This document shows, piece by piece, positions 1 through 46,003 of a DNA stretch of 46,003 nucleotides. Every line of letters begins with the position of its first letter. Position 1 is the first letter of the stretch. A program made the translations under genes and the position numbers. The DNA is from a virus. A model generated the notes under the pieces. That model had not been told where the DNA came from. It ran no database searches and was given only the letters and a program-made list of their open reading frames with translations. The stretch lies in the IMG/VR virus record IMGVR_UViG_3300021178_000422, positions 1-46,003 of that record. The stretch is one strand, 5' to 3'.

Positions 1-183
1 TTAGACCGGCACCTCTTCGATGAAAAGGCGCGTCCGTTGGTGGTCATTCAACTCAAACTCGGCTGCGGCGGCATTCTCCGCGCTCGCCTTGTCGGTAGCT
101 TGAACGCGACCGATGTATTCAAGGCGCTTCTTGAAAATTGAGACGCGCCAAATCTTCTTGGGTGGTTCGGGACGCTTGGACAT
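1..183 (-). CDS. small hypothetical protein (60 aa)
   Basis: A complete 60-residue frame whose TAA stop is the reverse complement of the first three bases of the window. It is basic at the N-terminus, with a short aromatic stretch (KIWRVSIFKKR), then an alanine-rich middle and an acidic C-terminus. It resembles a small conserved protein of unknown function that I associate with Bradyrhizobium and relatives, from memory only. It lies 9 nt downstream of the 64-residue gene at 193-387, so the two probably share a transcript. A purine-rich AGGGGG sits almost against the ATG. Function unknown. Confidence 0.65.
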   Translation of the reverse strand: MSKRPEPPKKIWRVSIFKKRLEYIGRVQATDKASAENAAAAEFELNDHQRTRLFIEEVPV

Positions 184-192
184 GCCCCCTAT

Positions 193-387
193 TTAGCCGG
201 AACGGTCGCTGCGTTCCAGTATCTGAGCGCTGCGGCAGAGCATGACGATGCTCTTCGGATAGACGGTGCATGCGACCCGGTACGCGGCGCGCGCCAGGTC
301 CGGCCGTGCGCACCGGGCAACGACCTCCTCGATTCCGCGTTCCGTGTGGAGCTCGACGCTGAAGTAGAGGTCCTCGATCCAGGCCAT
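193..387 (-). CDS. small hypothetical protein (64 aa)
   Basis: A 64-residue frame directly upstream of the 60-residue gene on the same strand. It contains a plausible alpha/beta fold: an aromatic strand, an acidic turn (HTERGIEEVV), an alanine/arginine helix and a hydrophobic strand (YPKSIVMLC). No motif assigns a function. There is no clear ribosome-binding site, so the ATG at 387 is chosen by length. It is probably a rhizobial-type accessory protein. Confidence 0.5.
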   Translation of the reverse strand: MAWIEDLYFSVELHTERGIEEVVARCARPDLARAAYRVACTVYPKSIVMLCRSAQILERSDRSG

Positions 388-436
388 AGAACGAATGGTG
401 AACAGCCAGGAGCCGAAGAGTCAAGAGGTCACAATG

Positions 437-466
437 TTGCAAACTCGCAATTTTCCGCGTTAGTAT
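437..466 (+). promoter_or_regulatory. putative promoter for the Cys-rich peptide gene
   Basis: TTGCAA at 437-442 and TAGTAT at 461-466 are 18 bp apart, about 35 bp upstream of the ATG at 501. The match to the sigma-70 consensus is partial. The position fits the only plus-strand gene in this neighbourhood. Confidence 0.35.
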
Positions 467-500
467 GTAGATTCTTTGCTTTCCAACGGGAGGTCGAACT

Positions 501-680
501 ATGCTCCGCACCCTGCTGGTAGCTTTAGCGGTAGTGGCCATCACATCGTCGGCTCAGGCCGGCACGTGCTCGACCGGCGCGTACAAGACGTGCGTGGCCT
601 GCTGCAAGACCAATCCCGCCATCAAAACGTCGGTGGGAAACTGCGTCAACCAATGCAAAGACTATCTGAGAAGACGATAA
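501..680 (+). CDS. secreted cysteine-rich small protein (59 aa)
   Basis: The ATG at 501 is preceded by a good ribosome-binding site (GGGAGG at 487-492) and the frame ends with TAA at 678-680. Residues 1-20 form a classic Sec signal peptide: MLRT, a hydrophobic LLVALAVVAI core, and an SSAQA-G cleavage site. The mature part of about 39 residues holds six cysteines at residues 23, 31, 34, 35, 48 and 52 and a basic C-terminus. Six cysteines suggest three disulfides in the periplasm or outside the cell. It stands alone on the plus strand beside minus-strand genes, which is typical of a lysogeny-expressed accessory gene. The role is unknown; small toxins, inhibitors or envelope proteins look like this. 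Confidence 0.7.
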   Translation: MLRTLLVALAVVAITSSAQAGTCSTGAYKTCVACCKTNPAIKTSVGNCVNQCKDYLRRR

Positions 681-706
681 AAAAGCCCTCTCCCGGTAGG
701 GAGAGG
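679..706 (-). terminator. rho-independent terminator (minus strand)
   Basis: The perfect 8-bp stem CCTCTCCC (687-694) / GGGAGAGG (699-706) has a 4-nt loop. On the minus strand it is followed by a run of six T's (679-684). It ends the transcript carrying the genes at 1047-1202 and 796-1038. On the plus strand no T-run follows, so it is directional. Confidence 0.85.
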
Positions 707-795
707 TAGGTAGGAGCCGCGCGCAGAGCGCGACGCCGTGCGGGGAGCCGTGAGCCGAAGCTCCGGCGCCTCTGCGGGAACAGTGGAAGGAACTG

Positions 796-1038
796 TCAGA
801 GCTTGATGAGGGCGGCCAGGACGCCGACCCCGACGACGATGAGACCGCCGAGACGGACGGTGAGCTGAAGGGACAGGGAGTGGATTTCCTGCCGCAGCTC
901 CCGGATGTCGGCCTTGGTCGCAAGCTCGATCATGACGAACTCTCGGATGGCCTCGGCGTGCGCTTCGGCCTGGTCCTGCGGGACGCCTCTCTCGCGGAGG
1001 CGTTTGCTGTAGCCAAGGGTATCGAAGGCGTAAACCAT
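796..1038 (-). CDS. CCDC90/DUF1640-like coiled-coil membrane protein (80 aa)
   Basis: The start at 1038 is fixed by a strong ribosome-binding site (GGAGGGG) 4 nt upstream, so the longer frame to 1194 is not used. The N-terminus (YAFDTLGYSKRLRERGV) and the central stretch (ATKADIRELRQEIHSL) match the small bacterial coiled-coil family resembling CCDC90. A C-terminal membrane anchor (LGGLIVVGVGVLAALIKL) follows. Members are common in alphaproteobacterial genomes and phages, with no settled function. The protein probably oligomerises through the coiled coil on the cytoplasmic face of the inner membrane. It is translated just downstream of the zinc-finger gene at 1047-1202, and a terminator follows. 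Confidence 0.75.
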   Translation of the reverse strand: MVYAFDTLGYSKRLRERGVPQDQAEAHAEAIREFVMIELATKADIRELRQEIHSLSLQLTVRLGGLIVVGVGVLAALIKL

Positions 1039-1046
1039 ATCCCCTC

Positions 1047-1202
1047 CTAAGAGTGAAGCCAAGCGAGGAACCGCAGTCGTGCGAGGTGTTGCGCGAGCTC
1101 GTACTTGTGGCGGGTGAGGCAGAACTTGGAGCAGAAGTGTTTGAAGCCCCAGCGTTGTCGGATGAGACCGAATTTGCCGAGGCAGTGATGACATCTGTTC
1201 AT
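1047..1202 (-). CDS. tiny zinc-finger protein (51 aa)
   Basis: An ATG at 1202 with a GGAGGG ribosome-binding site opens a 51-residue frame ending at TAG 1047-1049, 8 nt before the start of the CCDC90-like gene. Paired cysteines (RCHHC near the N-terminus and FCSKFC about 20 residues later) make a treble-clef or ribbon-type zinc site, followed by a basic helical tail. Similar tiny proteins occur in rhizobial genomes, from memory. The two genes and the downstream terminator form a compact operon. Role unknown; nucleic-acid or protein binding is an inference from the zinc site. Confidence 0.65.
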   Translation of the reverse strand: MNRCHHCLGKFGLIRQRWGFKHFCSKFCLTRHKYELAQHLARLRFLAWLHS

Positions 1203-1256
1203 CACGTCCCTCCGATGATGTGAGAGATCAGGTGCGCGGTCGCGCTACCCAGCTTA

Positions 1257-1272
1257 ATTATACCGCGCGGTA
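1257..1272. promoter_or_regulatory. promoter -10 overlapped by palindromic operator
   Basis: The 12-bp perfect palindrome TACCGCGCGGTA (1261-1272) abuts a minus-strand TATAAT (1262-1257) about 55 bp upstream of the zinc-finger gene. It lies about 28 bp upstream of the plus-strand gene at 1300. It looks like an operator in a divergent promoter. The -35 element for the minus strand is poor. Confidence 0.45.
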
Positions 1273-1299
1273 AGGAAGCGAATCAGGCAAGATGCGGGG

Positions 1300-1851
1300 A
1301 TGTGGGATTGGCTTCAGGGATTATCAGGCGGAGCGCCGAGCTTCATCGGAGCAGTGGCGGGATCAGCGATTGGTTTGATTGCGCTTGTCGTGGGCGCACT
1401 GTTCAACGCGCGTTTGAACAGAAAAAGGGATGACCGACTGAGGGCACAGGAAACGAGAGCGCTAGCCGCGGCGCTCAAAGCGGAGCTTGTCGCGAAATCA
1501 AGAAGCGCGTCGGATAATGCGACTAGGCTCAGAGAGCGAAACGAGCCGATAGAGACAGATTTTGCGGTACCAGATATCGCGCAATCGATTAAGGTACTGC
1601 CGAAAGTAAGCGATCGGCTTGGTCTGCTTGATGTGGAAACAATAGCAGCTGTGATCGATGCATATGCAGTGATAGAAAGATTCGGCGACTTAGTCATGCT
1701 GGAAGGCGGAAGGGCACTGGAAGGATTGCCGGCAAATCGGCGAATGATTCTGGTCAGCGGAGATCGAGCAAGGCGGGTACAGGGAGGGTATTTAGGAGTA
1801 AGTGATGTAATACAGCGAGCGATTACGCGATTAGAAGCATACGGCGTGTAG
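1300..1851 (+). CDS. membrane-anchored hypothetical protein (183 aa)
   Basis: An N-terminal hydrophobic segment at about residues 15-38 (FIGAVAGSAIGLIALVVGAL) is followed by a basic, helical cytoplasmic domain with a likely coiled coil at residues 40-85. This matches a single-pass inner-membrane protein with a C-terminal soluble domain. No enzymatic motif was seen. Such proteins are frequent in rhizobial accessory regions and are usually annotated as hypothetical. It is transcribed away from the zinc-finger operon and converges on the ATPase gene at 1885. Confidence 0.65.
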   Translation: MWDWLQGLSGGAPSFIGAVAGSAIGLIALVVGALFNARLNRKRDDRLRAQETRALAAALKAELVAKSRSASDNATRLRERNEPIETDFAVPDIAQSIKVLPKVSDRLGLLDVETIAAVIDAYAVIERFGDLVMLEGGRALEGLPANRRMILVSGDRARRVQGGYLGVSDVIQRAITRLEAYGV

Positions 1852-1884
1852 GAAGAGGTTCCGTGCAATATACATTGCGCGACG

Positions 1885-3666
1885 TTACAGAAACAAAACT
1901 TGCGACGCCTTCACTCGGCCTGGTGACGGATAATCGACCAGTCCGAGAGTGCGGAGGCGTCCTTTTGGATTGTTAAAGCCTCCTGTTCCGGCCGCATACC
2001 CAGCCTCTGCTGCAAGCTCTTCGTTCGATAACTCTCTTCCATCGAGGAGAGGGCGCAAGACGCGTTGCTCGGGCGTGGGTAATCTGCCAAGCACGTGTTG
2101 GTGCAACTCCTCAGTCGTGAGGGGTTGAGATGGCGCTTGCGAGGCGGCGCGGCCGGCGTCCGTAAACGCCAGCCTGCTACCGCGATATTCGATCATGCCC
2201 TTCGTCCGAAGGCTACCCTTCGGATTATTGAAGCCGCCGCCGCCGTATGTGTAGTCGGCCAAGAAGGCGACGGCCGTTTGCTCGGGCTCGGTGATGCCGA
2301 TGGATTCCATCCATGCAATGGCGTTGAGGATACGCTGCTCGGGTCCTGTAATGTTGCCATCCGGATCGACCGGCGCTCGTGTTGGCTTCGGAATAAATTC
2401 CCGGTGAGCGGGCGTAGGTCGGACAGGAGGCGGCGTTACCGGAGGCTTCAGCGCGTTCATGGCACCAAGCAAGGCGTCACCCATCTCATTGAAATGACCC
2501 CACAGCAACGCCATAGCGCTGCCGTGCCGCTCTGCTTCTTTCACCATCCGGTCAAATATGTTCTCGAGCCGCGTGATCTGAGCGTCCTTAAGAACCGGCA
2601 CTGCAATGCGCTTCTCAACGGTCTTTTCGCGGACAGCGTTTTGCGGTGTCGCTTTTTTCGATTGCGTTTCGAGTTCACTGATCCGCTTCCGCAATGCTTT
2701 CGGATCATCGAGGTGTGCGCGCTCGATCGTTGCTGCCATACGCTCTTGGTACTTTGCGAGATCGGGTTTGGCCGCCTTCCCGGTCACCTTCTTCTGGTGT
2801 TGGCCAGGTTTAGGCGTGGCGCTCGAATCGAACGTCTCGCGCGGACGAATGGTGGCTATCTTTTCTAGACGCAACCAGCCGGGAGACACCACGAGAGCTT
2901 GGCCGACGTTCAATTCCCGCACCTGCGATGCAAGCTCCCGCACGTGCGACTTTTCCACATGCTCGCCGAGCCAATCCATGACAGCGCGGAGCGAGTTTGG
3001 TCCGATCGTGCGGAAGGCGAACATAACATCGGCAAGTTCCGATACGCTTTTATTCATGCGGGCACTGCGCTGCGTAAGGAAAGTCACGCCGAGCCCGATA
3101 TTACGACCTTCTTCGGCGACCTGCTCCCACGCTGCAACGCATTTCGCGAGATCAATCGCGCCGGATGGAATGACTTGGGGGATATATCGCGCCGCCTCGT
3201 CGAGAATTTGCTTCATGGGCTCGCGCCTGTGCCCATTGATCAGTTCGCCCTGACGCTGAAACAGTCTGTATGTGTAGTCGGTCACGAAACGGATTTTTTC
3301 TCCGACTGTCCACATCTGACCATTGGCCTTGCGAGAAAAGTCAATGATGGTGTTCGTATTCTCATCGACAACAAGGTCTGCAACGACAGCACCTCCAGTG
3401 GGTTCGATCGGAATATCGCCGTGCGCGCCTCCGAGTATTACGCATTCGATGCCGGGTCCCTTGCCGTCCGGCGAATGGCGCAAACCCCACCAGACCCCCA
3501 TAGGATCAAGTGTGCACCATCGGAGATTCTGTTTGGTCATTTCCTCGACAAGGACGCTGCCGAGGTTCGTCTTCCCCATCCCTTTGCCCCCGTAGACGAT
3601 GTCGGTGGAAGTAACAAAATCGCGCGGGAGAGAGACGTCGTCAGAAATTTTCAGTCTGGAATTCAT
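1885..3666 (-). CDS. HerA/FtsK-superfamily ATPase with C-terminal winged helices
   Basis: From the ATG at 3666 the protein is 593 residues. Walker A is GGKGMGKT at residues 26-33 and Walker B is QILDEA with D156/E157. A sensor-like LTQ follows near residue 198. This is the hexameric HerA/VirD4-type fold without membrane segments. A proline-rich, coiled-coil linker leads to two similar winged-helix units, each carrying the motif GGFNNPKG followed by LRT and a hydrophobic wing, so the C-terminus probably binds DNA. It probably pumps or remodels double-stranded DNA in the cytoplasm. The start is uncertain: an in-frame GTG at 3729 overlaps the methyltransferase stop (GTGA), and neither start has a good ribosome-binding site. 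It is the last gene of the leftward recombination operon. Confidence 0.8.
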   Translation of the reverse strand: MNSRLKISDDVSLPRDFVTSTDIVYGGKGMGKTNLGSVLVEEMTKQNLRWCTLDPMGVWWGLRHSPDGKGPGIECVILGGAHGDIPIEPTGGAVVADLVVDENTNTIIDFSRKANGQMWTVGEKIRFVTDYTYRLFQRQGELINGHRREPMKQILDEAARYIPQVIPSGAIDLAKCVAAWEQVAEEGRNIGLGVTFLTQRSARMNKSVSELADVMFAFRTIGPNSLRAVMDWLGEHVEKSHVRELASQVRELNVGQALVVSPGWLRLEKIATIRPRETFDSSATPKPGQHQKKVTGKAAKPDLAKYQERMAATIERAHLDDPKALRKRISELETQSKKATPQNAVREKTVEKRIAVPVLKDAQITRLENIFDRMVKEAERHGSAMALLWGHFNEMGDALLGAMNALKPPVTPPPVRPTPAHREFIPKPTRAPVDPDGNITGPEQRILNAIAWMESIGITEPEQTAVAFLADYTYGGGGFNNPKGSLRTKGMIEYRGSRLAFTDAGRAASQAPSQPLTTEELHQHVLGRLPTPEQRVLRPLLDGRELSNEELAAEAGYAAGTGGFNNPKGRLRTLGLVDYPSPGRVKASQVLFL

Positions 3667-3725
3667 ATGTACGGGTTTATGTTGTTGCCTTGTAAATATG
3701 TCGCACAACACAGATTGCGCGACAG

Positions 3726-4205
3726 TCACTTGATAAATGCGACCCAATGCGTCTTCGAGCGATAGCCAGAGGTATGCCCGAAGAGCGGCTTGTGTGGCGT
3801 TAGGGCAAGAATGTCCTTCAAAGGAATCTCGATCTCGCTCCATTTGAAGATTAGTACGCCATCCGGTTTAAGGACGCGGAAGCACTCCGCGAAGCCCCGT
3901 TGGAGGTCATCGCGCCAGGTTCGCTTGTCGAGGACGCCATACTTGATCGCCATGTAGCTATTCGAATTTGCGCGCTTCAGGTGAGGTGGGTCGAACACGA
4001 CGAGAGGGAAATGATTGCTCGGAAGGTCGAGCTGGCGGAAGTCCATAATCCGGTCGGGTGCTACACCGAACGTCTGGCGATTAGGCAATCGTTCCGGTGG
4101 TCGGTTCCTGTTGTCGAGGAAGAGTGCGTCTGGGTGCTTCTTATCGAACCAGAACATGCGGCCGCCGCAGCACACGTCGAGCACACGCCTAGTTGGTACC
4201 TCCAT
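3726..4205 (-). CDS. SAM-dependent DNA methyltransferase-like protein (159 aa)
   Basis: The N-terminus carries a SAM-binding motif I-like stretch (VLDVCCGGRMFW). Later DFRQLDLP and VVFDPPHLKR follow, where DPPH is the motif IV typical of amino-methylating DNA enzymes. GVLIFKWSE lies after it. At 159 residues it is a minimal catalytic domain without an obvious target-recognition domain, as often seen in phage orphan methylases. It may protect phage DNA or modify a regulatory site. The first 17 nt overlap the preceding HTH gene, so the ATG at 4205 or a nearby GTG could be the start. RNA or protein methylation cannot be excluded. Confidence 0.75.
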   Translation of the reverse strand: MEVPTRRVLDVCCGGRMFWFDKKHPDALFLDNRNRPPERLPNRQTFGVAPDRIMDFRQLDLPSNHFPLVVFDPPHLKRANSNSYMAIKYGVLDKRTWRDDLQRGFAECFRVLKPDGVLIFKWSEIEIPLKDILALTPHKPLFGHTSGYRSKTHWVAFIK

Positions 4206-4422
4206 ACATTGAGAGCTGCGTCGGCTGAGGTGTCTTCGTCACTGTGTACACATAGTCTGCACCATCGAAGCTCGTTCTGAACTCGTATCCCTCCCGCTTC
4301 AGGTCGATGATGCGCGCGCCGAGGCGCGTGATGAAGCGAGCGAGGCACCAATTGCGGGAGACGTAGCCCTCCTCGTGGATCTGCGTGCGAATGATGTCGA
4401 GCTGAGTCTTTGGCGTGCTCAT
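4189..4422 (-). CDS. small helix-turn-helix protein (HTH_39-like, 77 aa)
   Basis: The sequence TQLDIIRTQIHEEGYVSRNW followed by TRLGARIIDLKREGYEF matches the small phage winged-helix family remembered as HTH_39 (PF14090). In that family a recognition helix is followed by a conserved LKREGYxI wing. Its start codon overlaps the stop of the 84-residue gene as ATGA at 4419-4422, so translation is coupled. It is probably a DNA-binding regulator or accessory recombination factor within this operon. Confidence 0.65.
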   Translation of the reverse strand: MSTPKTQLDIIRTQIHEEGYVSRNWCLARFITRLGARIIDLKREGYEFRTSFDGADYVYTVTKTPQPTQLSMYGGTN

Positions 4423-4673
4423 GCCATTAGCTCAAGGGCGAGCTTCTTTAGACTGGTAAGTTCTTTCCAGACGGCGTCGAGACGCTTCGAACTGACGCGC
4501 CTGTCCTTCCCCGCTTGTCGCTCTTGATAGTCCTCCTTAAGTCGTTCGTACGTCGGCATCTTCTTATTGATCTGTTCGATTACATCGCGTGCGTGTATGT
4601 GTCGGTTATTTGCGAACTCGGGTCGCCAGTGGCGAATCTTCGCGTCGTACTCATTCCAGATGTCGGTGCTCAT
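4419..4673 (-). CDS. hypothetical protein (84 aa)
   Basis: A helical, highly charged protein of 84 residues with no recognised motif. Both ends sit in ATGA overlaps, with the ribbon-helix-helix-like gene upstream and the HTH gene downstream. This strongly supports translation. The context suggests an accessory role in DNA processing. Confidence 0.65.
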   Translation of the reverse strand: MSTDIWNEYDAKIRHWRPEFANNRHIHARDVIEQINKKMPTYERLKEDYQERQAGKDRRVSSKRLDAVWKELTSLKKLALELMA

Positions 4674-4801
4674 GCCCTTGGCGGTTTACCTACTAAGATG
4701 TCGAGCAGTTCCACGATCGAGAGGCGCTCCTTGAACGCAAGCTTTCGCAATCGCTCGTAGCTGCTCTTCCACATCCTGATTTGGACGTACTGCTTTTTCA
4801 T
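4670..4801 (-). CDS. 43-residue ribbon-helix-helix-like protein
   Basis: A very short gene with ATG at 4801 overlapping the stop of the NinB-like gene (ATGA, 4798-4801) and its own stop overlapping the next start (ATGA, 4670-4673). The protein opens with a beta-strand (KKQYVQIRM), then a helix (SYERLRKLAFKERL) and a second helix (SIVELLDILV). That is the layout of an Arc/CopG-type ribbon-helix-helix. At 43 residues it is about the minimum for a dimeric DNA-binding unit. It may autoregulate the operon. The double overlap argues for real translation. Confidence 0.7.
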   Translation of the reverse strand: MKKQYVQIRMWKSSYERLRKLAFKERLSIVELLDILVGKPPRA

Positions 4802-5217
4802 GCTGCTTTTTTGATTGGCTCATAATTGCTGATGTATCCGGCCGCCTGAGGGTCCGGCAGGGCAATCCCGACTTCGGCCGCGATCTTGTCGAGGTAGTCG
4901 CTGAACGCCGCCCTATCGAGATCGCGCGTGCTGCCCGGTATCCTCATCTCCTCCCCTTTCACCGTAATGAAGCGTGCGGGGAGGAATTTTCGTTTCGCCC
5001 ATTCGTGGATATCGTCGGCTGAGTGTCCGGTTTCGCGGGCGACGATTTCGAAGTAAGCCCACATGTACGCGTTCTGCGACTGCGAGCGTGTCGGCTTGTC
5101 TTCGCTGATGACGACCTTCGCGCCTTCGTGCCCCTCCATCCATTCCCGCCACGTCATCGCGGCCTTCATGGTCGGGAAGCACAGTTCGCCTTTGTCGATG
5201 TAGGCGTGGAAGGGCAT
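4798..5217 (-). CDS. NinB-like recombination protein (139 aa)
   Basis: The central part reads RSQSQNAYMWAYFEIVARET, then GHSADDIHEW, KRKFLP and a late STRDL segment. This pattern of QNAYxW, then K..FLP, then ST..L recalls phage NinB-type proteins that bind single-stranded DNA in homologous recombination. The length of about 140 residues fits. It is followed by the coupled RHH-like gene and preceded, 3 nt away, by the acidic-tailed protein at 5221-5655. Assignment is by remembered pattern only. Confidence 0.55.
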   Translation of the reverse strand: MPFHAYIDKGELCFPTMKAAMTWREWMEGHEGAKVVISEDKPTRSQSQNAYMWAYFEIVARETGHSADDIHEWAKRKFLPARFITVKGEEMRIPGSTRDLDRAAFSDYLDKIAAEVGIALPDPQAAGYISNYEPIKKAA

Positions 5218-5220
5218 AGG

Positions 5221-5655
5221 TTACGATTGGGCGACCTCTTCCAGGCCGCTGACGACATCTTCCTTCTCTTCGTCCTCCACGTCGGCGTGTTCGACCTCCC
5301 CGCCGGACAGGCGAATAATCTCGACGTAGTTTTTCACACCACTTTTCTTCATCTCAAGGGTCATTTCCTCGCCCGGCTGAACGTCAGCCATCGCCTGCAC
5401 GAAGTAACTCGGGTCGGCGCCCCCTCGCTGGCGCATACGAGTGTCGTACTGCTTCTTCTCGCCGTTCTCTTCGAAGATATAGCGGACGTAGTAGCCGTCA
5501 TCGCCTTCCTCACGTGGCGGCTTTCGGATGATCTTGTCCTCGACGATGCGGACAGTGTGCTTGCCGGTAGACTTGACGCCCTTCTCTGTCTTGAGGCCGA
5601 GCTGCAACTTGGGAAGCAGGCCAGCCTTGATAACGATCTCCTTACTCGTTTTCAT
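5221..5655 (-). CDS. hypothetical protein with acidic tail, possible ssDNA-binding protein
   Basis: 144 residues. Residues 20-115 look like a beta-rich domain (VRIVEDKIIR, YYVRYIFEENG, VKNYVEIIRL), possibly an OB fold. The last 25 residues are strongly acidic (HADVEDEEKEDVVSG), as in single-stranded DNA-binding proteins that recruit partners through an acidic tail. Its gene overlaps the PD-(D/E)XK nuclease gene by 14 nt and precedes the NinB-like gene. The SSB idea is inference; no family was recognised. Confidence 0.55.
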   Translation of the reverse strand: MKTSKEIVIKAGLLPKLQLGLKTEKGVKSTGKHTVRIVEDKIIRKPPREEGDDGYYVRYIFEENGEKKQYDTRMRQRGGADPSYFVQAMADVQPGEEMTLEMKKSGVKNYVEIIRLSGGEVEHADVEDEEKEDVVSGLEEVAQS

Positions 5656-6580
5656 GTTTGCGGTTCTTGCCGTGCTTGGGCTTAGCTTCTAATGGCGGCT
5701 GGGCCGTTTTAGCTTCAGACGTAGCAGCGTCTACGGTGAGGGCCGGAGAGAGGACGATCGGAATGTCGACCTTGCGCGGCTCCTGGCCGGCTGTTTCCTT
5801 GGCCCATATCGTTTGGGCGGTAAGGAACATGTCGAAGGCGTCATCTACCGGCGTGAACTTGAAGCGCTTTTTGTTCTTACGGTAGCCGAGCTGCAGGATG
5901 GCGGTTTTGAGGTTCGTAACGTCTACCGGCTGACCTTTGTAGAGAATCGGGTTTTCCCCATTTTCGAGCGCCCGGCGGTATGCGGAGATTTGCAGTTGGT
6001 ATTCGGTCCAAACGTACTGCGATGTCTTGAAGTCAATGATCCAGTAGGAGACCTCGCCGGTCTTGCGGTGGCTGACGCGGACAAGCCAATCGAGCGTGCC
6101 GGCGAAACCGTGAATTTCCGAGAATACGGTTGTGTCCCAGGCGAGGGATTCGAGGACGTACTCTTCTTCGATCTCCTTTTTCCAGTCGAGAAACGAGATA
6201 ATGCATTCGATCTCCTCGAAGGCGAGCTCCTCGAAGATCGGGTTATCCTCAGTGCTCTTGGACTTGTTCTCGAACTTCGAATCAATGCGGACTTCTTCTC
6301 CGCGAAGAATGGCTGAAATGGCGTCGTGGACTTTGCTGCCCTTGTCGCCGGCAGCTTGTTTTAGCGCTTCGGCTTCATCCCAGCCTTTCTCAGCGAGCCA
6401 TTTATAGAAGTGGATACCCTTGGGGTAGAAGCCGGCGATCCAGGTAACGCTCGGAACCGCTTTAATGGTCGGATTACCGGTAGCGCCATCGCGCGCCTCT
6501 TTGAAGTACCACCGCTCATCGGCGACGGTAACTTGAACGATACCTCTCTCTTGATCTGTCTCACGAATTATCTTTTTCAT
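5642..6580 (-). CDS. PD-(D/E)XK nuclease, RecB/Cas4-like (312 aa)
   Basis: Catalytic features appear in order: a helix with VHDAISAIL (H85), AGTLDWLV (D164), the signature IIDFKTS (D183 and K185) and the helix QLQISAYRRA (Q195, Y201). This is the RecB/lambda-exonuclease-type arrangement of PD-(D/E)XK enzymes. Phages use such nucleases to resect DNA ends for recombination together with annealing or ssDNA-binding partners, which fits the two genes that follow. No iron-sulphur cysteine cluster like that of Cas4 is visible. The C-terminal 30 residues are low complexity. The start at 6580 lacks a good ribosome-binding site. Confidence 0.8.
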   Translation of the reverse strand: MKKIIRETDQERGIVQVTVADERWYFKEARDGATGNPTIKAVPSVTWIAGFYPKGIHFYKWLAEKGWDEAEALKQAAGDKGSKVHDAISAILRGEEVRIDSKFENKSKSTEDNPIFEELAFEEIECIISFLDWKKEIEEEYVLESLAWDTTVFSEIHGFAGTLDWLVRVSHRKTGEVSYWIIDFKTSQYVWTEYQLQISAYRRALENGENPILYKGQPVDVTNLKTAILQLGYRKNKKRFKFTPVDDAFDMFLTAQTIWAKETAGQEPRKVDIPIVLSPALTVDAATSEAKTAQPPLEAKPKHGKNRKHENE

Positions 6581-6638
6581 GCATTGGGTGATTGCTCTGG
6601 TAATTGCGTCGATGGTTCAAACGTGGGAACCGGATGGC

Positions 6639-6815
6639 TCATGTGAAGGCGGCGTGAGCGCCGATGAATGCCAGTATTATCGACCTGAGAACGACTGCGC
6701 CGATGCTGCGCGGGGTGAGGCCGGCTTTGCGGCAACGCGCTTCGTATCTCCTGCGGCGGTAGGCCATGAGGGCGCGCTTGCTGTCGCGGCGGATGGCCTC
6801 GATGCTGTAATTCAT
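6639..6815 (-). CDS. small basic protein with C-terminal hydrophobic segment (58 aa)
   Basis: The frame from the ATG at 6815 gives a very basic N-terminal half (YRRRRYEARCRK) and a hydrophobic end (IGAVVLRSIILAFIGAH). It would be the first gene of the leftward operon. There is no ribosome-binding site and no family match, so it may be spurious. The longer in-frame version to 6953 looks non-native. Confidence 0.4.
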   Translation of the reverse strand: MNYSIEAIRRDSKRALMAYRRRRYEARCRKAGLTPRSIGAVVLRSIILAFIGAHAAFT

Positions 6816-6972
6816 AGTGTGAGTAATGAGCTTGTAATGCCGTGATGAGCGAGAAGCGGCGGCCTGATATTGCGACCTAGTGGGCCGTCTTGGGTTTAGC
6901 AATCCGGCAGCTTGGTACTCAGGTATACGTATCGCGTCAACGCCGCTTTTCACTCACCACGTTTCAAAGAGC

Positions 6973-6978
6973 TATAAT
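6973..6978 (+). promoter_or_regulatory. possible -10 element upstream of the 7067 gene
   Basis: A perfect TATAAT lies about 90 bp upstream of the ATG at 7067. The upstream -35 candidates (TTTCAC region near 6948) are poor and the spacing is long, so the promoter is only suggested. Confidence 0.3.
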
Positions 6979-7066
6979 GGCATTATCTCGCATGTTGTCA
7001 GCATTGCAAGCATACAGTAGCGTTACGCTTGGGGATAACGAGTTTGTCAAGGAGGGAGGCAAGGTA

Positions 7067-7615
7067 ATGCAGCGGTGTGTGGCATTGATCGTCTTGATCA
7101 TAAATCTTGTCGTTTTGTCAGCCGCAGTGGGGGCCCAAGTCTCTGGGTCTATCACCTGTAGTCCGGTCCTTGCTTTTGATCCTGCGCTAGGTAAAAACCA
7201 AGTCGTTTGCACTGTACCTGCTTTAGAAAAGACGATAGACGCGCTGACTCAAAGACAACCGAGTGAAAAGCGCGAACGTCTTTTGGCAATTTATAACGAG
7301 CTTGTGACAAAGCCCGTCGCTGACCTGAACTTACTTAAGTACACTACGGCGTGTGAACACCCTAAGATCATAGTATGTCGGAGTTTGGATGCCGAGGATG
7401 TGAAGCCATATGTTGAGGCAGCTTTAGAGGCGAAGAAATCAGCTCTAACGGAGCATGAGGCACTAATATCGCGGAATACCGCGTTAGCGAGTTTAGCGGT
7501 TAGTTGTCTTTCGCTGGTAATCAGCTTTTTTACTTACCGCCAGAAGGCGAAAGAAGCGGCATCAAAGCCTGTAGCGGAGGTTAAGCCGCTGTCTCACGAT
7601 GAGGAAGCGCAATGA
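7067..7615 (+). CDS. exported membrane protein (182 aa)
   Basis: The ATG at 7067 follows a very strong ribosome-binding stretch (AAGGAGGGAGG at 7050-7060). A signal peptide occupies residues 1-24 (CVALIVLIINLVVLSAAVGA-Q). The extracytoplasmic part carries four cysteines in two pairs that could form disulfides. A C-terminal transmembrane segment (LASLAVSCLSLVISFFTY) and a short charged cytoplasmic tail follow. It is probably an inner-membrane protein with a periplasmic domain expressed from the prophage. It converges on the VirD4-like gene with 4 nt between stops. Function unknown; superinfection exclusion is one possibility but nothing shows it. Confidence 0.7.
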   Translation: MQRCVALIVLIINLVVLSAAVGAQVSGSITCSPVLAFDPALGKNQVVCTVPALEKTIDALTQRQPSEKRERLLAIYNELVTKPVADLNLLKYTTACEHPKIIVCRSLDAEDVKPYVEAALEAKKSALTEHEALISRNTALASLAVSCLSLVISFFTYRQKAKEAASKPVAEVKPLSHDEEAQ

Positions 7616-7619
7616 AATT

Positions 7620-8858
7620 CTACCAGATGCTCGACCTTTGCTGCGGGTGTGGAATAAGCATCTTCTCAACATCTTTGCGTGAGCGGCTGAAGCTCGCGCG
7701 CGTGTTCTTAATGGCCGATTTCAAATGTCCAGTGGGTAGGTCAACCTTCCGAGTCGTCATCCTGTGCGCATCGGTCGGCATTCCCCCCTCCAATAACCGA
7801 ACCCACGCCTCCCCCCTTCCCATGTCCTTCAAGTCCTGCTCGGGCGCATCAATCGCGCGTGAGATGATCGGTGCATCCGCTGCCCCCACGCGGAACGAAA
7901 CGATAGTCCCACAGTTCCCCAGGATGGCATGTTGCAGTTCCTCTGGAAGCTGGGAAATGAATTGGTGAGCAAGGCTAAGCGAGAGCCGCCATTTGCGGGC
8001 TTCGGAGAGAATGCGACCGAAAGCGAGTGAAGCGAAGTTCTGAAATTCGTCCACATATAGCGTGTAGTCCTTGCGCAGCCCCTCGGCCTGGCTTGACCGT
8101 GCTTCGGCGGCGCGGGCGAAAGAGGAAACGAGCAGGGCGCCGAGGAGGCGCGCGGGCTCGTCGCCCATGTCGGATAGGTCAACGACAAGGGAGGTTCCGC
8201 TGTCCATGAGCTTGCGGATGTTGATGGTGCTCGTGGGCTGGCCGATGACGTAGCGAAGTGGCAAAGGATCTGCGAGCGCCGCTACCTTGTTCTGCAGCGA
8301 GGCGATTTCGATGGTTTGGTCTTTGTCGGATTTGGCGGTAAACTCAGTCCATGTCTGGCGGGTTTCTCTGTCTCCGCACTTTCGCAAAAGTTTGCTCCTG
8401 TAATTGTCATCGGAAAGGACACGCCGAATATCGAGAAGGGTGGTGCAAGGCGTGTCGAGCAGCAAGCGGACTGCGGCGCGCAAGTAGTAAAGCAAACGTG
8501 GCGTCTCCGGCCCCAGTTTCCATATATCCGAGAAAATAGAAACGATGTCGGCAGTAACGCGCCATCGGTCGTCCGGCGGCACATTCTCGAGCGGGTTCAA
8601 TCCGACAATGTGGGAGAGGTCGGCGGGTTTCCAGTAAAGGTGCGGAACCGGTGAGCTATCCGAGATCGCTTTGGCGGCGTCGCCGTGCTTGTCGATAAAG
8701 CAGAAGCCGCGGCGCGTCGCAAAGTCCTGGGCCATGAGTGAAAGCAGCCAGGTGGTTTTGCCCGTCCCGGTTTGGCCGATGGCATAAAGATGCTGTCTCC
8801 GGTCAACATCCGAAAGTTCGACCGGATCGCCTGTCGTTGTGTAGTTGCCGAGAATCAT
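7620..8858 (-). CDS. VirD4/TraD-like (T4SS coupling-protein family) ATPase, 412 aa
   Basis: The N-terminal QHLYAIGQTGTGKTT places Walker A at residues 28-35. CFIDKHGDAAK at residues 52-62 matches the (V)DPHGD motif of conjugation-type DNA pumps. LGLNP-like VGLNPLE follows near 84-90. Walker B is LYVDEF at 266-271 (D269, E270), and an LAHQ sensor lies near 295-298. It lacks the N-terminal transmembrane anchor of canonical VirD4/TraD, so it should be soluble. The family forms hexamers that move DNA. In the window it stands alone on the minus strand, not beside secretion-channel genes. It could load DNA, act in replication or segregation, or serve an unknown transfer process. Confidence 0.8.
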   Translation of the reverse strand: MILGNYTTTGDPVELSDVDRRQHLYAIGQTGTGKTTWLLSLMAQDFATRRGFCFIDKHGDAAKAISDSSPVPHLYWKPADLSHIVGLNPLENVPPDDRWRVTADIVSIFSDIWKLGPETPRLLYYLRAAVRLLLDTPCTTLLDIRRVLSDDNYRSKLLRKCGDRETRQTWTEFTAKSDKDQTIEIASLQNKVAALADPLPLRYVIGQPTSTINIRKLMDSGTSLVVDLSDMGDEPARLLGALLVSSFARAAEARSSQAEGLRKDYTLYVDEFQNFASLAFGRILSEARKWRLSLSLAHQFISQLPEELQHAILGNCGTIVSFRVGAADAPIISRAIDAPEQDLKDMGRGEAWVRLLEGGMPTDAHRMTTRKVDLPTGHLKSAIKNTRASFSRSRKDVEKMLIPHPQQRSSIW

Positions 8859-8994
8859 AATCCGCCGCCCAACCCGCGCTCCTTGCTTGCCGTCGGTAAG
8901 AGGTGGCGCGGTGCGAGGCGAGCGGGAAAGAACGGCCTGCCAGGAATTATCGCATGGGCCTAGTGATGCAAATCCGCAACGCTTTTTTCAATCA

Positions 8995-9150
8995 TTAACC
9001 ATAGACAGTTTTTTTTAAAAGGCAGGGGTCCGTGATCAGGACGTTCACGGCTTCGAGGGCGCCAGAGATGCGTTTGATAAGAAAGGTGAACGCGGCCACG
9101 GCTAGCGCAAAGGCGATCAGCAGCGCAGTGGTGTGAGCCGCGAAGTCCAT
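8995..9150 (-). CDS. possible single-pass membrane protein (51 aa)
   Basis: ATG at 9150, TAA at 8995-8997. After a short polar start, TTALLIAFALAVAAFTFL forms a transmembrane helix and a charged tail follows. It lies between the YopX-family gene and the VirD4-like ATPase on the same strand. No ribosome-binding site was found, so the call is tentative. A small membrane partner for the soluble VirD4-like ATPase is an attractive but unproven idea. Confidence 0.4.
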   Translation of the reverse strand: MDFAAHTTALLIAFALAVAAFTFLIKRISGALEAVNVLITDPCLLKKTVYG

Positions 9151-9236
9151 AGATTGCGGCGTAGCTGGGAAGTTCTAAGTTTGGGTTAACGGTCAGTTGT
9201 CGAGGCGAGGTGATATGGGTCAGCTCTGCTGTTCGA

Positions 9237-9626
9237 CTATTGAAGCAGTTCGGGGTTCTCGTAGATGTTGCCGATGACTTCGGCCCAGTTACCATTAAGT
9301 CCGGTGGCGCGTTTGCCTTCGCCCCACATGAAGGCTGCTTCTGTGAAAACTACAGGTTGGTCTTCGGGCTTACCTCCGCTCCAATGACGACGGACAATAT
9401 CCCCCTCATAAATGGGTTTTCCGTTTTTGTCTTTGAGGCCGGTGAATTGCACAAGTTCAATATTGCCGTCCTCATCCTCCCGCCACTTGCCAGTCAGGTT
9501 TGGGAGCTTTCTCCCTTCCTCGATGTCGTAAAGCAATACACTGCCGCTGTCGGTAAAGAGGAAGTCGCTGCCGTGCCGCCACTTCTTATTTTCCTTATCC
9601 CACGCCCTAAATTTGATTTCGCGCAT
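9237..9626 (-). CDS. YopX-family phage protein (129 aa)
   Basis: The start MREIKFRAWDKENKKW, together with VQFTGLKDKNGKPIYEGDIV, is the hallmark of the YopX family, widely found in phages and prophages and structurally beta-rich. The family has no agreed function. The ATG at 9626 is selected because it begins the conserved domain; in-frame ATGs lie slightly upstream. A promoter with an operator-like inverted repeat sits about 55-115 bp upstream. Confidence 0.85.
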   Translation of the reverse strand: MREIKFRAWDKENKKWRHGSDFLFTDSGSVLLYDIEEGRKLPNLTGKWREDEDGNIELVQFTGLKDKNGKPIYEGDIVRRHWSGGKPEDQPVVFTEAAFMWGEGKRATGLNGNWAEVIGNIYENPELLQ

Positions 9627-9680
9627 TGTTTTCGTCGAACGCATTATCCGCACTCGACGCTGCAACTTTGTAATGAGTTC

Positions 9681-9740
9681 ATTGTCTCACTTGGTGGAAT
9701 GTCGTCAACTTCCGCACTGCGTGGAAATGTGGCGTAGTGC
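9681..9740 (-). promoter_or_regulatory. promoter and operator upstream of the YopX gene
   Basis: On the minus strand TTGACG (9708-9703) and GACAAT (9686-9681) are spaced 16 bp, giving a start point about 50 bp before the YopX ATG. Immediately upstream lies the inverted repeat GCACTGCG (9714-9721) / CGTAGTGC (9733-9740), a likely repressor or activator site. Confidence 0.5.
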
Positions 9741-9791
9741 GAAAGATGGCTCAACAGAGCCGCCCTTTCCCTTCCAGGAAAGCCCCAAACG

Positions 9792-9818
9792 AAAAAGCCG
9801 CCGGTTGCAGTCGGCGGC
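9792..9818 (-). terminator. rho-independent terminator (minus strand)
   Basis: Stem GCCGCCG (9797-9803) / CGGCGGC (9812-9818) with an 8-nt loop. On the minus strand it is followed by five T's (9796-9792). It ends any leftward transcript coming from the structured region around 10 kb and insulates the YopX promoter. Confidence 0.85.
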
Positions 9819-9849
9819 TTGGCACGAAGTATAGCACGGCGGGCGAGGA

Positions 9850-9905
9850 CTATCGGACAGGGCGAGTTCGGACGCCTCTGGTGTCCGAAAAGCCTGCTCC
9901 GATAG
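9850..9905. repeat. long imperfect hairpin
   Basis: CTATCGGA (9850-9857) pairs with TCCGATAG (9898-9905). The stem continues with CAGG (9858-9861) against CCTG (9893-9896) across a one-base bulge, and with TTCGGAC (9867-9873) against GTCCGAA (9883-9889). About 19 bp pair in total. It precedes the terminator at 9792-9818 on the minus strand and so would lie in the 3' region of a leftward RNA. Role unknown. Confidence 0.6.
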
Positions 9906-9978
9906 CCCACAGCGAGGCGCGAGCGAAGCGAGCGCCGGTCGGTAGCCGAGGCGGAGCCGAGACCATTGTAGCCAGCCG

Positions 9979-10146
9979 CTATCTGCGGCGGCGTAGGCGA
10001 CGGATATAGGGATTGACCGCCGGCCTGGGCGGAAAGCGGTCGGTCAGCGAGCGGTAGCGGTCGCAGGGGCACTTCTTGCACTGGCCCCAGGTCAGCCGGA
10101 GCCAGGAGTGCTCTGAGCCGAAGTGTCCGCATCTGCAATGAGGCAT
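9979..10146 (-). CDS. possible small zinc-ribbon protein (55 aa)
   Basis: The frame from ATG 10146 to TAG 9979-9981 begins with MPHCRCGHFGSEHSW and continues with GQCKKCPCDRYR, giving CxC and CxxCxC pairs with histidines in between, then a basic arginine tail. The cysteine pattern is unlikely by chance and resembles several other zinc micro-proteins in this window. Against it, there is no ribosome-binding site and the DNA lies in a hairpin-rich stretch. Confidence 0.45.
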   Translation of the reverse strand: MPHCRCGHFGSEHSWLRLTWGQCKKCPCDRYRSLTDRFPPRPAVNPYIRRLRRRR

Positions 10147-10170
10147 ATCGATCGAGTGAGGCTGATAATG

Positions 10171-10254
10171 CCTCGCCCAGGGGCAGGCGACGGGTGCCCG
10201 GGGTCAAGGCCTTGTGCCTTGACGCTGGGCTGCGCCTGCCACAATGAGGCGAGG
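10171..10254. repeat. extended multi-helix hairpin (about 29 bp)
   Basis: Four nested helices share one axis. CCTCGCC (10171-10177) pairs with GGCGAGG (10248-10254), and GGCAGGCG (10182-10189) with CGCCTGCC (10233-10240). GCCCGG (10196-10201) pairs with CTGGGC (10225-10230), and GTCAAGGC (10203-10210) with GCCTTGAC (10216-10223). The apical loop is CTTGT. The single G-T pair favours the plus-strand RNA. No T-run follows, so it is not a simple terminator. It could be a structured RNA, a cruciform or a single-strand DNA structure used as an origin. Confidence 0.7.
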
Positions 10255-10360
10255 GGCAGGCCCCCACTCGGAGATGGCACGGTGTGGCGTGAGATCGAAC
10301 GGAGGCACCGTACTGTTTCATGTGAACCGTGGTGGACTGACCGCCCTGTGAGCTGCGTCG

Positions 10361-10512
10361 CTCCGCGACTAATTCATATGCTGGGAACGGAGGGGGCTCG
10401 GACCGCAGGTCTGAGAGGGCGGCGCGAGCGTGAGCGACCAGCCGCACGTCCCCCGGTCCCCGACATGTAGGAGGGGAATAAGAAGCCCAATGCATATGAA
10501 TTAGTCGCGGAG
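10361..10512. repeat. 25-bp inverted repeat flanking about 100 bp
   Basis: The left arm (10361-10385) and right arm (10486-10512) are complementary over 21 consecutive bases plus four more across a 2-nt indel. GCGTCG (10355-10360) and CGACGC (10517-10522) extend the match. The 100-bp interior holds a smaller stem CTCGGACC/GGTCTGAG. Both arms encode the same short peptide AYELVAE when read outward, which suggests an inverted duplication. It resembles a MITE-like relic or a long regulatory hairpin. No target-site duplication could be established. Confidence 0.65.
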
Positions 10513-10611
10513 GAAACGACGCGCGAACAGTGGCGGAACTGGTTGAAATTGCGGGGTTTGCGCATTGTATTGGCTACCTACGGAGACTACCTACGTGAAG
10601 ATGTAACGTAG
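10471..10611 (+). pseudogene. open frame without start codon, possible gene remnant
   Basis: Between the stop at 10468-10470 and TAG at 10609-10611 lies an uninterrupted 46-codon frame with protein-like composition (AYELVAEETT, EQWRNWLKLRG, IVLATYGDYLRED). It has no ATG or GTG near a purine-rich stretch (GGAGGGG at 10470-10476), and an ATG at 10489 is out of frame. It may be a gene whose start was destroyed by the inverted duplication. Coding is unproven. Confidence 0.3.
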
Positions 10612-10613
10612 GT
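10574..10613. promoter_or_regulatory. triple ACCTACG repeat (two direct, one inverted)
   Basis: ACCTACG occurs at 10576-10582 and 10589-10595, spaced 13 bp. Its complement CGTAGGT lies at 10607-10613. CTACCTACG is the full direct unit. The cluster ends about 50 bp upstream of the gene at 10667. The arrangement resembles operator or iteron sites for a dimeric DNA-binding protein. Confidence 0.45.
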
Positions 10614-10666
10614 GGGTCTATAGGAAGGGATATGGCATCGAATCTGTGCCGGTGAGGAGTTGGGAG

Positions 10667-10843
10667 ATGACAGACGAATACCAGGAACCGAGGCTGTACG
10701 AGGTGAAGGTGCATGATCGTATTGTGGGACGGTACGAACTGCTTGACGATGCGATGGCGGTGAAGCGGTTAGAGAAGGATCGGAACCCGAACCTGCATGT
10801 GAGTGTGGTGGATTGGCGGGGAAGGTCGGTGGGGAGGGATTGA
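10667..10843 (+). CDS. small hypothetical protein (58 aa)
   Basis: ATG at 10667 preceded by GGTGAGGAG at 10651-10659. The protein has alternating strands (RLYEVKVHDRIVGRYEL) and a helix (DAMAVKRLEKDR), compatible with a small alpha/beta domain. An in-frame GTG at 10646 is less likely because it lies before the ribosome-binding site. No family was recognised. It is the first plus-strand gene after the hairpin-rich region and may be regulated through the ACCTACG repeats. Confidence 0.55.
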   Translation: MTDEYQEPRLYEVKVHDRIVGRYELLDDAMAVKRLEKDRNPNLHVSVVDWRGRSVGRD

Positions 10844-10889
10844 GGTTGTCCACAGGTGGGTGAAGGGTTCGTGAAGCGGTGCGGTAGAA

Positions 10890-11006
10890 TTGTGAAATGC
10901 ATGTGGGGAATGTAGAATGCTTAGTGTGCGTGAGAGCCGGTAACGGCCGCGCGTACAAAGCATTCCCCATGCAGCAAAGGGCCGTCTCGTAAGAGGCGGC
11001 TTTTGC
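10890..11006 (+). ncRNA. candidate structured small RNA ending in a terminator
   Basis: GCATGTGGGG from 10899, followed by GAATGCTT (10915-10922), can pair with AAGCATTC (10958-10965) and CCCATGC (10966-10972). Alternatively GGGGAATG (10905-10912) pairs with CATTCCCC (10961-10968), so two mutually exclusive foldings compete. The apex contains GCCG-GTAA-CGGC (10936-10947), a GNRA tetraloop. A terminator follows: GCCGTCTC (10981-10988), GTAA loop, GAGGCGGC (10993-11000), TTTT. A -10-like TAGAAT sits at 10885-10890. No protein frame explains it. It could be a regulatory sRNA or a leader. Confidence 0.5.
10981..11004 (+). terminator. rho-independent terminator (plus strand)
   Basis: An 8-bp stem (one G-T pair) closed by a GTAA tetraloop and followed by TTTT. 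It ends transcription from the 10667 gene or from the candidate small RNA. Confidence 0.75.
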
Positions 11007-11411
11007 GTTTCGAGGTTGGCTCGGAGTAGCGTAAGGGCGAAGTATTGCGGCGGTGTGAGCGTTCGCCACTGGTCAGTTAATAGCCCGCGCGGAATAACCG
11101 CATAATGTCCGCGCCGCTACTCTCAGCCAATCTCGCACAGATCATTCCACGACTTCGGATCGGCCAACACGAAGAGAAACCTCGGCCGCCAAAAATAATA
11201 AGCTCCGTACAGGTGCAAGTGCGAAAGGAGCGGGAAAAGACGGCCGCCCTGTCTCCGCTCCCATCTGACTTGGATCGGTGCGAGAGGGCGCTTGTTCTTA
11301 GTCCGACAGATGACTAAGACTGATGCGTACAGTGGAATGTGACGGGTTCTCGGCCAGCTTTCTGAAATCAGAAGGTAGAGGGCGGTTTGGTGTGGTGGAG
11401 AAAAATGCATT
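11007..11411. other. intergenic stretch without a convincing gene
   Basis: About 400 bp. A 70-codon plus frame at 11105-11317 and a long minus frame across 11123-11554 both lack ribosome-binding sites and protein-like features. The small palindrome TTCTGAAATCAGAA lies about 45 bp upstream of the gene at 11412 and could be its operator. Confidence 0.4.
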
Positions 11412-11780
11412 ATGAAGCCGAGCATGAAGATATTTTTGGTGGGACTGCTAATAGCGGGCGTTCTGTGCACTGTGGCTGGCGTTTGGGAACACTTTGGTGC
11501 GCGTGGAAAATGGCTGACGAGTGCTGGGCTAATGTTCGATATTGCGGGTATCATACAGTTCGAAGTTAGCGGCGTTTTTGAGACTTGGATGGAGAAATAT
11601 GGGGACGTAGAGCAGTATCCCGGTGGACCGCCTTCTCGGATAACCAGGCAGATTATCGATAATCCTGATACGCCGATACGTACGTGGGTGCGTAATACGC
11701 TGTTCTTCGATCATCGGACAGGGTTGCAGCTCCTTGTCCTCGGGTTTGTGATGCAGTTGATCGGGACGTGGGCTTGGTAG
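11412..11780 (+). CDS. two-segment membrane protein (122 aa)
   Basis: An N-terminal membrane segment (MKIFLVGLLIAGVLCTVAGV) is followed by an amphipathic region (AGLMFDIAGIIQFEV), a soluble middle and a C-terminal hydrophobic segment (GLQLLVLGFVMQLIGTW). The N-terminal segment could be a signal anchor. No motif is visible. It is the first of two plus-strand genes lying against the leftward late operon, typical of lysogenic-conversion cargo. Confidence 0.65.
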   Translation: MKPSMKIFLVGLLIAGVLCTVAGVWEHFGARGKWLTSAGLMFDIAGIIQFEVSGVFETWMEKYGDVEQYPGGPPSRITRQIIDNPDTPIRTWVRNTLFFDHRTGLQLLVLGFVMQLIGTWAW

Positions 11781-11885
11781 GGGTGATCGCTCGGACCAGG
11801 ATAGTGAAACTGCTTGACGACATTATAGAGATGGCGACCGATGGAAAGAGCCCATCTGAAGTAGGGCGTCTTGAGGAAAGGGCAG

Positions 11886-12389
11886 ATGAGCAGAATTGAA
11901 GCAGTAGTGGCCGCTGCGAGAGAATATGGGAAGCGGTCTGTCGAAAATATGGAGATGGGACAGAAGCTCGGGCGGAAGATAATCGAGGCGTACGACAAGT
12001 ATCTTCGTCCGGAAGGCAATTTGGTGGTCGGTGTGCCTCCGCAAGGCGACTGGAAGCCCGACGTTGGCGATTATCGCGACGCGACGTTCTCGTTTTATCA
12101 TGAGCCGATATTGACAGTGCGCGACATCGAGTTTGGAATATGCGTGCAGGTTCTCGAAAATCTTTGGGTTCGGCAAGTGGTTAGGTTAGAGAAACAAGGG
12201 GAGCGCATCGCGGTGTTCGTTGACGCTGGCGAAGCGGTATGGGTCCCTAGTGAATACAGCGATGCGGATATTGAGCGCGTGTGCGAGCGCCTTTATCAGG
12301 CTCTGCTCGGGATATACCGAGGGGATGTGAATGTGTTTGTGCACGGCGATGCGCGCCAGATCACCATCGGATTTGCAGCGCGAAGATAG
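11886..12389 (+). CDS. hypothetical soluble protein (167 aa)
   Basis: The ATG at 11886 (MSRIEAVV) is preceded by GAGGAAAGGGCAG and is preferred over the upstream in-frame start at 11871. An N-terminal helical part leads to a beta-rich domain (GNLVVGVPPQGDW, ATFSFYHEPILTV, IEFGICVQVLEN, RIAVFVD). It has no signal peptide or catalytic motif. It converges on the leftward late operon. Confidence 0.65.
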   Translation: MSRIEAVVAAAREYGKRSVENMEMGQKLGRKIIEAYDKYLRPEGNLVVGVPPQGDWKPDVGDYRDATFSFYHEPILTVRDIEFGICVQVLENLWVRQVVRLEKQGERIAVFVDAGEAVWVPSEYSDADIERVCERLYQALLGIYRGDVNVFVHGDARQITIGFAARR

Positions 12390-12400
12390 GTTTTCGGGGA

Positions 12401-12601
12401 CTAGCGAACACCAGGTAATTTAGGAACCCACCTCGGTTCTGCCGATTGGCGGATTCCGAGGGACTTGTAAATTTCCTGCCGCTTTTGGTCGGCGATGGTA
12501 TGGAGGATGAGGCGTGTCTTGTGGGATACGCTACCTGGTTTGCGGAGCACCGCTTCAATCAGCGGCGCGAGGGTAGCGAGGTGATCAGGCATAGAGGTCA
12601 T
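12401..12601 (-). CDS. hypothetical protein (66 aa), last gene of the late operon
   Basis: Its ATG overlaps the stop of the phosphoesterase gene (ATGA, 12598-12601), supporting coupled translation. The protein is helical (APLIEAVLRK, LILHTIADQKRQEIYKSLG) and basic at the C-terminus. No family was recognised. Confidence 0.6.
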   Translation of the reverse strand: MTSMPDHLATLAPLIEAVLRKPGSVSHKTRLILHTIADQKRQEIYKSLGIRQSAEPRWVPKLPGVR

Positions 12602-13743
12602 ACGAATTTTATGGGGCGGGTAATGAATTTACCGAGCTTGGAATGGATGCCAAAGAGCATCTGTATAGGCTCTTCGTACCCGGCTTTGATCGAAAGGGCG
12701 TAGGCGTTGTAGCCAATCATCGAGCCGTTCGCGACGAAGTTGCTGCCGTCGAAAGCCTGATGGAAGTGCCCGAAGCAGTCGAAGTCGGCTCGTTTGAGGG
12801 TGTTCCACTGCGCTATTGCCTTACGGACAGGGATGGTAATGCCTCCTACTCCTCCTCCGTAATTGATGGCGTGGCCATGATGAAAGCGGATCGTCCAGTC
12901 GTACACCTGAACGTAGGAATGGTAAGAATCGGGGATCTGAAACGTCACGCGCGGCTCGTCTCGGTATCGGTCTGCGAGGTTGTTGTATAGCAGCCATTCG
13001 AGTGAGTGAGCGTGCTCTGTTGCGTGCCGTTGGTCCTTGGTGGTGCGGCCATGGTTCCCCGAGTGGCAAACGCACAGAATGTTGAGCTTGGAGTTCTTCA
13101 AGAGGTAATCCAGACCGGAGATGATTAGCTCTTGGGCAAAGCGACAGGCCTCCGTCGGACCGAGCTTGGCGGTTTCGACGAGTTCTTCGTGAATGTCGCC
13201 GGTTATGAAGTCTCCGAGTAGGGCCAGTACGAGGTTGTCAACCTTCGTATTCTGTTGCTCGATTTGGATGAGCCGAAGGAGAGTGGAGAAGTAGCTGAGC
13301 GCGCGGGCGCGGGCGATTTCGAGGGTGTAGGTATTGAGGCCATTGACTTGGGCGGCCTTAACCTCTTCTTCGAGATGCCAGTCGGAAGCCAGGGCGATCA
13401 TCGTCGCCTCGCCACTGAGCGATTGCGAGCGGCCGATCTTGTAGTTCTGAACGGGGCGACGCAGCGCAGAAGCGGCCTGAACTTCGCGTTCAAGCCGCTC
13501 GTTCTCTTTAATGAGATAGGAAAGTTGCTGCTTTTCCCGTTTACGCTCTTCTTGGCGCTTTTGGGCTTGTGAGGCCTCTTTTACCGCCTGTTTTGGATCG
13601 ACTTGTGGGTCGCGAAGTAGCCTAAGCGCGCTCCTTCTGAGGCGAATGGCGGCGAGGGATACGCCGCATTTAGCGGCAAGCTGGAAGTCGTCAAGCTTCT
13701 TCCAGTTCTTCTTGATGAAGCCATTTATGTCGCTTCGTTTCAT
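12598..13743 (-). CDS. calcineurin-like metallophosphoesterase with N-terminal HTH (381 aa)
   Basis: All blocks of the calcineurin-like fold are visible: ASDWHLE (D121, H123), LLGDFITGD (D178), SGNHG (N230, H231), HHGH (H289, H291) and GHFH (H326, H328). These coordinate a two-metal site that hydrolyses phosphodiesters or phosphomonoesters. Residues 5-45 form a small HTH-like unit (FIKKNWKKLDDFQLAAKCGV), then a coiled coil (residues 55-95) precedes the catalytic domain. Phages carry related proteins near lysis or replication genes; the substrate (DNA, RNA or nucleotide) is not evident. It sits downstream of the lysis genes as the penultimate late gene. Confidence 0.85.
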   Translation of the reverse strand: MKRSDINGFIKKNWKKLDDFQLAAKCGVSLAAIRLRRSALRLLRDPQVDPKQAVKEASQAQKRQEERKREKQQLSYLIKENERLEREVQAASALRRPVQNYKIGRSQSLSGEATMIALASDWHLEEEVKAAQVNGLNTYTLEIARARALSYFSTLLRLIQIEQQNTKVDNLVLALLGDFITGDIHEELVETAKLGPTEACRFAQELIISGLDYLLKNSKLNILCVCHSGNHGRTTKDQRHATEHAHSLEWLLYNNLADRYRDEPRVTFQIPDSYHSYVQVYDWTIRFHHGHAINYGGGVGGITIPVRKAIAQWNTLKRADFDCFGHFHQAFDGSNFVANGSMIGYNAYALSIKAGYEEPIQMLFGIHSKLGKFITRPIKFV

Positions 13744-13771
13744 CGGATTTCGGGCGCACGATGGATTTCTC

Positions 13772-13879
13772 CTAGGTCGTCATGGCCGCGGCAAAAAGTA
13801 CAGCGAAGATGACGAGGAAAATGCAGACTTGGTACTTATTAGAGCCCAACTTGTTTTTGCGCGTAGTGTAAAATCGCAT
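13772..13879 (-). CDS. 35-residue single-pass membrane peptide
   Basis: A short frame from ATG 13879 overlapping the end of the holin-like gene by 41 nt in another frame. It is basic at the N-terminus (RFYTTRKNK) with one hydrophobic helix (VCIFLVIFAVLFAAAM). Phage lysis cassettes often contain such tiny overlapping membrane peptides (holin or antiholin partners). No ribosome-binding site was found. Confidence 0.4.
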   Translation of the reverse strand: MRFYTTRKNKLGSNKYQVCIFLVIFAVLFAAAMTT

Positions 13880-14006
13880 AGACGATTGAGCCGACCGTGA
13901 TGCTCTCCCAACCGGGAAGGGCCATTCCGATGAGCGGGATGGCGAACGAGAGGGCTGCTACTAATGCGCGCCAGATTGACTGCGCGATTGAACCTTGTGT
14001 GAACAT
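13839..14006 (-). CDS. holin-like small membrane protein (55 aa)
   Basis: ATG at 14006, TAA at 13839-13841. Two hydrophobic stretches, WRALVAALSFAIPLIGMAL and TVGSIVYAILHYA, give a hairpin topology typical of small class II holins. It follows the M23 endolysin by about 60 nt, the normal place for a holin. No clear ribosome-binding site. Confidence 0.55.
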   Translation of the reverse strand: MFTQGSIAQSIWRALVAALSFAIPLIGMALPGWESITVGSIVYAILHYAQKQVGL

Positions 14007-14064
14007 GGAATTAGTTTTTCTAATTTATAATTCCTGCTTTGAAGGGCAGGCGTTCGCATTGCGC

Positions 14065-14715
14065 CTACCTTCCAAAGACGGCTTTGATGTATTTCATTAT
14101 GTTGTTGAGGACACCGATATCGCCTGTCCAATCTCCCGTCAGATATGGAAGAGGGTCCTCTGAGTTCATCATCGGATTGGTGAAGCGTGACACCCATTGT
14201 CCGTTCTTCAGGACGTACTCGTAAAGGCCGAAGTGCAGGTGTGCTCCGACGACTGCCGGTGCGTTGCCCCAATAGGCGACGTTGCCAGAGACGACGAAGC
14301 CAGTATTGCCAAGGTGGCCGATCACGTCGCCCTGCTTTACGCGCTGACCTTCGCGAACGGTGTAGTCCTTCAGGTGGCAGTAGGCAGTCCAGACCGCGCT
14401 ATTCCCCGGCGTCTCGCCGTCTAGCGGATCACTGGCGATCCAGACGCCCAGGCCGCCGGCGCCCTTGGGATCGGTGTAAATCTTGAGGATGTAGCCATCG
14501 TGGGCGGCAAGCACTTCGTCGCCGTAGTGAGTGAAGATATCGATGCCGGCGTGGCCACCGAGGTATAGATGATAGTCGTCGTGTTGCCCGTATGAAGACG
14601 AATAGAGTTCGGGGTTCTCGCCCCAAAACTGCATGATATTGCCCTGGGGGTATTTCTTGAGAACGGCGTCTCGCAAGGGGCTTTTTAGAGAACGCTTGAA
14701 ATCGTCAAGCTTCAT
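14065..14715 (-). CDS. M23-family peptidase, probable endolysin (216 aa)
   Basis: The LytM/M23 zinc site is visible as GGHAGIDI (H55, D59) and HLHF (H159, H161), with a further conserved CHL at H114. The core motif (GHLGNTG, GDEVLAAHDG) matches peptidoglycan endopeptidases. There is no signal peptide, so export would depend on the adjacent holin-like proteins. It lies between the XhlA-like protein and the holin-like gene, in the lysis module at the end of the tail genes. A virion-associated tail peptidase is the alternative. Confidence 0.85.
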   Translation of the reverse strand: MKLDDFKRSLKSPLRDAVLKKYPQGNIMQFWGENPELYSSSYGQHDDYHLYLGGHAGIDIFTHYGDEVLAAHDGYILKIYTDPKGAGGLGVWIASDPLDGETPGNSAVWTAYCHLKDYTVREGQRVKQGDVIGHLGNTGFVVSGNVAYWGNAPAVVGAHLHFGLYEYVLKNGQWVSRFTNPMMNSEDPLPYLTGDWTGDIGVLNNIMKYIKAVFGR

Positions 14716-14785
14716 ATGTGGTTCATTGTATCACCCGGTCGGTGGACGAAATACGCAAAGGCAAGGGCATGAGGATAACTGCGGT

Positions 14786-15007
14786 TCAGGCATGAAAGAA
14801 CTGCGCGGCGTAACCGACAAGTGTGGAAAGTACGGTAGCGCCGCCTACGATGATCCATCGTTGACGCTCAAGCGCGCGGATGCGGGTCTCATGGTCATCG
14901 GTCAATGTATCGATCTTCTCGACCATACCATCGACCTTCTGATCGAGGCGGATGAGCAAGTCGTGATCGCTGTGGTACTGAACAAGCTCCGGCGGTTCGA
15001 GGATCAT
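14786..15007 (-). CDS. XhlA-like coiled-coil membrane protein (73 aa)
   Basis: A helical region (residues 15-50, DLLIRLDQKVDGMVEKIDTL) is followed by a C-terminal transmembrane segment (WIIVGGATVLSTLVGYAAQF). This is the layout of XhlA-type hemolysin/holin-associated proteins. It lies directly before the endolysin gene and probably takes part in lysis. Confidence 0.65.
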   Translation of the reverse strand: MILEPPELVQYHSDHDLLIRLDQKVDGMVEKIDTLTDDHETRIRALERQRWIIVGGATVLSTLVGYAAQFFHA

Positions 15008-15013
15008 ACGTCA

Positions 15014-15550
15014 TTATGTTGTCTGGATTATCTGCGCCCAGATGTGCGTTCCTTCGTCTCCGGACGTGGTCGGGGAGTTGGTGCCGTACACGAGCACTTC
15101 GATGTAGTCGTTCACGATGAAGGCACGCATGAGCGTTGCCGTTCCGCCCACCTTACTGGTCGTTATCGTGTCGGTGACCGCGCCACCGGCGATGACGGTT
15201 GTGCCGTTGAGCCGTATGACCATGTTTGCCGAGTTGGATGAGCCGCCGGTCCCTGTGATTGAAACGCCCACGAGCCACGTGCCAGCCGTTTTAAATGTGA
15301 TGCGGGTGTTGTTGGTGACGTTGTCGTGCATCGTGTCGTCGTCCCACGATTCGCCAGCGAACTGTAGGACCAGGCCATCGGAGAAGCCTTGTGTGCCGGT
15401 CTGTATTGCCTTCACGCCGAATCGCGAGGGGAAGGACTTGTCGAGCTTGCCGCTGGAATTGAGCTTCGGGGCCTTACCGCTATCGCCCGCACCGGCTGAC
15501 GTGTTGATGAAATCTGAAGCGAGAATGTCTGTTCCTGCGGTGATTGCCAT
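15014..15550 (-). CDS. C1q-like tail or receptor-binding protein (178 aa)
   Basis: The N-terminal 45 residues are typical of tail adaptors (ILASDFINTSAGAGDSGKAP). The C-terminal beta-sandwich has a rhythm of strands (TFKTAGTWLVGVSITG, ANMVIRLNGTTVIAGGA, DYIEVLVYG, THIWAQII) resembling C1q/TNF-like trimeric heads used by phages to bind surfaces. It ends the tail module before the lysis genes. Confidence 0.6.
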   Translation of the reverse strand: MAITAGTDILASDFINTSAGAGDSGKAPKLNSSGKLDKSFPSRFGVKAIQTGTQGFSDGLVLQFAGESWDDDTMHDNVTNNTRITFKTAGTWLVGVSITGTGGSSNSANMVIRLNGTTVIAGGAVTDTITTSKVGGTATLMRAFIVNDYIEVLVYGTNSPTTSGDEGTHIWAQIIQTT

Positions 15551-15551
15551 A

Positions 15552-16139
15552 TTATGAAATTGTGTAGGTGCTGAGCACCGTCATCGTCTCGCTCGCGCTT
15601 TTCACCCACCCACCCGTGAGGAGGTGGCTGAACATTTGGCCACTGTCGGCCGATGCGGTGCCATCGATGAATGTGCCCCACTCCTGATACGTGCCGTTTG
15701 TGTCCGCCTTGGTGAAAAAGAATTGGATCGAGGCCACGTTCGAGCTTACGCTCTGCACGGCCGGCACCTTGCGGAATACTTCGGTGCCGAGCTTTACATC
15801 GCCTGATGCGGGTGCGGTGCTTCCAGAACCGAGTGCGCCATAATTGATCGTACCCGTGTATGTCAGCGTTCCTGCGATGCGCTGTGCGATGAGTGCCCGT
15901 CCCACAAGAGGTACGAGATTTGTTACCCGCATTTCGCGCGTCTTAAACGGGCGCAAAGCGTCGATGAGTGCGTGGTATCGCGCGCGGTACGTCGTCGGTT
16001 TGTAGAGGTGCCTTCCCTCTGTCAGGCCGCTGATCTGTCGCTCTATTTCGGACGCTTCAGGGCTTGAGGTATCGAAAATCTCAAAGAGGTGCTCTCCACG
16101 TATTTCGAGGCTTTCTTCTTGTGCATTGAGTTGTTGCAT
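15552..16139 (-). CDS. tail/baseplate protein (195 aa)
   Basis: The ATG at 16139 is preceded by AAGAGAA at a proper distance, so the extended GTG start at 16160 is disfavoured. After a helical N-terminus the middle carries INYGALGSGSTAPASGD, the same type of GxGxT..a..D motif present in the protein at 26267-26896. The end is beta-rich. It lies between the hub-like protein and the C1q-like protein, so a tail-tip role is inferred. Confidence 0.6.
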   Translation of the reverse strand: MQQLNAQEESLEIRGEHLFEIFDTSSPEASEIERQISGLTEGRHLYKPTTYRARYHALIDALRPFKTREMRVTNLVPLVGRALIAQRIAGTLTYTGTINYGALGSGSTAPASGDVKLGTEVFRKVPAVQSVSSNVASIQFFFTKADTNGTYQEWGTFIDGTASADSGQMFSHLLTGGWVKSASETMTVLSTYTIS

Positions 16140-16163
16140 GGTTCTCTTAAAGAGTAGCACGCC

Positions 16164-17633
16164 TTAAGCCCACTGGCTGAGATTCCACACACCTTTCTGG
16201 CCGCCTGTCGGCGCCCACCGCGAGTTCGCGCTGTACTTTGTCATGCTCGCGGTATCGGTGACCGTTATCGCTTCGGAGTTCGCGTGAATTTTGCGTACCT
16301 GGCCATCGGCATTGAGTGCGGGGATCGGAGTTCCGAGCGCGAGCAGAAAATCGACGACTCCGAAAAGGCGGCCGCCGAAAGTAACCTTGTAGTGGTACTC
16401 CACGGTCGTGCCGTCCTCATCGAGCGTTGTCTCGACTTTTTGGATGATGTAAGTCGTATTAACGCTGATACCGTAGGCGGGAGAGTTGATCGTGAGGACC
16501 TGCCCCGGCGCGAAATAGCTCCCCGCTGTGAGGAGACCCGTGCGCGTCACGAATTCTCCGGTGAGTATGGGATTCGCGTATTGATCGAGCTCCTTGAGTG
16601 CGCGCTGGACGGCCTGATCGGTTGAGATGATCGAGCTGTCGTCGATGGTGTACGAGTGGATGCCGTCGCCTCCCTCAAGCGCTACCATCGCCGCGATCGA
16701 TGCGGCGCTCTGCTGCTCGGTAATGACGTCGATCGGGTAGGTGAATTTCACCTCGATCACGTCTCCGCCGACGGGCGTCGCGCTGCCGGAAGCGAGCCGC
16801 ATCGATCCGCGCGAGGCGTTATACATCGCATAGTTGCTTCCTTCCGGATCTGGATCGGTCCCGAAGGTCTGCGCGGCGCCGTTGAGTTTTATGCTCGACA
16901 TGGTCCACACCGGATACACTAGGACCCACTCGCGCGCGGTGCTGCCGGGTGGTATCGTGATCGTCTGCGTATAGACCGCACTTTCCTGCGTGCCGCCAAG
17001 CACCGTAATGTCGTTGCGTATCTGGCTGAGGTCATAGCTGATGGCGAGCGTCTCGTGATTTTTGCTCGTGTCGGTGATCGACTCCGGTGCAGCGGGAGCG
17101 GTATTCGGGTCGACGAAGTGCACGACCTTGTCGTATCCGATGTACCAGATGTAGCCGGTGAGCTTGGCAAGAATCTCGAAACACTGCCGCAGTGGAATGT
17201 GGTTGAAAGCGACCGTCGTGATCGTCGGCCCCGGATTGGTGATGCCGGATGTCGTGAGCCCGTATCCGCTCGCGACGTTGGTGCTTAGGAGGTCGGTCAC
17301 GATCGCGTACAAGCTCGCATTCGAATAGGTCGCCTGCGCGGATTTATTGATGGGGATATAGGTGTAGTCGGTCGCCTCGACGTTGTATTCGATCATCTGA
17401 CCGACGCCGGTCTCGTGCGGTACGACGCGCGTGATGAATCCGCCGAAAAGGTAGCGGGTTCCGTCCTTGAAGACGATCTCCTTGCCGACGGCGGGCGCTG
17501 TCTGCCCCACTTTTTGGGTAATCACGAGGTCGATCGTATTTCCCTTATTCTGAACCTGCTCGGTGATCAGCGAGCTGCCGTTTTTATATTGCGGAAGAAA
17601 GTTGCTGCCTCCTATGGTAAGCGTGAGTGCCAT
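16164..17633 (-). CDS. tail hub / tail-associated protein (489 aa)
   Basis: Downstream of the tape measure and large, it has the order of a siphophage tail hub (distal tail or Gp27-like). It starts with a beta-rich domain (TLTIGGSNFLPQY, DLVITQKVGQ, YNVEATDYTYIPINKSA), then an alpha/beta region (PLRQCFEILAKLTGYIWYIG). Late-control D-like repeats follow (TLAISYDLSQIRNDITVLGG), and then SYTIDDSSII before a C-terminal barrel. The ITVLGG element is typical of baseplate hub proteins. No lytic domain was seen. Confidence 0.7.
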   Translation of the reverse strand: MALTLTIGGSNFLPQYKNGSSLITEQVQNKGNTIDLVITQKVGQTAPAVGKEIVFKDGTRYLFGGFITRVVPHETGVGQMIEYNVEATDYTYIPINKSAQATYSNASLYAIVTDLLSTNVASGYGLTTSGITNPGPTITTVAFNHIPLRQCFEILAKLTGYIWYIGYDKVVHFVDPNTAPAAPESITDTSKNHETLAISYDLSQIRNDITVLGGTQESAVYTQTITIPPGSTAREWVLVYPVWTMSSIKLNGAAQTFGTDPDPEGSNYAMYNASRGSMRLASGSATPVGGDVIEVKFTYPIDVITEQQSAASIAAMVALEGGDGIHSYTIDDSSIISTDQAVQRALKELDQYANPILTGEFVTRTGLLTAGSYFAPGQVLTINSPAYGISVNTTYIIQKVETTLDEDGTTVEYHYKVTFGGRLFGVVDFLLALGTPIPALNADGQVRKIHANSEAITVTDTASMTKYSANSRWAPTGGQKGVWNLSQWA

Positions 17634-17635
17634 AG

Positions 17636-19495
17636 CTAGACGTGCACGACCTTGGCGTTGAGGAGAAGCGGGCGCATGAGCTGTTCGATCTGTCTGCGCA
17701 TTTCGCTGATGTCGCTGTCGCGCCGCACACTTGGATTGTTGATGATGACATTGACCGTGGCTGCGCGCGCACCCACTTGGTTCGCCGGAATGACCTCCTC
17801 GCCGGCATGGGCGATGATCGGGACGGCCTGGCCGGGCGCGCCGGGTACGATGCCACCCTCAGCGAAGTGTGGAAGCGCGCTGCCGACGAAACTTCCGACG
17901 GAGCCTATGATGTTGCTGACGATTTTAACCGGCGTGCTCACGATTGCTTTCATGCGGTTGAAAGCATCAATAATGGCTTGAATGCTGTTTTTTATCGGGG
18001 TGGTGACATGATCATCAAACCATTTGACCGCTGCATCCCAGATGGAATGGAAAAAGTCACTTATCCCTTGCCATGCATCGTGAAAGACGTTGTCGACCCA
18101 TAGTATTTTATCGCTGAGAAAGTCGATGACGGCATTCCATGCAAATTTGATGTCGTTCCAGAGGCCGATGAGCAGCGGCTTGATGGTGCCCCAGTTCTTC
18201 CATACGAGAAATGCGATGGCCGCAAGTGCCAGTGCGACAATGGTGATTGGATAGAATACGATCAGCCCTTCTACGCCGAACGCCATAAAGACTTCGGCTG
18301 CGCCTCCAATCGCGGCAACTAGTACGCCTATCGCTGTTGTCAGTGTCCCGATCGCTATGGTGATGCTGCCGAGAAAGACGAGAATCGGGCCGAGGACTGC
18401 GTTGAGCGCGAGCCCTTTGACAATCCACGCTTGAGTGCTCGGGGTTAGAGTATCCCACCACTTGACGACCTTCTCCAACCACGAGGAGAGTTGCTCCATA
18501 AATTTCGTGACAATAGGGAGAATAGTCTTGCCCATCTTGCTCATTTGAAAATTGATGCGCTCCTGCGCGGCTGCCATTTTGCCAGCGTCCGTTTCGGCAT
18601 AGTGCCGCGCCTGATCCGCCAGTTGTGCATGCAGCGCTACGAGCGCCTGGGTGGGCGTAAGGCCGTCCTTTATGGGGATTCCCAGGGTGGTAAGCGCCCT
18701 GCCCATGCCTTGCAGTGCCTGGTTGACCTGTGTGGTCGCGGTGGCGAGGTCCTCGTGCTTGAAGCGCGCGAGGTCCATCGCGTCTCTGTTCGCCTCTGTT
18801 GCCTGCGTCACGTCGTGGGTCGCGGTGAAAAGCGCGTTAAGCGAATTAAGAGAATCGCTGTATGAAAATCCGAGAGCAATAGAGCTTTTAGCGGTCGCTT
18901 CGAAGGATGACATGAGTTTGTCGGACGACGCGCCTGCGAGATCTTGGCCTTGCGAGAGGAGGTCGAGTTTTCCTCGATACTGCTCGATGCTGTGCTGAAT
19001 GGTGGCGATCTTCGCCGCAGCTGCTTCCTGTGCTGCGCCGTGATCCTTGGCGAGCTGCTTGGCCGTTTCCGTGACCGTATTTGCTTTGGCTAGTTCAGCA
19101 TTGAGCGTGTCGAGCTTGTTCGTGAGAAATTGCTTGGCGGAAGCGAGCCCCGTATCAGCGGAGGTACTCGCGTTGGCTTGAGCGATCTGATTGGAAATGG
19201 AAGTTGAGAGTGAGTCTTCTGCCTCTTGCCGACTTTCCGCAGCTTTTTCCAAGAGCGTGCCTATGGCGACGATGGGTGCGGTGAGGCCGATCGACATTCT
19301 CATGCCGGCGTATTGAATGTTCTCGCCCATCGAGACCATCTTTTCTCCGGCAGCGGTAAAAGACGCGCCCACGCTCTGCATTTTCGCGACCATGCCGTTG
19401 GCTATTGTGCTGACCTCTGTTGAGAGCGCTTCGAGCCCAGCGGTCGCTTCGTTTTGGAGCCTGACTATTAAGGTAAGCGCTGTGTCATTGGGCAT
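17636..19495 (-). CDS. tail tape measure protein (619 aa)
   Basis: A long, alanine-rich, helical protein with a coiled-coil N-terminal half. A strongly hydrophobic block spans residues 361-432 (LGPILVFLGSITIAIG through ITIVALALAAIAFLVW). Near the C-terminus a glycine motif (HFAEGGIVPGAPGQAVPII) ends with AGEEVI, a conserved feature of tape measure proteins. It determines tail length and is ejected with DNA. At 619 residues it implies a short tail, if the usual length relation holds. It begins 3 nt downstream of the frameshifted chaperone stop, the expected neighbour. Confidence 0.88.
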   Translation of the reverse strand: MPNDTALTLIVRLQNEATAGLEALSTEVSTIANGMVAKMQSVGASFTAAGEKMVSMGENIQYAGMRMSIGLTAPIVAIGTLLEKAAESRQEAEDSLSTSISNQIAQANASTSADTGLASAKQFLTNKLDTLNAELAKANTVTETAKQLAKDHGAAQEAAAAKIATIQHSIEQYRGKLDLLSQGQDLAGASSDKLMSSFEATAKSSIALGFSYSDSLNSLNALFTATHDVTQATEANRDAMDLARFKHEDLATATTQVNQALQGMGRALTTLGIPIKDGLTPTQALVALHAQLADQARHYAETDAGKMAAAQERINFQMSKMGKTILPIVTKFMEQLSSWLEKVVKWWDTLTPSTQAWIVKGLALNAVLGPILVFLGSITIAIGTLTTAIGVLVAAIGGAAEVFMAFGVEGLIVFYPITIVALALAAIAFLVWKNWGTIKPLLIGLWNDIKFAWNAVIDFLSDKILWVDNVFHDAWQGISDFFHSIWDAAVKWFDDHVTTPIKNSIQAIIDAFNRMKAIVSTPVKIVSNIIGSVGSFVGSALPHFAEGGIVPGAPGQAVPIIAHAGEEVIPANQVGARAATVNVIINNPSVRRDSDISEMRRQIEQLMRPLLLNAKVVHV

Positions 19496-19498
19496 ACG

Positions 19499-20016
19499 TT
19501 ATTGGACAGCATCGGCTGCTTGCTTGGCTTTCTTCGATTCGATGGAAAGCTTCTTCTGCGCGAGCTCTAGCACCCACGCTGGCTGGCTTTGATAGGTTTG
19601 GTAATCCCAGCCGTATTCCTTCATGATTTCCAGCATAAGGATGTCGCCGGATAGCTGGTCGTCGATGAATCGTCTTATGTCTTCGGCGTAGTCTCGTCTT
19701 TTTTTTTGTCTGCGGTTATCTCGTTCACCTTGGCGATAATCTCATCGCTGTCTGCGGCGGGGAGATCGAGAACCGCGGCGACCACGTTGTCGGTCTTGCC
19801 GTTAACTGAGACGATTAGGCTCTCAAGGGCGCGATCGGTGGCGACGTTCGCCTTGCTTGCGGCGACGCTGAAGTTTTGCTTATCGCCTGCCTGCGTGAGC
19901 TGCACGTCTTCGAGGAAGGCGTCCGTGATATAGCGCTTCTGGCGGCCAGTGATGAATGTTCGAAGGACGACGGCTACGCCGCCTTTGGTCGTGAATGCAA
20001 TGGTGTCGTTTTCCAT
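19499..20016 (-). CDS. tail assembly chaperone, long -1 frameshift product (172 aa)
   Basis: The unshifted frame stops at 19675. On the minus strand the nine A's at 19707-19699 (codons AAA AAA AAA after GAC) allow a -1 slip; reading then continues AGA CGA GAC TAC and stays open to TAA at 19499-19501. The 66 extra residues (RRDYAEDIRRFIDDQLSGD ... MKEYGWDYQTYQSQPAW) look like a real domain. They end 3 nt before the tape measure start, exactly as for lambda gpGT-type chaperones. The long form should bridge tail tube and tape measure during assembly. Confidence 0.78.
19675..20016 (-). CDS. tail assembly chaperone, short (unshifted) product (113 aa)
   Basis: The normal-frame product runs from ATG 20016 and ends soon after the A-run with DETTPKT. 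Its beta-rich N-terminus (GGVAVVLRTFITGRQKRYI) and helical middle fit gpG-like chaperones. It lies between the tail tube and tape measure genes, the classic location. Both forms are expected to be made, the short form in excess. Confidence 0.75.
   Translation of the reverse strand: MENDTIAFTTKGGVAVVLRTFITGRQKRYITDAFLEDVQLTQAGDKQNFSVAASKANVATDRALESLIVSVNGKTDNVVAAVLDLPAADSDEIIAKVNEITADKKKDETTPKT
19699..19707 (-). other. slippery A-run for -1 ribosomal frameshifting
   Basis: Nine consecutive T's on the plus strand give the heptamer A AAA AAA in frame on the minus-strand message. The two frames overlap precisely here. No downstream pseudoknot was worked out. Confidence 0.75.
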
Positions 20017-20017
20017 A

Positions 20018-21388
20018 TTATTGGTAGTTAGTGCCTACGTAATTGTTCGTGACGATCGCGCTGATTTCCTTGTCGGTCGCGTCGTATTGCACTTCGAATT
20101 CCTGCTTGACGTAAGTGACGGCGTCGATCTTGTACTCAAGCGGCTCTTTAGTGAGAATGAGCTTGCCGAGTTTGAGTTGGATCAGCTCCGGTGTTGGTAC
20201 GGTGCCGAGGAGAGCGCCCAGGAGGGATACTACCAGCGCGCTATTTGTGTTCGATTGGTATTTACTCAGCTCGGTAGTGTCGGCGAATTGGAGGGTATAG
20301 CTTCCCTTGATCTCAAGTGGCCCGGCGATGTAGCCGCCGGCGACGGGAGTGTTCGCACCGGAGAGGAAAGCGTCGTCAAATTGGACGTTGTTGCTGATGT
20401 CAAGGGAGAAGTTTACGAGCGGTGTGGGGTTCGGACCGGTGCCGGGGGTGCCGGAGTTCACGGTCGCACCCGCCCATGTGCAGTGCGAGGTGCCTGCCTG
20501 CGTGGTGGCGATTGAGTTTGGCGTGGTGCCTGATATACGTGCCTTTATCAGCAACGTGGTGGCGGTTTTAGTCGTCGCTATGACTTGCGGATGTGCCTGG
20601 GTGCCGTTGCCGTAGGCGGTGCCCTCGGTTCCCGAGTCGTTTATCGCGCTCTTCAGGTTGTCCAAGAAGACGGATGCGGAGCCCCCAATCAGGACTTCGT
20701 AGGGTACGCCGGTGAGCGCCGTCTTGGCGGTATACGTGACGGCCCCTATAACTATCGTGGCGCCGTCGGCTGGTGCCGTTGCGTCGGAGGTCAAGGTTGT
20801 CGAGGCGAAGGTGCCCAGGGCATTGCTGAAGCTGGTGCCGAATGTCGCCGTCATCTCGTTGCGCGAGAAGAGCGTGTCGAGGGTATAGCTTGACGAAAGG
20901 CTTCCGGTGTCGGGAAATGCCCCGAGCACGTCGATTTTGCATTTGGCAAAATCCTTGTCGATGGTGAGGTTGAGTTTATCGACGACACAGTTCGCGTAGC
21001 GTTCGGTTTGCACCGCTCCCTGCGCGACGAGCAAGGTCGCGGTCTTCATGCTGGCGTTCGCGTTCTGGACGCTGAAGGTGTGATCGTAGACCGCACTCTC
21101 GCCCGAGTGCGTGCCTGAGCTGCGGCTGCCGAGCGTGAGGCCGAGGACGTACGGAAGTATGTCTACGGTCGGGACGAATTCAAGTGAGCCCTTGCCGTAC
21201 TTTTTTATTGTCAAACTGTTCGATGTCTTGTTGCGGATGCCGCGCGCTGAATTGAGGAGCACTTTGTCCGCCATGCTCTGAAACGAGAACGACTCCCACT
21301 TGAAGTAATCCGTCGCGGCTACTGGGGTTCCCGGTGTCGTTTCGATGCCGATGCCGATTTCTACTTGCCGTCCGCTCGTCTTAGCCAT
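20018..21388 (-). CDS. tail tube protein with inserted beta domain (456 aa)
   Basis: The N-terminus (GRQVEIGIGIETTPGTPVAA) and central FVPTVDILPYVLGLTLG match phage tail tube/major tail proteins. Residues about 210-310 form an insert (DGATIVIGAVTYTAKTAL, VFLDNLKSAIND, AHPQVIATTKTATTLLIKAR). This module recurs in phage structural proteins and probably decorates the tube surface. The C-terminus carries VTYVKQEFEVQYDATDKEI. The gene sits directly before the chaperone pair, as in most siphophages. Confidence 0.72.
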   Translation of the reverse strand: MAKTSGRQVEIGIGIETTPGTPVAATDYFKWESFSFQSMADKVLLNSARGIRNKTSNSLTIKKYGKGSLEFVPTVDILPYVLGLTLGSRSSGTHSGESAVYDHTFSVQNANASMKTATLLVAQGAVQTERYANCVVDKLNLTIDKDFAKCKIDVLGAFPDTGSLSSSYTLDTLFSRNEMTATFGTSFSNALGTFASTTLTSDATAPADGATIVIGAVTYTAKTALTGVPYEVLIGGSASVFLDNLKSAINDSGTEGTAYGNGTQAHPQVIATTKTATTLLIKARISGTTPNSIATTQAGTSHCTWAGATVNSGTPGTGPNPTPLVNFSLDISNNVQFDDAFLSGANTPVAGGYIAGPLEIKGSYTLQFADTTELSKYQSNTNSALVVSLLGALLGTVPTPELIQLKLGKLILTKEPLEYKIDAVTYVKQEFEVQYDATDKEISAIVTNNYVGTNYQ

Positions 21389-21392
21389 AAGG

Positions 21393-21599
21393 TTATTTTA
21401 CTAAAGTGATAAATGTGGTTGATAATATCGTCTTTTGAGCGGCTTCATCTTCGGGAAGCTCGCGCGTCTCGCCGGCATGAATGCCCCAGTCGAGAGCGGG
21501 GAAGTCGATCGTCTTACCCGATGTAACGAAGCGCTGCGTCGGTGTGGCCGGTGATGCTTCGTCGGTCGATTTGTCTGTGGTCTCGTTTTTCTCTTTCAT
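21393..21599 (-). CDS. small virion-module protein (68 aa)
   Basis: A 68-residue protein with a disordered, charged start (KEKNETTDKSTDEASPAT) and a beta-rich end (VTSGKTIDFPALDWGIHAGE). It lies 4 nt upstream of the tail tube gene in the operon. It may be a minor structural or assembly component; no family was recognised. Confidence 0.6.
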   Translation of the reverse strand: MKEKNETTDKSTDEASPATPTQRFVTSGKTIDFPALDWGIHAGETRELPEDEAAQKTILSTTFITLVK

Positions 21600-21607
21600 A
21601 AAAAAGG

Positions 21608-22108
21608 TTAGCGAATTTGGGTAAAGTGCGCGGTGATCTCCACCGTCCCTTCAATACTCCACGCAGCTTCTTTTCTCTTGCCCATGGTCATGCCGTAATC
21701 GACACGACTCATGGTGCTAAGATCAGTGCGAAGATTATTCGCAGGGTCGATCTCGACATTGTGGCGCAAGATATAGAGCAGGGACTTTGGGTCGAGCAGG
21801 TACGTGTCTTTCTGCCGACCCTCCATGATATTATACAGTGCATTTACGCCTGCAACTATCTGGCTATCCTCATTCAGTGTATCGTGGATATCCGTCACTA
21901 CCGTGAATGAGAGCCGGATTTGGTGCATATCCTCCACGTTGGTCATGTTGCTTACGCGCGTATCGACCTTCGCGACGATGAGGGCGGGAAGCTGGCTGGC
22001 GGCGACTCGTATCGGATCGCCGTAGAAAATGCCCTGGAATACTGATGTACCCGCTTTGATGGTTTCGACATACGTCCGCATGATCGGGTCGATATAAAGA
22101 TCGGTCAT
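21608..22108 (-). CDS. tail terminator / completion-like protein (166 aa)
   Basis: The sequence has an early PALIVAKVDTRVSNMT, a helix-strand pattern (IRLSFTVVTDIHDTLNEDS, GVNALYNIMEGRQ) and a late strand (EAAWSIEGTVEITAHF), like tail-terminator proteins that cap the tube. Position between the morphogenesis protein and the tail tube supports this. The start overlaps the stop of the upstream gene by 4 nt (ATGA at 22105-22108). Confidence 0.6.
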   Translation of the reverse strand: MTDLYIDPIMRTYVETIKAGTSVFQGIFYGDPIRVAASQLPALIVAKVDTRVSNMTNVEDMHQIRLSFTVVTDIHDTLNEDSQIVAGVNALYNIMEGRQKDTYLLDPKSLLYILRHNVEIDPANNLRTDLSTMSRVDYGMTMGKRKEAAWSIEGTVEITAHFTQIR

Positions 22109-22584
22109 AGGAAGTTTGCGGCTCGATTGGCGACCACCGCCTGGAAATAGTTGTGAAAGATTTTGACTACGGCTATTTTTCCTCTTTCGTCAAGCGCCAT
22201 CATAACACGACGCGGGAGTCTGGTCCGAGGAGCATTTGACTGGTGATATTTGAAATACTCGACTTGGTTCCACACCTGGGCCATGTCGGGTCGCACAAGG
22301 GTTAGGAAGCCGTTGCGCATGGTTCCGGTCTTTTCAAGAATGCCCTTGCCCGGATACCGTTTTGCTTTCTGGCTGCCGTAGGTGGGCGAGAGTGGCTGCC
22401 AGTGCTCTCCGATGGCCGCCCCTTCGGTTTCAAATACGTCATTGCTGAAAAGGTTTTTGAGCATGTATGCAGTCTCCTGGAAGGCTGGTGTCCAGTCTCG
22501 TACGCGATCGGCGATGAGTAGGAGTGTGCGCGATAATTGGGTCTCTCCTTCGATCGTTACGGTGAGTGTGAGACCGCCCGTCAT
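22105..22584 (-). CDS. virion morphogenesis / tail completion protein (Mu gpG-like, 159 aa)
   Basis: An N-terminal helical bundle (LLLIADRVRDWTPAFQETA) is followed by GEHWQPLSPTYGSQKAKRY and GILEKTGTMRNGF. These match the phage virion morphogenesis family (PF05069, remembered as Mu gpG / P2 S-like). Members link head and tail or complete the tail. It is placed between the connector-like gene and the tail terminator-like gene. Confidence 0.75.
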   Translation of the reverse strand: MTGGLTLTVTIEGETQLSRTLLLIADRVRDWTPAFQETAYMLKNLFSNDVFETEGAAIGEHWQPLSPTYGSQKAKRYPGKGILEKTGTMRNGFLTLVRPDMAQVWNQVEYFKYHQSNAPRTRLPRRVMMALDERGKIAVVKIFHNYFQAVVANRAANFL

Positions 22585-22586
22585 AG

Positions 22587-23486
22587 TTAGTATGTGTCGG
22601 CCATCGAAAATTGCGCTGCGTCGGTGTCAGTAGCATTTGGGTAGCCGTCGAGTCTGTCGGATTTGGTGACCCTGAGTAGTTCAACGCTGTTTGAATCGAG
22701 AAGGATAAGTTTTCCGTCCGTGACGCGCTTCAGGATCGCGCGTGCCTCGCCGAGCTTTTTGCCGCCGTCGCCGTCGGCACCGAATTCCTCGTATTCAATA
22801 TAGCCCGCGGCGAGCAGCTCGCAGATCTGGGAGATGGTCTGGGGGATTTCGGAGAGCGGCAGTTGATAGCGTGCGAATATCGCAGCGTTGATCTCGGCCT
22901 CGGCTTGCTTACGCTTTGCCTCGACGCGGTGCTCCGGATAGAAGGGGTTCTTCGTGAGGTGCGCCTGCTTGCGGATTGCATAGAGCGAGCAATAGCGCAC
23001 GCTTTCGTCGGCGAGGACGGCCGTCGCATCGGCGATGCTCGTTTCATCCGAGGTGTAGCTGTTGAAGTACGTGGATTTGAAATACAGATACCCCTCGCTG
23101 CCGGTGTATTCGAGATAGGCGCCTTGCGGATCGCCGACTTGAATAACCACAGGGGAGCCGGACGAAGTTAACTCGGTGTAGGTGCCTGTGGCGGTGAGCG
23201 AGCCGTAGAACTTCCGCTTGTTGTAGCGGTACTTGGTGATCGGCTCGTCCGATTTGTGCGCAAGGAGCAAGGTCGTAACCGTAATGGAGCCCGTAGCTAC
23301 CGCGCTGATCTGGCACAGCTCGGCTCCCTCGCTGCCTTCCACGCCGACGACGATGAAATCGTGATTTGCGAAGCCGTCAGTGTTCTCTATCGCGAGCGCG
23401 ACACTGGAACCCGGGACAGCATCCGCAGTCAAAAGGCCCTGGTCAAGTTTGATGAACGATTCTGTGGGGGCCAGCAGGGATTTCAT
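22587..23486 (-). CDS. head-tail connector protein, Mu gp36/DUF1320-like C-terminus (299 aa)
   Basis: The first ~150 residues are beta-rich (SSVALAIENTDGFANHDFIVV), perhaps a decoration domain. Residues ~195-265 (AEINAAIFARYQLPLSEIPQ, ICELLAAGYIEYE, LGEARAILKRVTDGKLIL) match the helical DUF1320/gp36 connector fold that binds the portal. The fusion of a beta domain to a gp36-like unit is unusual but clear. It is followed by the tail completion gene. Confidence 0.65.
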   Translation of the reverse strand: MKSLLAPTESFIKLDQGLLTADAVPGSSVALAIENTDGFANHDFIVVGVEGSEGAELCQISAVATGSITVTTLLLAHKSDEPITKYRYNKRKFYGSLTATGTYTELTSSGSPVVIQVGDPQGAYLEYTGSEGYLYFKSTYFNSYTSDETSIADATAVLADESVRYCSLYAIRKQAHLTKNPFYPEHRVEAKRKQAEAEINAAIFARYQLPLSEIPQTISQICELLAAGYIEYEEFGADGDGGKKLGEARAILKRVTDGKLILLDSNSVELLRVTKSDRLDGYPNATDTDAAQFSMADTY

Positions 23487-24592
23487 AAGATAGTTTTATC
23501 GGGTTTCGTATCGAGCCTCGTGGCCTCCTTCGGATTGGTGCTGAGTTCGGTGATCTTGGTATTCGTGCCGAGGCGATGAGCGCTCCATTGCGTCAATGAT
23601 AGCACGGTGCGTTGTACGATAGAGGCGAGGATGGTCACACCCGTGCGTACAGGGGTGCGAAGGAATGCAACCAGCGTATCGGTCAAGGTAATTTGCTCGC
23701 TCATGGCGCGGGTGCTTTGGCGGATCAGGAAATCCGAAAAAGTAATGGCGTCCGAAAGAACGCGAGTCGCGCCTTTAGCCAAGGTGTCGGTCATAGTGAT
23801 GATGTCGGCCAGGAGCTTGCTCGCGGCGCGCGATAGGGCGTCGGAAAGTGTGATTTGCTCGGAAAACACGCGAGCGAGCTGCCGGAGGATGGTATCGCTG
23901 AGGGTTATCGTCTCCGAGAGAGCGCGTGTGAGGCCCCGGAGCATGGAATCGGTATAGGCGATCAGCTCAGCAAGCACCTTTGCTGGCGTCCGCAGAACCG
24001 TGTCGGACAGGGTGATAGTTTCGGACAACGATCGGACGAGCTGCTTTAGGAGGGTATCGGTCAGGGTGGCCGTTTCAGCGAAGCTTCGGGTAAGCTGCCG
24101 GATGAGGGTGTCCGTTAAGGTAGCCGTCTCTGAAAGGAGCTTTTGTCCCTGACGGATCAGGCTATCGGAGACGGTAAGGGCATCCGAGAGCGTCTTCGCT
24201 ACCGTCTTGAGCACGGTATCCGTGAGCGTGACGGTTTCGCTGAGAAGACGGGTGAGCTGGCGAGTGAGCGTGTCGGTGAGTGTGGCAGTTTCGCTCAAAA
24301 CCTTGCTGCCGGCCTTTACCAGCGCGTCGGTGAGCGTGACCGTCTCGGAGCACACCTTGCCGTAGAGTTTGGCGAAGGTGTCGGTGAGGATGATCGTTTC
24401 GAGGCCGAGGGCGCGCGCGAGCTGCTTTAGGAAAGTGTCAGTCGATGTGACCGTATCGGATAGCACCTTTCCCGGTGTCTTCAGAAGCGTGTCCGTATGG
24501 CTGACGGTCTCGGTGAGTGTTGCGGTCCACAAACTTCGTACAGGGACTCTGATCAGAGGTTTAAATGGCTGTGCGCGGCCAAGACGTGCCAT
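23483..24592 (-). CDS. virion protein with sixteen 18-residue repeats (369 aa)
   Basis: After a 25-residue lead, residues 26-314 contain sixteen tandem repeats, all 18 residues long except one of 19. The pattern is L-S-E-T-x-T-L-T-D-T-L-x-R/K followed by five variable residues ending basic. The C-terminus (about 55 residues) is non-repetitive. The gene overlaps the connector gene by 4 nt (ATGA) and lies among surface proteins. A fibre or solenoid that projects from the virion is likely. Repeat number may vary between strains. No signal peptide. Confidence 0.75.
   Translation of the reverse strand: MARLGRAQPFKPLIRVPVRSLWTATLTETVSHTDTLLKTPGKVLSDTVTSTDTFLKQLARALGLETIILTDTFAKLYGKVCSETVTLTDALVKAGSKVLSETATLTDTLTRQLTRLLSETVTLTDTVLKTVAKTLSDALTVSDSLIRQGQKLLSETATLTDTLIRQLTRSFAETATLTDTLLKQLVRSLSETITLSDTVLRTPAKVLAELIAYTDSMLRGLTRALSETITLSDTILRQLARVFSEQITLSDALSRAASKLLADIITMTDTLAKGATRVLSDAITFSDFLIRQSTRAMSEQITLTDTLVAFLRTPVRTGVTILASIVQRTVLSLTQWSAHRLGTNTKITELSTNPKEATRLDTKPDKTIL
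23651..24517 (-). repeat. 54-bp tandem coding repeats (16 units)
   Basis: Sixteen divergent 54-nt units (one of 57) encode the SETxTLTDTLxR repeats. The units differ at the nucleotide level, so the array is old or under selection for protein sequence rather than a recent slippage product. Confidence 0.75.
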
Positions 24593-24593
24593 A

Positions 24594-25736
24594 TCAGTAA
24601 GTGGTGCTTCTCCTCACGGCTTGCGAATATTGGTAGATTTTGTTCGGAATTGACACTGCTGCTGCTGGAATAAAGGCGACGATGATTCCACACTCATACA
24701 GTCTTCCGCTCGTTCCGTTCGTTCCATTCTTCATTCCAATGTCTGCTCCCGTTCCCGCAGGGTAGGTGGAGGAGCCAGCTATCTTGGTAAAAACGGTCGT
24801 AGTAGTAGTAATTGAAATATTGTTGTTCGTGCCATTCAAAATGAGTGTATTTGTCTCACTGCCAACGGCACAATCGGCACTCACCCATCCCATGTAGTCT
24901 ACGATTGTAGCGGCAGAAATATCTATATCTCCTGTCGATGCACTTTCGATATTATATTCTTCAGTATGAAGCGCAGCGTCCGACCACCCGTTCGTCGTTG
25001 AAAGCGGTCTCTCGTTCACTTGCGGGGATCGACCCGAGCCGTAACCCGATCCTCCACTGCCTATTTGCGTGCTGTACGCGTTCGTCGTGCCGTTTGCATT
25101 GGGGCGTTTAGCCGTAACCCAAATATCGCCCGTATCAGTGAGGGCATTTGAGTTATCAAAATAGTGATCACTTGAACGAAGGTCAAAGGTTGAATTGCCA
25201 CCTGTGTTCCCGATAACTACACAACTAGAAACGATATTGGTGAGAGTCGCGTTAGTTACTGAAATATCCAGTACGCCATTTACAAATAGCCGGAATTCGT
25301 TTACCGTCGTCGACGTGATGGTATACGCTAGAGAAATTCTGTACCATTGGCCGGTCGATAAGGTCGAACCGTTGCTTCCCATTTGAACGTTCGAGCCACC
25401 AATAAGTAACTGCAATGTCCTGCCGCTCGTAAGGGTTACTTTCAGACAATTAGAGCCATTGTTAATTTTTCGCACCACAACAAAATCAACGGCTGCGGAC
25501 GGGCCTGCACTTATATATAAATAAAAACTAATTCTTGCTCCCGCGTCTGCCACCACCGCATTGGGCGTAATGACAGCATCAGAGTTTGCGGGCCGGTATT
25601 TGATCGATTTTATATGTGCGCCGTGAACAAAATCGGTCGCAACTGCGGGGACTCCGGAAAGGCTCTTCCAAAAACCGCTCGTTGCCGCTACCGCGAAGTC
25701 CGCATCGCCACCCGGTTCAAGAAATGTCGTAGCCAT
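24594..25736 (-). CDS. LamG/concanavalin-like virion surface protein (380 aa)
   Basis: The middle has a lectin-like jelly-roll signature: VDFVVVRKINNGSNCLKVTL, LQLLIGG, TGQWYRISLAYTI and FRLFVNGVLDISV. The 'xxW..i.l.yt......lyvNG' pattern is typical of LamG/ConA-like domains. The C-terminal third (SADCAVGSETNTLILNGTNN, IGMKNGTNGTSG) adds another beta domain. It probably binds host or environmental glycans from the capsid or tail surface. Its start is 11 nt from the stop of the preceding gene. Confidence 0.6.
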   Translation of the reverse strand: MATTFLEPGGDADFAVAATSGFWKSLSGVPAVATDFVHGAHIKSIKYRPANSDAVITPNAVVADAGARISFYLYISAGPSAAVDFVVVRKINNGSNCLKVTLTSGRTLQLLIGGSNVQMGSNGSTLSTGQWYRISLAYTITSTTVNEFRLFVNGVLDISVTNATLTNIVSSCVVIGNTGGNSTFDLRSSDHYFDNSNALTDTGDIWVTAKRPNANGTTNAYSTQIGSGGSGYGSGRSPQVNERPLSTTNGWSDAALHTEEYNIESASTGDIDISAATIVDYMGWVSADCAVGSETNTLILNGTNNNISITTTTTVFTKIAGSSTYPAGTGADIGMKNGTNGTSGRLYECGIIVAFIPAAAVSIPNKIYQYSQAVRRSTTY

Positions 25737-25747
25737 ATCTCATAAAG

Positions 25748-26260
25748 CTATACTTCGACGACCATGTATGCGTACGCATTGACACCGGTTCCCGCCTTGA
25801 CGCGGATGCGCGCGAACTTCGAGACCTGAATGACAGGCTCACGCCCAAGCGGAAATTGCTTCACGTATTGGTTCGTCGGCGCGATGAGTTGGATATCGAA
25901 CTCGCGCACAGTCGTAATCGTGCCCTCGGCCGAGGCGTTGTAGCCGGTCGAGCTGGTGCCAACGGGTATCAAGTTGGTGGTTGGATCGCCGCCAGAAAGC
26001 GCCTCGGCGTTATATTTCATTAGGTCTGCCGAGGCGGACGCGGTGACCGTTGCCGCAACGTCAGTTTCGCACAACTCCACCTTAATCGGCGTTGCTGCCG
26101 CTGAGCCGTCGAACGAGATGCCCCATTCGATGATTTTCAATGTGGCAGTTGCGCTCGCTTTCACTTGCAAGAGGGTGATGATGTTCGTCCCTGTCGCGAG
26201 TGTCGCGAACGAGGCAGTTGTCGGCATTGGTCCTGAGCCGATGAGATATTGCTGCGCCAT
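25748..26260 (-). CDS. beta-rich virion protein (170 aa)
   Basis: An all-beta sequence (ITLLQVKASATATLKIIEWG, PIKVELCETDVAAT, FDIQLIAPTNQYVKQFPLG, FARIRVKAGTGVNAYAYMVV) similar to small phage surface proteins. It is located in the run of likely fibre or decoration genes between capsid and connector. No specific family was recognised. Confidence 0.6.
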   Translation of the reverse strand: MAQQYLIGSGPMPTTASFATLATGTNIITLLQVKASATATLKIIEWGISFDGSAAATPIKVELCETDVAATVTASASADLMKYNAEALSGGDPTTNLIPVGTSSTGYNASAEGTITTVREFDIQLIAPTNQYVKQFPLGREPVIQVSKFARIRVKAGTGVNAYAYMVVEV

Positions 26261-26266
26261 ACGCCG

Positions 26267-26896
26267 TTAGGCGGCCTTAATTTTCCACGTAAATTGAAGG
26301 GAATCGCCCGACACAACGTTGACCGCCGAGAAGGTCTGGCGGCACAAAAGCGTGCCGCTGGTGTCGGCGTTGAAGACACCGGACTCGGTTACGGCGATGG
26401 TTGCTGTTTCGGAGACGGTGCCGACGAGCTGCGCGGTGTCGTTCGTGACCGTGGTTGTTACACGTGAGACGGTGACGCTCGCGGTTGCGAGGGCATGAAC
26501 GCCCCCATCGGCTGTGCCATCAGCCTTTACGCCGGTCTGGAGTGCTGTGTCGCCTGCTGCGGCCGCGGTGGTGCCGGTCCCCTGGCCGATCGAGGTGAAA
26601 GCCGCAGCGCCACCGGAGCCATTGATACGGGAAGCGACTGCCGCGCGGCCTGCGTCGGTAACGGCGTTCCTGCCGTCCTTTTCCGTCGCCCAGTAGCCCA
26701 AGAAGGGCGCTAGGAGGGAGGAATACCATCGGTTGATCCAAAGAGGCGAAAGCCTGCCGGATTTGATGAGTGAAATGCACAGCGCGTTCTCTTGAAAGAT
26801 CGGCTTGACGTGCCCATACCGATCGAGGTGGCGCATCCTCACATTCGCGTCTATGGGGATGAGCCCTGCGTGAACCAACTGAACTGCTTTATCCAT
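26267..26896 (-). CDS. virion surface / fibre protein (209 aa)
   Basis: The N-terminal 90 residues are mixed. The remainder is beta-rich, with SIGQGTGTTAAAAGDTAL, a motif repeated in tail-fibre-like proteins and shared in type with the protein at 15552-16139. Then come strands such as SVTVSRVTTTVTNDTAQL and FTWKIKAA. Shared domains suggest the two proteins dock to related structures. Confidence 0.6.
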   Translation of the reverse strand: MDKAVQLVHAGLIPIDANVRMRHLDRYGHVKPIFQENALCISLIKSGRLSPLWINRWYSSLLAPFLGYWATEKDGRNAVTDAGRAAVASRINGSGGAAAFTSIGQGTGTTAAAAGDTALQTGVKADGTADGGVHALATASVTVSRVTTTVTNDTAQLVGTVSETATIAVTESGVFNADTSGTLLCRQTFSAVNVVSGDSLQFTWKIKAA

Positions 26897-26907
26897 AAAT
26901 AGTTTTG

Positions 26908-27204
26908 CTAGTTGCTAATCTCCTTTCCTACGATCTCGGCAATGGTTGCGTCCGCCTGCGCGTCCGCTTGTGCGTATACGGCCTTGCTCTCTGCCGTTTG
27001 AGCGTCCTGAATGTACGCGTCGAGCACCTTTTGCAGCTCGCTTTCTACATCGGAACCGCTCGTATCGAGCGGAAAGCCGTGCCGCAGCGTTTCGATGGTT
27101 TCGTCATCGCGAAGGATGTCGAATTGGACGGAAAGAATTGTCGTATCCGATTCCTGCACATGCAGCTTGTCGGCGGCCGTGATCCTGATGGTGTATTTCG
27201 GCAT
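26908..27204 (-). CDS. small virion-module protein (98 aa)
   Basis: A beta-rich first half (KYTIRITAADKLHVQESDT, LSVQFDILRDDETI) and a helical, alanine-rich second half (QTAESKAVYAQADAQADA) suggest a structural adaptor or chaperone. No family was recognised. The operon position supports a virion role. Confidence 0.55.
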   Translation of the reverse strand: MPKYTIRITAADKLHVQESDTTILSVQFDILRDDETIETLRHGFPLDTSGSDVESELQKVLDAYIQDAQTAESKAVYAQADAQADATIAEIVGKEISN

Positions 27205-27207
27205 ACG

Positions 27208-27636
27208 TTATGCGCGGTCATAGCCCGTTATCGAATAAGTGAAATCGGCACTGGCGCCGGTCGTGATGCCGCGCGCGCGGATCTGATCTCCGAAGCCGAT
27301 TTCACGCACGCCTGCGGCTCCGAGATCGGAGGTGGCGTCGATTGGCTGGGTTCCTGCCGCCTGTCCGACATTGAACACCATGATCTGCTTTTTGGCGGCT
27401 GCGTTCCCTGCGAGGTCGGCGCGACCGATATTGATCCAGGTCGCGCCTCCGTCAAAGGAGGTATCAACCATCATTTTGAGCAGGTCGCCCGCGCCGGCGC
27501 CTCCGCCCACAGCGCTGACGTTTGCAACGACAATGAGCTGTTCTCCGCCGCGATCGAGCACGACGGCGGTGCCTGTGGTCGTTGATACAGTGTTCTGCTG
27601 AGCGGAAGCTATGAGCGTGAATGGCTTGGTGATCAT
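27208..27636 (-). CDS. beta-rich virion protein (142 aa)
   Basis: Strands such as FTLIASAQQNTVSTTTGTAV, EQLIVVANVSAV, FDGGATWINIGRADL and TYSITGYDRA form an all-beta fold like capsid decoration or fibre heads. Encoded 3 nt downstream of the gene at 27640-27981. Function inferred from context. Confidence 0.55.
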   Translation of the reverse strand: MITKPFTLIASAQQNTVSTTTGTAVVLDRGGEQLIVVANVSAVGGGAGAGDLLKMMVDTSFDGGATWINIGRADLAGNAAAKKQIMVFNVGQAAGTQPIDATSDLGAAGVREIGFGDQIRARGITTGASADFTYSITGYDRA

Positions 27637-27639
27637 ATG

Positions 27640-27981
27640 CTAGAGATTTGCCGACGGGTCGTCCTGAACGTCAGCGCCAGGCGAAGTCTCGACAGGCGGG
27701 GACACATCAACGGCCGTATCAGCCGTGGCGTTCATGGTCTCAGGATCGATTGCCGGTTCGCCCGATGTCGTTTCGGTCCCGCCGACTTGCGCCACATCGG
27801 CGCTTGTCTGTTCGGGCTCTGACTGCACTACTTCCGGTTCTGGCGTGTCGAGGCTGTCGGTTTGGATCACGCCTGCGTCAAGAAGCGGCTGGGCCGACTC
27901 GGCATCGAGTGTGATCTTTTCGCCTGCTGCGTACTCGATGCCATCGTGCTTAAGGCTCGTTTTCACAAAGAAGGTGTTCAT
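27640..27981 (-). CDS. virion-module protein with disordered acidic tail (113 aa)
   Basis: Residues 1-40 form a small domain (FFVKTSLKHDGIEYAAGEKI). The rest is a Pro/Glu/Thr-rich disordered tail (TPEPEVVQSEPEQTSADVA). The N-terminal piece resembles a short domain often seen in phage head-module proteins. Role unknown. Confidence 0.55.
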   Translation of the reverse strand: MNTFFVKTSLKHDGIEYAAGEKITLDAESAQPLLDAGVIQTDSLDTPEPEVVQSEPEQTSADVAQVGGTETTSGEPAIDPETMNATADTAVDVSPPVETSPGADVQDDPSANL

Positions 27982-27986
27982 ATTAG

Positions 27987-28478
27987 TTAGTCGCTGAGGA
28001 CATATTCTACGTAAATGTTGAGCTTGCCTGCGGTGAGGACCTGCACGGCAGTCGTGACGACAATCTCACGCACAGCCGTGAGCTTGATCATCTTTGCGGC
28101 TGTTCCGTCCGGGACACCCTCATTCGCGCCAAGGGTCGTGAAGGTCGCATCCGATACAAGGGTCGCCGTTTTGAGATCGTTCGCGTTCTGTATCTTGATC
28201 GCGATTGTCGCGGTATGAGCCGCGGAATCCGGCGCGGTTACGTTGTCGTACCATGCGCGCGTGATGATCGCTTTCGTTGGAATGTACACCCCGAGGCCGT
28301 GAGCGCCGATGGCCGTATTGGCCACGCCCGCGCTGTCGTTCGCGGCTGTATCGAAGGTTGCCACTGCGAGTTCATAGGGCACGGTGCCGGTGCGCTTTGT
28401 GCGCGTAACACCCGCCTTGTTCTCGATCTGATACTCAGTCGCGACGATCGGGACCTGTTTTCGAAATACTTCTGACAT
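27987..28478 (-). CDS. beta-rich virion protein (163 aa)
   Basis: Downstream of the major capsid gene. Strands (VPIVATEYQIENKAGV, LGVYIPTKAIITRAWYD, ATIAIKIQNANDL, LNIYVEYVLSD) indicate a beta sandwich of the kind found in capsid-associated proteins. No family was recognised; head decoration or fibre is inferred. Confidence 0.6.
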   Translation of the reverse strand: MSEVFRKQVPIVATEYQIENKAGVTRTKRTGTVPYELAVATFDTAANDSAGVANTAIGAHGLGVYIPTKAIITRAWYDNVTAPDSAAHTATIAIKIQNANDLKTATLVSDATFTTLGANEGVPDGTAAKMIKLTAVREIVVTTAVQVLTAGKLNIYVEYVLSD

Positions 28479-28537
28479 ATCGTTGTGTGTTTATCGCCCC
28501 TGCCCCGACCACATGGCCGGGGCTGACGCGCGAATAA

Positions 28538-29470
28538 TTATGCGACTGCGGTCTTGATGAGGTATGCCGCCGATGCAGCGATGATGTTCTCATCGTAGTA
28601 GAAGTTGCCGACGCGGATGTAGGTGCCCTTGCGGTCCTCTTCGTCCGTGCCGCGCATACGCTCTACCTGCATTTGCTCCCACGTGTAGGTGAGACCGAGT
28701 GTGATCATCTTCGGCTGGACCTTCGGCGCGATGTACGCGAGGAAGGCGTCCTTGCCCCAGATGTACGACATGCTGTCCGTCTGGCCTTCGGTCGCCGTGT
28801 TCTTGCCTGCCTGGCCGACGAGAATGCGGTCAACCTCGAAGATGCGGGCCATGAGGTCGGCGGTCATCACTCCGAGCTGCGAATACTTTACGCGCTCCAA
28901 GAATGCCGGGTGGTCGATGAGCTTGTCCCAGACCTGACGGCCCATGACGAGCGTATTCGGGTTCTTGTGGATGGCCGCGTGGATCGTCTGCTTGCCCGTT
29001 CGGATGTCCTTGATAGGGTCCGAGTTCGAGAAGTCGCTCCACTGCGACGTGCCTGAAAGCGTCGTGTTCTGCGTAAGGTTCGAGGTCGAGGTCAGCATCG
29101 CTGCCGTCTCGATCTCGCGATTGACAAAGTGAAGGTCGGTAACATTCTCCGTCGCGTCCTGGAACGGATCGGTCGGAGTAATGGCGTTCTTCACGTCTTC
29201 GTCCGGGACGAACTGCTTGAGTGCGTGGTCCTCACAGAAGTACGGAAGGCCGGTGGTCAGCTTGAGCGTTACTTCGTTCGAGGGTGAGCCGGTTCCGCGC
29301 TTGTTCGGCACGTTGCGGAAGCGTCCGCGGTCGTAGATGAAGTGCTTTCCCGATTGCTTGGCGACGGGAAACGTCGGCAGAAGCTGCTCGGCGATGTAGT
29401 CATCGTTTGTGTAGCCGATGGCGACATTGGTCAGCATCGGGTCTACGCCGAGATATTGGTTTGTTGACAT
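28538..29470 (-). CDS. major capsid protein (E-like, 310 aa)
   Basis: Starts with NQYLGVDPMLTNVAIGY, then LLPTFPVAKQSGKHFIYDRG and a central KQTIHAAIHKNPNTLVMG, followed by VWDKLIDHPAFLERVKYS. This is the pattern of the HK97-fold major capsid family in which a spine helix and the 'nt.vmg..v...l..hp' segment are conserved. It forms the icosahedral shell. Preceded by the small decoration protein and the I-like protease/scaffold gene, which is the canonical order. Confidence 0.8.
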   Translation of the reverse strand: MSTNQYLGVDPMLTNVAIGYTNDDYIAEQLLPTFPVAKQSGKHFIYDRGRFRNVPNKRGTGSPSNEVTLKLTTGLPYFCEDHALKQFVPDEDVKNAITPTDPFQDATENVTDLHFVNREIETAAMLTSTSNLTQNTTLSGTSQWSDFSNSDPIKDIRTGKQTIHAAIHKNPNTLVMGRQVWDKLIDHPAFLERVKYSQLGVMTADLMARIFEVDRILVGQAGKNTATEGQTDSMSYIWGKDAFLAYIAPKVQPKMITLGLTYTWEQMQVERMRGTDEEDRKGTYIRVGNFYYDENIIAASAAYLIKTAVA

Positions 29471-29495
29471 AGGGATTGAGAATTAAATGAACGAA

Positions 29496-29864
29496 TTAAA
29501 CGGACAGCGTGACGCCTACCGTAAGCAATACTTCGATGACATCACCGTCTGCCGCAGCGGCCTCAAGCGCGCGGCCAATGATGCCGTGCTTGTCGGTCGA
29601 ATCGGATACGATCTTGCCACCGGTCGTGGCGGTGACGGTCGCGCCTGCGCTGATAGCGGCCGATGCGACGCATTTCGTTGTGCCGATAAAGCGGAACGTG
29701 CATTGCTCGGTTGCGGCAGGACCGTTCTGGGCAACGCCGACGATCGCGTCGGTGTTTGCCGTGGCAACGTCAACGCCCGTTGTAGTTACTTTGACGACTC
29801 GGTACTGGCCAATCGCGTTATCGGCGGTCAGGCTTTTCTCGAAGTCGCGTACTGATTGAGACAT
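29496..29864 (-). CDS. DUF2190-type capsid decoration protein (122 aa)
   Basis: Residues such as AIGQYRVVKVTTTGVDVAT, AISAGATVTATTGGKIV and DGDVIEVLLT match the small beta-rich DUF2190/head-decoration family encoded just before major capsid proteins. It probably stabilises the shell. The length of about 120 residues is normal. Confidence 0.75.
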   Translation of the reverse strand: MSQSVRDFEKSLTADNAIGQYRVVKVTTTGVDVATANTDAIVGVAQNGPAATEQCTFRFIGTTKCVASAAISAGATVTATTGGKIVSDSTDKHGIIGRALEAAAADGDVIEVLLTVGVTLSV

Positions 29865-29888
29865 AAATGAATTGGATTATTTTCGTAA

Positions 29889-31115
29889 TTATTCCTCCTG
29901 GCCGCTCATGTGATCGTTGTAGCGTTGCGCGAGTTTCTTATCCTCCGCAAATACCTTCTTGAGAGCGTCAGAGTAGCTGAGCTTCAGCTCTGTCATCTTG
30001 GCTTTGACGGCCGTGTCGACTTCGGAGACGACATCGTTTTCCTGTTTGCCGCCATCGCCGAGCTCTTTGAAGGAGAGGGATGCCCTTGGCATACCGCTGA
30101 TGAGCGTCTGGAACTGATCGCGCTGCGTTTCCGACAGGGAGCGCATGAACGTCGCGAGAGCCGGCTTTTGCTTCGGAAGGAAACGGCCCTCCTTATTGGA
30201 CTCCGAGAGGATGTGCTTCTCCGCCGTCTTTTCAGCTCGCATAGTTTCGAGCTCAGCGAATGCCTTTGCGCCCTGATCCGCTTTCTCGCGGAGTGCTTTT
30301 GCTTCCGCTTCGGACATGGTGATGACCTTGCCCCTCTCGGATGCCAGGCGCTCGGCTTCTGCCTTAGCTGCTGCATCCGCTGCCGCTTGATCCGCTGCGG
30401 CCTTTTCAGCCGCCGCCTTCTCTTCGGCCTCCTTTGCTTCCCGCGAAGCTTTGTCTTCCGCGCTTTCCTCGGCGACCACTTCGTCGAACGTCTTTAGTTG
30501 TTCGGCGCTAAGTTCGCTCTTGTGTGCTTTGAGAAACGCCTTCTCCGGCTCGGATAGCTCTTTCGGCTTCTTTGCCAAGATATCTTTCAAATTCATAGAT
30601 AAATCTGTTATTTGATTCATAATATCGGGTTCGCTAAACGCCATTACCGGCTCCAATTCCTTGAAGTACGGCTTATTCGTTAAAGCACCGCCGACGAGAA
30701 CATGCTCGTATTTCGCGCCCGTCTCTGGGTCCGAGTATTGCTCGTAAAACTCGGGAGAAAAGTACTTGAATGCTCCTTCGATGAGCAGGTTCTTACCCTC
30801 CTCCGTCCATTTCACGGCTCCCCACAGACCATTGACGCCGCGATCTATAAGCTCAGTGAACCATCCGATGGCGTTAAGTTCGCCACCGCTCATGCCGTTG
30901 TCATGCCCGGCAGTAATGGGCAGATCGAGTCGCACCTTCGCCTTGAAGTTCTCTACGAACCGGGCGATGTCGGCGGATGTGATCTCCATCTCGCCATATG
31001 CTGGGTGATCCCATTTGCCCGTAGGGACAACCTGGATCTCCTCCGGAGCGGCGGGTCCCTCGGCAAACCGTTGGACCAACGCGATTCGCTGCTTGCTATC
31101 GCGCTGCTGCTTCAT
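29889..31115 (-). CDS. Mu I-like prohead protease with C-terminal scaffold (408 aa)
   Basis: The N-terminal domain (IQVVPTGKWDHPAYGEMEIT, LPITAGHDN, FKYFSPEFYEQY, GGALTNKPYFKEL) matches the Mu gpI-type prohead protease. The H-D-N segment and the LTNKP motif are typical. A disordered stretch, a coiled coil of alanine and glutamate (residues ~215-275) and a C-terminal helix follow, as expected for the scaffold. The ATG at 31115 is chosen; the upstream GTG at 31133 adds six residues. Self-cleavage during maturation is expected from the family. Confidence 0.78.
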   Translation of the reverse strand: MKQQRDSKQRIALVQRFAEGPAAPEEIQVVPTGKWDHPAYGEMEITSADIARFVENFKAKVRLDLPITAGHDNGMSGGELNAIGWFTELIDRGVNGLWGAVKWTEEGKNLLIEGAFKYFSPEFYEQYSDPETGAKYEHVLVGGALTNKPYFKELEPVMAFSEPDIMNQITDLSMNLKDILAKKPKELSEPEKAFLKAHKSELSAEQLKTFDEVVAEESAEDKASREAKEAEEKAAAEKAAADQAAADAAAKAEAERLASERGKVITMSEAEAKALREKADQGAKAFAELETMRAEKTAEKHILSESNKEGRFLPKQKPALATFMRSLSETQRDQFQTLISGMPRASLSFKELGDGGKQENDVVSEVDTAVKAKMTELKLSYSDALKKVFAEDKKLAQRYNDHMSGQEE

Positions 31116-31179
31116 CTTCGTATCATACAGCACGTGATACGGTCATTTGCCCAAGGGCAAGGTGCGCAAGTGGATAACG

Positions 31180-31207
31180 TTGACGCGCGCTCGCGGCGTA
31201 GTACGAT
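31180..31207 (+). promoter_or_regulatory. putative promoter of the inserted plus-strand gene
   Basis: TTGACG (31180-31185) and TACGAT (31202-31207) are spaced 16 bp, 8 bp before the ATG at 31216. The short leader leaves little room for a ribosome-binding site, so a leaderless transcript is possible. Confidence 0.4.
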
Positions 31208-31215
31208 TCAAGCAT

Positions 31216-31458
31216 ATGAGAAAGAAGTGTGATAATTGCAGCCACTACACGCTGCGGCCTCGCCGTGTGAAGGTGATATCGGCCGGCGTGTTGCTGCTCT
31301 TCTGTGGTTTCGTCGTCACGCCGTTTTCGCTATTGCGCGACGTTGGACACTTGATGGAAGCGGCGGGCGTGATGCTATTCGTGATCTCGGTATTCGTCGC
31401 GGGCGACGAGTGCCAGAACTGCAAAAAGACGTACGTGCGCAGAGGTATCGAAGCCTAA
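31216..31458 (+). CDS. zinc-ribbon membrane protein, morphogenesis-operon moron (80 aa)
   Basis: Runs against the late operon. It begins RKKCDNCSHYTLRPRRV, with one CxxC pair. Two transmembrane helices follow (VISAGVLLLFCGFVV and LMEAAGVMLFVISVFVAG), and the second CxxC pair is ECQNC, followed by a basic end. A split zinc ribbon held together by a two-helix membrane hairpin would place both ends in the cytoplasm. The insertion between the protease and portal genes with its own promoter is the hallmark of a moron. Function unknown. Confidence 0.65.
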   Translation: MRKKCDNCSHYTLRPRRVKVISAGVLLLFCGFVVTPFSLLRDVGHLMEAAGVMLFVISVFVAGDECQNCKKTYVRRGIEA

Positions 31459-31634
31459 TTTCGCCAAGTGTCGGTAAGTGTCTGCATATGCCGCTCGTAG
31501 ACGCGGCGACTGATGCCAATGTCGGCCCCGTGATAGCACGGACGGTCGTACCGTATATCGCATCTCACGTTTTCGTCGGTGCCATTGAATGCTCTGCCGC
31601 ACACGTCACACTCGTAGGAATTTATCGGGTCCAT
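31455..31634 (-). CDS. small zinc-finger protein (59 aa)
   Basis: The ATG overlaps the portal stop as TGATG (31632-31636), a strong sign of coupled translation. MDPINSYECDVCGRAF has a CxxC pair, and further cysteines (VRCDIRYDRPC) complete a likely zinc site. The tail RRVYERHMQTLTDTW is helical. The gene is the last before the inverted plus-strand gene, with a 4-nt overlap of stops. Role unknown. Confidence 0.6.
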   Translation of the reverse strand: MDPINSYECDVCGRAFNGTDENVRCDIRYDRPCYHGADIGISRRVYERHMQTLTDTWRN

Positions 31635-33886
31635 CAATTTTGTGCGCGTCTATCGGCCTCAGCACGCGCGGGCGTGTTCGCTTTCGTGATTGGCTTGGGT
31701 GGCTGCACAAGATCGTTGACGGAGTTTCCAAACCGGCTTCGAAGCGACTGCGGCACTCCGGTGATGTCCGGCTTCTCGGCCTCGTCATTGAGGATGGCGA
31801 CCCAGATGCCGCGGCAATTGCTGTGGAATATGTCAGTGGCGGCAAGGTCATCATCCATGCTCACGATCCGCTCATCCATCGAAAGGCAGAAACCGCATGT
31901 GCGACTGTCGAGGATTTCACTGCGTTGCAAGGCGTAGATGTCTTTCGCATTGTTGGCAAAGACGGTATTGCGTCCCTGATTGATATACGCGGACATGAGG
32001 ACCGATGACGCATCGCCGGTAACCGTATCGATCGTCTCTCCGGCGGCCGCATCGGCCTCTCCGAGCGCGGTGGTGAGCGACGAACCCGTATTGAGCGCGT
32101 TGACATAGGCGATCTTGCTGTCGGCTTCGATGCGCGCGATCTGATGCGCGGCAATGGCGTCAGCCTGGATGTCGATCTGCCTCAGCATTTCGATGGGGTT
32201 CGGCGGGGCTGCGACATTGATTTCCTTGGCGGCATTGTTCTTGCCGTACAGGAAGGCCGCAGTCATGGCTTGCTTGATGATGCGTGCGAGATCGGCTTGT
32301 ACTTTCAGGGTGGCGTCCTTGATGCCTTTGGCGTCGCCTGCGTGAGCTGCCTTGGTGAAGGCCGCCATATAGGTGTCGCGCGCACCGTGGAGGAGTTCTC
32401 GTGTCTTCGCGTCAAAGTCAGCTTCGAGCTGATCCATCTGCTTTTGCAGGCCGTCGAAGTTCACCTTCTGCTCTGCGAACGTGAGCTTGCGCCACGGCTT
32501 AAATGTGCCGGTGGCTTCCGAGGCTCGCCGCTCGCGATAGGCTTTTTTTTTAGGGTCCGGCTCGGTGGTGGGGTCGGTTACATTCTGCTCTTGCGCAGGG
32601 GGGACGATCGGCGGTTCATCCGGATCGCGCTCGGGCAAACCGAGCACCTCGCGGAAGAACTGCTCGTCGTTTTTGCCAGCTTGGAGACCGCCGGATGTAA
32701 TGAGCGTTGCGTAGGCCGTGGACAATTGCAGTCCGTCGGTCTCGCTGAGGCCGGTAAAGGCCAACTTCGGATAATTCTGGACACCATCATAGTTCAGATC
32801 GACAAGCTCCTTGATTGCTGCATTGAACGCGTCTGTGATCTGAGTTGCCACGGCTTCAAGCGAATTCAGGAAAAGCTTTGAATGGTCTTGCGAAAGCGCG
32901 CGACTGCCGCTTGCCGTTGCACCCCTGTTCGATGCCCCAAGCTGAAGAAATTGTGCGAGGACGGAGATCAATATCTGCCGGTCGTGATGCGCGATCGACT
33001 GGCTTGGATCGCGCGTCGTGTGGGACATCATGTCCTTGAAACCGAAATCGTAGTCATACGGCTCAATGATGAACGCATGCGAGTTCGCGCGCAGGTTCTT
33101 CAGGATCGTCTCGGCCTTGCCGCGGTCGCCCTCCGTATAACCTTCCGGGAGCTTCACATACGGAATGCCCAAGCCCTGACGCTCATGTGCAATAGCGTCG
33201 ATCTTGTAGAGATTATTCTTGAGGAACCAGTGTTTGTATGCGGGTCGGAGTATAGACGTGCCCCACCAGTTCATGCCCTCCATCTCGTTGACGATGACGA
33301 CAAGCTTCTCCATCGGAATCTCTGCCATGCTGCCATCGCTGCGGAATTGCGTGATACCGTCGGCATTATCGCCGCCAATGGCCCAGCGGTAAATTGAGCG
33401 CGGCATGCGCGGTGCAAACTTGTCCCACACGATGCACGTCTTGCCATTGCAATTGCGCGTGGTGAATACTTTCTCGAACACCATGACGCCGAACGGCAAA
33501 CACATAAGTGCTTGGCGCAGCACATCGTCCCATCCGAGTGATGGGTACTCGAAGAGTGCGGCGGCCACGAAGTCCGAAATGTCGTTGTCCGCAGCATCTT
33601 CGCTCGCAGGCTCGACATACCAGTCAGCGCTGCGTATCGGGAGCGAGCACGCGAGCACGGCAGCGCGACATGTACCGTCGCTCTTGCGCATTTCATCGAA
33701 GACATCGAGGCCTGCGCGGTCGCGGAGCTTTGGATTGTACTCTTCGCGGATGATGCCTGAGAGAATGCGCGTGCCGGTGTCGCCGATCTCCAAGCCCTTC
33801 GTAGCCTTGGATCGATTGGCAGTGCGCTTAGGTGGAGTCTTTTTGGGAGCAGCAGGATCGGTATGCCCGATCTTCTTTTGTGCCAT
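31634..33886 (-). CDS. portal protein fused to MuF-like head protein (750 aa)
   Basis: Residues ~40-420 match the Mu gp29/DUF935-type portal (ICVFEKV-like VFEKVFTTRNCNGK, STSILRPAY-type WWGTSILRPAYKHWFLKN, AHERQGLGIPYVKL, ISVLAQFLQLG). The C-terminal third (~550-720) carries the MuF signature ILDSRTCGFCLSMDERI with FHSNCRGIW. A linker and a helical region lie between. Portals normally form the dodecameric DNA gate, and MuF proteins enter the head as separate products; here one polypeptide carries both. A single continuous frame, so it is not a sequencing fusion by stop loss. Confidence 0.82.
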   Translation of the reverse strand: MAQKKIGHTDPAAPKKTPPKRTANRSKATKGLEIGDTGTRILSGIIREEYNPKLRDRAGLDVFDEMRKSDGTCRAAVLACSLPIRSADWYVEPASEDAADNDISDFVAAALFEYPSLGWDDVLRQALMCLPFGVMVFEKVFTTRNCNGKTCIVWDKFAPRMPRSIYRWAIGGDNADGITQFRSDGSMAEIPMEKLVVIVNEMEGMNWWGTSILRPAYKHWFLKNNLYKIDAIAHERQGLGIPYVKLPEGYTEGDRGKAETILKNLRANSHAFIIEPYDYDFGFKDMMSHTTRDPSQSIAHHDRQILISVLAQFLQLGASNRGATASGSRALSQDHSKLFLNSLEAVATQITDAFNAAIKELVDLNYDGVQNYPKLAFTGLSETDGLQLSTAYATLITSGGLQAGKNDEQFFREVLGLPERDPDEPPIVPPAQEQNVTDPTTEPDPKKKAYRERRASEATGTFKPWRKLTFAEQKVNFDGLQKQMDQLEADFDAKTRELLHGARDTYMAAFTKAAHAGDAKGIKDATLKVQADLARIIKQAMTAAFLYGKNNAAKEINVAAPPNPIEMLRQIDIQADAIAAHQIARIEADSKIAYVNALNTGSSLTTALGEADAAAGETIDTVTGDASSVLMSAYINQGRNTVFANNAKDIYALQRSEILDSRTCGFCLSMDERIVSMDDDLAATDIFHSNCRGIWVAILNDEAEKPDITGVPQSLRSRFGNSVNDLVQPPKPITKANTPARAEADRRAQN

Positions 33887-33950
33887 GGTGAAATAATAGC
33901 ACGCACTCTCACGTTGGTTATGGAGCCGAGCAGTCTAGCGCTGTGTACAG

Positions 33951-34241
33951 CTATTCGGTGCCGCTCTGTTCTTTCAGTCGCACGTAGCCGCCGTCGAATG
34001 CCATCTCGGCCGCATCGATCATTCGACGAATTCCCTGGTGGTGCGGGTGTTTCTCATCGATATATTTGAGGCAGAAGAGGGGTTTTGTGTCGCCGTTGGG
34101 TGTCAGTCCAATTACCAGGCAGGCTGGCACACCCTTGGAGGTGAGGTCATTTATTATATTGACGACGTTGTGCGTTAGTTCGTCGTGTTCCGTGCAGTTG
34201 GCAGAAGCTTGCCCCACAGGATGCACGTTGTCAGATGCCAT
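33951..34241 (-). CDS. hypothetical protein between terminase and portal (96 aa)
   Basis: A small alpha/beta protein: helix (LTHNVVNIINDLTSKGV), strand (CLVIGLTPNGDTKPLFCLKY), then a helix with histidines (KHPHHQGIRRMIDAAEMAF). It is encoded 17 nt after the terminase stop. No family was recognised; the conserved position suggests a packaging or head accessory. Confidence 0.6.
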   Translation of the reverse strand: MASDNVHPVGQASANCTEHDELTHNVVNIINDLTSKGVPACLVIGLTPNGDTKPLFCLKYIDEKHPHHQGIRRMIDAAEMAFDGGYVRLKEQSGTE

Positions 34242-34258
34242 GCATAAAGCATACCATG

Positions 34259-35923
34259 TTAGAACCGCTCGTCCAGCAATCCACCTGTAACTGTGCTGTG
34301 CGCCGCGCCACGCTTGGGTGTTTCAGCTTTCGGAAGCGTGCTCGCGATTTTGCCGAGCGGCCATCGGCGCAGGGCGAGCATCTTCGCATCCGGGCAGTGG
34401 TCGTCTTCTTTGAGCGGCTTATCGGACCCTTCCTGATACCGATACCGTTTGTGCTGCCAGATCGCTTCCTTGAACCAGCGCGGGATGCGTTGTAGTCGGC
34501 GTTGGAAATAGGCGCGGTAGTTGCCGAGCATCATCTCCTTCTCGGTGCCGAGCTTGCGGTTCACGTCGCGTTTCTTGTCCTCGCGCCCGTCCTTTTCCGC
34601 GATCTGCACCGGACGGCCGAACGGCACCTCGATGACCGTGCAGCGGAATTGCTCCTTCTCGGGCAATTCATTGATCTTCTTGATGATCGCGGCGCGCAAT
34701 GCTGCGTTCTCGAACGGATGCGACGCGTCCGCGTGGATCGTTCGGATGCGATACTTCACCACGTCCTCGGCGATTTCAGCGCAGACGACCTCGGCCAGTA
34801 CCTGCGTGTAGATGCGGCATTCGAGCTGCACTTTGACGTTGTTCAGGTGCGCCATCTCCACGTCCCAGACGGTCATGCCTGAGAAGCCCCAGTCGATGCC
34901 GCCGGCGCATTCAGCGCCCGGGCGATAGGCATAGTCGCCGAAATCGTCGATCACGCATGCGTCCACGTCCTCGGGGTCGTTGACCATGCCTTCGGCCCTC
35001 GGGCGGGAGCCCATGAACTCGACATCGAAGTAGTCGACGCTGGATTTCTCACGCCACGCCTGAATGATGTTGTCTATCGGTATCCAGCCTTCCGGATCGC
35101 CCAGGCGGCCGGCCGCGCGCGCTTCAAGCGATCGCCCTCCGGCCTGTAGGATCGTGAGGTCGGGAATCTCCCGCAGGAGCCGCTCGTCTTTCCAGATGTC
35201 GGGACTGAACTGCGCGCATACGTCGAAGCTGTCCCATGAGAGACGGACCCAGCCAAGCTCCCCTGCGCGGTCCCACGTTTCCTGAAAGAATCCGAATATC
35301 TTGTGGAACGTAGATGTCATCACCACGAGCGAATTGTCGGACGTGTTCACCATCGGCATCGCGTCGAGAATGAGCTGGTCCTTCGTCTCGCACGCCTCGT
35401 CGATGAAGAGGTTGTCCGGGTGCGGGCCGCGCACGGCTTTCGGTGAGGCGGCGACGGCTTTGAAGTAGTTGCCTTTGTCGCTCTCTGTCTTGTGCATCGT
35501 CGGCTCGTCCGGGAGCGCGCCGACGATCGCAGGCTGCGTGTAGATGTGGCCGACGAAGTAATTGTAGACACCCTGCGCCTGTTGGAGCGAGCCGCCCATG
35601 TCAACGATGCTCAAGAGCTGCAGAAACCATTTCACGAACCCGAGCGCGCCGAGGATTTTCGATTTGCCACCACCGCGCGGGCCTTTGATGATGAAACGCG
35701 TTGCGGGCCGGCCCTGTTGATCCTGCCGCAGCCAAATGAGCGCGAAGATGTGGCGGAGTTTCTTCGGGAAGCGCATCGACGGGTCGATAAAGCGCAGAAG
35801 CTGTATCGGCTTCGTGCCGAACCGGCGCCTGATGTCGTCCGGGCTACCGAGAGCCGCCGCTTTGAGGCGCGCCAGCGCTTCGTGAAAGCTCGGCCTCTTC
35901 GATGAGGCTCTTGATGATTCCAT
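34259..35923 (-). CDS. terL: terminase large subunit (554 aa)
   Basis: ATPase: Walker A GPRGGGKS at residues 81-88, Walker B NLFIDEA with D175/E176, and coupling motif VMTST at 201-205. Nuclease domain: GGIDWGFSG (D344), HADASHP (D399) and EDDHCPDAK (D507/D511), the RNase H-like acidic triad. It packages DNA through the portal and cuts it. The start at 35923 overlaps the small-subunit gene by 80 nt, which is long; a later start is possible but would trim the N-terminal adaptor region. No ribosome-binding site was seen. Confidence 0.92.
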   Translation of the reverse strand: MESSRASSKRPSFHEALARLKAAALGSPDDIRRRFGTKPIQLLRFIDPSMRFPKKLRHIFALIWLRQDQQGRPATRFIIKGPRGGGKSKILGALGFVKWFLQLLSIVDMGGSLQQAQGVYNYFVGHIYTQPAIVGALPDEPTMHKTESDKGNYFKAVAASPKAVRGPHPDNLFIDEACETKDQLILDAMPMVNTSDNSLVVMTSTFHKIFGFFQETWDRAGELGWVRLSWDSFDVCAQFSPDIWKDERLLREIPDLTILQAGGRSLEARAAGRLGDPEGWIPIDNIIQAWREKSSVDYFDVEFMGSRPRAEGMVNDPEDVDACVIDDFGDYAYRPGAECAGGIDWGFSGMTVWDVEMAHLNNVKVQLECRIYTQVLAEVVCAEIAEDVVKYRIRTIHADASHPFENAALRAAIIKKINELPEKEQFRCTVIEVPFGRPVQIAEKDGREDKKRDVNRKLGTEKEMMLGNYRAYFQRRLQRIPRWFKEAIWQHKRYRYQEGSDKPLKEDDHCPDAKMLALRRWPLGKIASTLPKAETPKRGAAHSTVTGGLLDERF

Positions 35924-36452
35924 AGAAATAGTCTTGGCGCTCCTGCGGGAGCGTTGCGATCACCTCGGACAAGTCGCTCTCTCCGAACGGGAGGCGGTTG
36001 ACCTGCTGGGTCTTGTCGATGATGCGGCCGCGGAGCTTGTCGTAGCTGATGATTGCGCGCAGTTTCGAAGCCAGATCGTGATCCTGCATAATGACCTTGG
36101 CCCGCTCGCTATCGACCACCTCATCCTTGAGGAGCTCGTTTAGGAGAACGCGGCACCGCTCCTGTACCTGAGGATTTCTTAGGAGTCGTGCGCCTTCGAC
36201 CGCACAGACATTGCACGCCTTGTCGTACGCGCTCAATTCGATGAGCTCGCCGTTTCTCGACTCTCCGGTGTCTTGGTCGAGGACCTGTTCGTAGACCGCC
36301 TCATGCGAAAGCGTATCGAGCTTGTAGTCGAACGCCTCAGCGTATGCGTGAGTGGCATTGCCGAATGTCTGGCTGTTCTGCGTGTAGTAGTGGCAGAAGA
36401 GCTTGCGTCTAGCTTTCAATTGGTCATCGGGAGACGGCTTCTTGCGAGCCAT
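35844..36452 (-). CDS. terS: terminase small subunit (202 aa)
   Basis: The N-terminus has the DNA-binding signature of the small-terminase family: KARRKLFCHYYTQNSQTFGN, then ATHAYAEAFD. A helical core and oligomerisation region follow (ACNVCAVEGARLLRNPQVQE). At about 200 residues the length is typical. It precedes and overlaps terL, as usual. Confidence 0.85.
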   Translation of the reverse strand: MARKKPSPDDQLKARRKLFCHYYTQNSQTFGNATHAYAEAFDYKLDTLSHEAVYEQVLDQDTGESRNGELIELSAYDKACNVCAVEGARLLRNPQVQERCRVLLNELLKDEVVDSERAKVIMQDHDLASKLRAIISYDKLRGRIIDKTQQVNRLPFGESDLSEVIATLPQERQDYFYGIIKSLIEEAELSRSAGAPQSGGSR

Positions 36453-36464
36453 CGCTTTAGTATA

Positions 36465-36869
36465 TCACTCCGCCTTCTTCGTTTCGCTTGTCGCGGGTGA
36501 TGCGGCCGGTACTTCGCTAAGTACAGCCTCACCTTTCGAACGTGCTTCTATCAACTGCACGCTCCTGGGGTCGGGATTCGGACCGGCACGGTATTTGGCA
36601 AGAGCGTCTCCGAGGATCAGCCATGCTTCTCGATACGAGCGCGCTCTCTCGGCCGGGCGCGTGGACGCGTAGACAACGGTCAAGACAGTGACCGCGCTGG
36701 AGATGTACTTGCTTATTGGCGGGTCTATAACGGCGGCGAGCGCGCTGCCGGCTCCGATCGCGATGACCCCGGCATAGTTCGCGCCGAGCCAGCGCTTGTA
36801 TATTTTGAACCACGCCCTGAGCGTACCTAGACAGTCTTCATCGAGGCTATATGCCTTTTCCTCGGCCAT
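36465..36869 (-). CDS. two-transmembrane SLATT-like protein (134 aa)
   Basis: The ATG at 36869 follows GGGAG at a good distance. After a soluble start (EKAYSLDEDCLGTLRAWFKI), two membrane helices occur (NYAGVIAIGAGSALAAVI and YISSAVTVLTVVYAST). Then a helical cytoplasmic tail (ERARSYREAWLILGDALAKY, LIEARSKGEAVLSE) follows. This 2TM plus helical tail is reminiscent of the SLATT superfamily of membrane effectors in defence systems, but no partner nucleotide sensor is present. It sits directly before terS, where a holin or exclusion protein would also be plausible. Confidence 0.6.
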   Translation of the reverse strand: MAEEKAYSLDEDCLGTLRAWFKIYKRWLGANYAGVIAIGAGSALAAVIDPPISKYISSAVTVLTVVYASTRPAERARSYREAWLILGDALAKYRAGPNPDPRSVQLIEARSKGEAVLSEVPAASPATSETKKAE

Positions 36870-36933
36870 GCGAACGCTCCCACAGACTCCATACATTCGA
36901 TGCCGAAATGCTACTTAAGCGGGCTGCATAAAC

Positions 36934-37098
36934 CTAGCCCCGTAAGGGTATAATTTTGCGGGTTCCAAACCCGTCTACGACATGGATCTTGCCGTCCTTC
37001 TTCCAATTGATGCGGATAAGCCGGTATCCAGGCGGCAGCGCCGCGATGATGCGATCTTCAGTGGTCTGCTTTGCAACACGGCGACCGTTGAGTTTCAT
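36934..37098 (-). CDS. small basic hypothetical protein (54 aa)
   Basis: ATG at 37098, TAG at 36934-36936. Contains a helix (RVAKQTTEDRIIAALPPGYR) and strands (KIHVVDGFGTRKIIPLR). It lies between two zinc/2TM genes of the same operon, with 64 and 43 nt gaps. A tRNA T-arm-like stretch inside it is coincidental. Function unknown. Confidence 0.5.
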   Translation of the reverse strand: MKLNGRRVAKQTTEDRIIAALPPGYRLIRINWKKDGKIHVVDGFGTRKIIPLRG

Positions 37099-37141
37099 AA
37101 TGGTTGCCTTGGTCCGTCAGTGAGAACAATGGCTTCGGCCA

Positions 37142-37333
37142 TCAGCAATGGCAGAAGCTCACTCCATGCGGACATGTTGGACACAGCCGTATCCAGCCAA
37201 ACGAGGGAAGCCGCAAGGGCACCCACCGTCGGCCGCATGCGCAATTGGGGTTTTTGCGGCGTTCCATGATGAGGCGATGATATTCAGGGTCGGGCGCGGC
37301 TCCGGCTGAGAGGTTCGTGTCGGCCCAGATCAT
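37142..37333 (-). CDS. small zinc-binding protein (63 aa)
   Basis: Its ATG overlaps the stop of the VRR-NUC gene (ATGA at 37330-37333). Cysteines in NCACGRRW and RLCPTCPHGVSFCHC form two or more metal-binding pairs. Coupled translation suggests a partner of the nuclease. No family was recognised. Confidence 0.6.
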   Translation of the reverse strand: MIWADTNLSAGAAPDPEYHRLIMERRKNPNCACGRRWVPLRLPSFGWIRLCPTCPHGVSFCHC

Positions 37334-37665
37334 AGTCCCGCCTTCTTCTGCACATCATCGATCGAGCGCACGATGAAGTAGCTCGCGCCGGCCAGGATCG
37401 CGTCGCTGCCGAAGTTGATCTGCTCTTTCGTAGGCTTTGCCTTCTCAGTCTTCACTTCAAGAAATGTCGGCCGTCCGTCCTTGATTACGAGTATGTCGGC
37501 CATACCGCGGCGTGCGTACTTTCCCATCTTCCGGAATCGCTTGGTCCCCCCAGTGTCGATGTAGAGGCCGGGAATGTTATTGAGGCGAATGAAAAAGAGA
37601 TGCCGCGCGGCTAAGTAGTCGCAAATCGCGCTTTGAATCTCGCTCTCTGGATTGGTTCTCGCCAC
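37330..37665 (-). CDS. VRR-NUC domain nuclease (111 aa)
   Basis: Complete minimal VRR-NUC: N-terminal E9 (NPESEIQSAICDYL), RRGMADILVI (D57), PTFLEVKTEKAKPT (E70, K72) and KEQINFG (Q82). The order E...D...ExK...Q is that of stand-alone phage VRR-NUC enzymes, which can act on branched DNA such as Holliday junctions. It is the first gene of the rightmost late block and precedes the terminase genes. It probably clears junctions before packaging. Substrate is inferred from the family. Confidence 0.85.
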   Translation of the reverse strand: MARTNPESEIQSAICDYLAARHLFFIRLNNIPGLYIDTGGTKRFRKMGKYARRGMADILVIKDGRPTFLEVKTEKAKPTKEQINFGSDAILAGASYFIVRSIDDVQKKAGL

Positions 37666-37672
37666 AACGCCC

Positions 37673-37730
37673 GACGCAAGGGGTCAGTTGCGTCTGGCGC
37701 CACTATGAATGTCCGATCCATTGTGATCGG
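37673..37730. promoter_or_regulatory. two palindromic sites upstream of the late operon
   Basis: GACGCAA (37673-37679) / TTGCGTC (37688-37694) and CCGATC (37713-37718) / GATCGG (37725-37730) are perfect inverted repeats just upstream of the VRR-NUC start at 37665. They are good candidates for binding sites of a late activator or repressor. No convincing -35/-10 pair was seen between them. Confidence 0.45.
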
Positions 37731-37814
37731 GCGTCGTAGAGGGAACTCACCCAATGATAACACCTTGGAGCGAATAAGCCGCCATGCTATATGTGGATAG
37801 TCAAGGAGGGTCCC

Positions 37815-38072
37815 ATGTGGCGCAAGCGGGCTTCGACGGTTGCCTGGGGAGTGCTTTTGGCAGCCGCCTATGGCGTAATTGGAAATCAGAGCAATGAGGT
37901 TTTTGATGAGTGGACGGGCGGCGGCCTGCGCCAGCTCCTCCGGGGTTCCCCAGAGCAGCGTCAGATAGCGTCTGCTGCGAAGAGCGGTCATCTCTACGGC
38001 TCCGATAGCAGTTGGGATTCCTCGCCAGCGACGGCAAACGAGCCAAAAGACAGTTATGGTTGGGATGGGTAA
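37815..38072 (+). CDS. exported small membrane protein (85 aa)
   Basis: ATG at 37815 with a strong ribosome-binding site (AAGGAGGG at 37803-37810). An N-terminal signal-anchor (ASTVAWGVLLAAAYGVIG) is followed by an acidic, serine-rich C-terminal part. It runs opposite to its neighbours, between the late operon and the leftward zinc/DUF3768 operon, so it is probably expressed independently. Function unknown. Confidence 0.65.
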   Translation: MWRKRASTVAWGVLLAAAYGVIGNQSNEVFDEWTGGGLRQLLRGSPEQRQIASAAKSGHLYGSDSSWDSSPATANEPKDSYGWDG

Positions 38073-38099
38073 AAGACCACCCGCTTCTCGTGCGGGTGG
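38071..38099 (-). terminator. rho-independent terminator (minus strand)
   Basis: CCACCCGC (38077-38084) pairs perfectly with GCGGGTGG (38092-38099). On the minus strand TCTTTT follows. It ends the DUF3768/primase operon and may act partly on the convergent plus-strand gene. Confidence 0.7.
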
Positions 38100-38210
38100 G
38101 ATAGCGAGCACGCTCTAGCGGCTCATCGGGTCTCAACGGGTTACTGTGGCCTTCTGCCCGCCAGTGCCCCTCGCCGCACACCGTGAAGGCCGGAATTTGG
38201 CGCCCGCCAT

Positions 38211-38405
38211 CTAGTCGTCGAACAAGAGAGGGTTGGCGTACCTGTCGCTCGCGTTGGTTTGCGTGCTTGGGCGCCGGTCGTCTCTTAGGTCGAAGAGAGT
38301 TTCTTGCTGCGGCTGTCGCGCCGCTTTTTGTTGCTCTCGGCGAAGTTTTAGTAACTCCGCCCAGAGATACCGTTTGCCCCCCACTTCGACGTACTTGAGC
38401 CTCAT
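38211..38405 (-). CDS. hypothetical protein (64 aa), last gene of primase operon
   Basis: ATGA overlap with the upstream DUF3768 gene (38402-38405). The N-terminus RLKYVEVGGKRYLWAELLKL is a small beta-hairpin plus helix, then a glutamine/arginine-rich coil. No family was recognised. The downstream terminator is about 110 bp away. Confidence 0.55.
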   Translation of the reverse strand: MRLKYVEVGGKRYLWAELLKLRREQQKAARQPQQETLFDLRDDRRPSTQTNASDRYANPLLFDD

Positions 38406-38758
38406 TCGTCAGGCGTCCTTTCGTCCGCAAACCTGACGGTGAGGACGCGCTGAGTAACAGCAGGATCTGTCGCGTCGTCGGAGTAGGAGTTAGGGTCGTC
38501 CAAGCTCAGATAGTCGATCAGTGCGACGATGCTGCAGCCCCGGTAGTCGAGCGCGAGATAGGCGTGCTCGTTCTCGGGGTCCCACTGTTCGTTCGGCTCG
38601 AATGCGTCGAAGTTCCTGATGCGCCAGAGGATGTCCGATTTTAGCTCGGCATCGAGCGCCTCGAAGCGAGGGCTGACGATGATGGCGCCGCCGATAAACG
38701 TTCGTCTGAACGCATCGTTTAAGGAGCGTAGACGTTCGAGGAAGGCCTCTCTTTCCAT
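38402..38758 (-). CDS. DUF3768 protein (118 aa)
   Basis: LRSLNDAFRRTFIGGAIIVS followed by an IRNFDAFEP-type helix and ALDYRGCSIVALIDYL matches the alphaproteobacterial DUF3768 family. It is one of two paralogues here (the other at 39150-39482), only distantly similar to each other. The function of the family is unknown. Confidence 0.7.
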   Translation of the reverse strand: MEREAFLERLRSLNDAFRRTFIGGAIIVSPRFEALDAELKSDILWRIRNFDAFEPNEQWDPENEHAYLALDYRGCSIVALIDYLSLDDPNSYSDDATDPAVTQRVLTVRFADERTPDE

Positions 38759-38836
38759 TCTTGCCTCCGTCTCTCAGTCCGGGCGCACAGCGCGCGCGGA
38801 GGCGAGAGACCGAGGCCTGCGGAAATTATAGCGCGG

Positions 38837-39136
38837 TTATTTCTTGTTCAGCGCGAGCCAGAGGCGGGCTACGGCTTCTTCGGGGGTTGAGCCTTCTGCC
38901 TTATGAGTTGCCCAGTAGTCTCGATGGGAGCCAAAGCCATCGGCGGCGTACCATGTGTTGTCGATTTTTAAGAGGTCAAATGTCTTGCAGCCACACGCCT
39001 CTATGAGTTCCGAAAGAGTCGGAATGTACTTCCGTTCGGCTTCGGGAATCCATTGACCGTCGGATGTGTATTGCTCGGGCTCTCCCTGCGGGAATCCCGC
39101 ATCCTTCAGTTCTTTGGCGAGTTCGTGAGAGAGCAT
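38837..39136 (-). CDS. hypothetical phage protein (99 aa)
   Basis: Start chosen at ATG 39136 (MLSHELAKELKDAGFPQ), the beginning of the conserved-looking segment. The sequence continues WIPEAERKYIPTLSELIEAC, then WYAADGFGSHRDYWATHKAE and EEAVARLWLALN. This resembles small phage proteins of unknown function seen in many proteobacterial phages. In-frame ATGs upstream (39178) would extend it into the neighbouring gene. Confidence 0.6.
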   Translation of the reverse strand: MLSHELAKELKDAGFPQGEPEQYTSDGQWIPEAERKYIPTLSELIEACGCKTFDLLKIDNTWYAADGFGSHRDYWATHKAEGSTPEEAVARLWLALNKK

Positions 39137-39149
39137 TCCTTTGATTATA

Positions 39150-39482
39150 TCACAGTCCGTGCAAGACATCCTCGGCAACGCTGAGCGTCAAGCATCGCTC
39201 TCCCGCAAACTCTTCTATTTTCCATGTGAAGAAATAGCCGCAGAAAGTGAATGAGCCCTCACTATGGTCATCATCTGGGCTGTCGGTGAAGCGGTTGTAG
39301 AGTGTGAGGCGATATAAGGCGCGGCCACGTATCTCAGGGCCTATGCCATACGCCGTGGTTGTGAATACGATCTTGCCGCCTTCGAACTTCGTGCGCAGCA
39401 AGTCGTTTCGCTCGATTATGGCGCGTCGAACGTCGGCGTCTCGTCGTACGGCTTTACGTGAGTCTGCTTGCACTTCGGACAT
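39150..39482 (-). CDS. DUF3768 protein, second copy (110 aa)
   Basis: RAIIERNDLLRTKFEGGKIV is followed by TTTAYGIGPEIRGRALYRL, the acidic FTDSPDDDHSEGSFTF, and FFTWKIEEF, the characteristic end of DUF3768. The family occurs in rhizobial phages and plasmids. It overlaps the zinc-ribbon gene upstream by 67 nt. Confidence 0.72.
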   Translation of the reverse strand: MSEVQADSRKAVRRDADVRRAIIERNDLLRTKFEGGKIVFTTTAYGIGPEIRGRALYRLTLYNRFTDSPDDDHSEGSFTFCGYFFTWKIEEFAGERCLTLSVAEDVLHGL

Positions 39483-39589
39483 GTCTCAGCGACCTGGGCC
39501 ATGAACGGAATACGGATTACCGGTGCTTGAAGGCAGCGGGACCAGGCGTATTTGCAGCGAGGACACCTGAACCAGTAAACGTTTTCCAT
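39416..39589 (-). CDS. zinc-ribbon protein (57 aa)
   Basis: MENVYWFRCPRCKYAW and ETCPKCKQTH provide two CxxC knuckles about 30 residues apart, a typical zinc ribbon. The start at 39589 is chosen at the first conserved segment; an ATG at 39610 is in frame. The 3' end overlaps the DUF3768 gene in another frame. It could be a transcriptional or replication accessory. Confidence 0.6.
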   Translation of the reverse strand: MENVYWFRCPRCKYAWSRCLQAPVIRIPFMAQVAETCPKCKQTHVKPYDETPTFDAP

Positions 39590-39635
39590 CGCCGCAGAAT
39601 GATTACCCAATGCGTAGAGTCAAAGGTCGCTATAC

Positions 39636-39663
39636 AAAACAGTGCGGCGCTCTGAGGCGCCGC
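39636..39663 (-). terminator. hairpin downstream of the primase gene
   Basis: GCGGCGC (39644-39650) / GCGCCGC (39657-39663) with a 6-nt loop. On the minus strand it is followed by ACTGTTTTG. A moderate terminator or attenuator between the primase and the zinc-ribbon gene. Confidence 0.5.
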
Positions 39664-39674
39664 GAGGAACTATG

Positions 39675-40265
39675 TTACGCTGGTTTTTTTTCGAGCTTCA
39701 CCACGTTCCAGTTAGGAAGCTTCCACTGAGGCGGCAGCTTGGCGATTTCGGTCAGGCCGATGTAGCCCACGAGCTCGCCGGTCTCGAGACGGATCGGCAC
39801 GGCCACCAAGCCGCGCATGATGCCCTTACAGGCATAGCCGATGCCGAGCGCCTGCGCGGTCTCTGCATCGAAGCCCAAGGTCTCGACTGCCGGGTGCTCG
39901 TGCTCCAGGTAGTCGAGCGGTTTAAGGCCGTCGCCGGGAGCTTCTGCGGGCTTCTGGTGAGTTTTCGGGTTTCTTTCGGGTTGGTCTACCCCGAAGTGCC
40001 GCGCGATCTCCTCGGCCGCCTCACGCTGTCCTGTGCGCCGGATGTGGGCGCACAAGCCGATGCAGTCCCCTCCATGGGAATCGGCGAAGCAATAGTAGGA
40101 CCCACGCGAGAGGTTGACCGCGAGCGCCCGGTCGCCTCCCTTGCGGCAGGCGGGGCAAGCAGAGCGGAGCTGGTCGTTGCCCTTCATGCGTAAGCCCAAC
40201 ATTTGGACCACTTGGCCGATTTTGATCTGCTCCTTGATGAGCGCGAAATCTAGAAACGTCGGCAT
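39675..40265 (-). CDS. truncated CHC2-type DNA primase (196 aa)
   Basis: A strong ribosome-binding site (AAAGGAG) precedes the ATG at 40265. The zinc module is visible as SACPAC (C37, C40) and YYCFADSHGGDCIGL (C59, C68). An N-terminal subdomain follows (PLDYLEHEHPAVETLGFD, AVPIRLETGELVGYIGL), the usual entry into the DnaG-like core. The acidic TOPRIM catalytic residues are absent, and the protein ends soon after, so it is probably a zinc/fold fragment or a regulator rather than a full primase. No replicative helicase or polymerase gene was found nearby. Confidence 0.75.
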   Translation of the reverse strand: MPTFLDFALIKEQIKIGQVVQMLGLRMKGNDQLRSACPACRKGGDRALAVNLSRGSYYCFADSHGGDCIGLCAHIRRTGQREAAEEIARHFGVDQPERNPKTHQKPAEAPGDGLKPLDYLEHEHPAVETLGFDAETAQALGIGYACKGIMRGLVAVPIRLETGELVGYIGLTEIAKLPPQWKLPNWNVVKLEKKPA

Positions 40266-40312
40266 GGCTATCTCCTTTCCTGTTGAGATCTGCCGACCCC
40301 TAATCGTATCAC

Positions 40313-40606
40313 CTATCCGTAGACGTACCTGGCCGGCGATGTGCGCCCTGCTTCAATGCCATGAAATGTTCCTTCGCATGTGCAAGCGCAATTATTCCCC
40401 TCACCGTAGAGACAACGAACGTCGTTACAGAACTGATATCGGGTAGGACGGTAGCTATGGAGATTCATGCGTTCGCCGCAGTGAAGTGGCAGAATGTGGG
40501 AAATGCCCTCACGCGAGTCTCCGCGCAATTCCTCCAGTTCGTTTTTGCTTGTGTTGCGATGAAAGCCGCATGCTCTACATCGCAACTCCAATTGGTATTT
40601 GCTCAT
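40313..40606 (-). CDS. zinc-binding hypothetical protein (97 aa)
   Basis: Cysteines in ELRCRACGF, LPLHCGERM, FCNDVRC and CACTCEGTFHGI suggest two zinc sites. The CxCxCxGxxHGI ending recalls a small rhizobial protein motif. It is the first gene of the leftward primase operon. The start is preceded by a strong hairpin instead of a ribosome-binding site. Confidence 0.6.
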   Translation of the reverse strand: MSKYQLELRCRACGFHRNTSKNELEELRGDSREGISHILPLHCGERMNLHSYRPTRYQFCNDVRCLYGEGNNCACTCEGTFHGIEAGRTSPARYVYG

Positions 40607-40613
40607 ATCGTCT

Positions 40614-40657
40614 GCACGATACGGACGCCCGCTTGGCAGAAGGCGTCCACATCGTGC
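40614..40657 (-). promoter_or_regulatory. 5'-UTR hairpin at the start of the primase operon
   Basis: GCACGAT (40614-40620) pairs with ATCGTGC (40651-40657), and GGACGCC (40623-40629) with GGCGTCC (40642-40648). A symmetric AC/AC internal loop separates the two helices; 14 bp pair in total. It ends 7 nt before the ATG at 40606, where a ribosome-binding site would normally be. Control of translation initiation is inferred. Confidence 0.55.
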
Positions 40658-40665
40658 GCCAAGCT

Positions 40666-40711
40666 TATAATGAGAACATTATAGCACGTGATACCATGCT
40701 CTGAGAGCATC
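40666..40711. promoter_or_regulatory. promoter-like palindromes upstream of the primase operon
   Basis: TATAATG-AGAA-CATTATA (40666-40683) is a perfect inverted repeat offering TATAAT on both strands. ATGCTCTGAGAGCAT (40697-40711) is a second perfect palindrome. The minus-strand TATAAT fits the start of the 40606 gene; the -35 is weak. Likely an operator-controlled promoter. Confidence 0.5.
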
Positions 40712-40975
40712 GAACGTGGATGGGGGAAATGCTGGCTCGGCTACAGCGCGGTTGGGGTAATAGCTGATCCCAAAACAACCGTTTCCCCACCCGCGTTCGA
40801 TTTGCACATTCAAAGAGTTGGAGTGTGGGTGGGGGTAGCGAACATCAAGATAGCTACCAAAACCTCGCCGGAGCCGGTGTCGCTCACTGCGTTCAGGCTT
40901 GATTGGGGATTGCGGTTTCGTCCGTCTTCCCCACCCCCACTGCAACAAGAGTGCGGGGAGAAAGGAGTCATGCAA
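40679..40975 (-). CDS. uncertain hypothetical frame in the regulatory gap (98 aa)
   Basis: A frame from 40975 to TAA at 40679-40681, with a protein-like second half (YLDVRYPHPHSNSLNVQIE, GWGNGCFGISYYPNRAVAE). It overlaps the start of the plus-strand gene and a 20-bp hairpin, and it has no ribosome-binding site. Parts of the apparent peptide pattern come from the repeated GTGGGTGGGG motif. It may be a gene or structured DNA only. Confidence 0.3.
   Translation of the reverse strand: MHDSFLPALLLQWGWGRRTKPQSPIKPERSERHRLRRGFGSYLDVRYPHPHSNSLNVQIERGWGNGCFGISYYPNRAVAEPAFPPSTFDALRAWYHVL
40709..40801. repeat. 20-bp imperfect hairpin with GTGGGTGGGG motifs
   Basis: 40709-40729 pairs with 40782-40801 over 20 bases, with one G-T pair, one mismatch and one bulge, around a 52-nt loop. 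Related G-rich motifs recur at about 40826-40836 and inverted at 40930-40939. It fills the gap between the leftward operon and the gene at 40975. A replication or transfer origin is one possibility. Confidence 0.5.
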
Positions 40976-41229
40976 TGAGCATGACAGACACTACCTCGCG
41001 TACGACGCGTCGGGGACAGCAGCCTGAGAAACGCGAGATCGCGTTCTACGTCCGGGCCAAAACGGGAGCTGGGCCGCGCGACTGGTCGCCAATCGGTGTC
41101 GCCTTCCACCGGCGCAACGGAGACGGCTTCACGATGAAGCTGAATACGCTGCCGATTTCCGGCTGGAACGGGGCGTGCGTGCTTGTCCCGCCCTTCGTGC
41201 AGGACGGCGACGAAATCCCCGAAGAATAA
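40975..41229 (+). CDS. small conserved hypothetical protein (84 aa)
   Basis: AAAGGAG (40961-40967) precedes the ATG at 40975. The core reads KREIAFYVRAKTGAG, then DWSPIGVAFHRRNGDGFTMK and LNTLPISGWNGACVLVPP. This resembles a small rhizobial accessory-region protein family seen from memory near plasmid and phage genes. A strong plus-strand terminator follows 16 nt later. Function unknown. Confidence 0.7.
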   Translation: MSMTDTTSRTTRRGQQPEKREIAFYVRAKTGAGPRDWSPIGVAFHRRNGDGFTMKLNTLPISGWNGACVLVPPFVQDGDEIPEE

Positions 41230-41245
41230 CATCGCGTGCTTCCTG

Positions 41246-41269
41246 GGGCGGCCCCGTGCCGCCCTTTTT
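41246..41269 (+). terminator. rho-independent terminator (plus strand)
   Basis: GGGCGGC (41246-41252), 5-nt loop CCCGT, GCCGCCC (41258-41264), then TTTTT. It separates the convergent genes at 40975 and 41271. Confidence 0.88.
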
Positions 41270-41270
41270 C

Positions 41271-42257
41271 TTATGAGAGGATCTGAAACGGTGGATGCCC
41301 GACACGGTGCCACGGATCTGAAACCATGTGCCCGGTCGGTGATGGCTTCTCGTACGACCCCGGCGCGGGTTGATTTTTGAATAAGAGAAATTGCGCGGCG
41401 TTCTCGGTAACCTCGCCCGCGCGTACCATTCCCTCTAAGTGCTTCATTGCCGAATTCATCTCCTGCACCGTCGTGAAGATGAATGGGACGTAGTAGCGGC
41501 GAAAGCCAAAGTATGAACGATAGACCTTGCCCTCGATAATAGATGCGTGGGTGAAAAACTTGCGGCGTAGCGATTGCGCATTGAAGTCGCGCGTGGCGCG
41601 CCGCTTGCGCGAGTACTCGATCTCGACACCTGGAAAGAAGATGTATGTGCCGTTCTTCGTGAGCTCTAAGCCGAACGGATAATCGTCCGCCGTAACCTTC
41701 ACGTCCTTTGAGCCGTGCACGCGAACGGTAACCGGAATTGAATGGCTGTGCTTGACGGCCTCCCTTGCCTCGGCTGAGAGGTTTGGAGATGTGCGGATCG
41801 TAGACCACGGGACGAAGCGCAGCTCGTCCGACCGTTCCTTCGCTGCGAGACGAAATGATGCCATCGCCTGGTAGACCATGATCTGGTGATCGAAGCTGCC
41901 CTGGTATGGGCCGGTCTCTACGTCGACGTGGCGAGCTTCAAGCCTCTCTTTGCCCCGATCTGCCAGTTCGTAGTAGAGCGGCCAATTCTGGTAGGCGCGC
42001 GGGTTATCGCGCTGCTCGTCTGCGACTTGAACGTACAGGTTGGGCTTGCGCTTGAGGACCTTGAAGCGATCCGTAACGTAGTCGGCGCTCGTGCCGGCGA
42101 ACGCTGCGATGTAGGGCGCGGTAAGAAACCGATGGGAAGCGAGCGCCTCCATCATCCGGTCGTCGAGGGGCGTCGGACGCCAAATGGCGATCGGCTCGCC
42201 ATCTCTCAGGATGGGATCGGTACCGAATCGTGAAAGACGTTTGCGGGAACCCTCCAT
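41271..42257 (-). CDS. replication-relaxation-like winged-helix protein (328 aa)
   Basis: The N-terminal PLDDRMMEALASHRFLTAPY, with the following AAFAG and RFKVLKRKPNLYV and then ADRGKERLEAR, forms a winged helix. In the Replic_Relax family (PF13814) this is followed by a beta/alpha domain with a conserved DH (FDHQIMVYQAMASFRLAAKE). Members occur on plasmids and conjugative elements and are linked to plasmid replication or DNA relaxation. It is encoded about 95 nt downstream of the VirD4-like ATPase, so the two are probably cotranscribed. A loading or specificity factor for the ATPase is an inference. Family assignment is from remembered pattern. Confidence 0.65.
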   Translation of the reverse strand: MEGSRKRLSRFGTDPILRDGEPIAIWRPTPLDDRMMEALASHRFLTAPYIAAFAGTSADYVTDRFKVLKRKPNLYVQVADEQRDNPRAYQNWPLYYELADRGKERLEARHVDVETGPYQGSFDHQIMVYQAMASFRLAAKERSDELRFVPWSTIRTSPNLSAEAREAVKHSHSIPVTVRVHGSKDVKVTADDYPFGLELTKNGTYIFFPGVEIEYSRKRRATRDFNAQSLRRKFFTHASIIEGKVYRSYFGFRRYYVPFIFTTVQEMNSAMKHLEGMVRAGEVTENAAQFLLFKNQPAPGSYEKPSPTGHMVSDPWHRVGHPPFQILS

Positions 42258-42351
42258 AGATCAAGAAATAAACGAAATGAAAAATTGAAACAAAGGTCGG
42301 TATGCAAAGCGGCGAGGAGCTATAAGCGGCTCTGCGCCAGTATGTTCAAGT

Positions 42352-44391
42352 CTACCATTTTTCAGGCGACTCATTTTCCACTGCGGCCGGGGGCGTGGAT
42401 TTCGGGGGACGTGGTAGAATAGGGTCTACAACCCCTGTCGCTTCGGTGGCAGGGCGCGAGGCCCCTGCTAGCGGGGCTTCTGCTTTGTGCGTTTCTGCAC
42501 TGAGCCTCTGAGCGTTGATGTCTAGAAACTTCTGTAGCTGTCCGTCGGTCATTTGGGGTTGCGCTTCGACATTGCCGAGCGGAACGTGAATGGACATCGG
42601 ATGGTCAACGACGTTTCGCGCGAAACAGGCGAAATTGACGTGAGTGGGTGTAACCTTGCGAGCCGTGATGAACTGCGAGTCGCAGTGCATGTCCCGAGTT
42701 ATGTAAGTCAAATCTTGCGCTTCCACAGATGCGGCGTATTTGATGGATGTATTGGTCGATAGTTGATTACGCAGGCCGTCGGTAAAGGGCTTGTCGTGTA
42801 ATATCTGAGTGGCCATAACGATGCCGAGATTATATTCCCGTGCGAGCCTGAGCATCTGAGGGGTTTTTATTTCGTCGGCGTATTCCTGGAACTCGTCGAT
42901 GATAAGGAATGCGGGCGGCCACGGGGCTTTGAGGGCCACACGTGCAAAGGCGGCATTGAGGGTGGTGGCTATGAAGTACCGGCCAAGCAGCGCAGAGGCT
43001 CTATCGCCAAGGAGAGTGCTGTTGGTGTTGACGAGAATAATCTTCCCTTCGTTGATCGCCTCAATGAGGTTAATAGCATTATGTGTTGCTGAGAGAGCGG
43101 CGATAAAGACAGGATGTTGAAGCACCATGTAGAGGCGGGCCTTGATTTGTCCTTTCGATTCCTTGAACTCCGTAAAGAACTCGTTGCGAAAGAAGCGCTG
43201 TGCCATCGGGTGTAGCCGCTCGACATATGCGCGAAAAGCAAATGTTTCGAGGTTCTTTGCCGGATCGTCGAGAATATCAAGGAGGGTTTCAACATTCGCG
43301 TTGTCGATCTCGTACATCAGGCGAACGACATACCCAAAATCAATCTGCTGCTTTTCGGTGAGCTTGAAGCCCGCGGCCGAGAAGATATAACCGAATAGTT
43401 CTATGAGTTGGTTTTCAACCTGCATCCGCATTTGAGGCGACCACATGTGAAATCGCCGTGTGCCGGGGTCGAACATATTGAGGGCGGGTGGCGGGTCGAT
43501 GGTCGGGTCAACGACTATTATTCGGTCTTTCAAGCGGCCGTTATCGGGGTTAAATACGGCAAGGCGCTGAAGGCGTTTAATCATCAGACCTTTTGGGTCT
43601 AAAACGACCATTGCGGGAGGATTGGGCTTTGCGAGGTCATCTAAAATGATCTGCTGCAAAAGCGTGGTTTTTCCCGCTCCCGATCCGCCAACAATGAGCG
43701 TGTGTTCAAAGCGTGTGCGTTCAGGTATCGGCACGACGGCGCCGAGGCGGTCTTGGTCTAATAGCTGATTGTCCAACTCCGCTTGCTCGCGCTGGGCGTC
43801 CAGTGCTTCTTGTTCTTCCTTCTTTTTTAGGGCGTTACGTTTCAACTCGTATTTTATCTCGATATAACGGAGTTCGCTCCGCTCGCGAGCTTCTCGGATT
43901 TCCCTGTTGAGCTGCCGGTCGGCTTCTTTTTTCGCTTCTTCACGCGCTTCGCGTGCTGCATGAAAGATGCATTTTTTGAGCCAAGCGCTGATCTCTTGCT
44001 CGGCCTTTACGGGAGCTTCCGCTTTCTCTCGTCTCCATTTCTCAATCTGCTCTGAAGTTTCCCGCCTGTATTTTTCCTCCATCTTTCTAGAGGCCTGGCC
44101 AGGCATAAGTGAAGCGATATACTTTAATCCGACAATGCCTGGATAGTCATTGACGTCGCCATTGGCCCGCAGTGATGGTTCTTTAATTACCGCTTGGATA
44201 ACTTTTTCGTAGCATGCGGAAGAACAAAACATCTCAGAAGGATAAATTGTTAGATCGGTTTCGGTAACGCTTTCATTAAGCCACCACCATGCTCGCGATA
44301 GGTCGCGGTCCAACGGAGCCCGGCAGAGTAAGTTGCAGCAAGCATTGGGGAGGAAAGTAAGGGGGACTGGTAAGCCGAAGAAATAGAGCAT
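42352..44391 (-). CDS. VirD4-like ATPase with N-terminal zinc and coiled-coil region (679 aa)
   Basis: From ATG 44391: a hydrophobic start (LYFFGLPVPLTFLP) and a cysteine module (NACCNLLC ... MFCSSACYE) that probably binds zinc. A long charged coiled coil follows to about residue 220. Then comes the ATPase: Walker A GGSGAGKT (about 235-242), LDPKGLMI, VVDPTIDPP, LNMFDPG, Walker B FLIIDEFQ (about 495-502) and ATQILHDKP. This is the T4SS coupling-protein fold. The TTG/GTG starts 13-14 codons upstream are possible. The coiled coil could tether a partner. It is placed right next to the excisionase and integrase. No mating-channel genes are present in the window. Confidence 0.8.
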   Translation of the reverse strand: MLYFFGLPVPLTFLPNACCNLLCRAPLDRDLSRAWWWLNESVTETDLTIYPSEMFCSSACYEKVIQAVIKEPSLRANGDVNDYPGIVGLKYIASLMPGQASRKMEEKYRRETSEQIEKWRREKAEAPVKAEQEISAWLKKCIFHAAREAREEAKKEADRQLNREIREARERSELRYIEIKYELKRNALKKKEEQEALDAQREQAELDNQLLDQDRLGAVVPIPERTRFEHTLIVGGSGAGKTTLLQQIILDDLAKPNPPAMVVLDPKGLMIKRLQRLAVFNPDNGRLKDRIIVVDPTIDPPPALNMFDPGTRRFHMWSPQMRMQVENQLIELFGYIFSAAGFKLTEKQQIDFGYVVRLMYEIDNANVETLLDILDDPAKNLETFAFRAYVERLHPMAQRFFRNEFFTEFKESKGQIKARLYMVLQHPVFIAALSATHNAINLIEAINEGKIILVNTNSTLLGDRASALLGRYFIATTLNAAFARVALKAPWPPAFLIIDEFQEYADEIKTPQMLRLAREYNLGIVMATQILHDKPFTDGLRNQLSTNTSIKYAASVEAQDLTYITRDMHCDSQFITARKVTPTHVNFACFARNVVDHPMSIHVPLGNVEAQPQMTDGQLQKFLDINAQRLSAETHKAEAPLAGASRPATEATGVVDPILPRPPKSTPPAAVENESPEKW

Positions 44392-44453
44392 AAGCGCGAT
44401 CCAAGAGAGATGGGGCGGCCCAGTGGCCACCAAGCCGCCCCGAGGTCTACCGA

Positions 44454-44705
44454 TCAGAAGACGTATTCGACATCTTCAGGAACCGGCACGCCATGCCGCT
44501 TGAAGTAGTCAAGGACTTGCGGGGTGTACCAGACGGGATGCGCGTTCCTGTGCGTGCCGAGCTTCCCGCGAAGCGGAAATGGATCATGCGCGTACTCGGG
44601 CTCGAGCATCATTCGCCATGTTTGCGCCCTGCTATAAGGCCAGCCAATGACATCCTTCAACTTACGCCAATCGACGTAGAGCGGTAGCTTCACCTTCCGT
44701 TGCAT
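44454..44705 (-). CDS. AlpA/Xis-like DNA-binding protein (83 aa)
   Basis: A winged-helix-like protein with VDWRKLKDVIGWPYSRAQTW and an HPVWYTPQVLDYFKRHG end. This is the pattern of AlpA/excisionase-type proteins encoded beside tyrosine integrases. GGAG at an 8-nt distance serves as ribosome-binding site for the ATG at 44705, but it lies in a hairpin. It is 137 nt downstream of the integrase gene. Likely role: directing excision or activating other genes. Confidence 0.7.
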   Translation of the reverse strand: MQRKVKLPLYVDWRKLKDVIGWPYSRAQTWRMMLEPEYAHDPFPLRGKLGTHRNAHPVWYTPQVLDYFKRHGVPVPEDVEYVF

Positions 44706-44712
44706 CGAAGCA

Positions 44713-44729
44713 TCTCCGTGATGCGGAGA
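44713..44729 (-). promoter_or_regulatory. hairpin covering the Xis ribosome-binding site
   Basis: TCTCCG (44713-44718) and CGGAGA (44724-44729) form a 6-bp stem with a 5-nt loop. Read on the minus strand, the 3' arm contains the GGAG that serves the ATG at 44705. Translation of the Xis-like protein may therefore be held low unless the hairpin opens. Confidence 0.5.
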
Positions 44730-44824
44730 CGCCGCGACGCTCCTAGGGTTAAGCCACTAGCAGCGCCGAAATCCTATGCGGCGTGGTGGGGAATCGCAAG
44801 TTGCACATAGCGCCCCGTAGCCCC

Positions 44825-44857
44825 AAAAAAGAAAGCCCGCGCTTAAGCGGCGCGGGC
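44825..44857 (-). terminator. rho-independent terminator of the integrase gene
   Basis: GCCCGCGC (44835-44842) / GCGCGGGC (44850-44857), with a 7-nt loop containing the integrase stop codon. On the minus strand it is followed by TTTCTTTTTT. It ends the integrase transcript before the Xis-like gene. Confidence 0.88.
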
Positions 44858-46003
44858 CGGGGCGGTATGAGCCGCCAGTAAGTGGGTCAGGTACGCTTCC
44901 CACTTTTCGAGGGCCGCGCGCTTTTCATCGAGGAATTCGTAGAGATTGTAAATCTCATCGAGGTCATTGAGGTTCTCGCCGCTGACGTGATTAAGCAGAC
45001 GCTCAGCGACTTCGCGCGCAACACCAAGCTTCGGCAGGGCGCTGCGGAAAGTCCGACGGATATCACGGATCTGCCACTTTTGCACGCCCGATAGCTTGTC
45101 CAACTCACGCTTTTTCTTGCCCCATGATCCATCAGCGAAGTGGGTATCAGCGTCCCAGCGGCCGGGGAAAAAGAAGTCGGAGTTGGTGGTCTGCTCGGCG
45201 AGCACGGCGCGCGCCATCGGCAAGAGCGGGGTGGCGTGGTCGCGGTGGTTTTTGGTGAAGTCTCCGGGGATCGTCATCACGCCGTCGGCAATCCATGTGC
45301 GCCGCGACCGGGCCACCTCCCCGCTCCGGGCTCCCCAGAGGAAAAGCAGGCGGACCATGCCGCCGAACATTCCCATCTGTAGCGAAGCTGCCCAGACCTG
45401 AACGATTTCCGTTTCGGAGAGGATACGCTTGCCCTTTCGATCCTTGGATGGGGCGTCGTAGCCTTCTAACGGGCTGTGGCTGATGTAGCGGCGGGGCGGC
45501 TTGGTGCACCACCGGAGCATCTTTCGAATCGCACGGAAGGCATGGAGCTGCTCGCTCGGCACGTCGGAGAGCTTATCGAGCTGCCTGCCGACGTCCTTGT
45601 CCGTTATGTCCGACAACAGGGTCGTACGGAGAGCGGGTAGGAAGTGCTTCTCCAAGAGCCGCTTGGCTTCGCTTTTCGAGCGGGGCCGGCGGCCCTTGTA
45701 GTTATCTTCGAGAAAGAGAGGCAGAGCCTCGCCAAAGGTGATGGTCGAGGCGGCGGCCTTCTCGATACCGAGGGTCTTCTCCGCGAGGATGCGTTTGGCT
45801 TCGACGCGAGCGTCGGAAAGGGTGATGATGCCGACTTTTCCGATGGTCCGACGCTTGCCGCTTCCAACCATGACGATGAAGGTCTTAGCGCCTCCATCTG
45901 AGACGCGTACGCCGAGGGGACTGGCTTTGTCCCACACGGTATATTGGCCGGCATCGGGCGGAGTGAGCGCGCGAATGCCAACGTCTGTGAGGTTTACTTT
46001 CAT
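44843..46003 (-). CDS. int: tyrosine site-specific integrase (386 aa)
   Basis: The N-terminal DUF4102-like part (ALTPPDAGQYTVWDKASPLG) and core-binding domain lead to the catalytic domain. Visible are R226 (WGARSGEV), K251 (FTKNH), the box II region QIRDIRRTFR with R316, H339 (LLNHVSG) and Y355 (IYNLYEF). The usual first histidine of box II (HxxR) is replaced by R313, a substitution found in some alphaproteobacterial integrases. The enzyme inserts and excises the element at an att site not seen here. The window ends exactly at its start codon, so its promoter lies outside. Confidence 0.93.
   Translation of the reverse strand: MKVNLTDVGIRALTPPDAGQYTVWDKASPLGVRVSDGGAKTFIVMVGSGKRRTIGKVGIITLSDARVEAKRILAEKTLGIEKAAASTITFGEALPLFLEDNYKGRRPRSKSEAKRLLEKHFLPALRTTLLSDITDKDVGRQLDKLSDVPSEQLHAFRAIRKMLRWCTKPPRRYISHSPLEGYDAPSKDRKGKRILSETEIVQVWAASLQMGMFGGMVRLLFLWGARSGEVARSRRTWIADGVMTIPGDFTKNHRDHATPLLPMARAVLAEQTTNSDFFFPGRWDADTHFADGSWGKKKRELDKLSGVQKWQIRDIRRTFRSALPKLGVAREVAERLLNHVSGENLNDLDEIYNLYEFLDEKRAALEKWEAYLTHLLAAHTAPARAA

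Follow-up and report, generated by a model that had tools for sequence, protein, structure and literature searches.

A relaxase-like protein and a VirD4-like ATPase encoded side by side next to the integrase of a temperate tailed phage lineage: a candidate mobilization module

In enterococcal plasmids of the pAD1 type, including the MOBC-typed pTEF1, which we take to be pAD1-like, a gene for a coupling ATPase is followed on the same strand by one for a relaxase (TraX in pAD1). The MOBC relaxase TraX consists of a winged helix and a restriction-enzyme fold (PMC12857230), and the replication-relaxation family PF13814 serves as a marker for MOBC relaxases (PMC5357655; PMC11104534). CloDF13 is described as mobilizable, encoding a coupling protein (MobB) and a MOBC relaxase (MobC) of its own and no pore; the coupling protein does not work when its membrane domain is removed (PMC7431656). 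Streptococcal integrative and mobilizable elements likewise combine an integrase with a MOBC-type PF13814 relaxase (PMC5357655). Among tailed phages, the Tyroviruses have a gene for a type IV secretion protein adjacent to one for a replication-relaxation protein, and a tyrosine recombinase adjoins the two; the authors suggested acquisition from a conjugative plasmid and proposed a plasmid-prophage life (PMC9703825). In the Bacillus phages vB_BhaS-171 and PM1 an FtsK/SpoIIIE-like gene is followed by a replication-relaxation gene annotated 'replication initiation', and in vB_BhaS-171 a recombinase again adjoins the pair. Finally, HerA-nuclease systems (HerA-NurA, DUF4297-HerA, SIR2-HerA), which are hexameric, combine an ATPase of the FtsK/HerA superfamily with a nuclease partner.

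The DNA analyzed here, referred to as the window, comprises positions 1-46,003 of IMG/VR virus record IMGVR_UViG_3300021178_000422 (46,003 nt). The names ATPase1, RR, and ATPase2 denote the products of 42352-44391, 41271-42257, and 7620-8858, respectively; L and G numbers are our labels for loci and contigs of relatives. The features needed below are as follows.

7620..8858, minus strand: ATPase2, a second ATPase (~400 aa) of the same superfamily, at the opposite end of the record (TraG-D_C, 2.8e-5)
28538..29470, minus strand: major capsid protein (phrog_1005, 7.3e-89)
31634..33886, minus strand: portal (Portal_Mu, 6e-48)
34259..35923, minus strand: terminase large subunit, which defines the phage lineage (phrog_2, 1e-20)
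38402..38758, minus strand: DUF3768 protein, common to the islands (PF12599, 4.1e-12; island homologues)
39675..40265, minus strand: CHC2 zinc-finger primase-like protein, a recurrent neighbor (PF01807, 1.4e-7; relatives in phages)
41271..42257, minus strand: RR, predicted winged helix plus PD-(D/E)XK-like domain, Replic_Relax/MOBC-like (sub-threshold PF13814 match, invariant residues, structural model)
42287..42304, minus strand: weak copy of the gap motif of relatives (8.0 bits, shuffle P about 0.015)
42352..44391, minus strand: ATPase1, FtsK/HerA/VirD4-superfamily ATPase with a coupling-protein fold (PF10412, Walker A and B, TrwB structural match)
44412..44441, no strand: inverted repeat (I14) between the Xis-like gene and ATPase1 (15-nt arms, 80%)
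44454..44705, minus strand: Xis-like small gene (position; homologues beside int in G001 and G308)
44843..46003, minus strand: tyrosine integrase, int (Arm-DNA-bind_3, 4.4e-8; phrog_1, 1.1e-41)

The window is a tailed phage, because profile searches recognized genes for a terminase, a Mu-type portal, a protease, a major capsid protein, and a tape measure protein. Since these structural genes are present, it is not an integrative mobilizable element (integrase and mobilization genes without pore or virion), unlike the streptococcal elements, which have no virion genes. The order int, Xis-like gene, ATPase1, RR occupies the right end of the window, all on the minus strand, with 94 nt between ATPase1 and RR. 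The 83-aa Xis-like protein had no Pfam match in the profile search; a homologue lies between int and the ATPase gene in G001, and the G308 prophage has another (59% identical). About half of the loci encode a relative of ATPase2 no more than 10 kb from ATPase1. In the G141 prophage the ATPase2 relative is at the far end, as in the window; being at the end opposite int, ATPase2 would lie on the int side in the excised circle, near the order seen in islands. At the left end of the window, positions 1885-3843 encode a 652-aa protein, the third ATPase of this superfamily in the window, which matches phrog_2666 and, weakly, HerA-type defense models.

ATPase1 has 679 residues when read from the ATG at 44391; a TTG at 44433 is a possible alternative start. 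It matches TrwB_AAD_bind (PF10412) at 1.6e-7, above the curated cut-off, and the Walker A (G236, G238, G240-K241) and Walker B (D499-E500) residues are invariant in an alignment of 42 sequences. The AlphaFold model has a mean pLDDT of 75, exceeding 90 across most of the ATPase core, and a structure search with it returned TrwB first (E 7.6e-10) and HerA-NurA a close second (6.9e-9). Because these values are close, membership of the FtsK/HerA/VirD4 superfamily is secure, and the model favors, but does not prove, the coupling-protein (TrwB/VirD4) branch. ATPase1 thus has the FtsK/HerA-superfamily ATPase domain, Walker motifs, and predicted fold expected of a coupling protein, and the preliminary description of this locus was right to place a VirD4-like ATPase beside RR, Xis, and Int. 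Its cysteine module fared less well. The N-terminal cysteines exist (C32, C33, C37, C70, and C74, numbered from the TTG start), but similar spacing occurs in few relatives and model confidence over this region is low, so a zinc module is unproven; as a family feature it was rejected. A long helix is predicted with low confidence at residues 126-191. Searching viral contigs with the ATPase1 sequence alone found no relative; an alignment was required as query.

The RR protein scored 21.7 bits (2.3e-4) against Replic_Relax (PF13814), below the cut-off of 25.3. Its place in the family is transitive: window RR finds the viral relative L007 at 3.6e-29, and a Sulfitobacter protein that matches PF13814 at 1.8e-16 finds the same L007 gene at 2.5e-14. 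A match value of 9e-65 comes from a profile that includes the window sequence itself. A tblastn search of phages and plasmids with window RR found nothing. The RR model (pLDDT 88.5) had as its best structural match the restriction enzyme MunI (probability 0.98, E 1.4e-3, low TM-score) and also matched many winged-helix proteins, again with low TM-scores. RR is thus modeled as a winged helix followed by a C-terminal nuclease domain of the restriction-endonuclease, PD-(D/E)XK-type fold; the description of RR as a winged-helix replication-relaxation protein agrees with the model as to the winged helix and is supported as to the family by the transitive link, but missed the nuclease fold.

The putative active site of RR is intact. 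H124, D191, and E212 are invariant in 49 relatives and E214 is present, and the Asp...Glu-x-Glu residues align with D152, E170, and E172 of the relaxase-family protein of pTEF1, numbers that we take to be those of the catalytic residues reported for TraX. The whole-profile match to the pTEF1 protein is weak (hhalign E 0.0045), so that the aligned residues and the fold, not the score, carry the argument for a relaxase. In gene order, winged helix, and restriction-endonuclease-like catalytic residues the pair therefore resembles that of pAD1-type plasmids. On the other hand, pTEF1 has further conjugation genes adjacent and an ATPase N-terminus that is, by eye, strongly hydrophobic, whereas the window is a tailed phage. 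The order ATPase then RR in a tailed phage, with a recombinase adjoining, is that of vB_BhaS-171 and Tyrovirus gp17-gp18; PM1 shares the gene order. Since these phages carry comparable pairs, the pair was already known in phages, contrary to the preliminary description, which knew it from conjugative plasmids and not from phages. The PM1 and vB_BhaS-171 proteins are much shorter, and the hosts differ. What is new here is the fold, the active-site reading, the conservation of the slot, and the anchor pattern in this lineage, together with the occurrence of the backbone in integrase islands.

The two genes are strongly associated. Among 297 genomes of the Rhodoplanes family, RR was present in 29 and the ATPase in 27, with both in 26 (Fisher 6e-33). 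In an ATPase-defined sample, RR lay directly downstream, within 1.2 kb, of 29 of 38 ATPase genes, bearing out the pairing proposed in the preliminary description; in some exceptions (G082, G051) RR is on the same contig but several kilobases distant. Because scoring in the Rhodoplanes-family sample was limited to three ATPase candidates per genome, the figure of 21 RR genes with no neighboring ATPase is an upper bound. When genome contigs were searched with the ATPase, most short-type loci had RR directly downstream on the same strand. A fused type, comprising 19 ATPases of about 840-970 aa, lacks RR. Alignment showed that these share a C-terminal domain with the motifs G-x-[VI]-DV and E-[IV]-S-[VI]-T, which from its sequence looks like a PD-(D/E)XK-type domain although the usual lysine is absent. 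Separately, in L076 (1-2721) a long open frame begins as an ATPase and ends as an RR domain, while the central part of the ATPase is read in a different frame; either the genes have fused and a frameshift has occurred, or the assembly is wrong. In the Actinobacterial loci L081-L084, L086, and L089 the genes for the ATPase, RR, and a DNA methyltransferase are consecutive; a serine recombinase gene lies a few kilobases further along, and type I restriction genes are in the vicinity.

In the phage lineage the pair has a fixed place. The relatives defined by the terminase are L142, L144, L145, and a prophage in G308, and all four, whose early regions are readable, keep the pair in the same slot beside int, with the CHC2 gene next and terminase and portal after it; L143 was too short to be counted. 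The ATPases of the window, L142, L144, and G308 are nevertheless not one clade (AU p 5e-34): in the ATPase tree, G308 groups with G001, and the window with L099 and L107. Thus, the slot is kept while the alleles change, and the constancy of position suggests that the pair does work for the virus and is not simply carried along. L099 and L107 could themselves be prophage remnants, so that the donors may be islands or may be other phages. Phages with other structural genes (G001, G003, and G141) also have the pair; G141 (L101) is a prophage, not an island.

The same backbone occurs in integrase islands in which no phage genes were detected. In G105, two nearby regions each contain an integrase, DUF3768, a second ATPase, a small gene, the ATPase, and RR; one of the integrases is 63% identical to that of the window, and no phage structural genes were recognized in the stretch read. 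Islands of this kind fit the definition of an integrative mobilizable element better than the window does. A tblastn search of the cellular loci with the window's TerL, portal, capsid, protease, and tape measure proteins, which misses structural genes of other phage types such as G141, matched G308 alone.

With respect to a membrane anchor the window departs from CloDF13, whose MobB needs its membrane domain. In a plain hydropathy scan of 50 loci with a small gene upstream of the ATPase, 22 had a strong hydrophobic segment on the ATPase and 12 had one on the small protein; no locus had both. Anchors were present in 33/34 short-type and 1/16 fused-type loci, a difference whose P value (1e-10) overstates independence because locus classes follow clades. 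In RR-type loci the membrane segment is thus in cis (on the ATPase) or in trans (on the upstream small protein), never both. Rhodobacterales ATPases have a clear N-terminal membrane segment; in others it is on the upstream protein, and in the phages G001, G308, L142, and G141 the protein encoded just before the ATPase has a C-terminal hydrophobic segment. The scan found no clear anchor in the window, L144, or G003; the N-terminus of window ATPase1 is weakly hydrophobic (1.71).

A conserved DNA motif near these genes, suggested as a check in the preliminary description, was found in relatives, though the window copy is weak. Where the ATPase-RR gap is about 95-130 nt, a common motif lies mostly 50-70 nt after the ATPase stop codon (10.5 bits versus at most 8.2 in 12 shuffled sets, which were searched from fewer random starts than the real set). 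Matches with high scores are present elsewhere too, and in several loci a GTTTACA-like -35 with a downstream -10 fits the motif by eye. The motif may therefore be a promoter or operator, or a nick region; because a promoter fits as well and matches occur elsewhere, an oriT reading was not kept alone. No convincing direct repeats of the TraX-binding kind were seen in 39500-46003.

The DNA-processing module proposed in the preliminary description remains the best reading. In its specific form, which we advance tentatively and rate just short of an even chance, the pair would be a mobilization module of a MOBC-type relaxase and a coupling protein that is a standard part of this temperate tailed phage lineage and related integrase islands. 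Int and Xis would first excise the phage genome; the winged helix of RR would bind an origin-like site, where its PD-(D/E)XK domain would nick; an ATPase hexamer would take the RR-DNA complex; a membrane segment on the ATPase or its upstream partner, where present, would dock the complex at the inner membrane; and a co-resident conjugation pore would move the DNA. No pore genes were found near the pair in a scan of the Actinobacterial loci or on reading the gene lists of the Proteobacterial ones. In favor of mobilization are the TrwB-like ATPase model, the TraX-like architecture and aligned residues of RR, the two-way co-occurrence, the constant slot beside int, and the distribution of anchors. 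Several points weigh against it: the window, L144, and G003 have no clear anchor, HerA structures are close, RR is replaced in the 19 fused-type loci, and a phage that makes virions would not obviously need conjugation. In a broader version, which we rate as rather unlikely, the module is a core slot that lets excised prophages of Alphaproteobacterial temperate tailed phages be mobilized by a co-resident conjugation system, adding spread by cell contact to spread by virion, with alleles exchanged among phages and capsid-less islands that share the backbone. Were the module to function as it does in plasmids, the phages and islands with this backbone would form a continuum from prophage to mobilizable element, and the phage annotation 'replication-relaxation' would mean DNA mobilization. 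The finding opens to experiment the question of whether conjugation is a second route of spread for a temperate tailed phage.

Alternatively, the pair might serve replication or maintenance of the excised phage: RR would initiate by nicking or by binding the origin, the ATPase would serve as a translocase or drive partition, the CHC2 protein would prime, and conjugation would play no part. This would agree with the CHC2 gene that follows RR in phages, the 'replication initiation' annotation in the Bacillus phages, and the plasmid-prophage life proposed for Tyroviruses (PMC9703825), and no replication initiator or replicative helicase was recognized among the window genes scanned, although that scan covered part of the ORFs. 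We consider it unlikely, as integrase islands keep the pair without phage genes and neither a coupling-protein fold nor membrane segments are needed for replication.

About equally unlikely is a role in superinfection exclusion or defense, in which a membrane-near ATPase and a nuclease would recognize and cut incoming DNA, as in HerA-nuclease systems. ATPase1 does match PADLOC mad8 (2.1e-19), HerA defense complexes are among its structural matches, the Actinobacterial loci lie near type I restriction genes, the fused class has an alternative C-terminal domain, and allele turnover in a fixed slot would be typical of immunity genes. RR, however, has no match at E 0.01 in PADLOC-DB (2.0.0), so that the partners do not match components of one system there; TrwB is a better structural match to the ATPase than HerA; and RR has a predicted winged helix and is linked transitively to the relaxase family PF13814, whose members act as relaxases in conjugative plasmids (PMC5357655; PMC12857230). 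Should replication or immunity prove to be the function, a widely distributed, poorly named gene pair would be reassigned. That the pair is a plasmid- or island-derived passenger with no function for the phage, as the integrase, DUF3768, both ATPases, and RR shared with islands and the plasmid origin claimed in Tyroviruses (PMC9703825) might suggest, is very unlikely given the intact catalytic residues, the single slot in five related phage genomes despite ATPase alleles that are not one clade, and the presence of the pair in phages with other structural genes.

Two further records bear on the range of contexts. G002 (L095, L096), which IMG/VR lists as 'viral' (34 kb) and which comes from a Phaeobacter genome, has two copies of the small ATPase and two integrase-like genes and may be an island rather than a virus. 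L005 (Microcystis phage Mwe-JY31; 22 kb, 18 genes) carries a diverged ATPase-RR pair together with a ParA-like gene.
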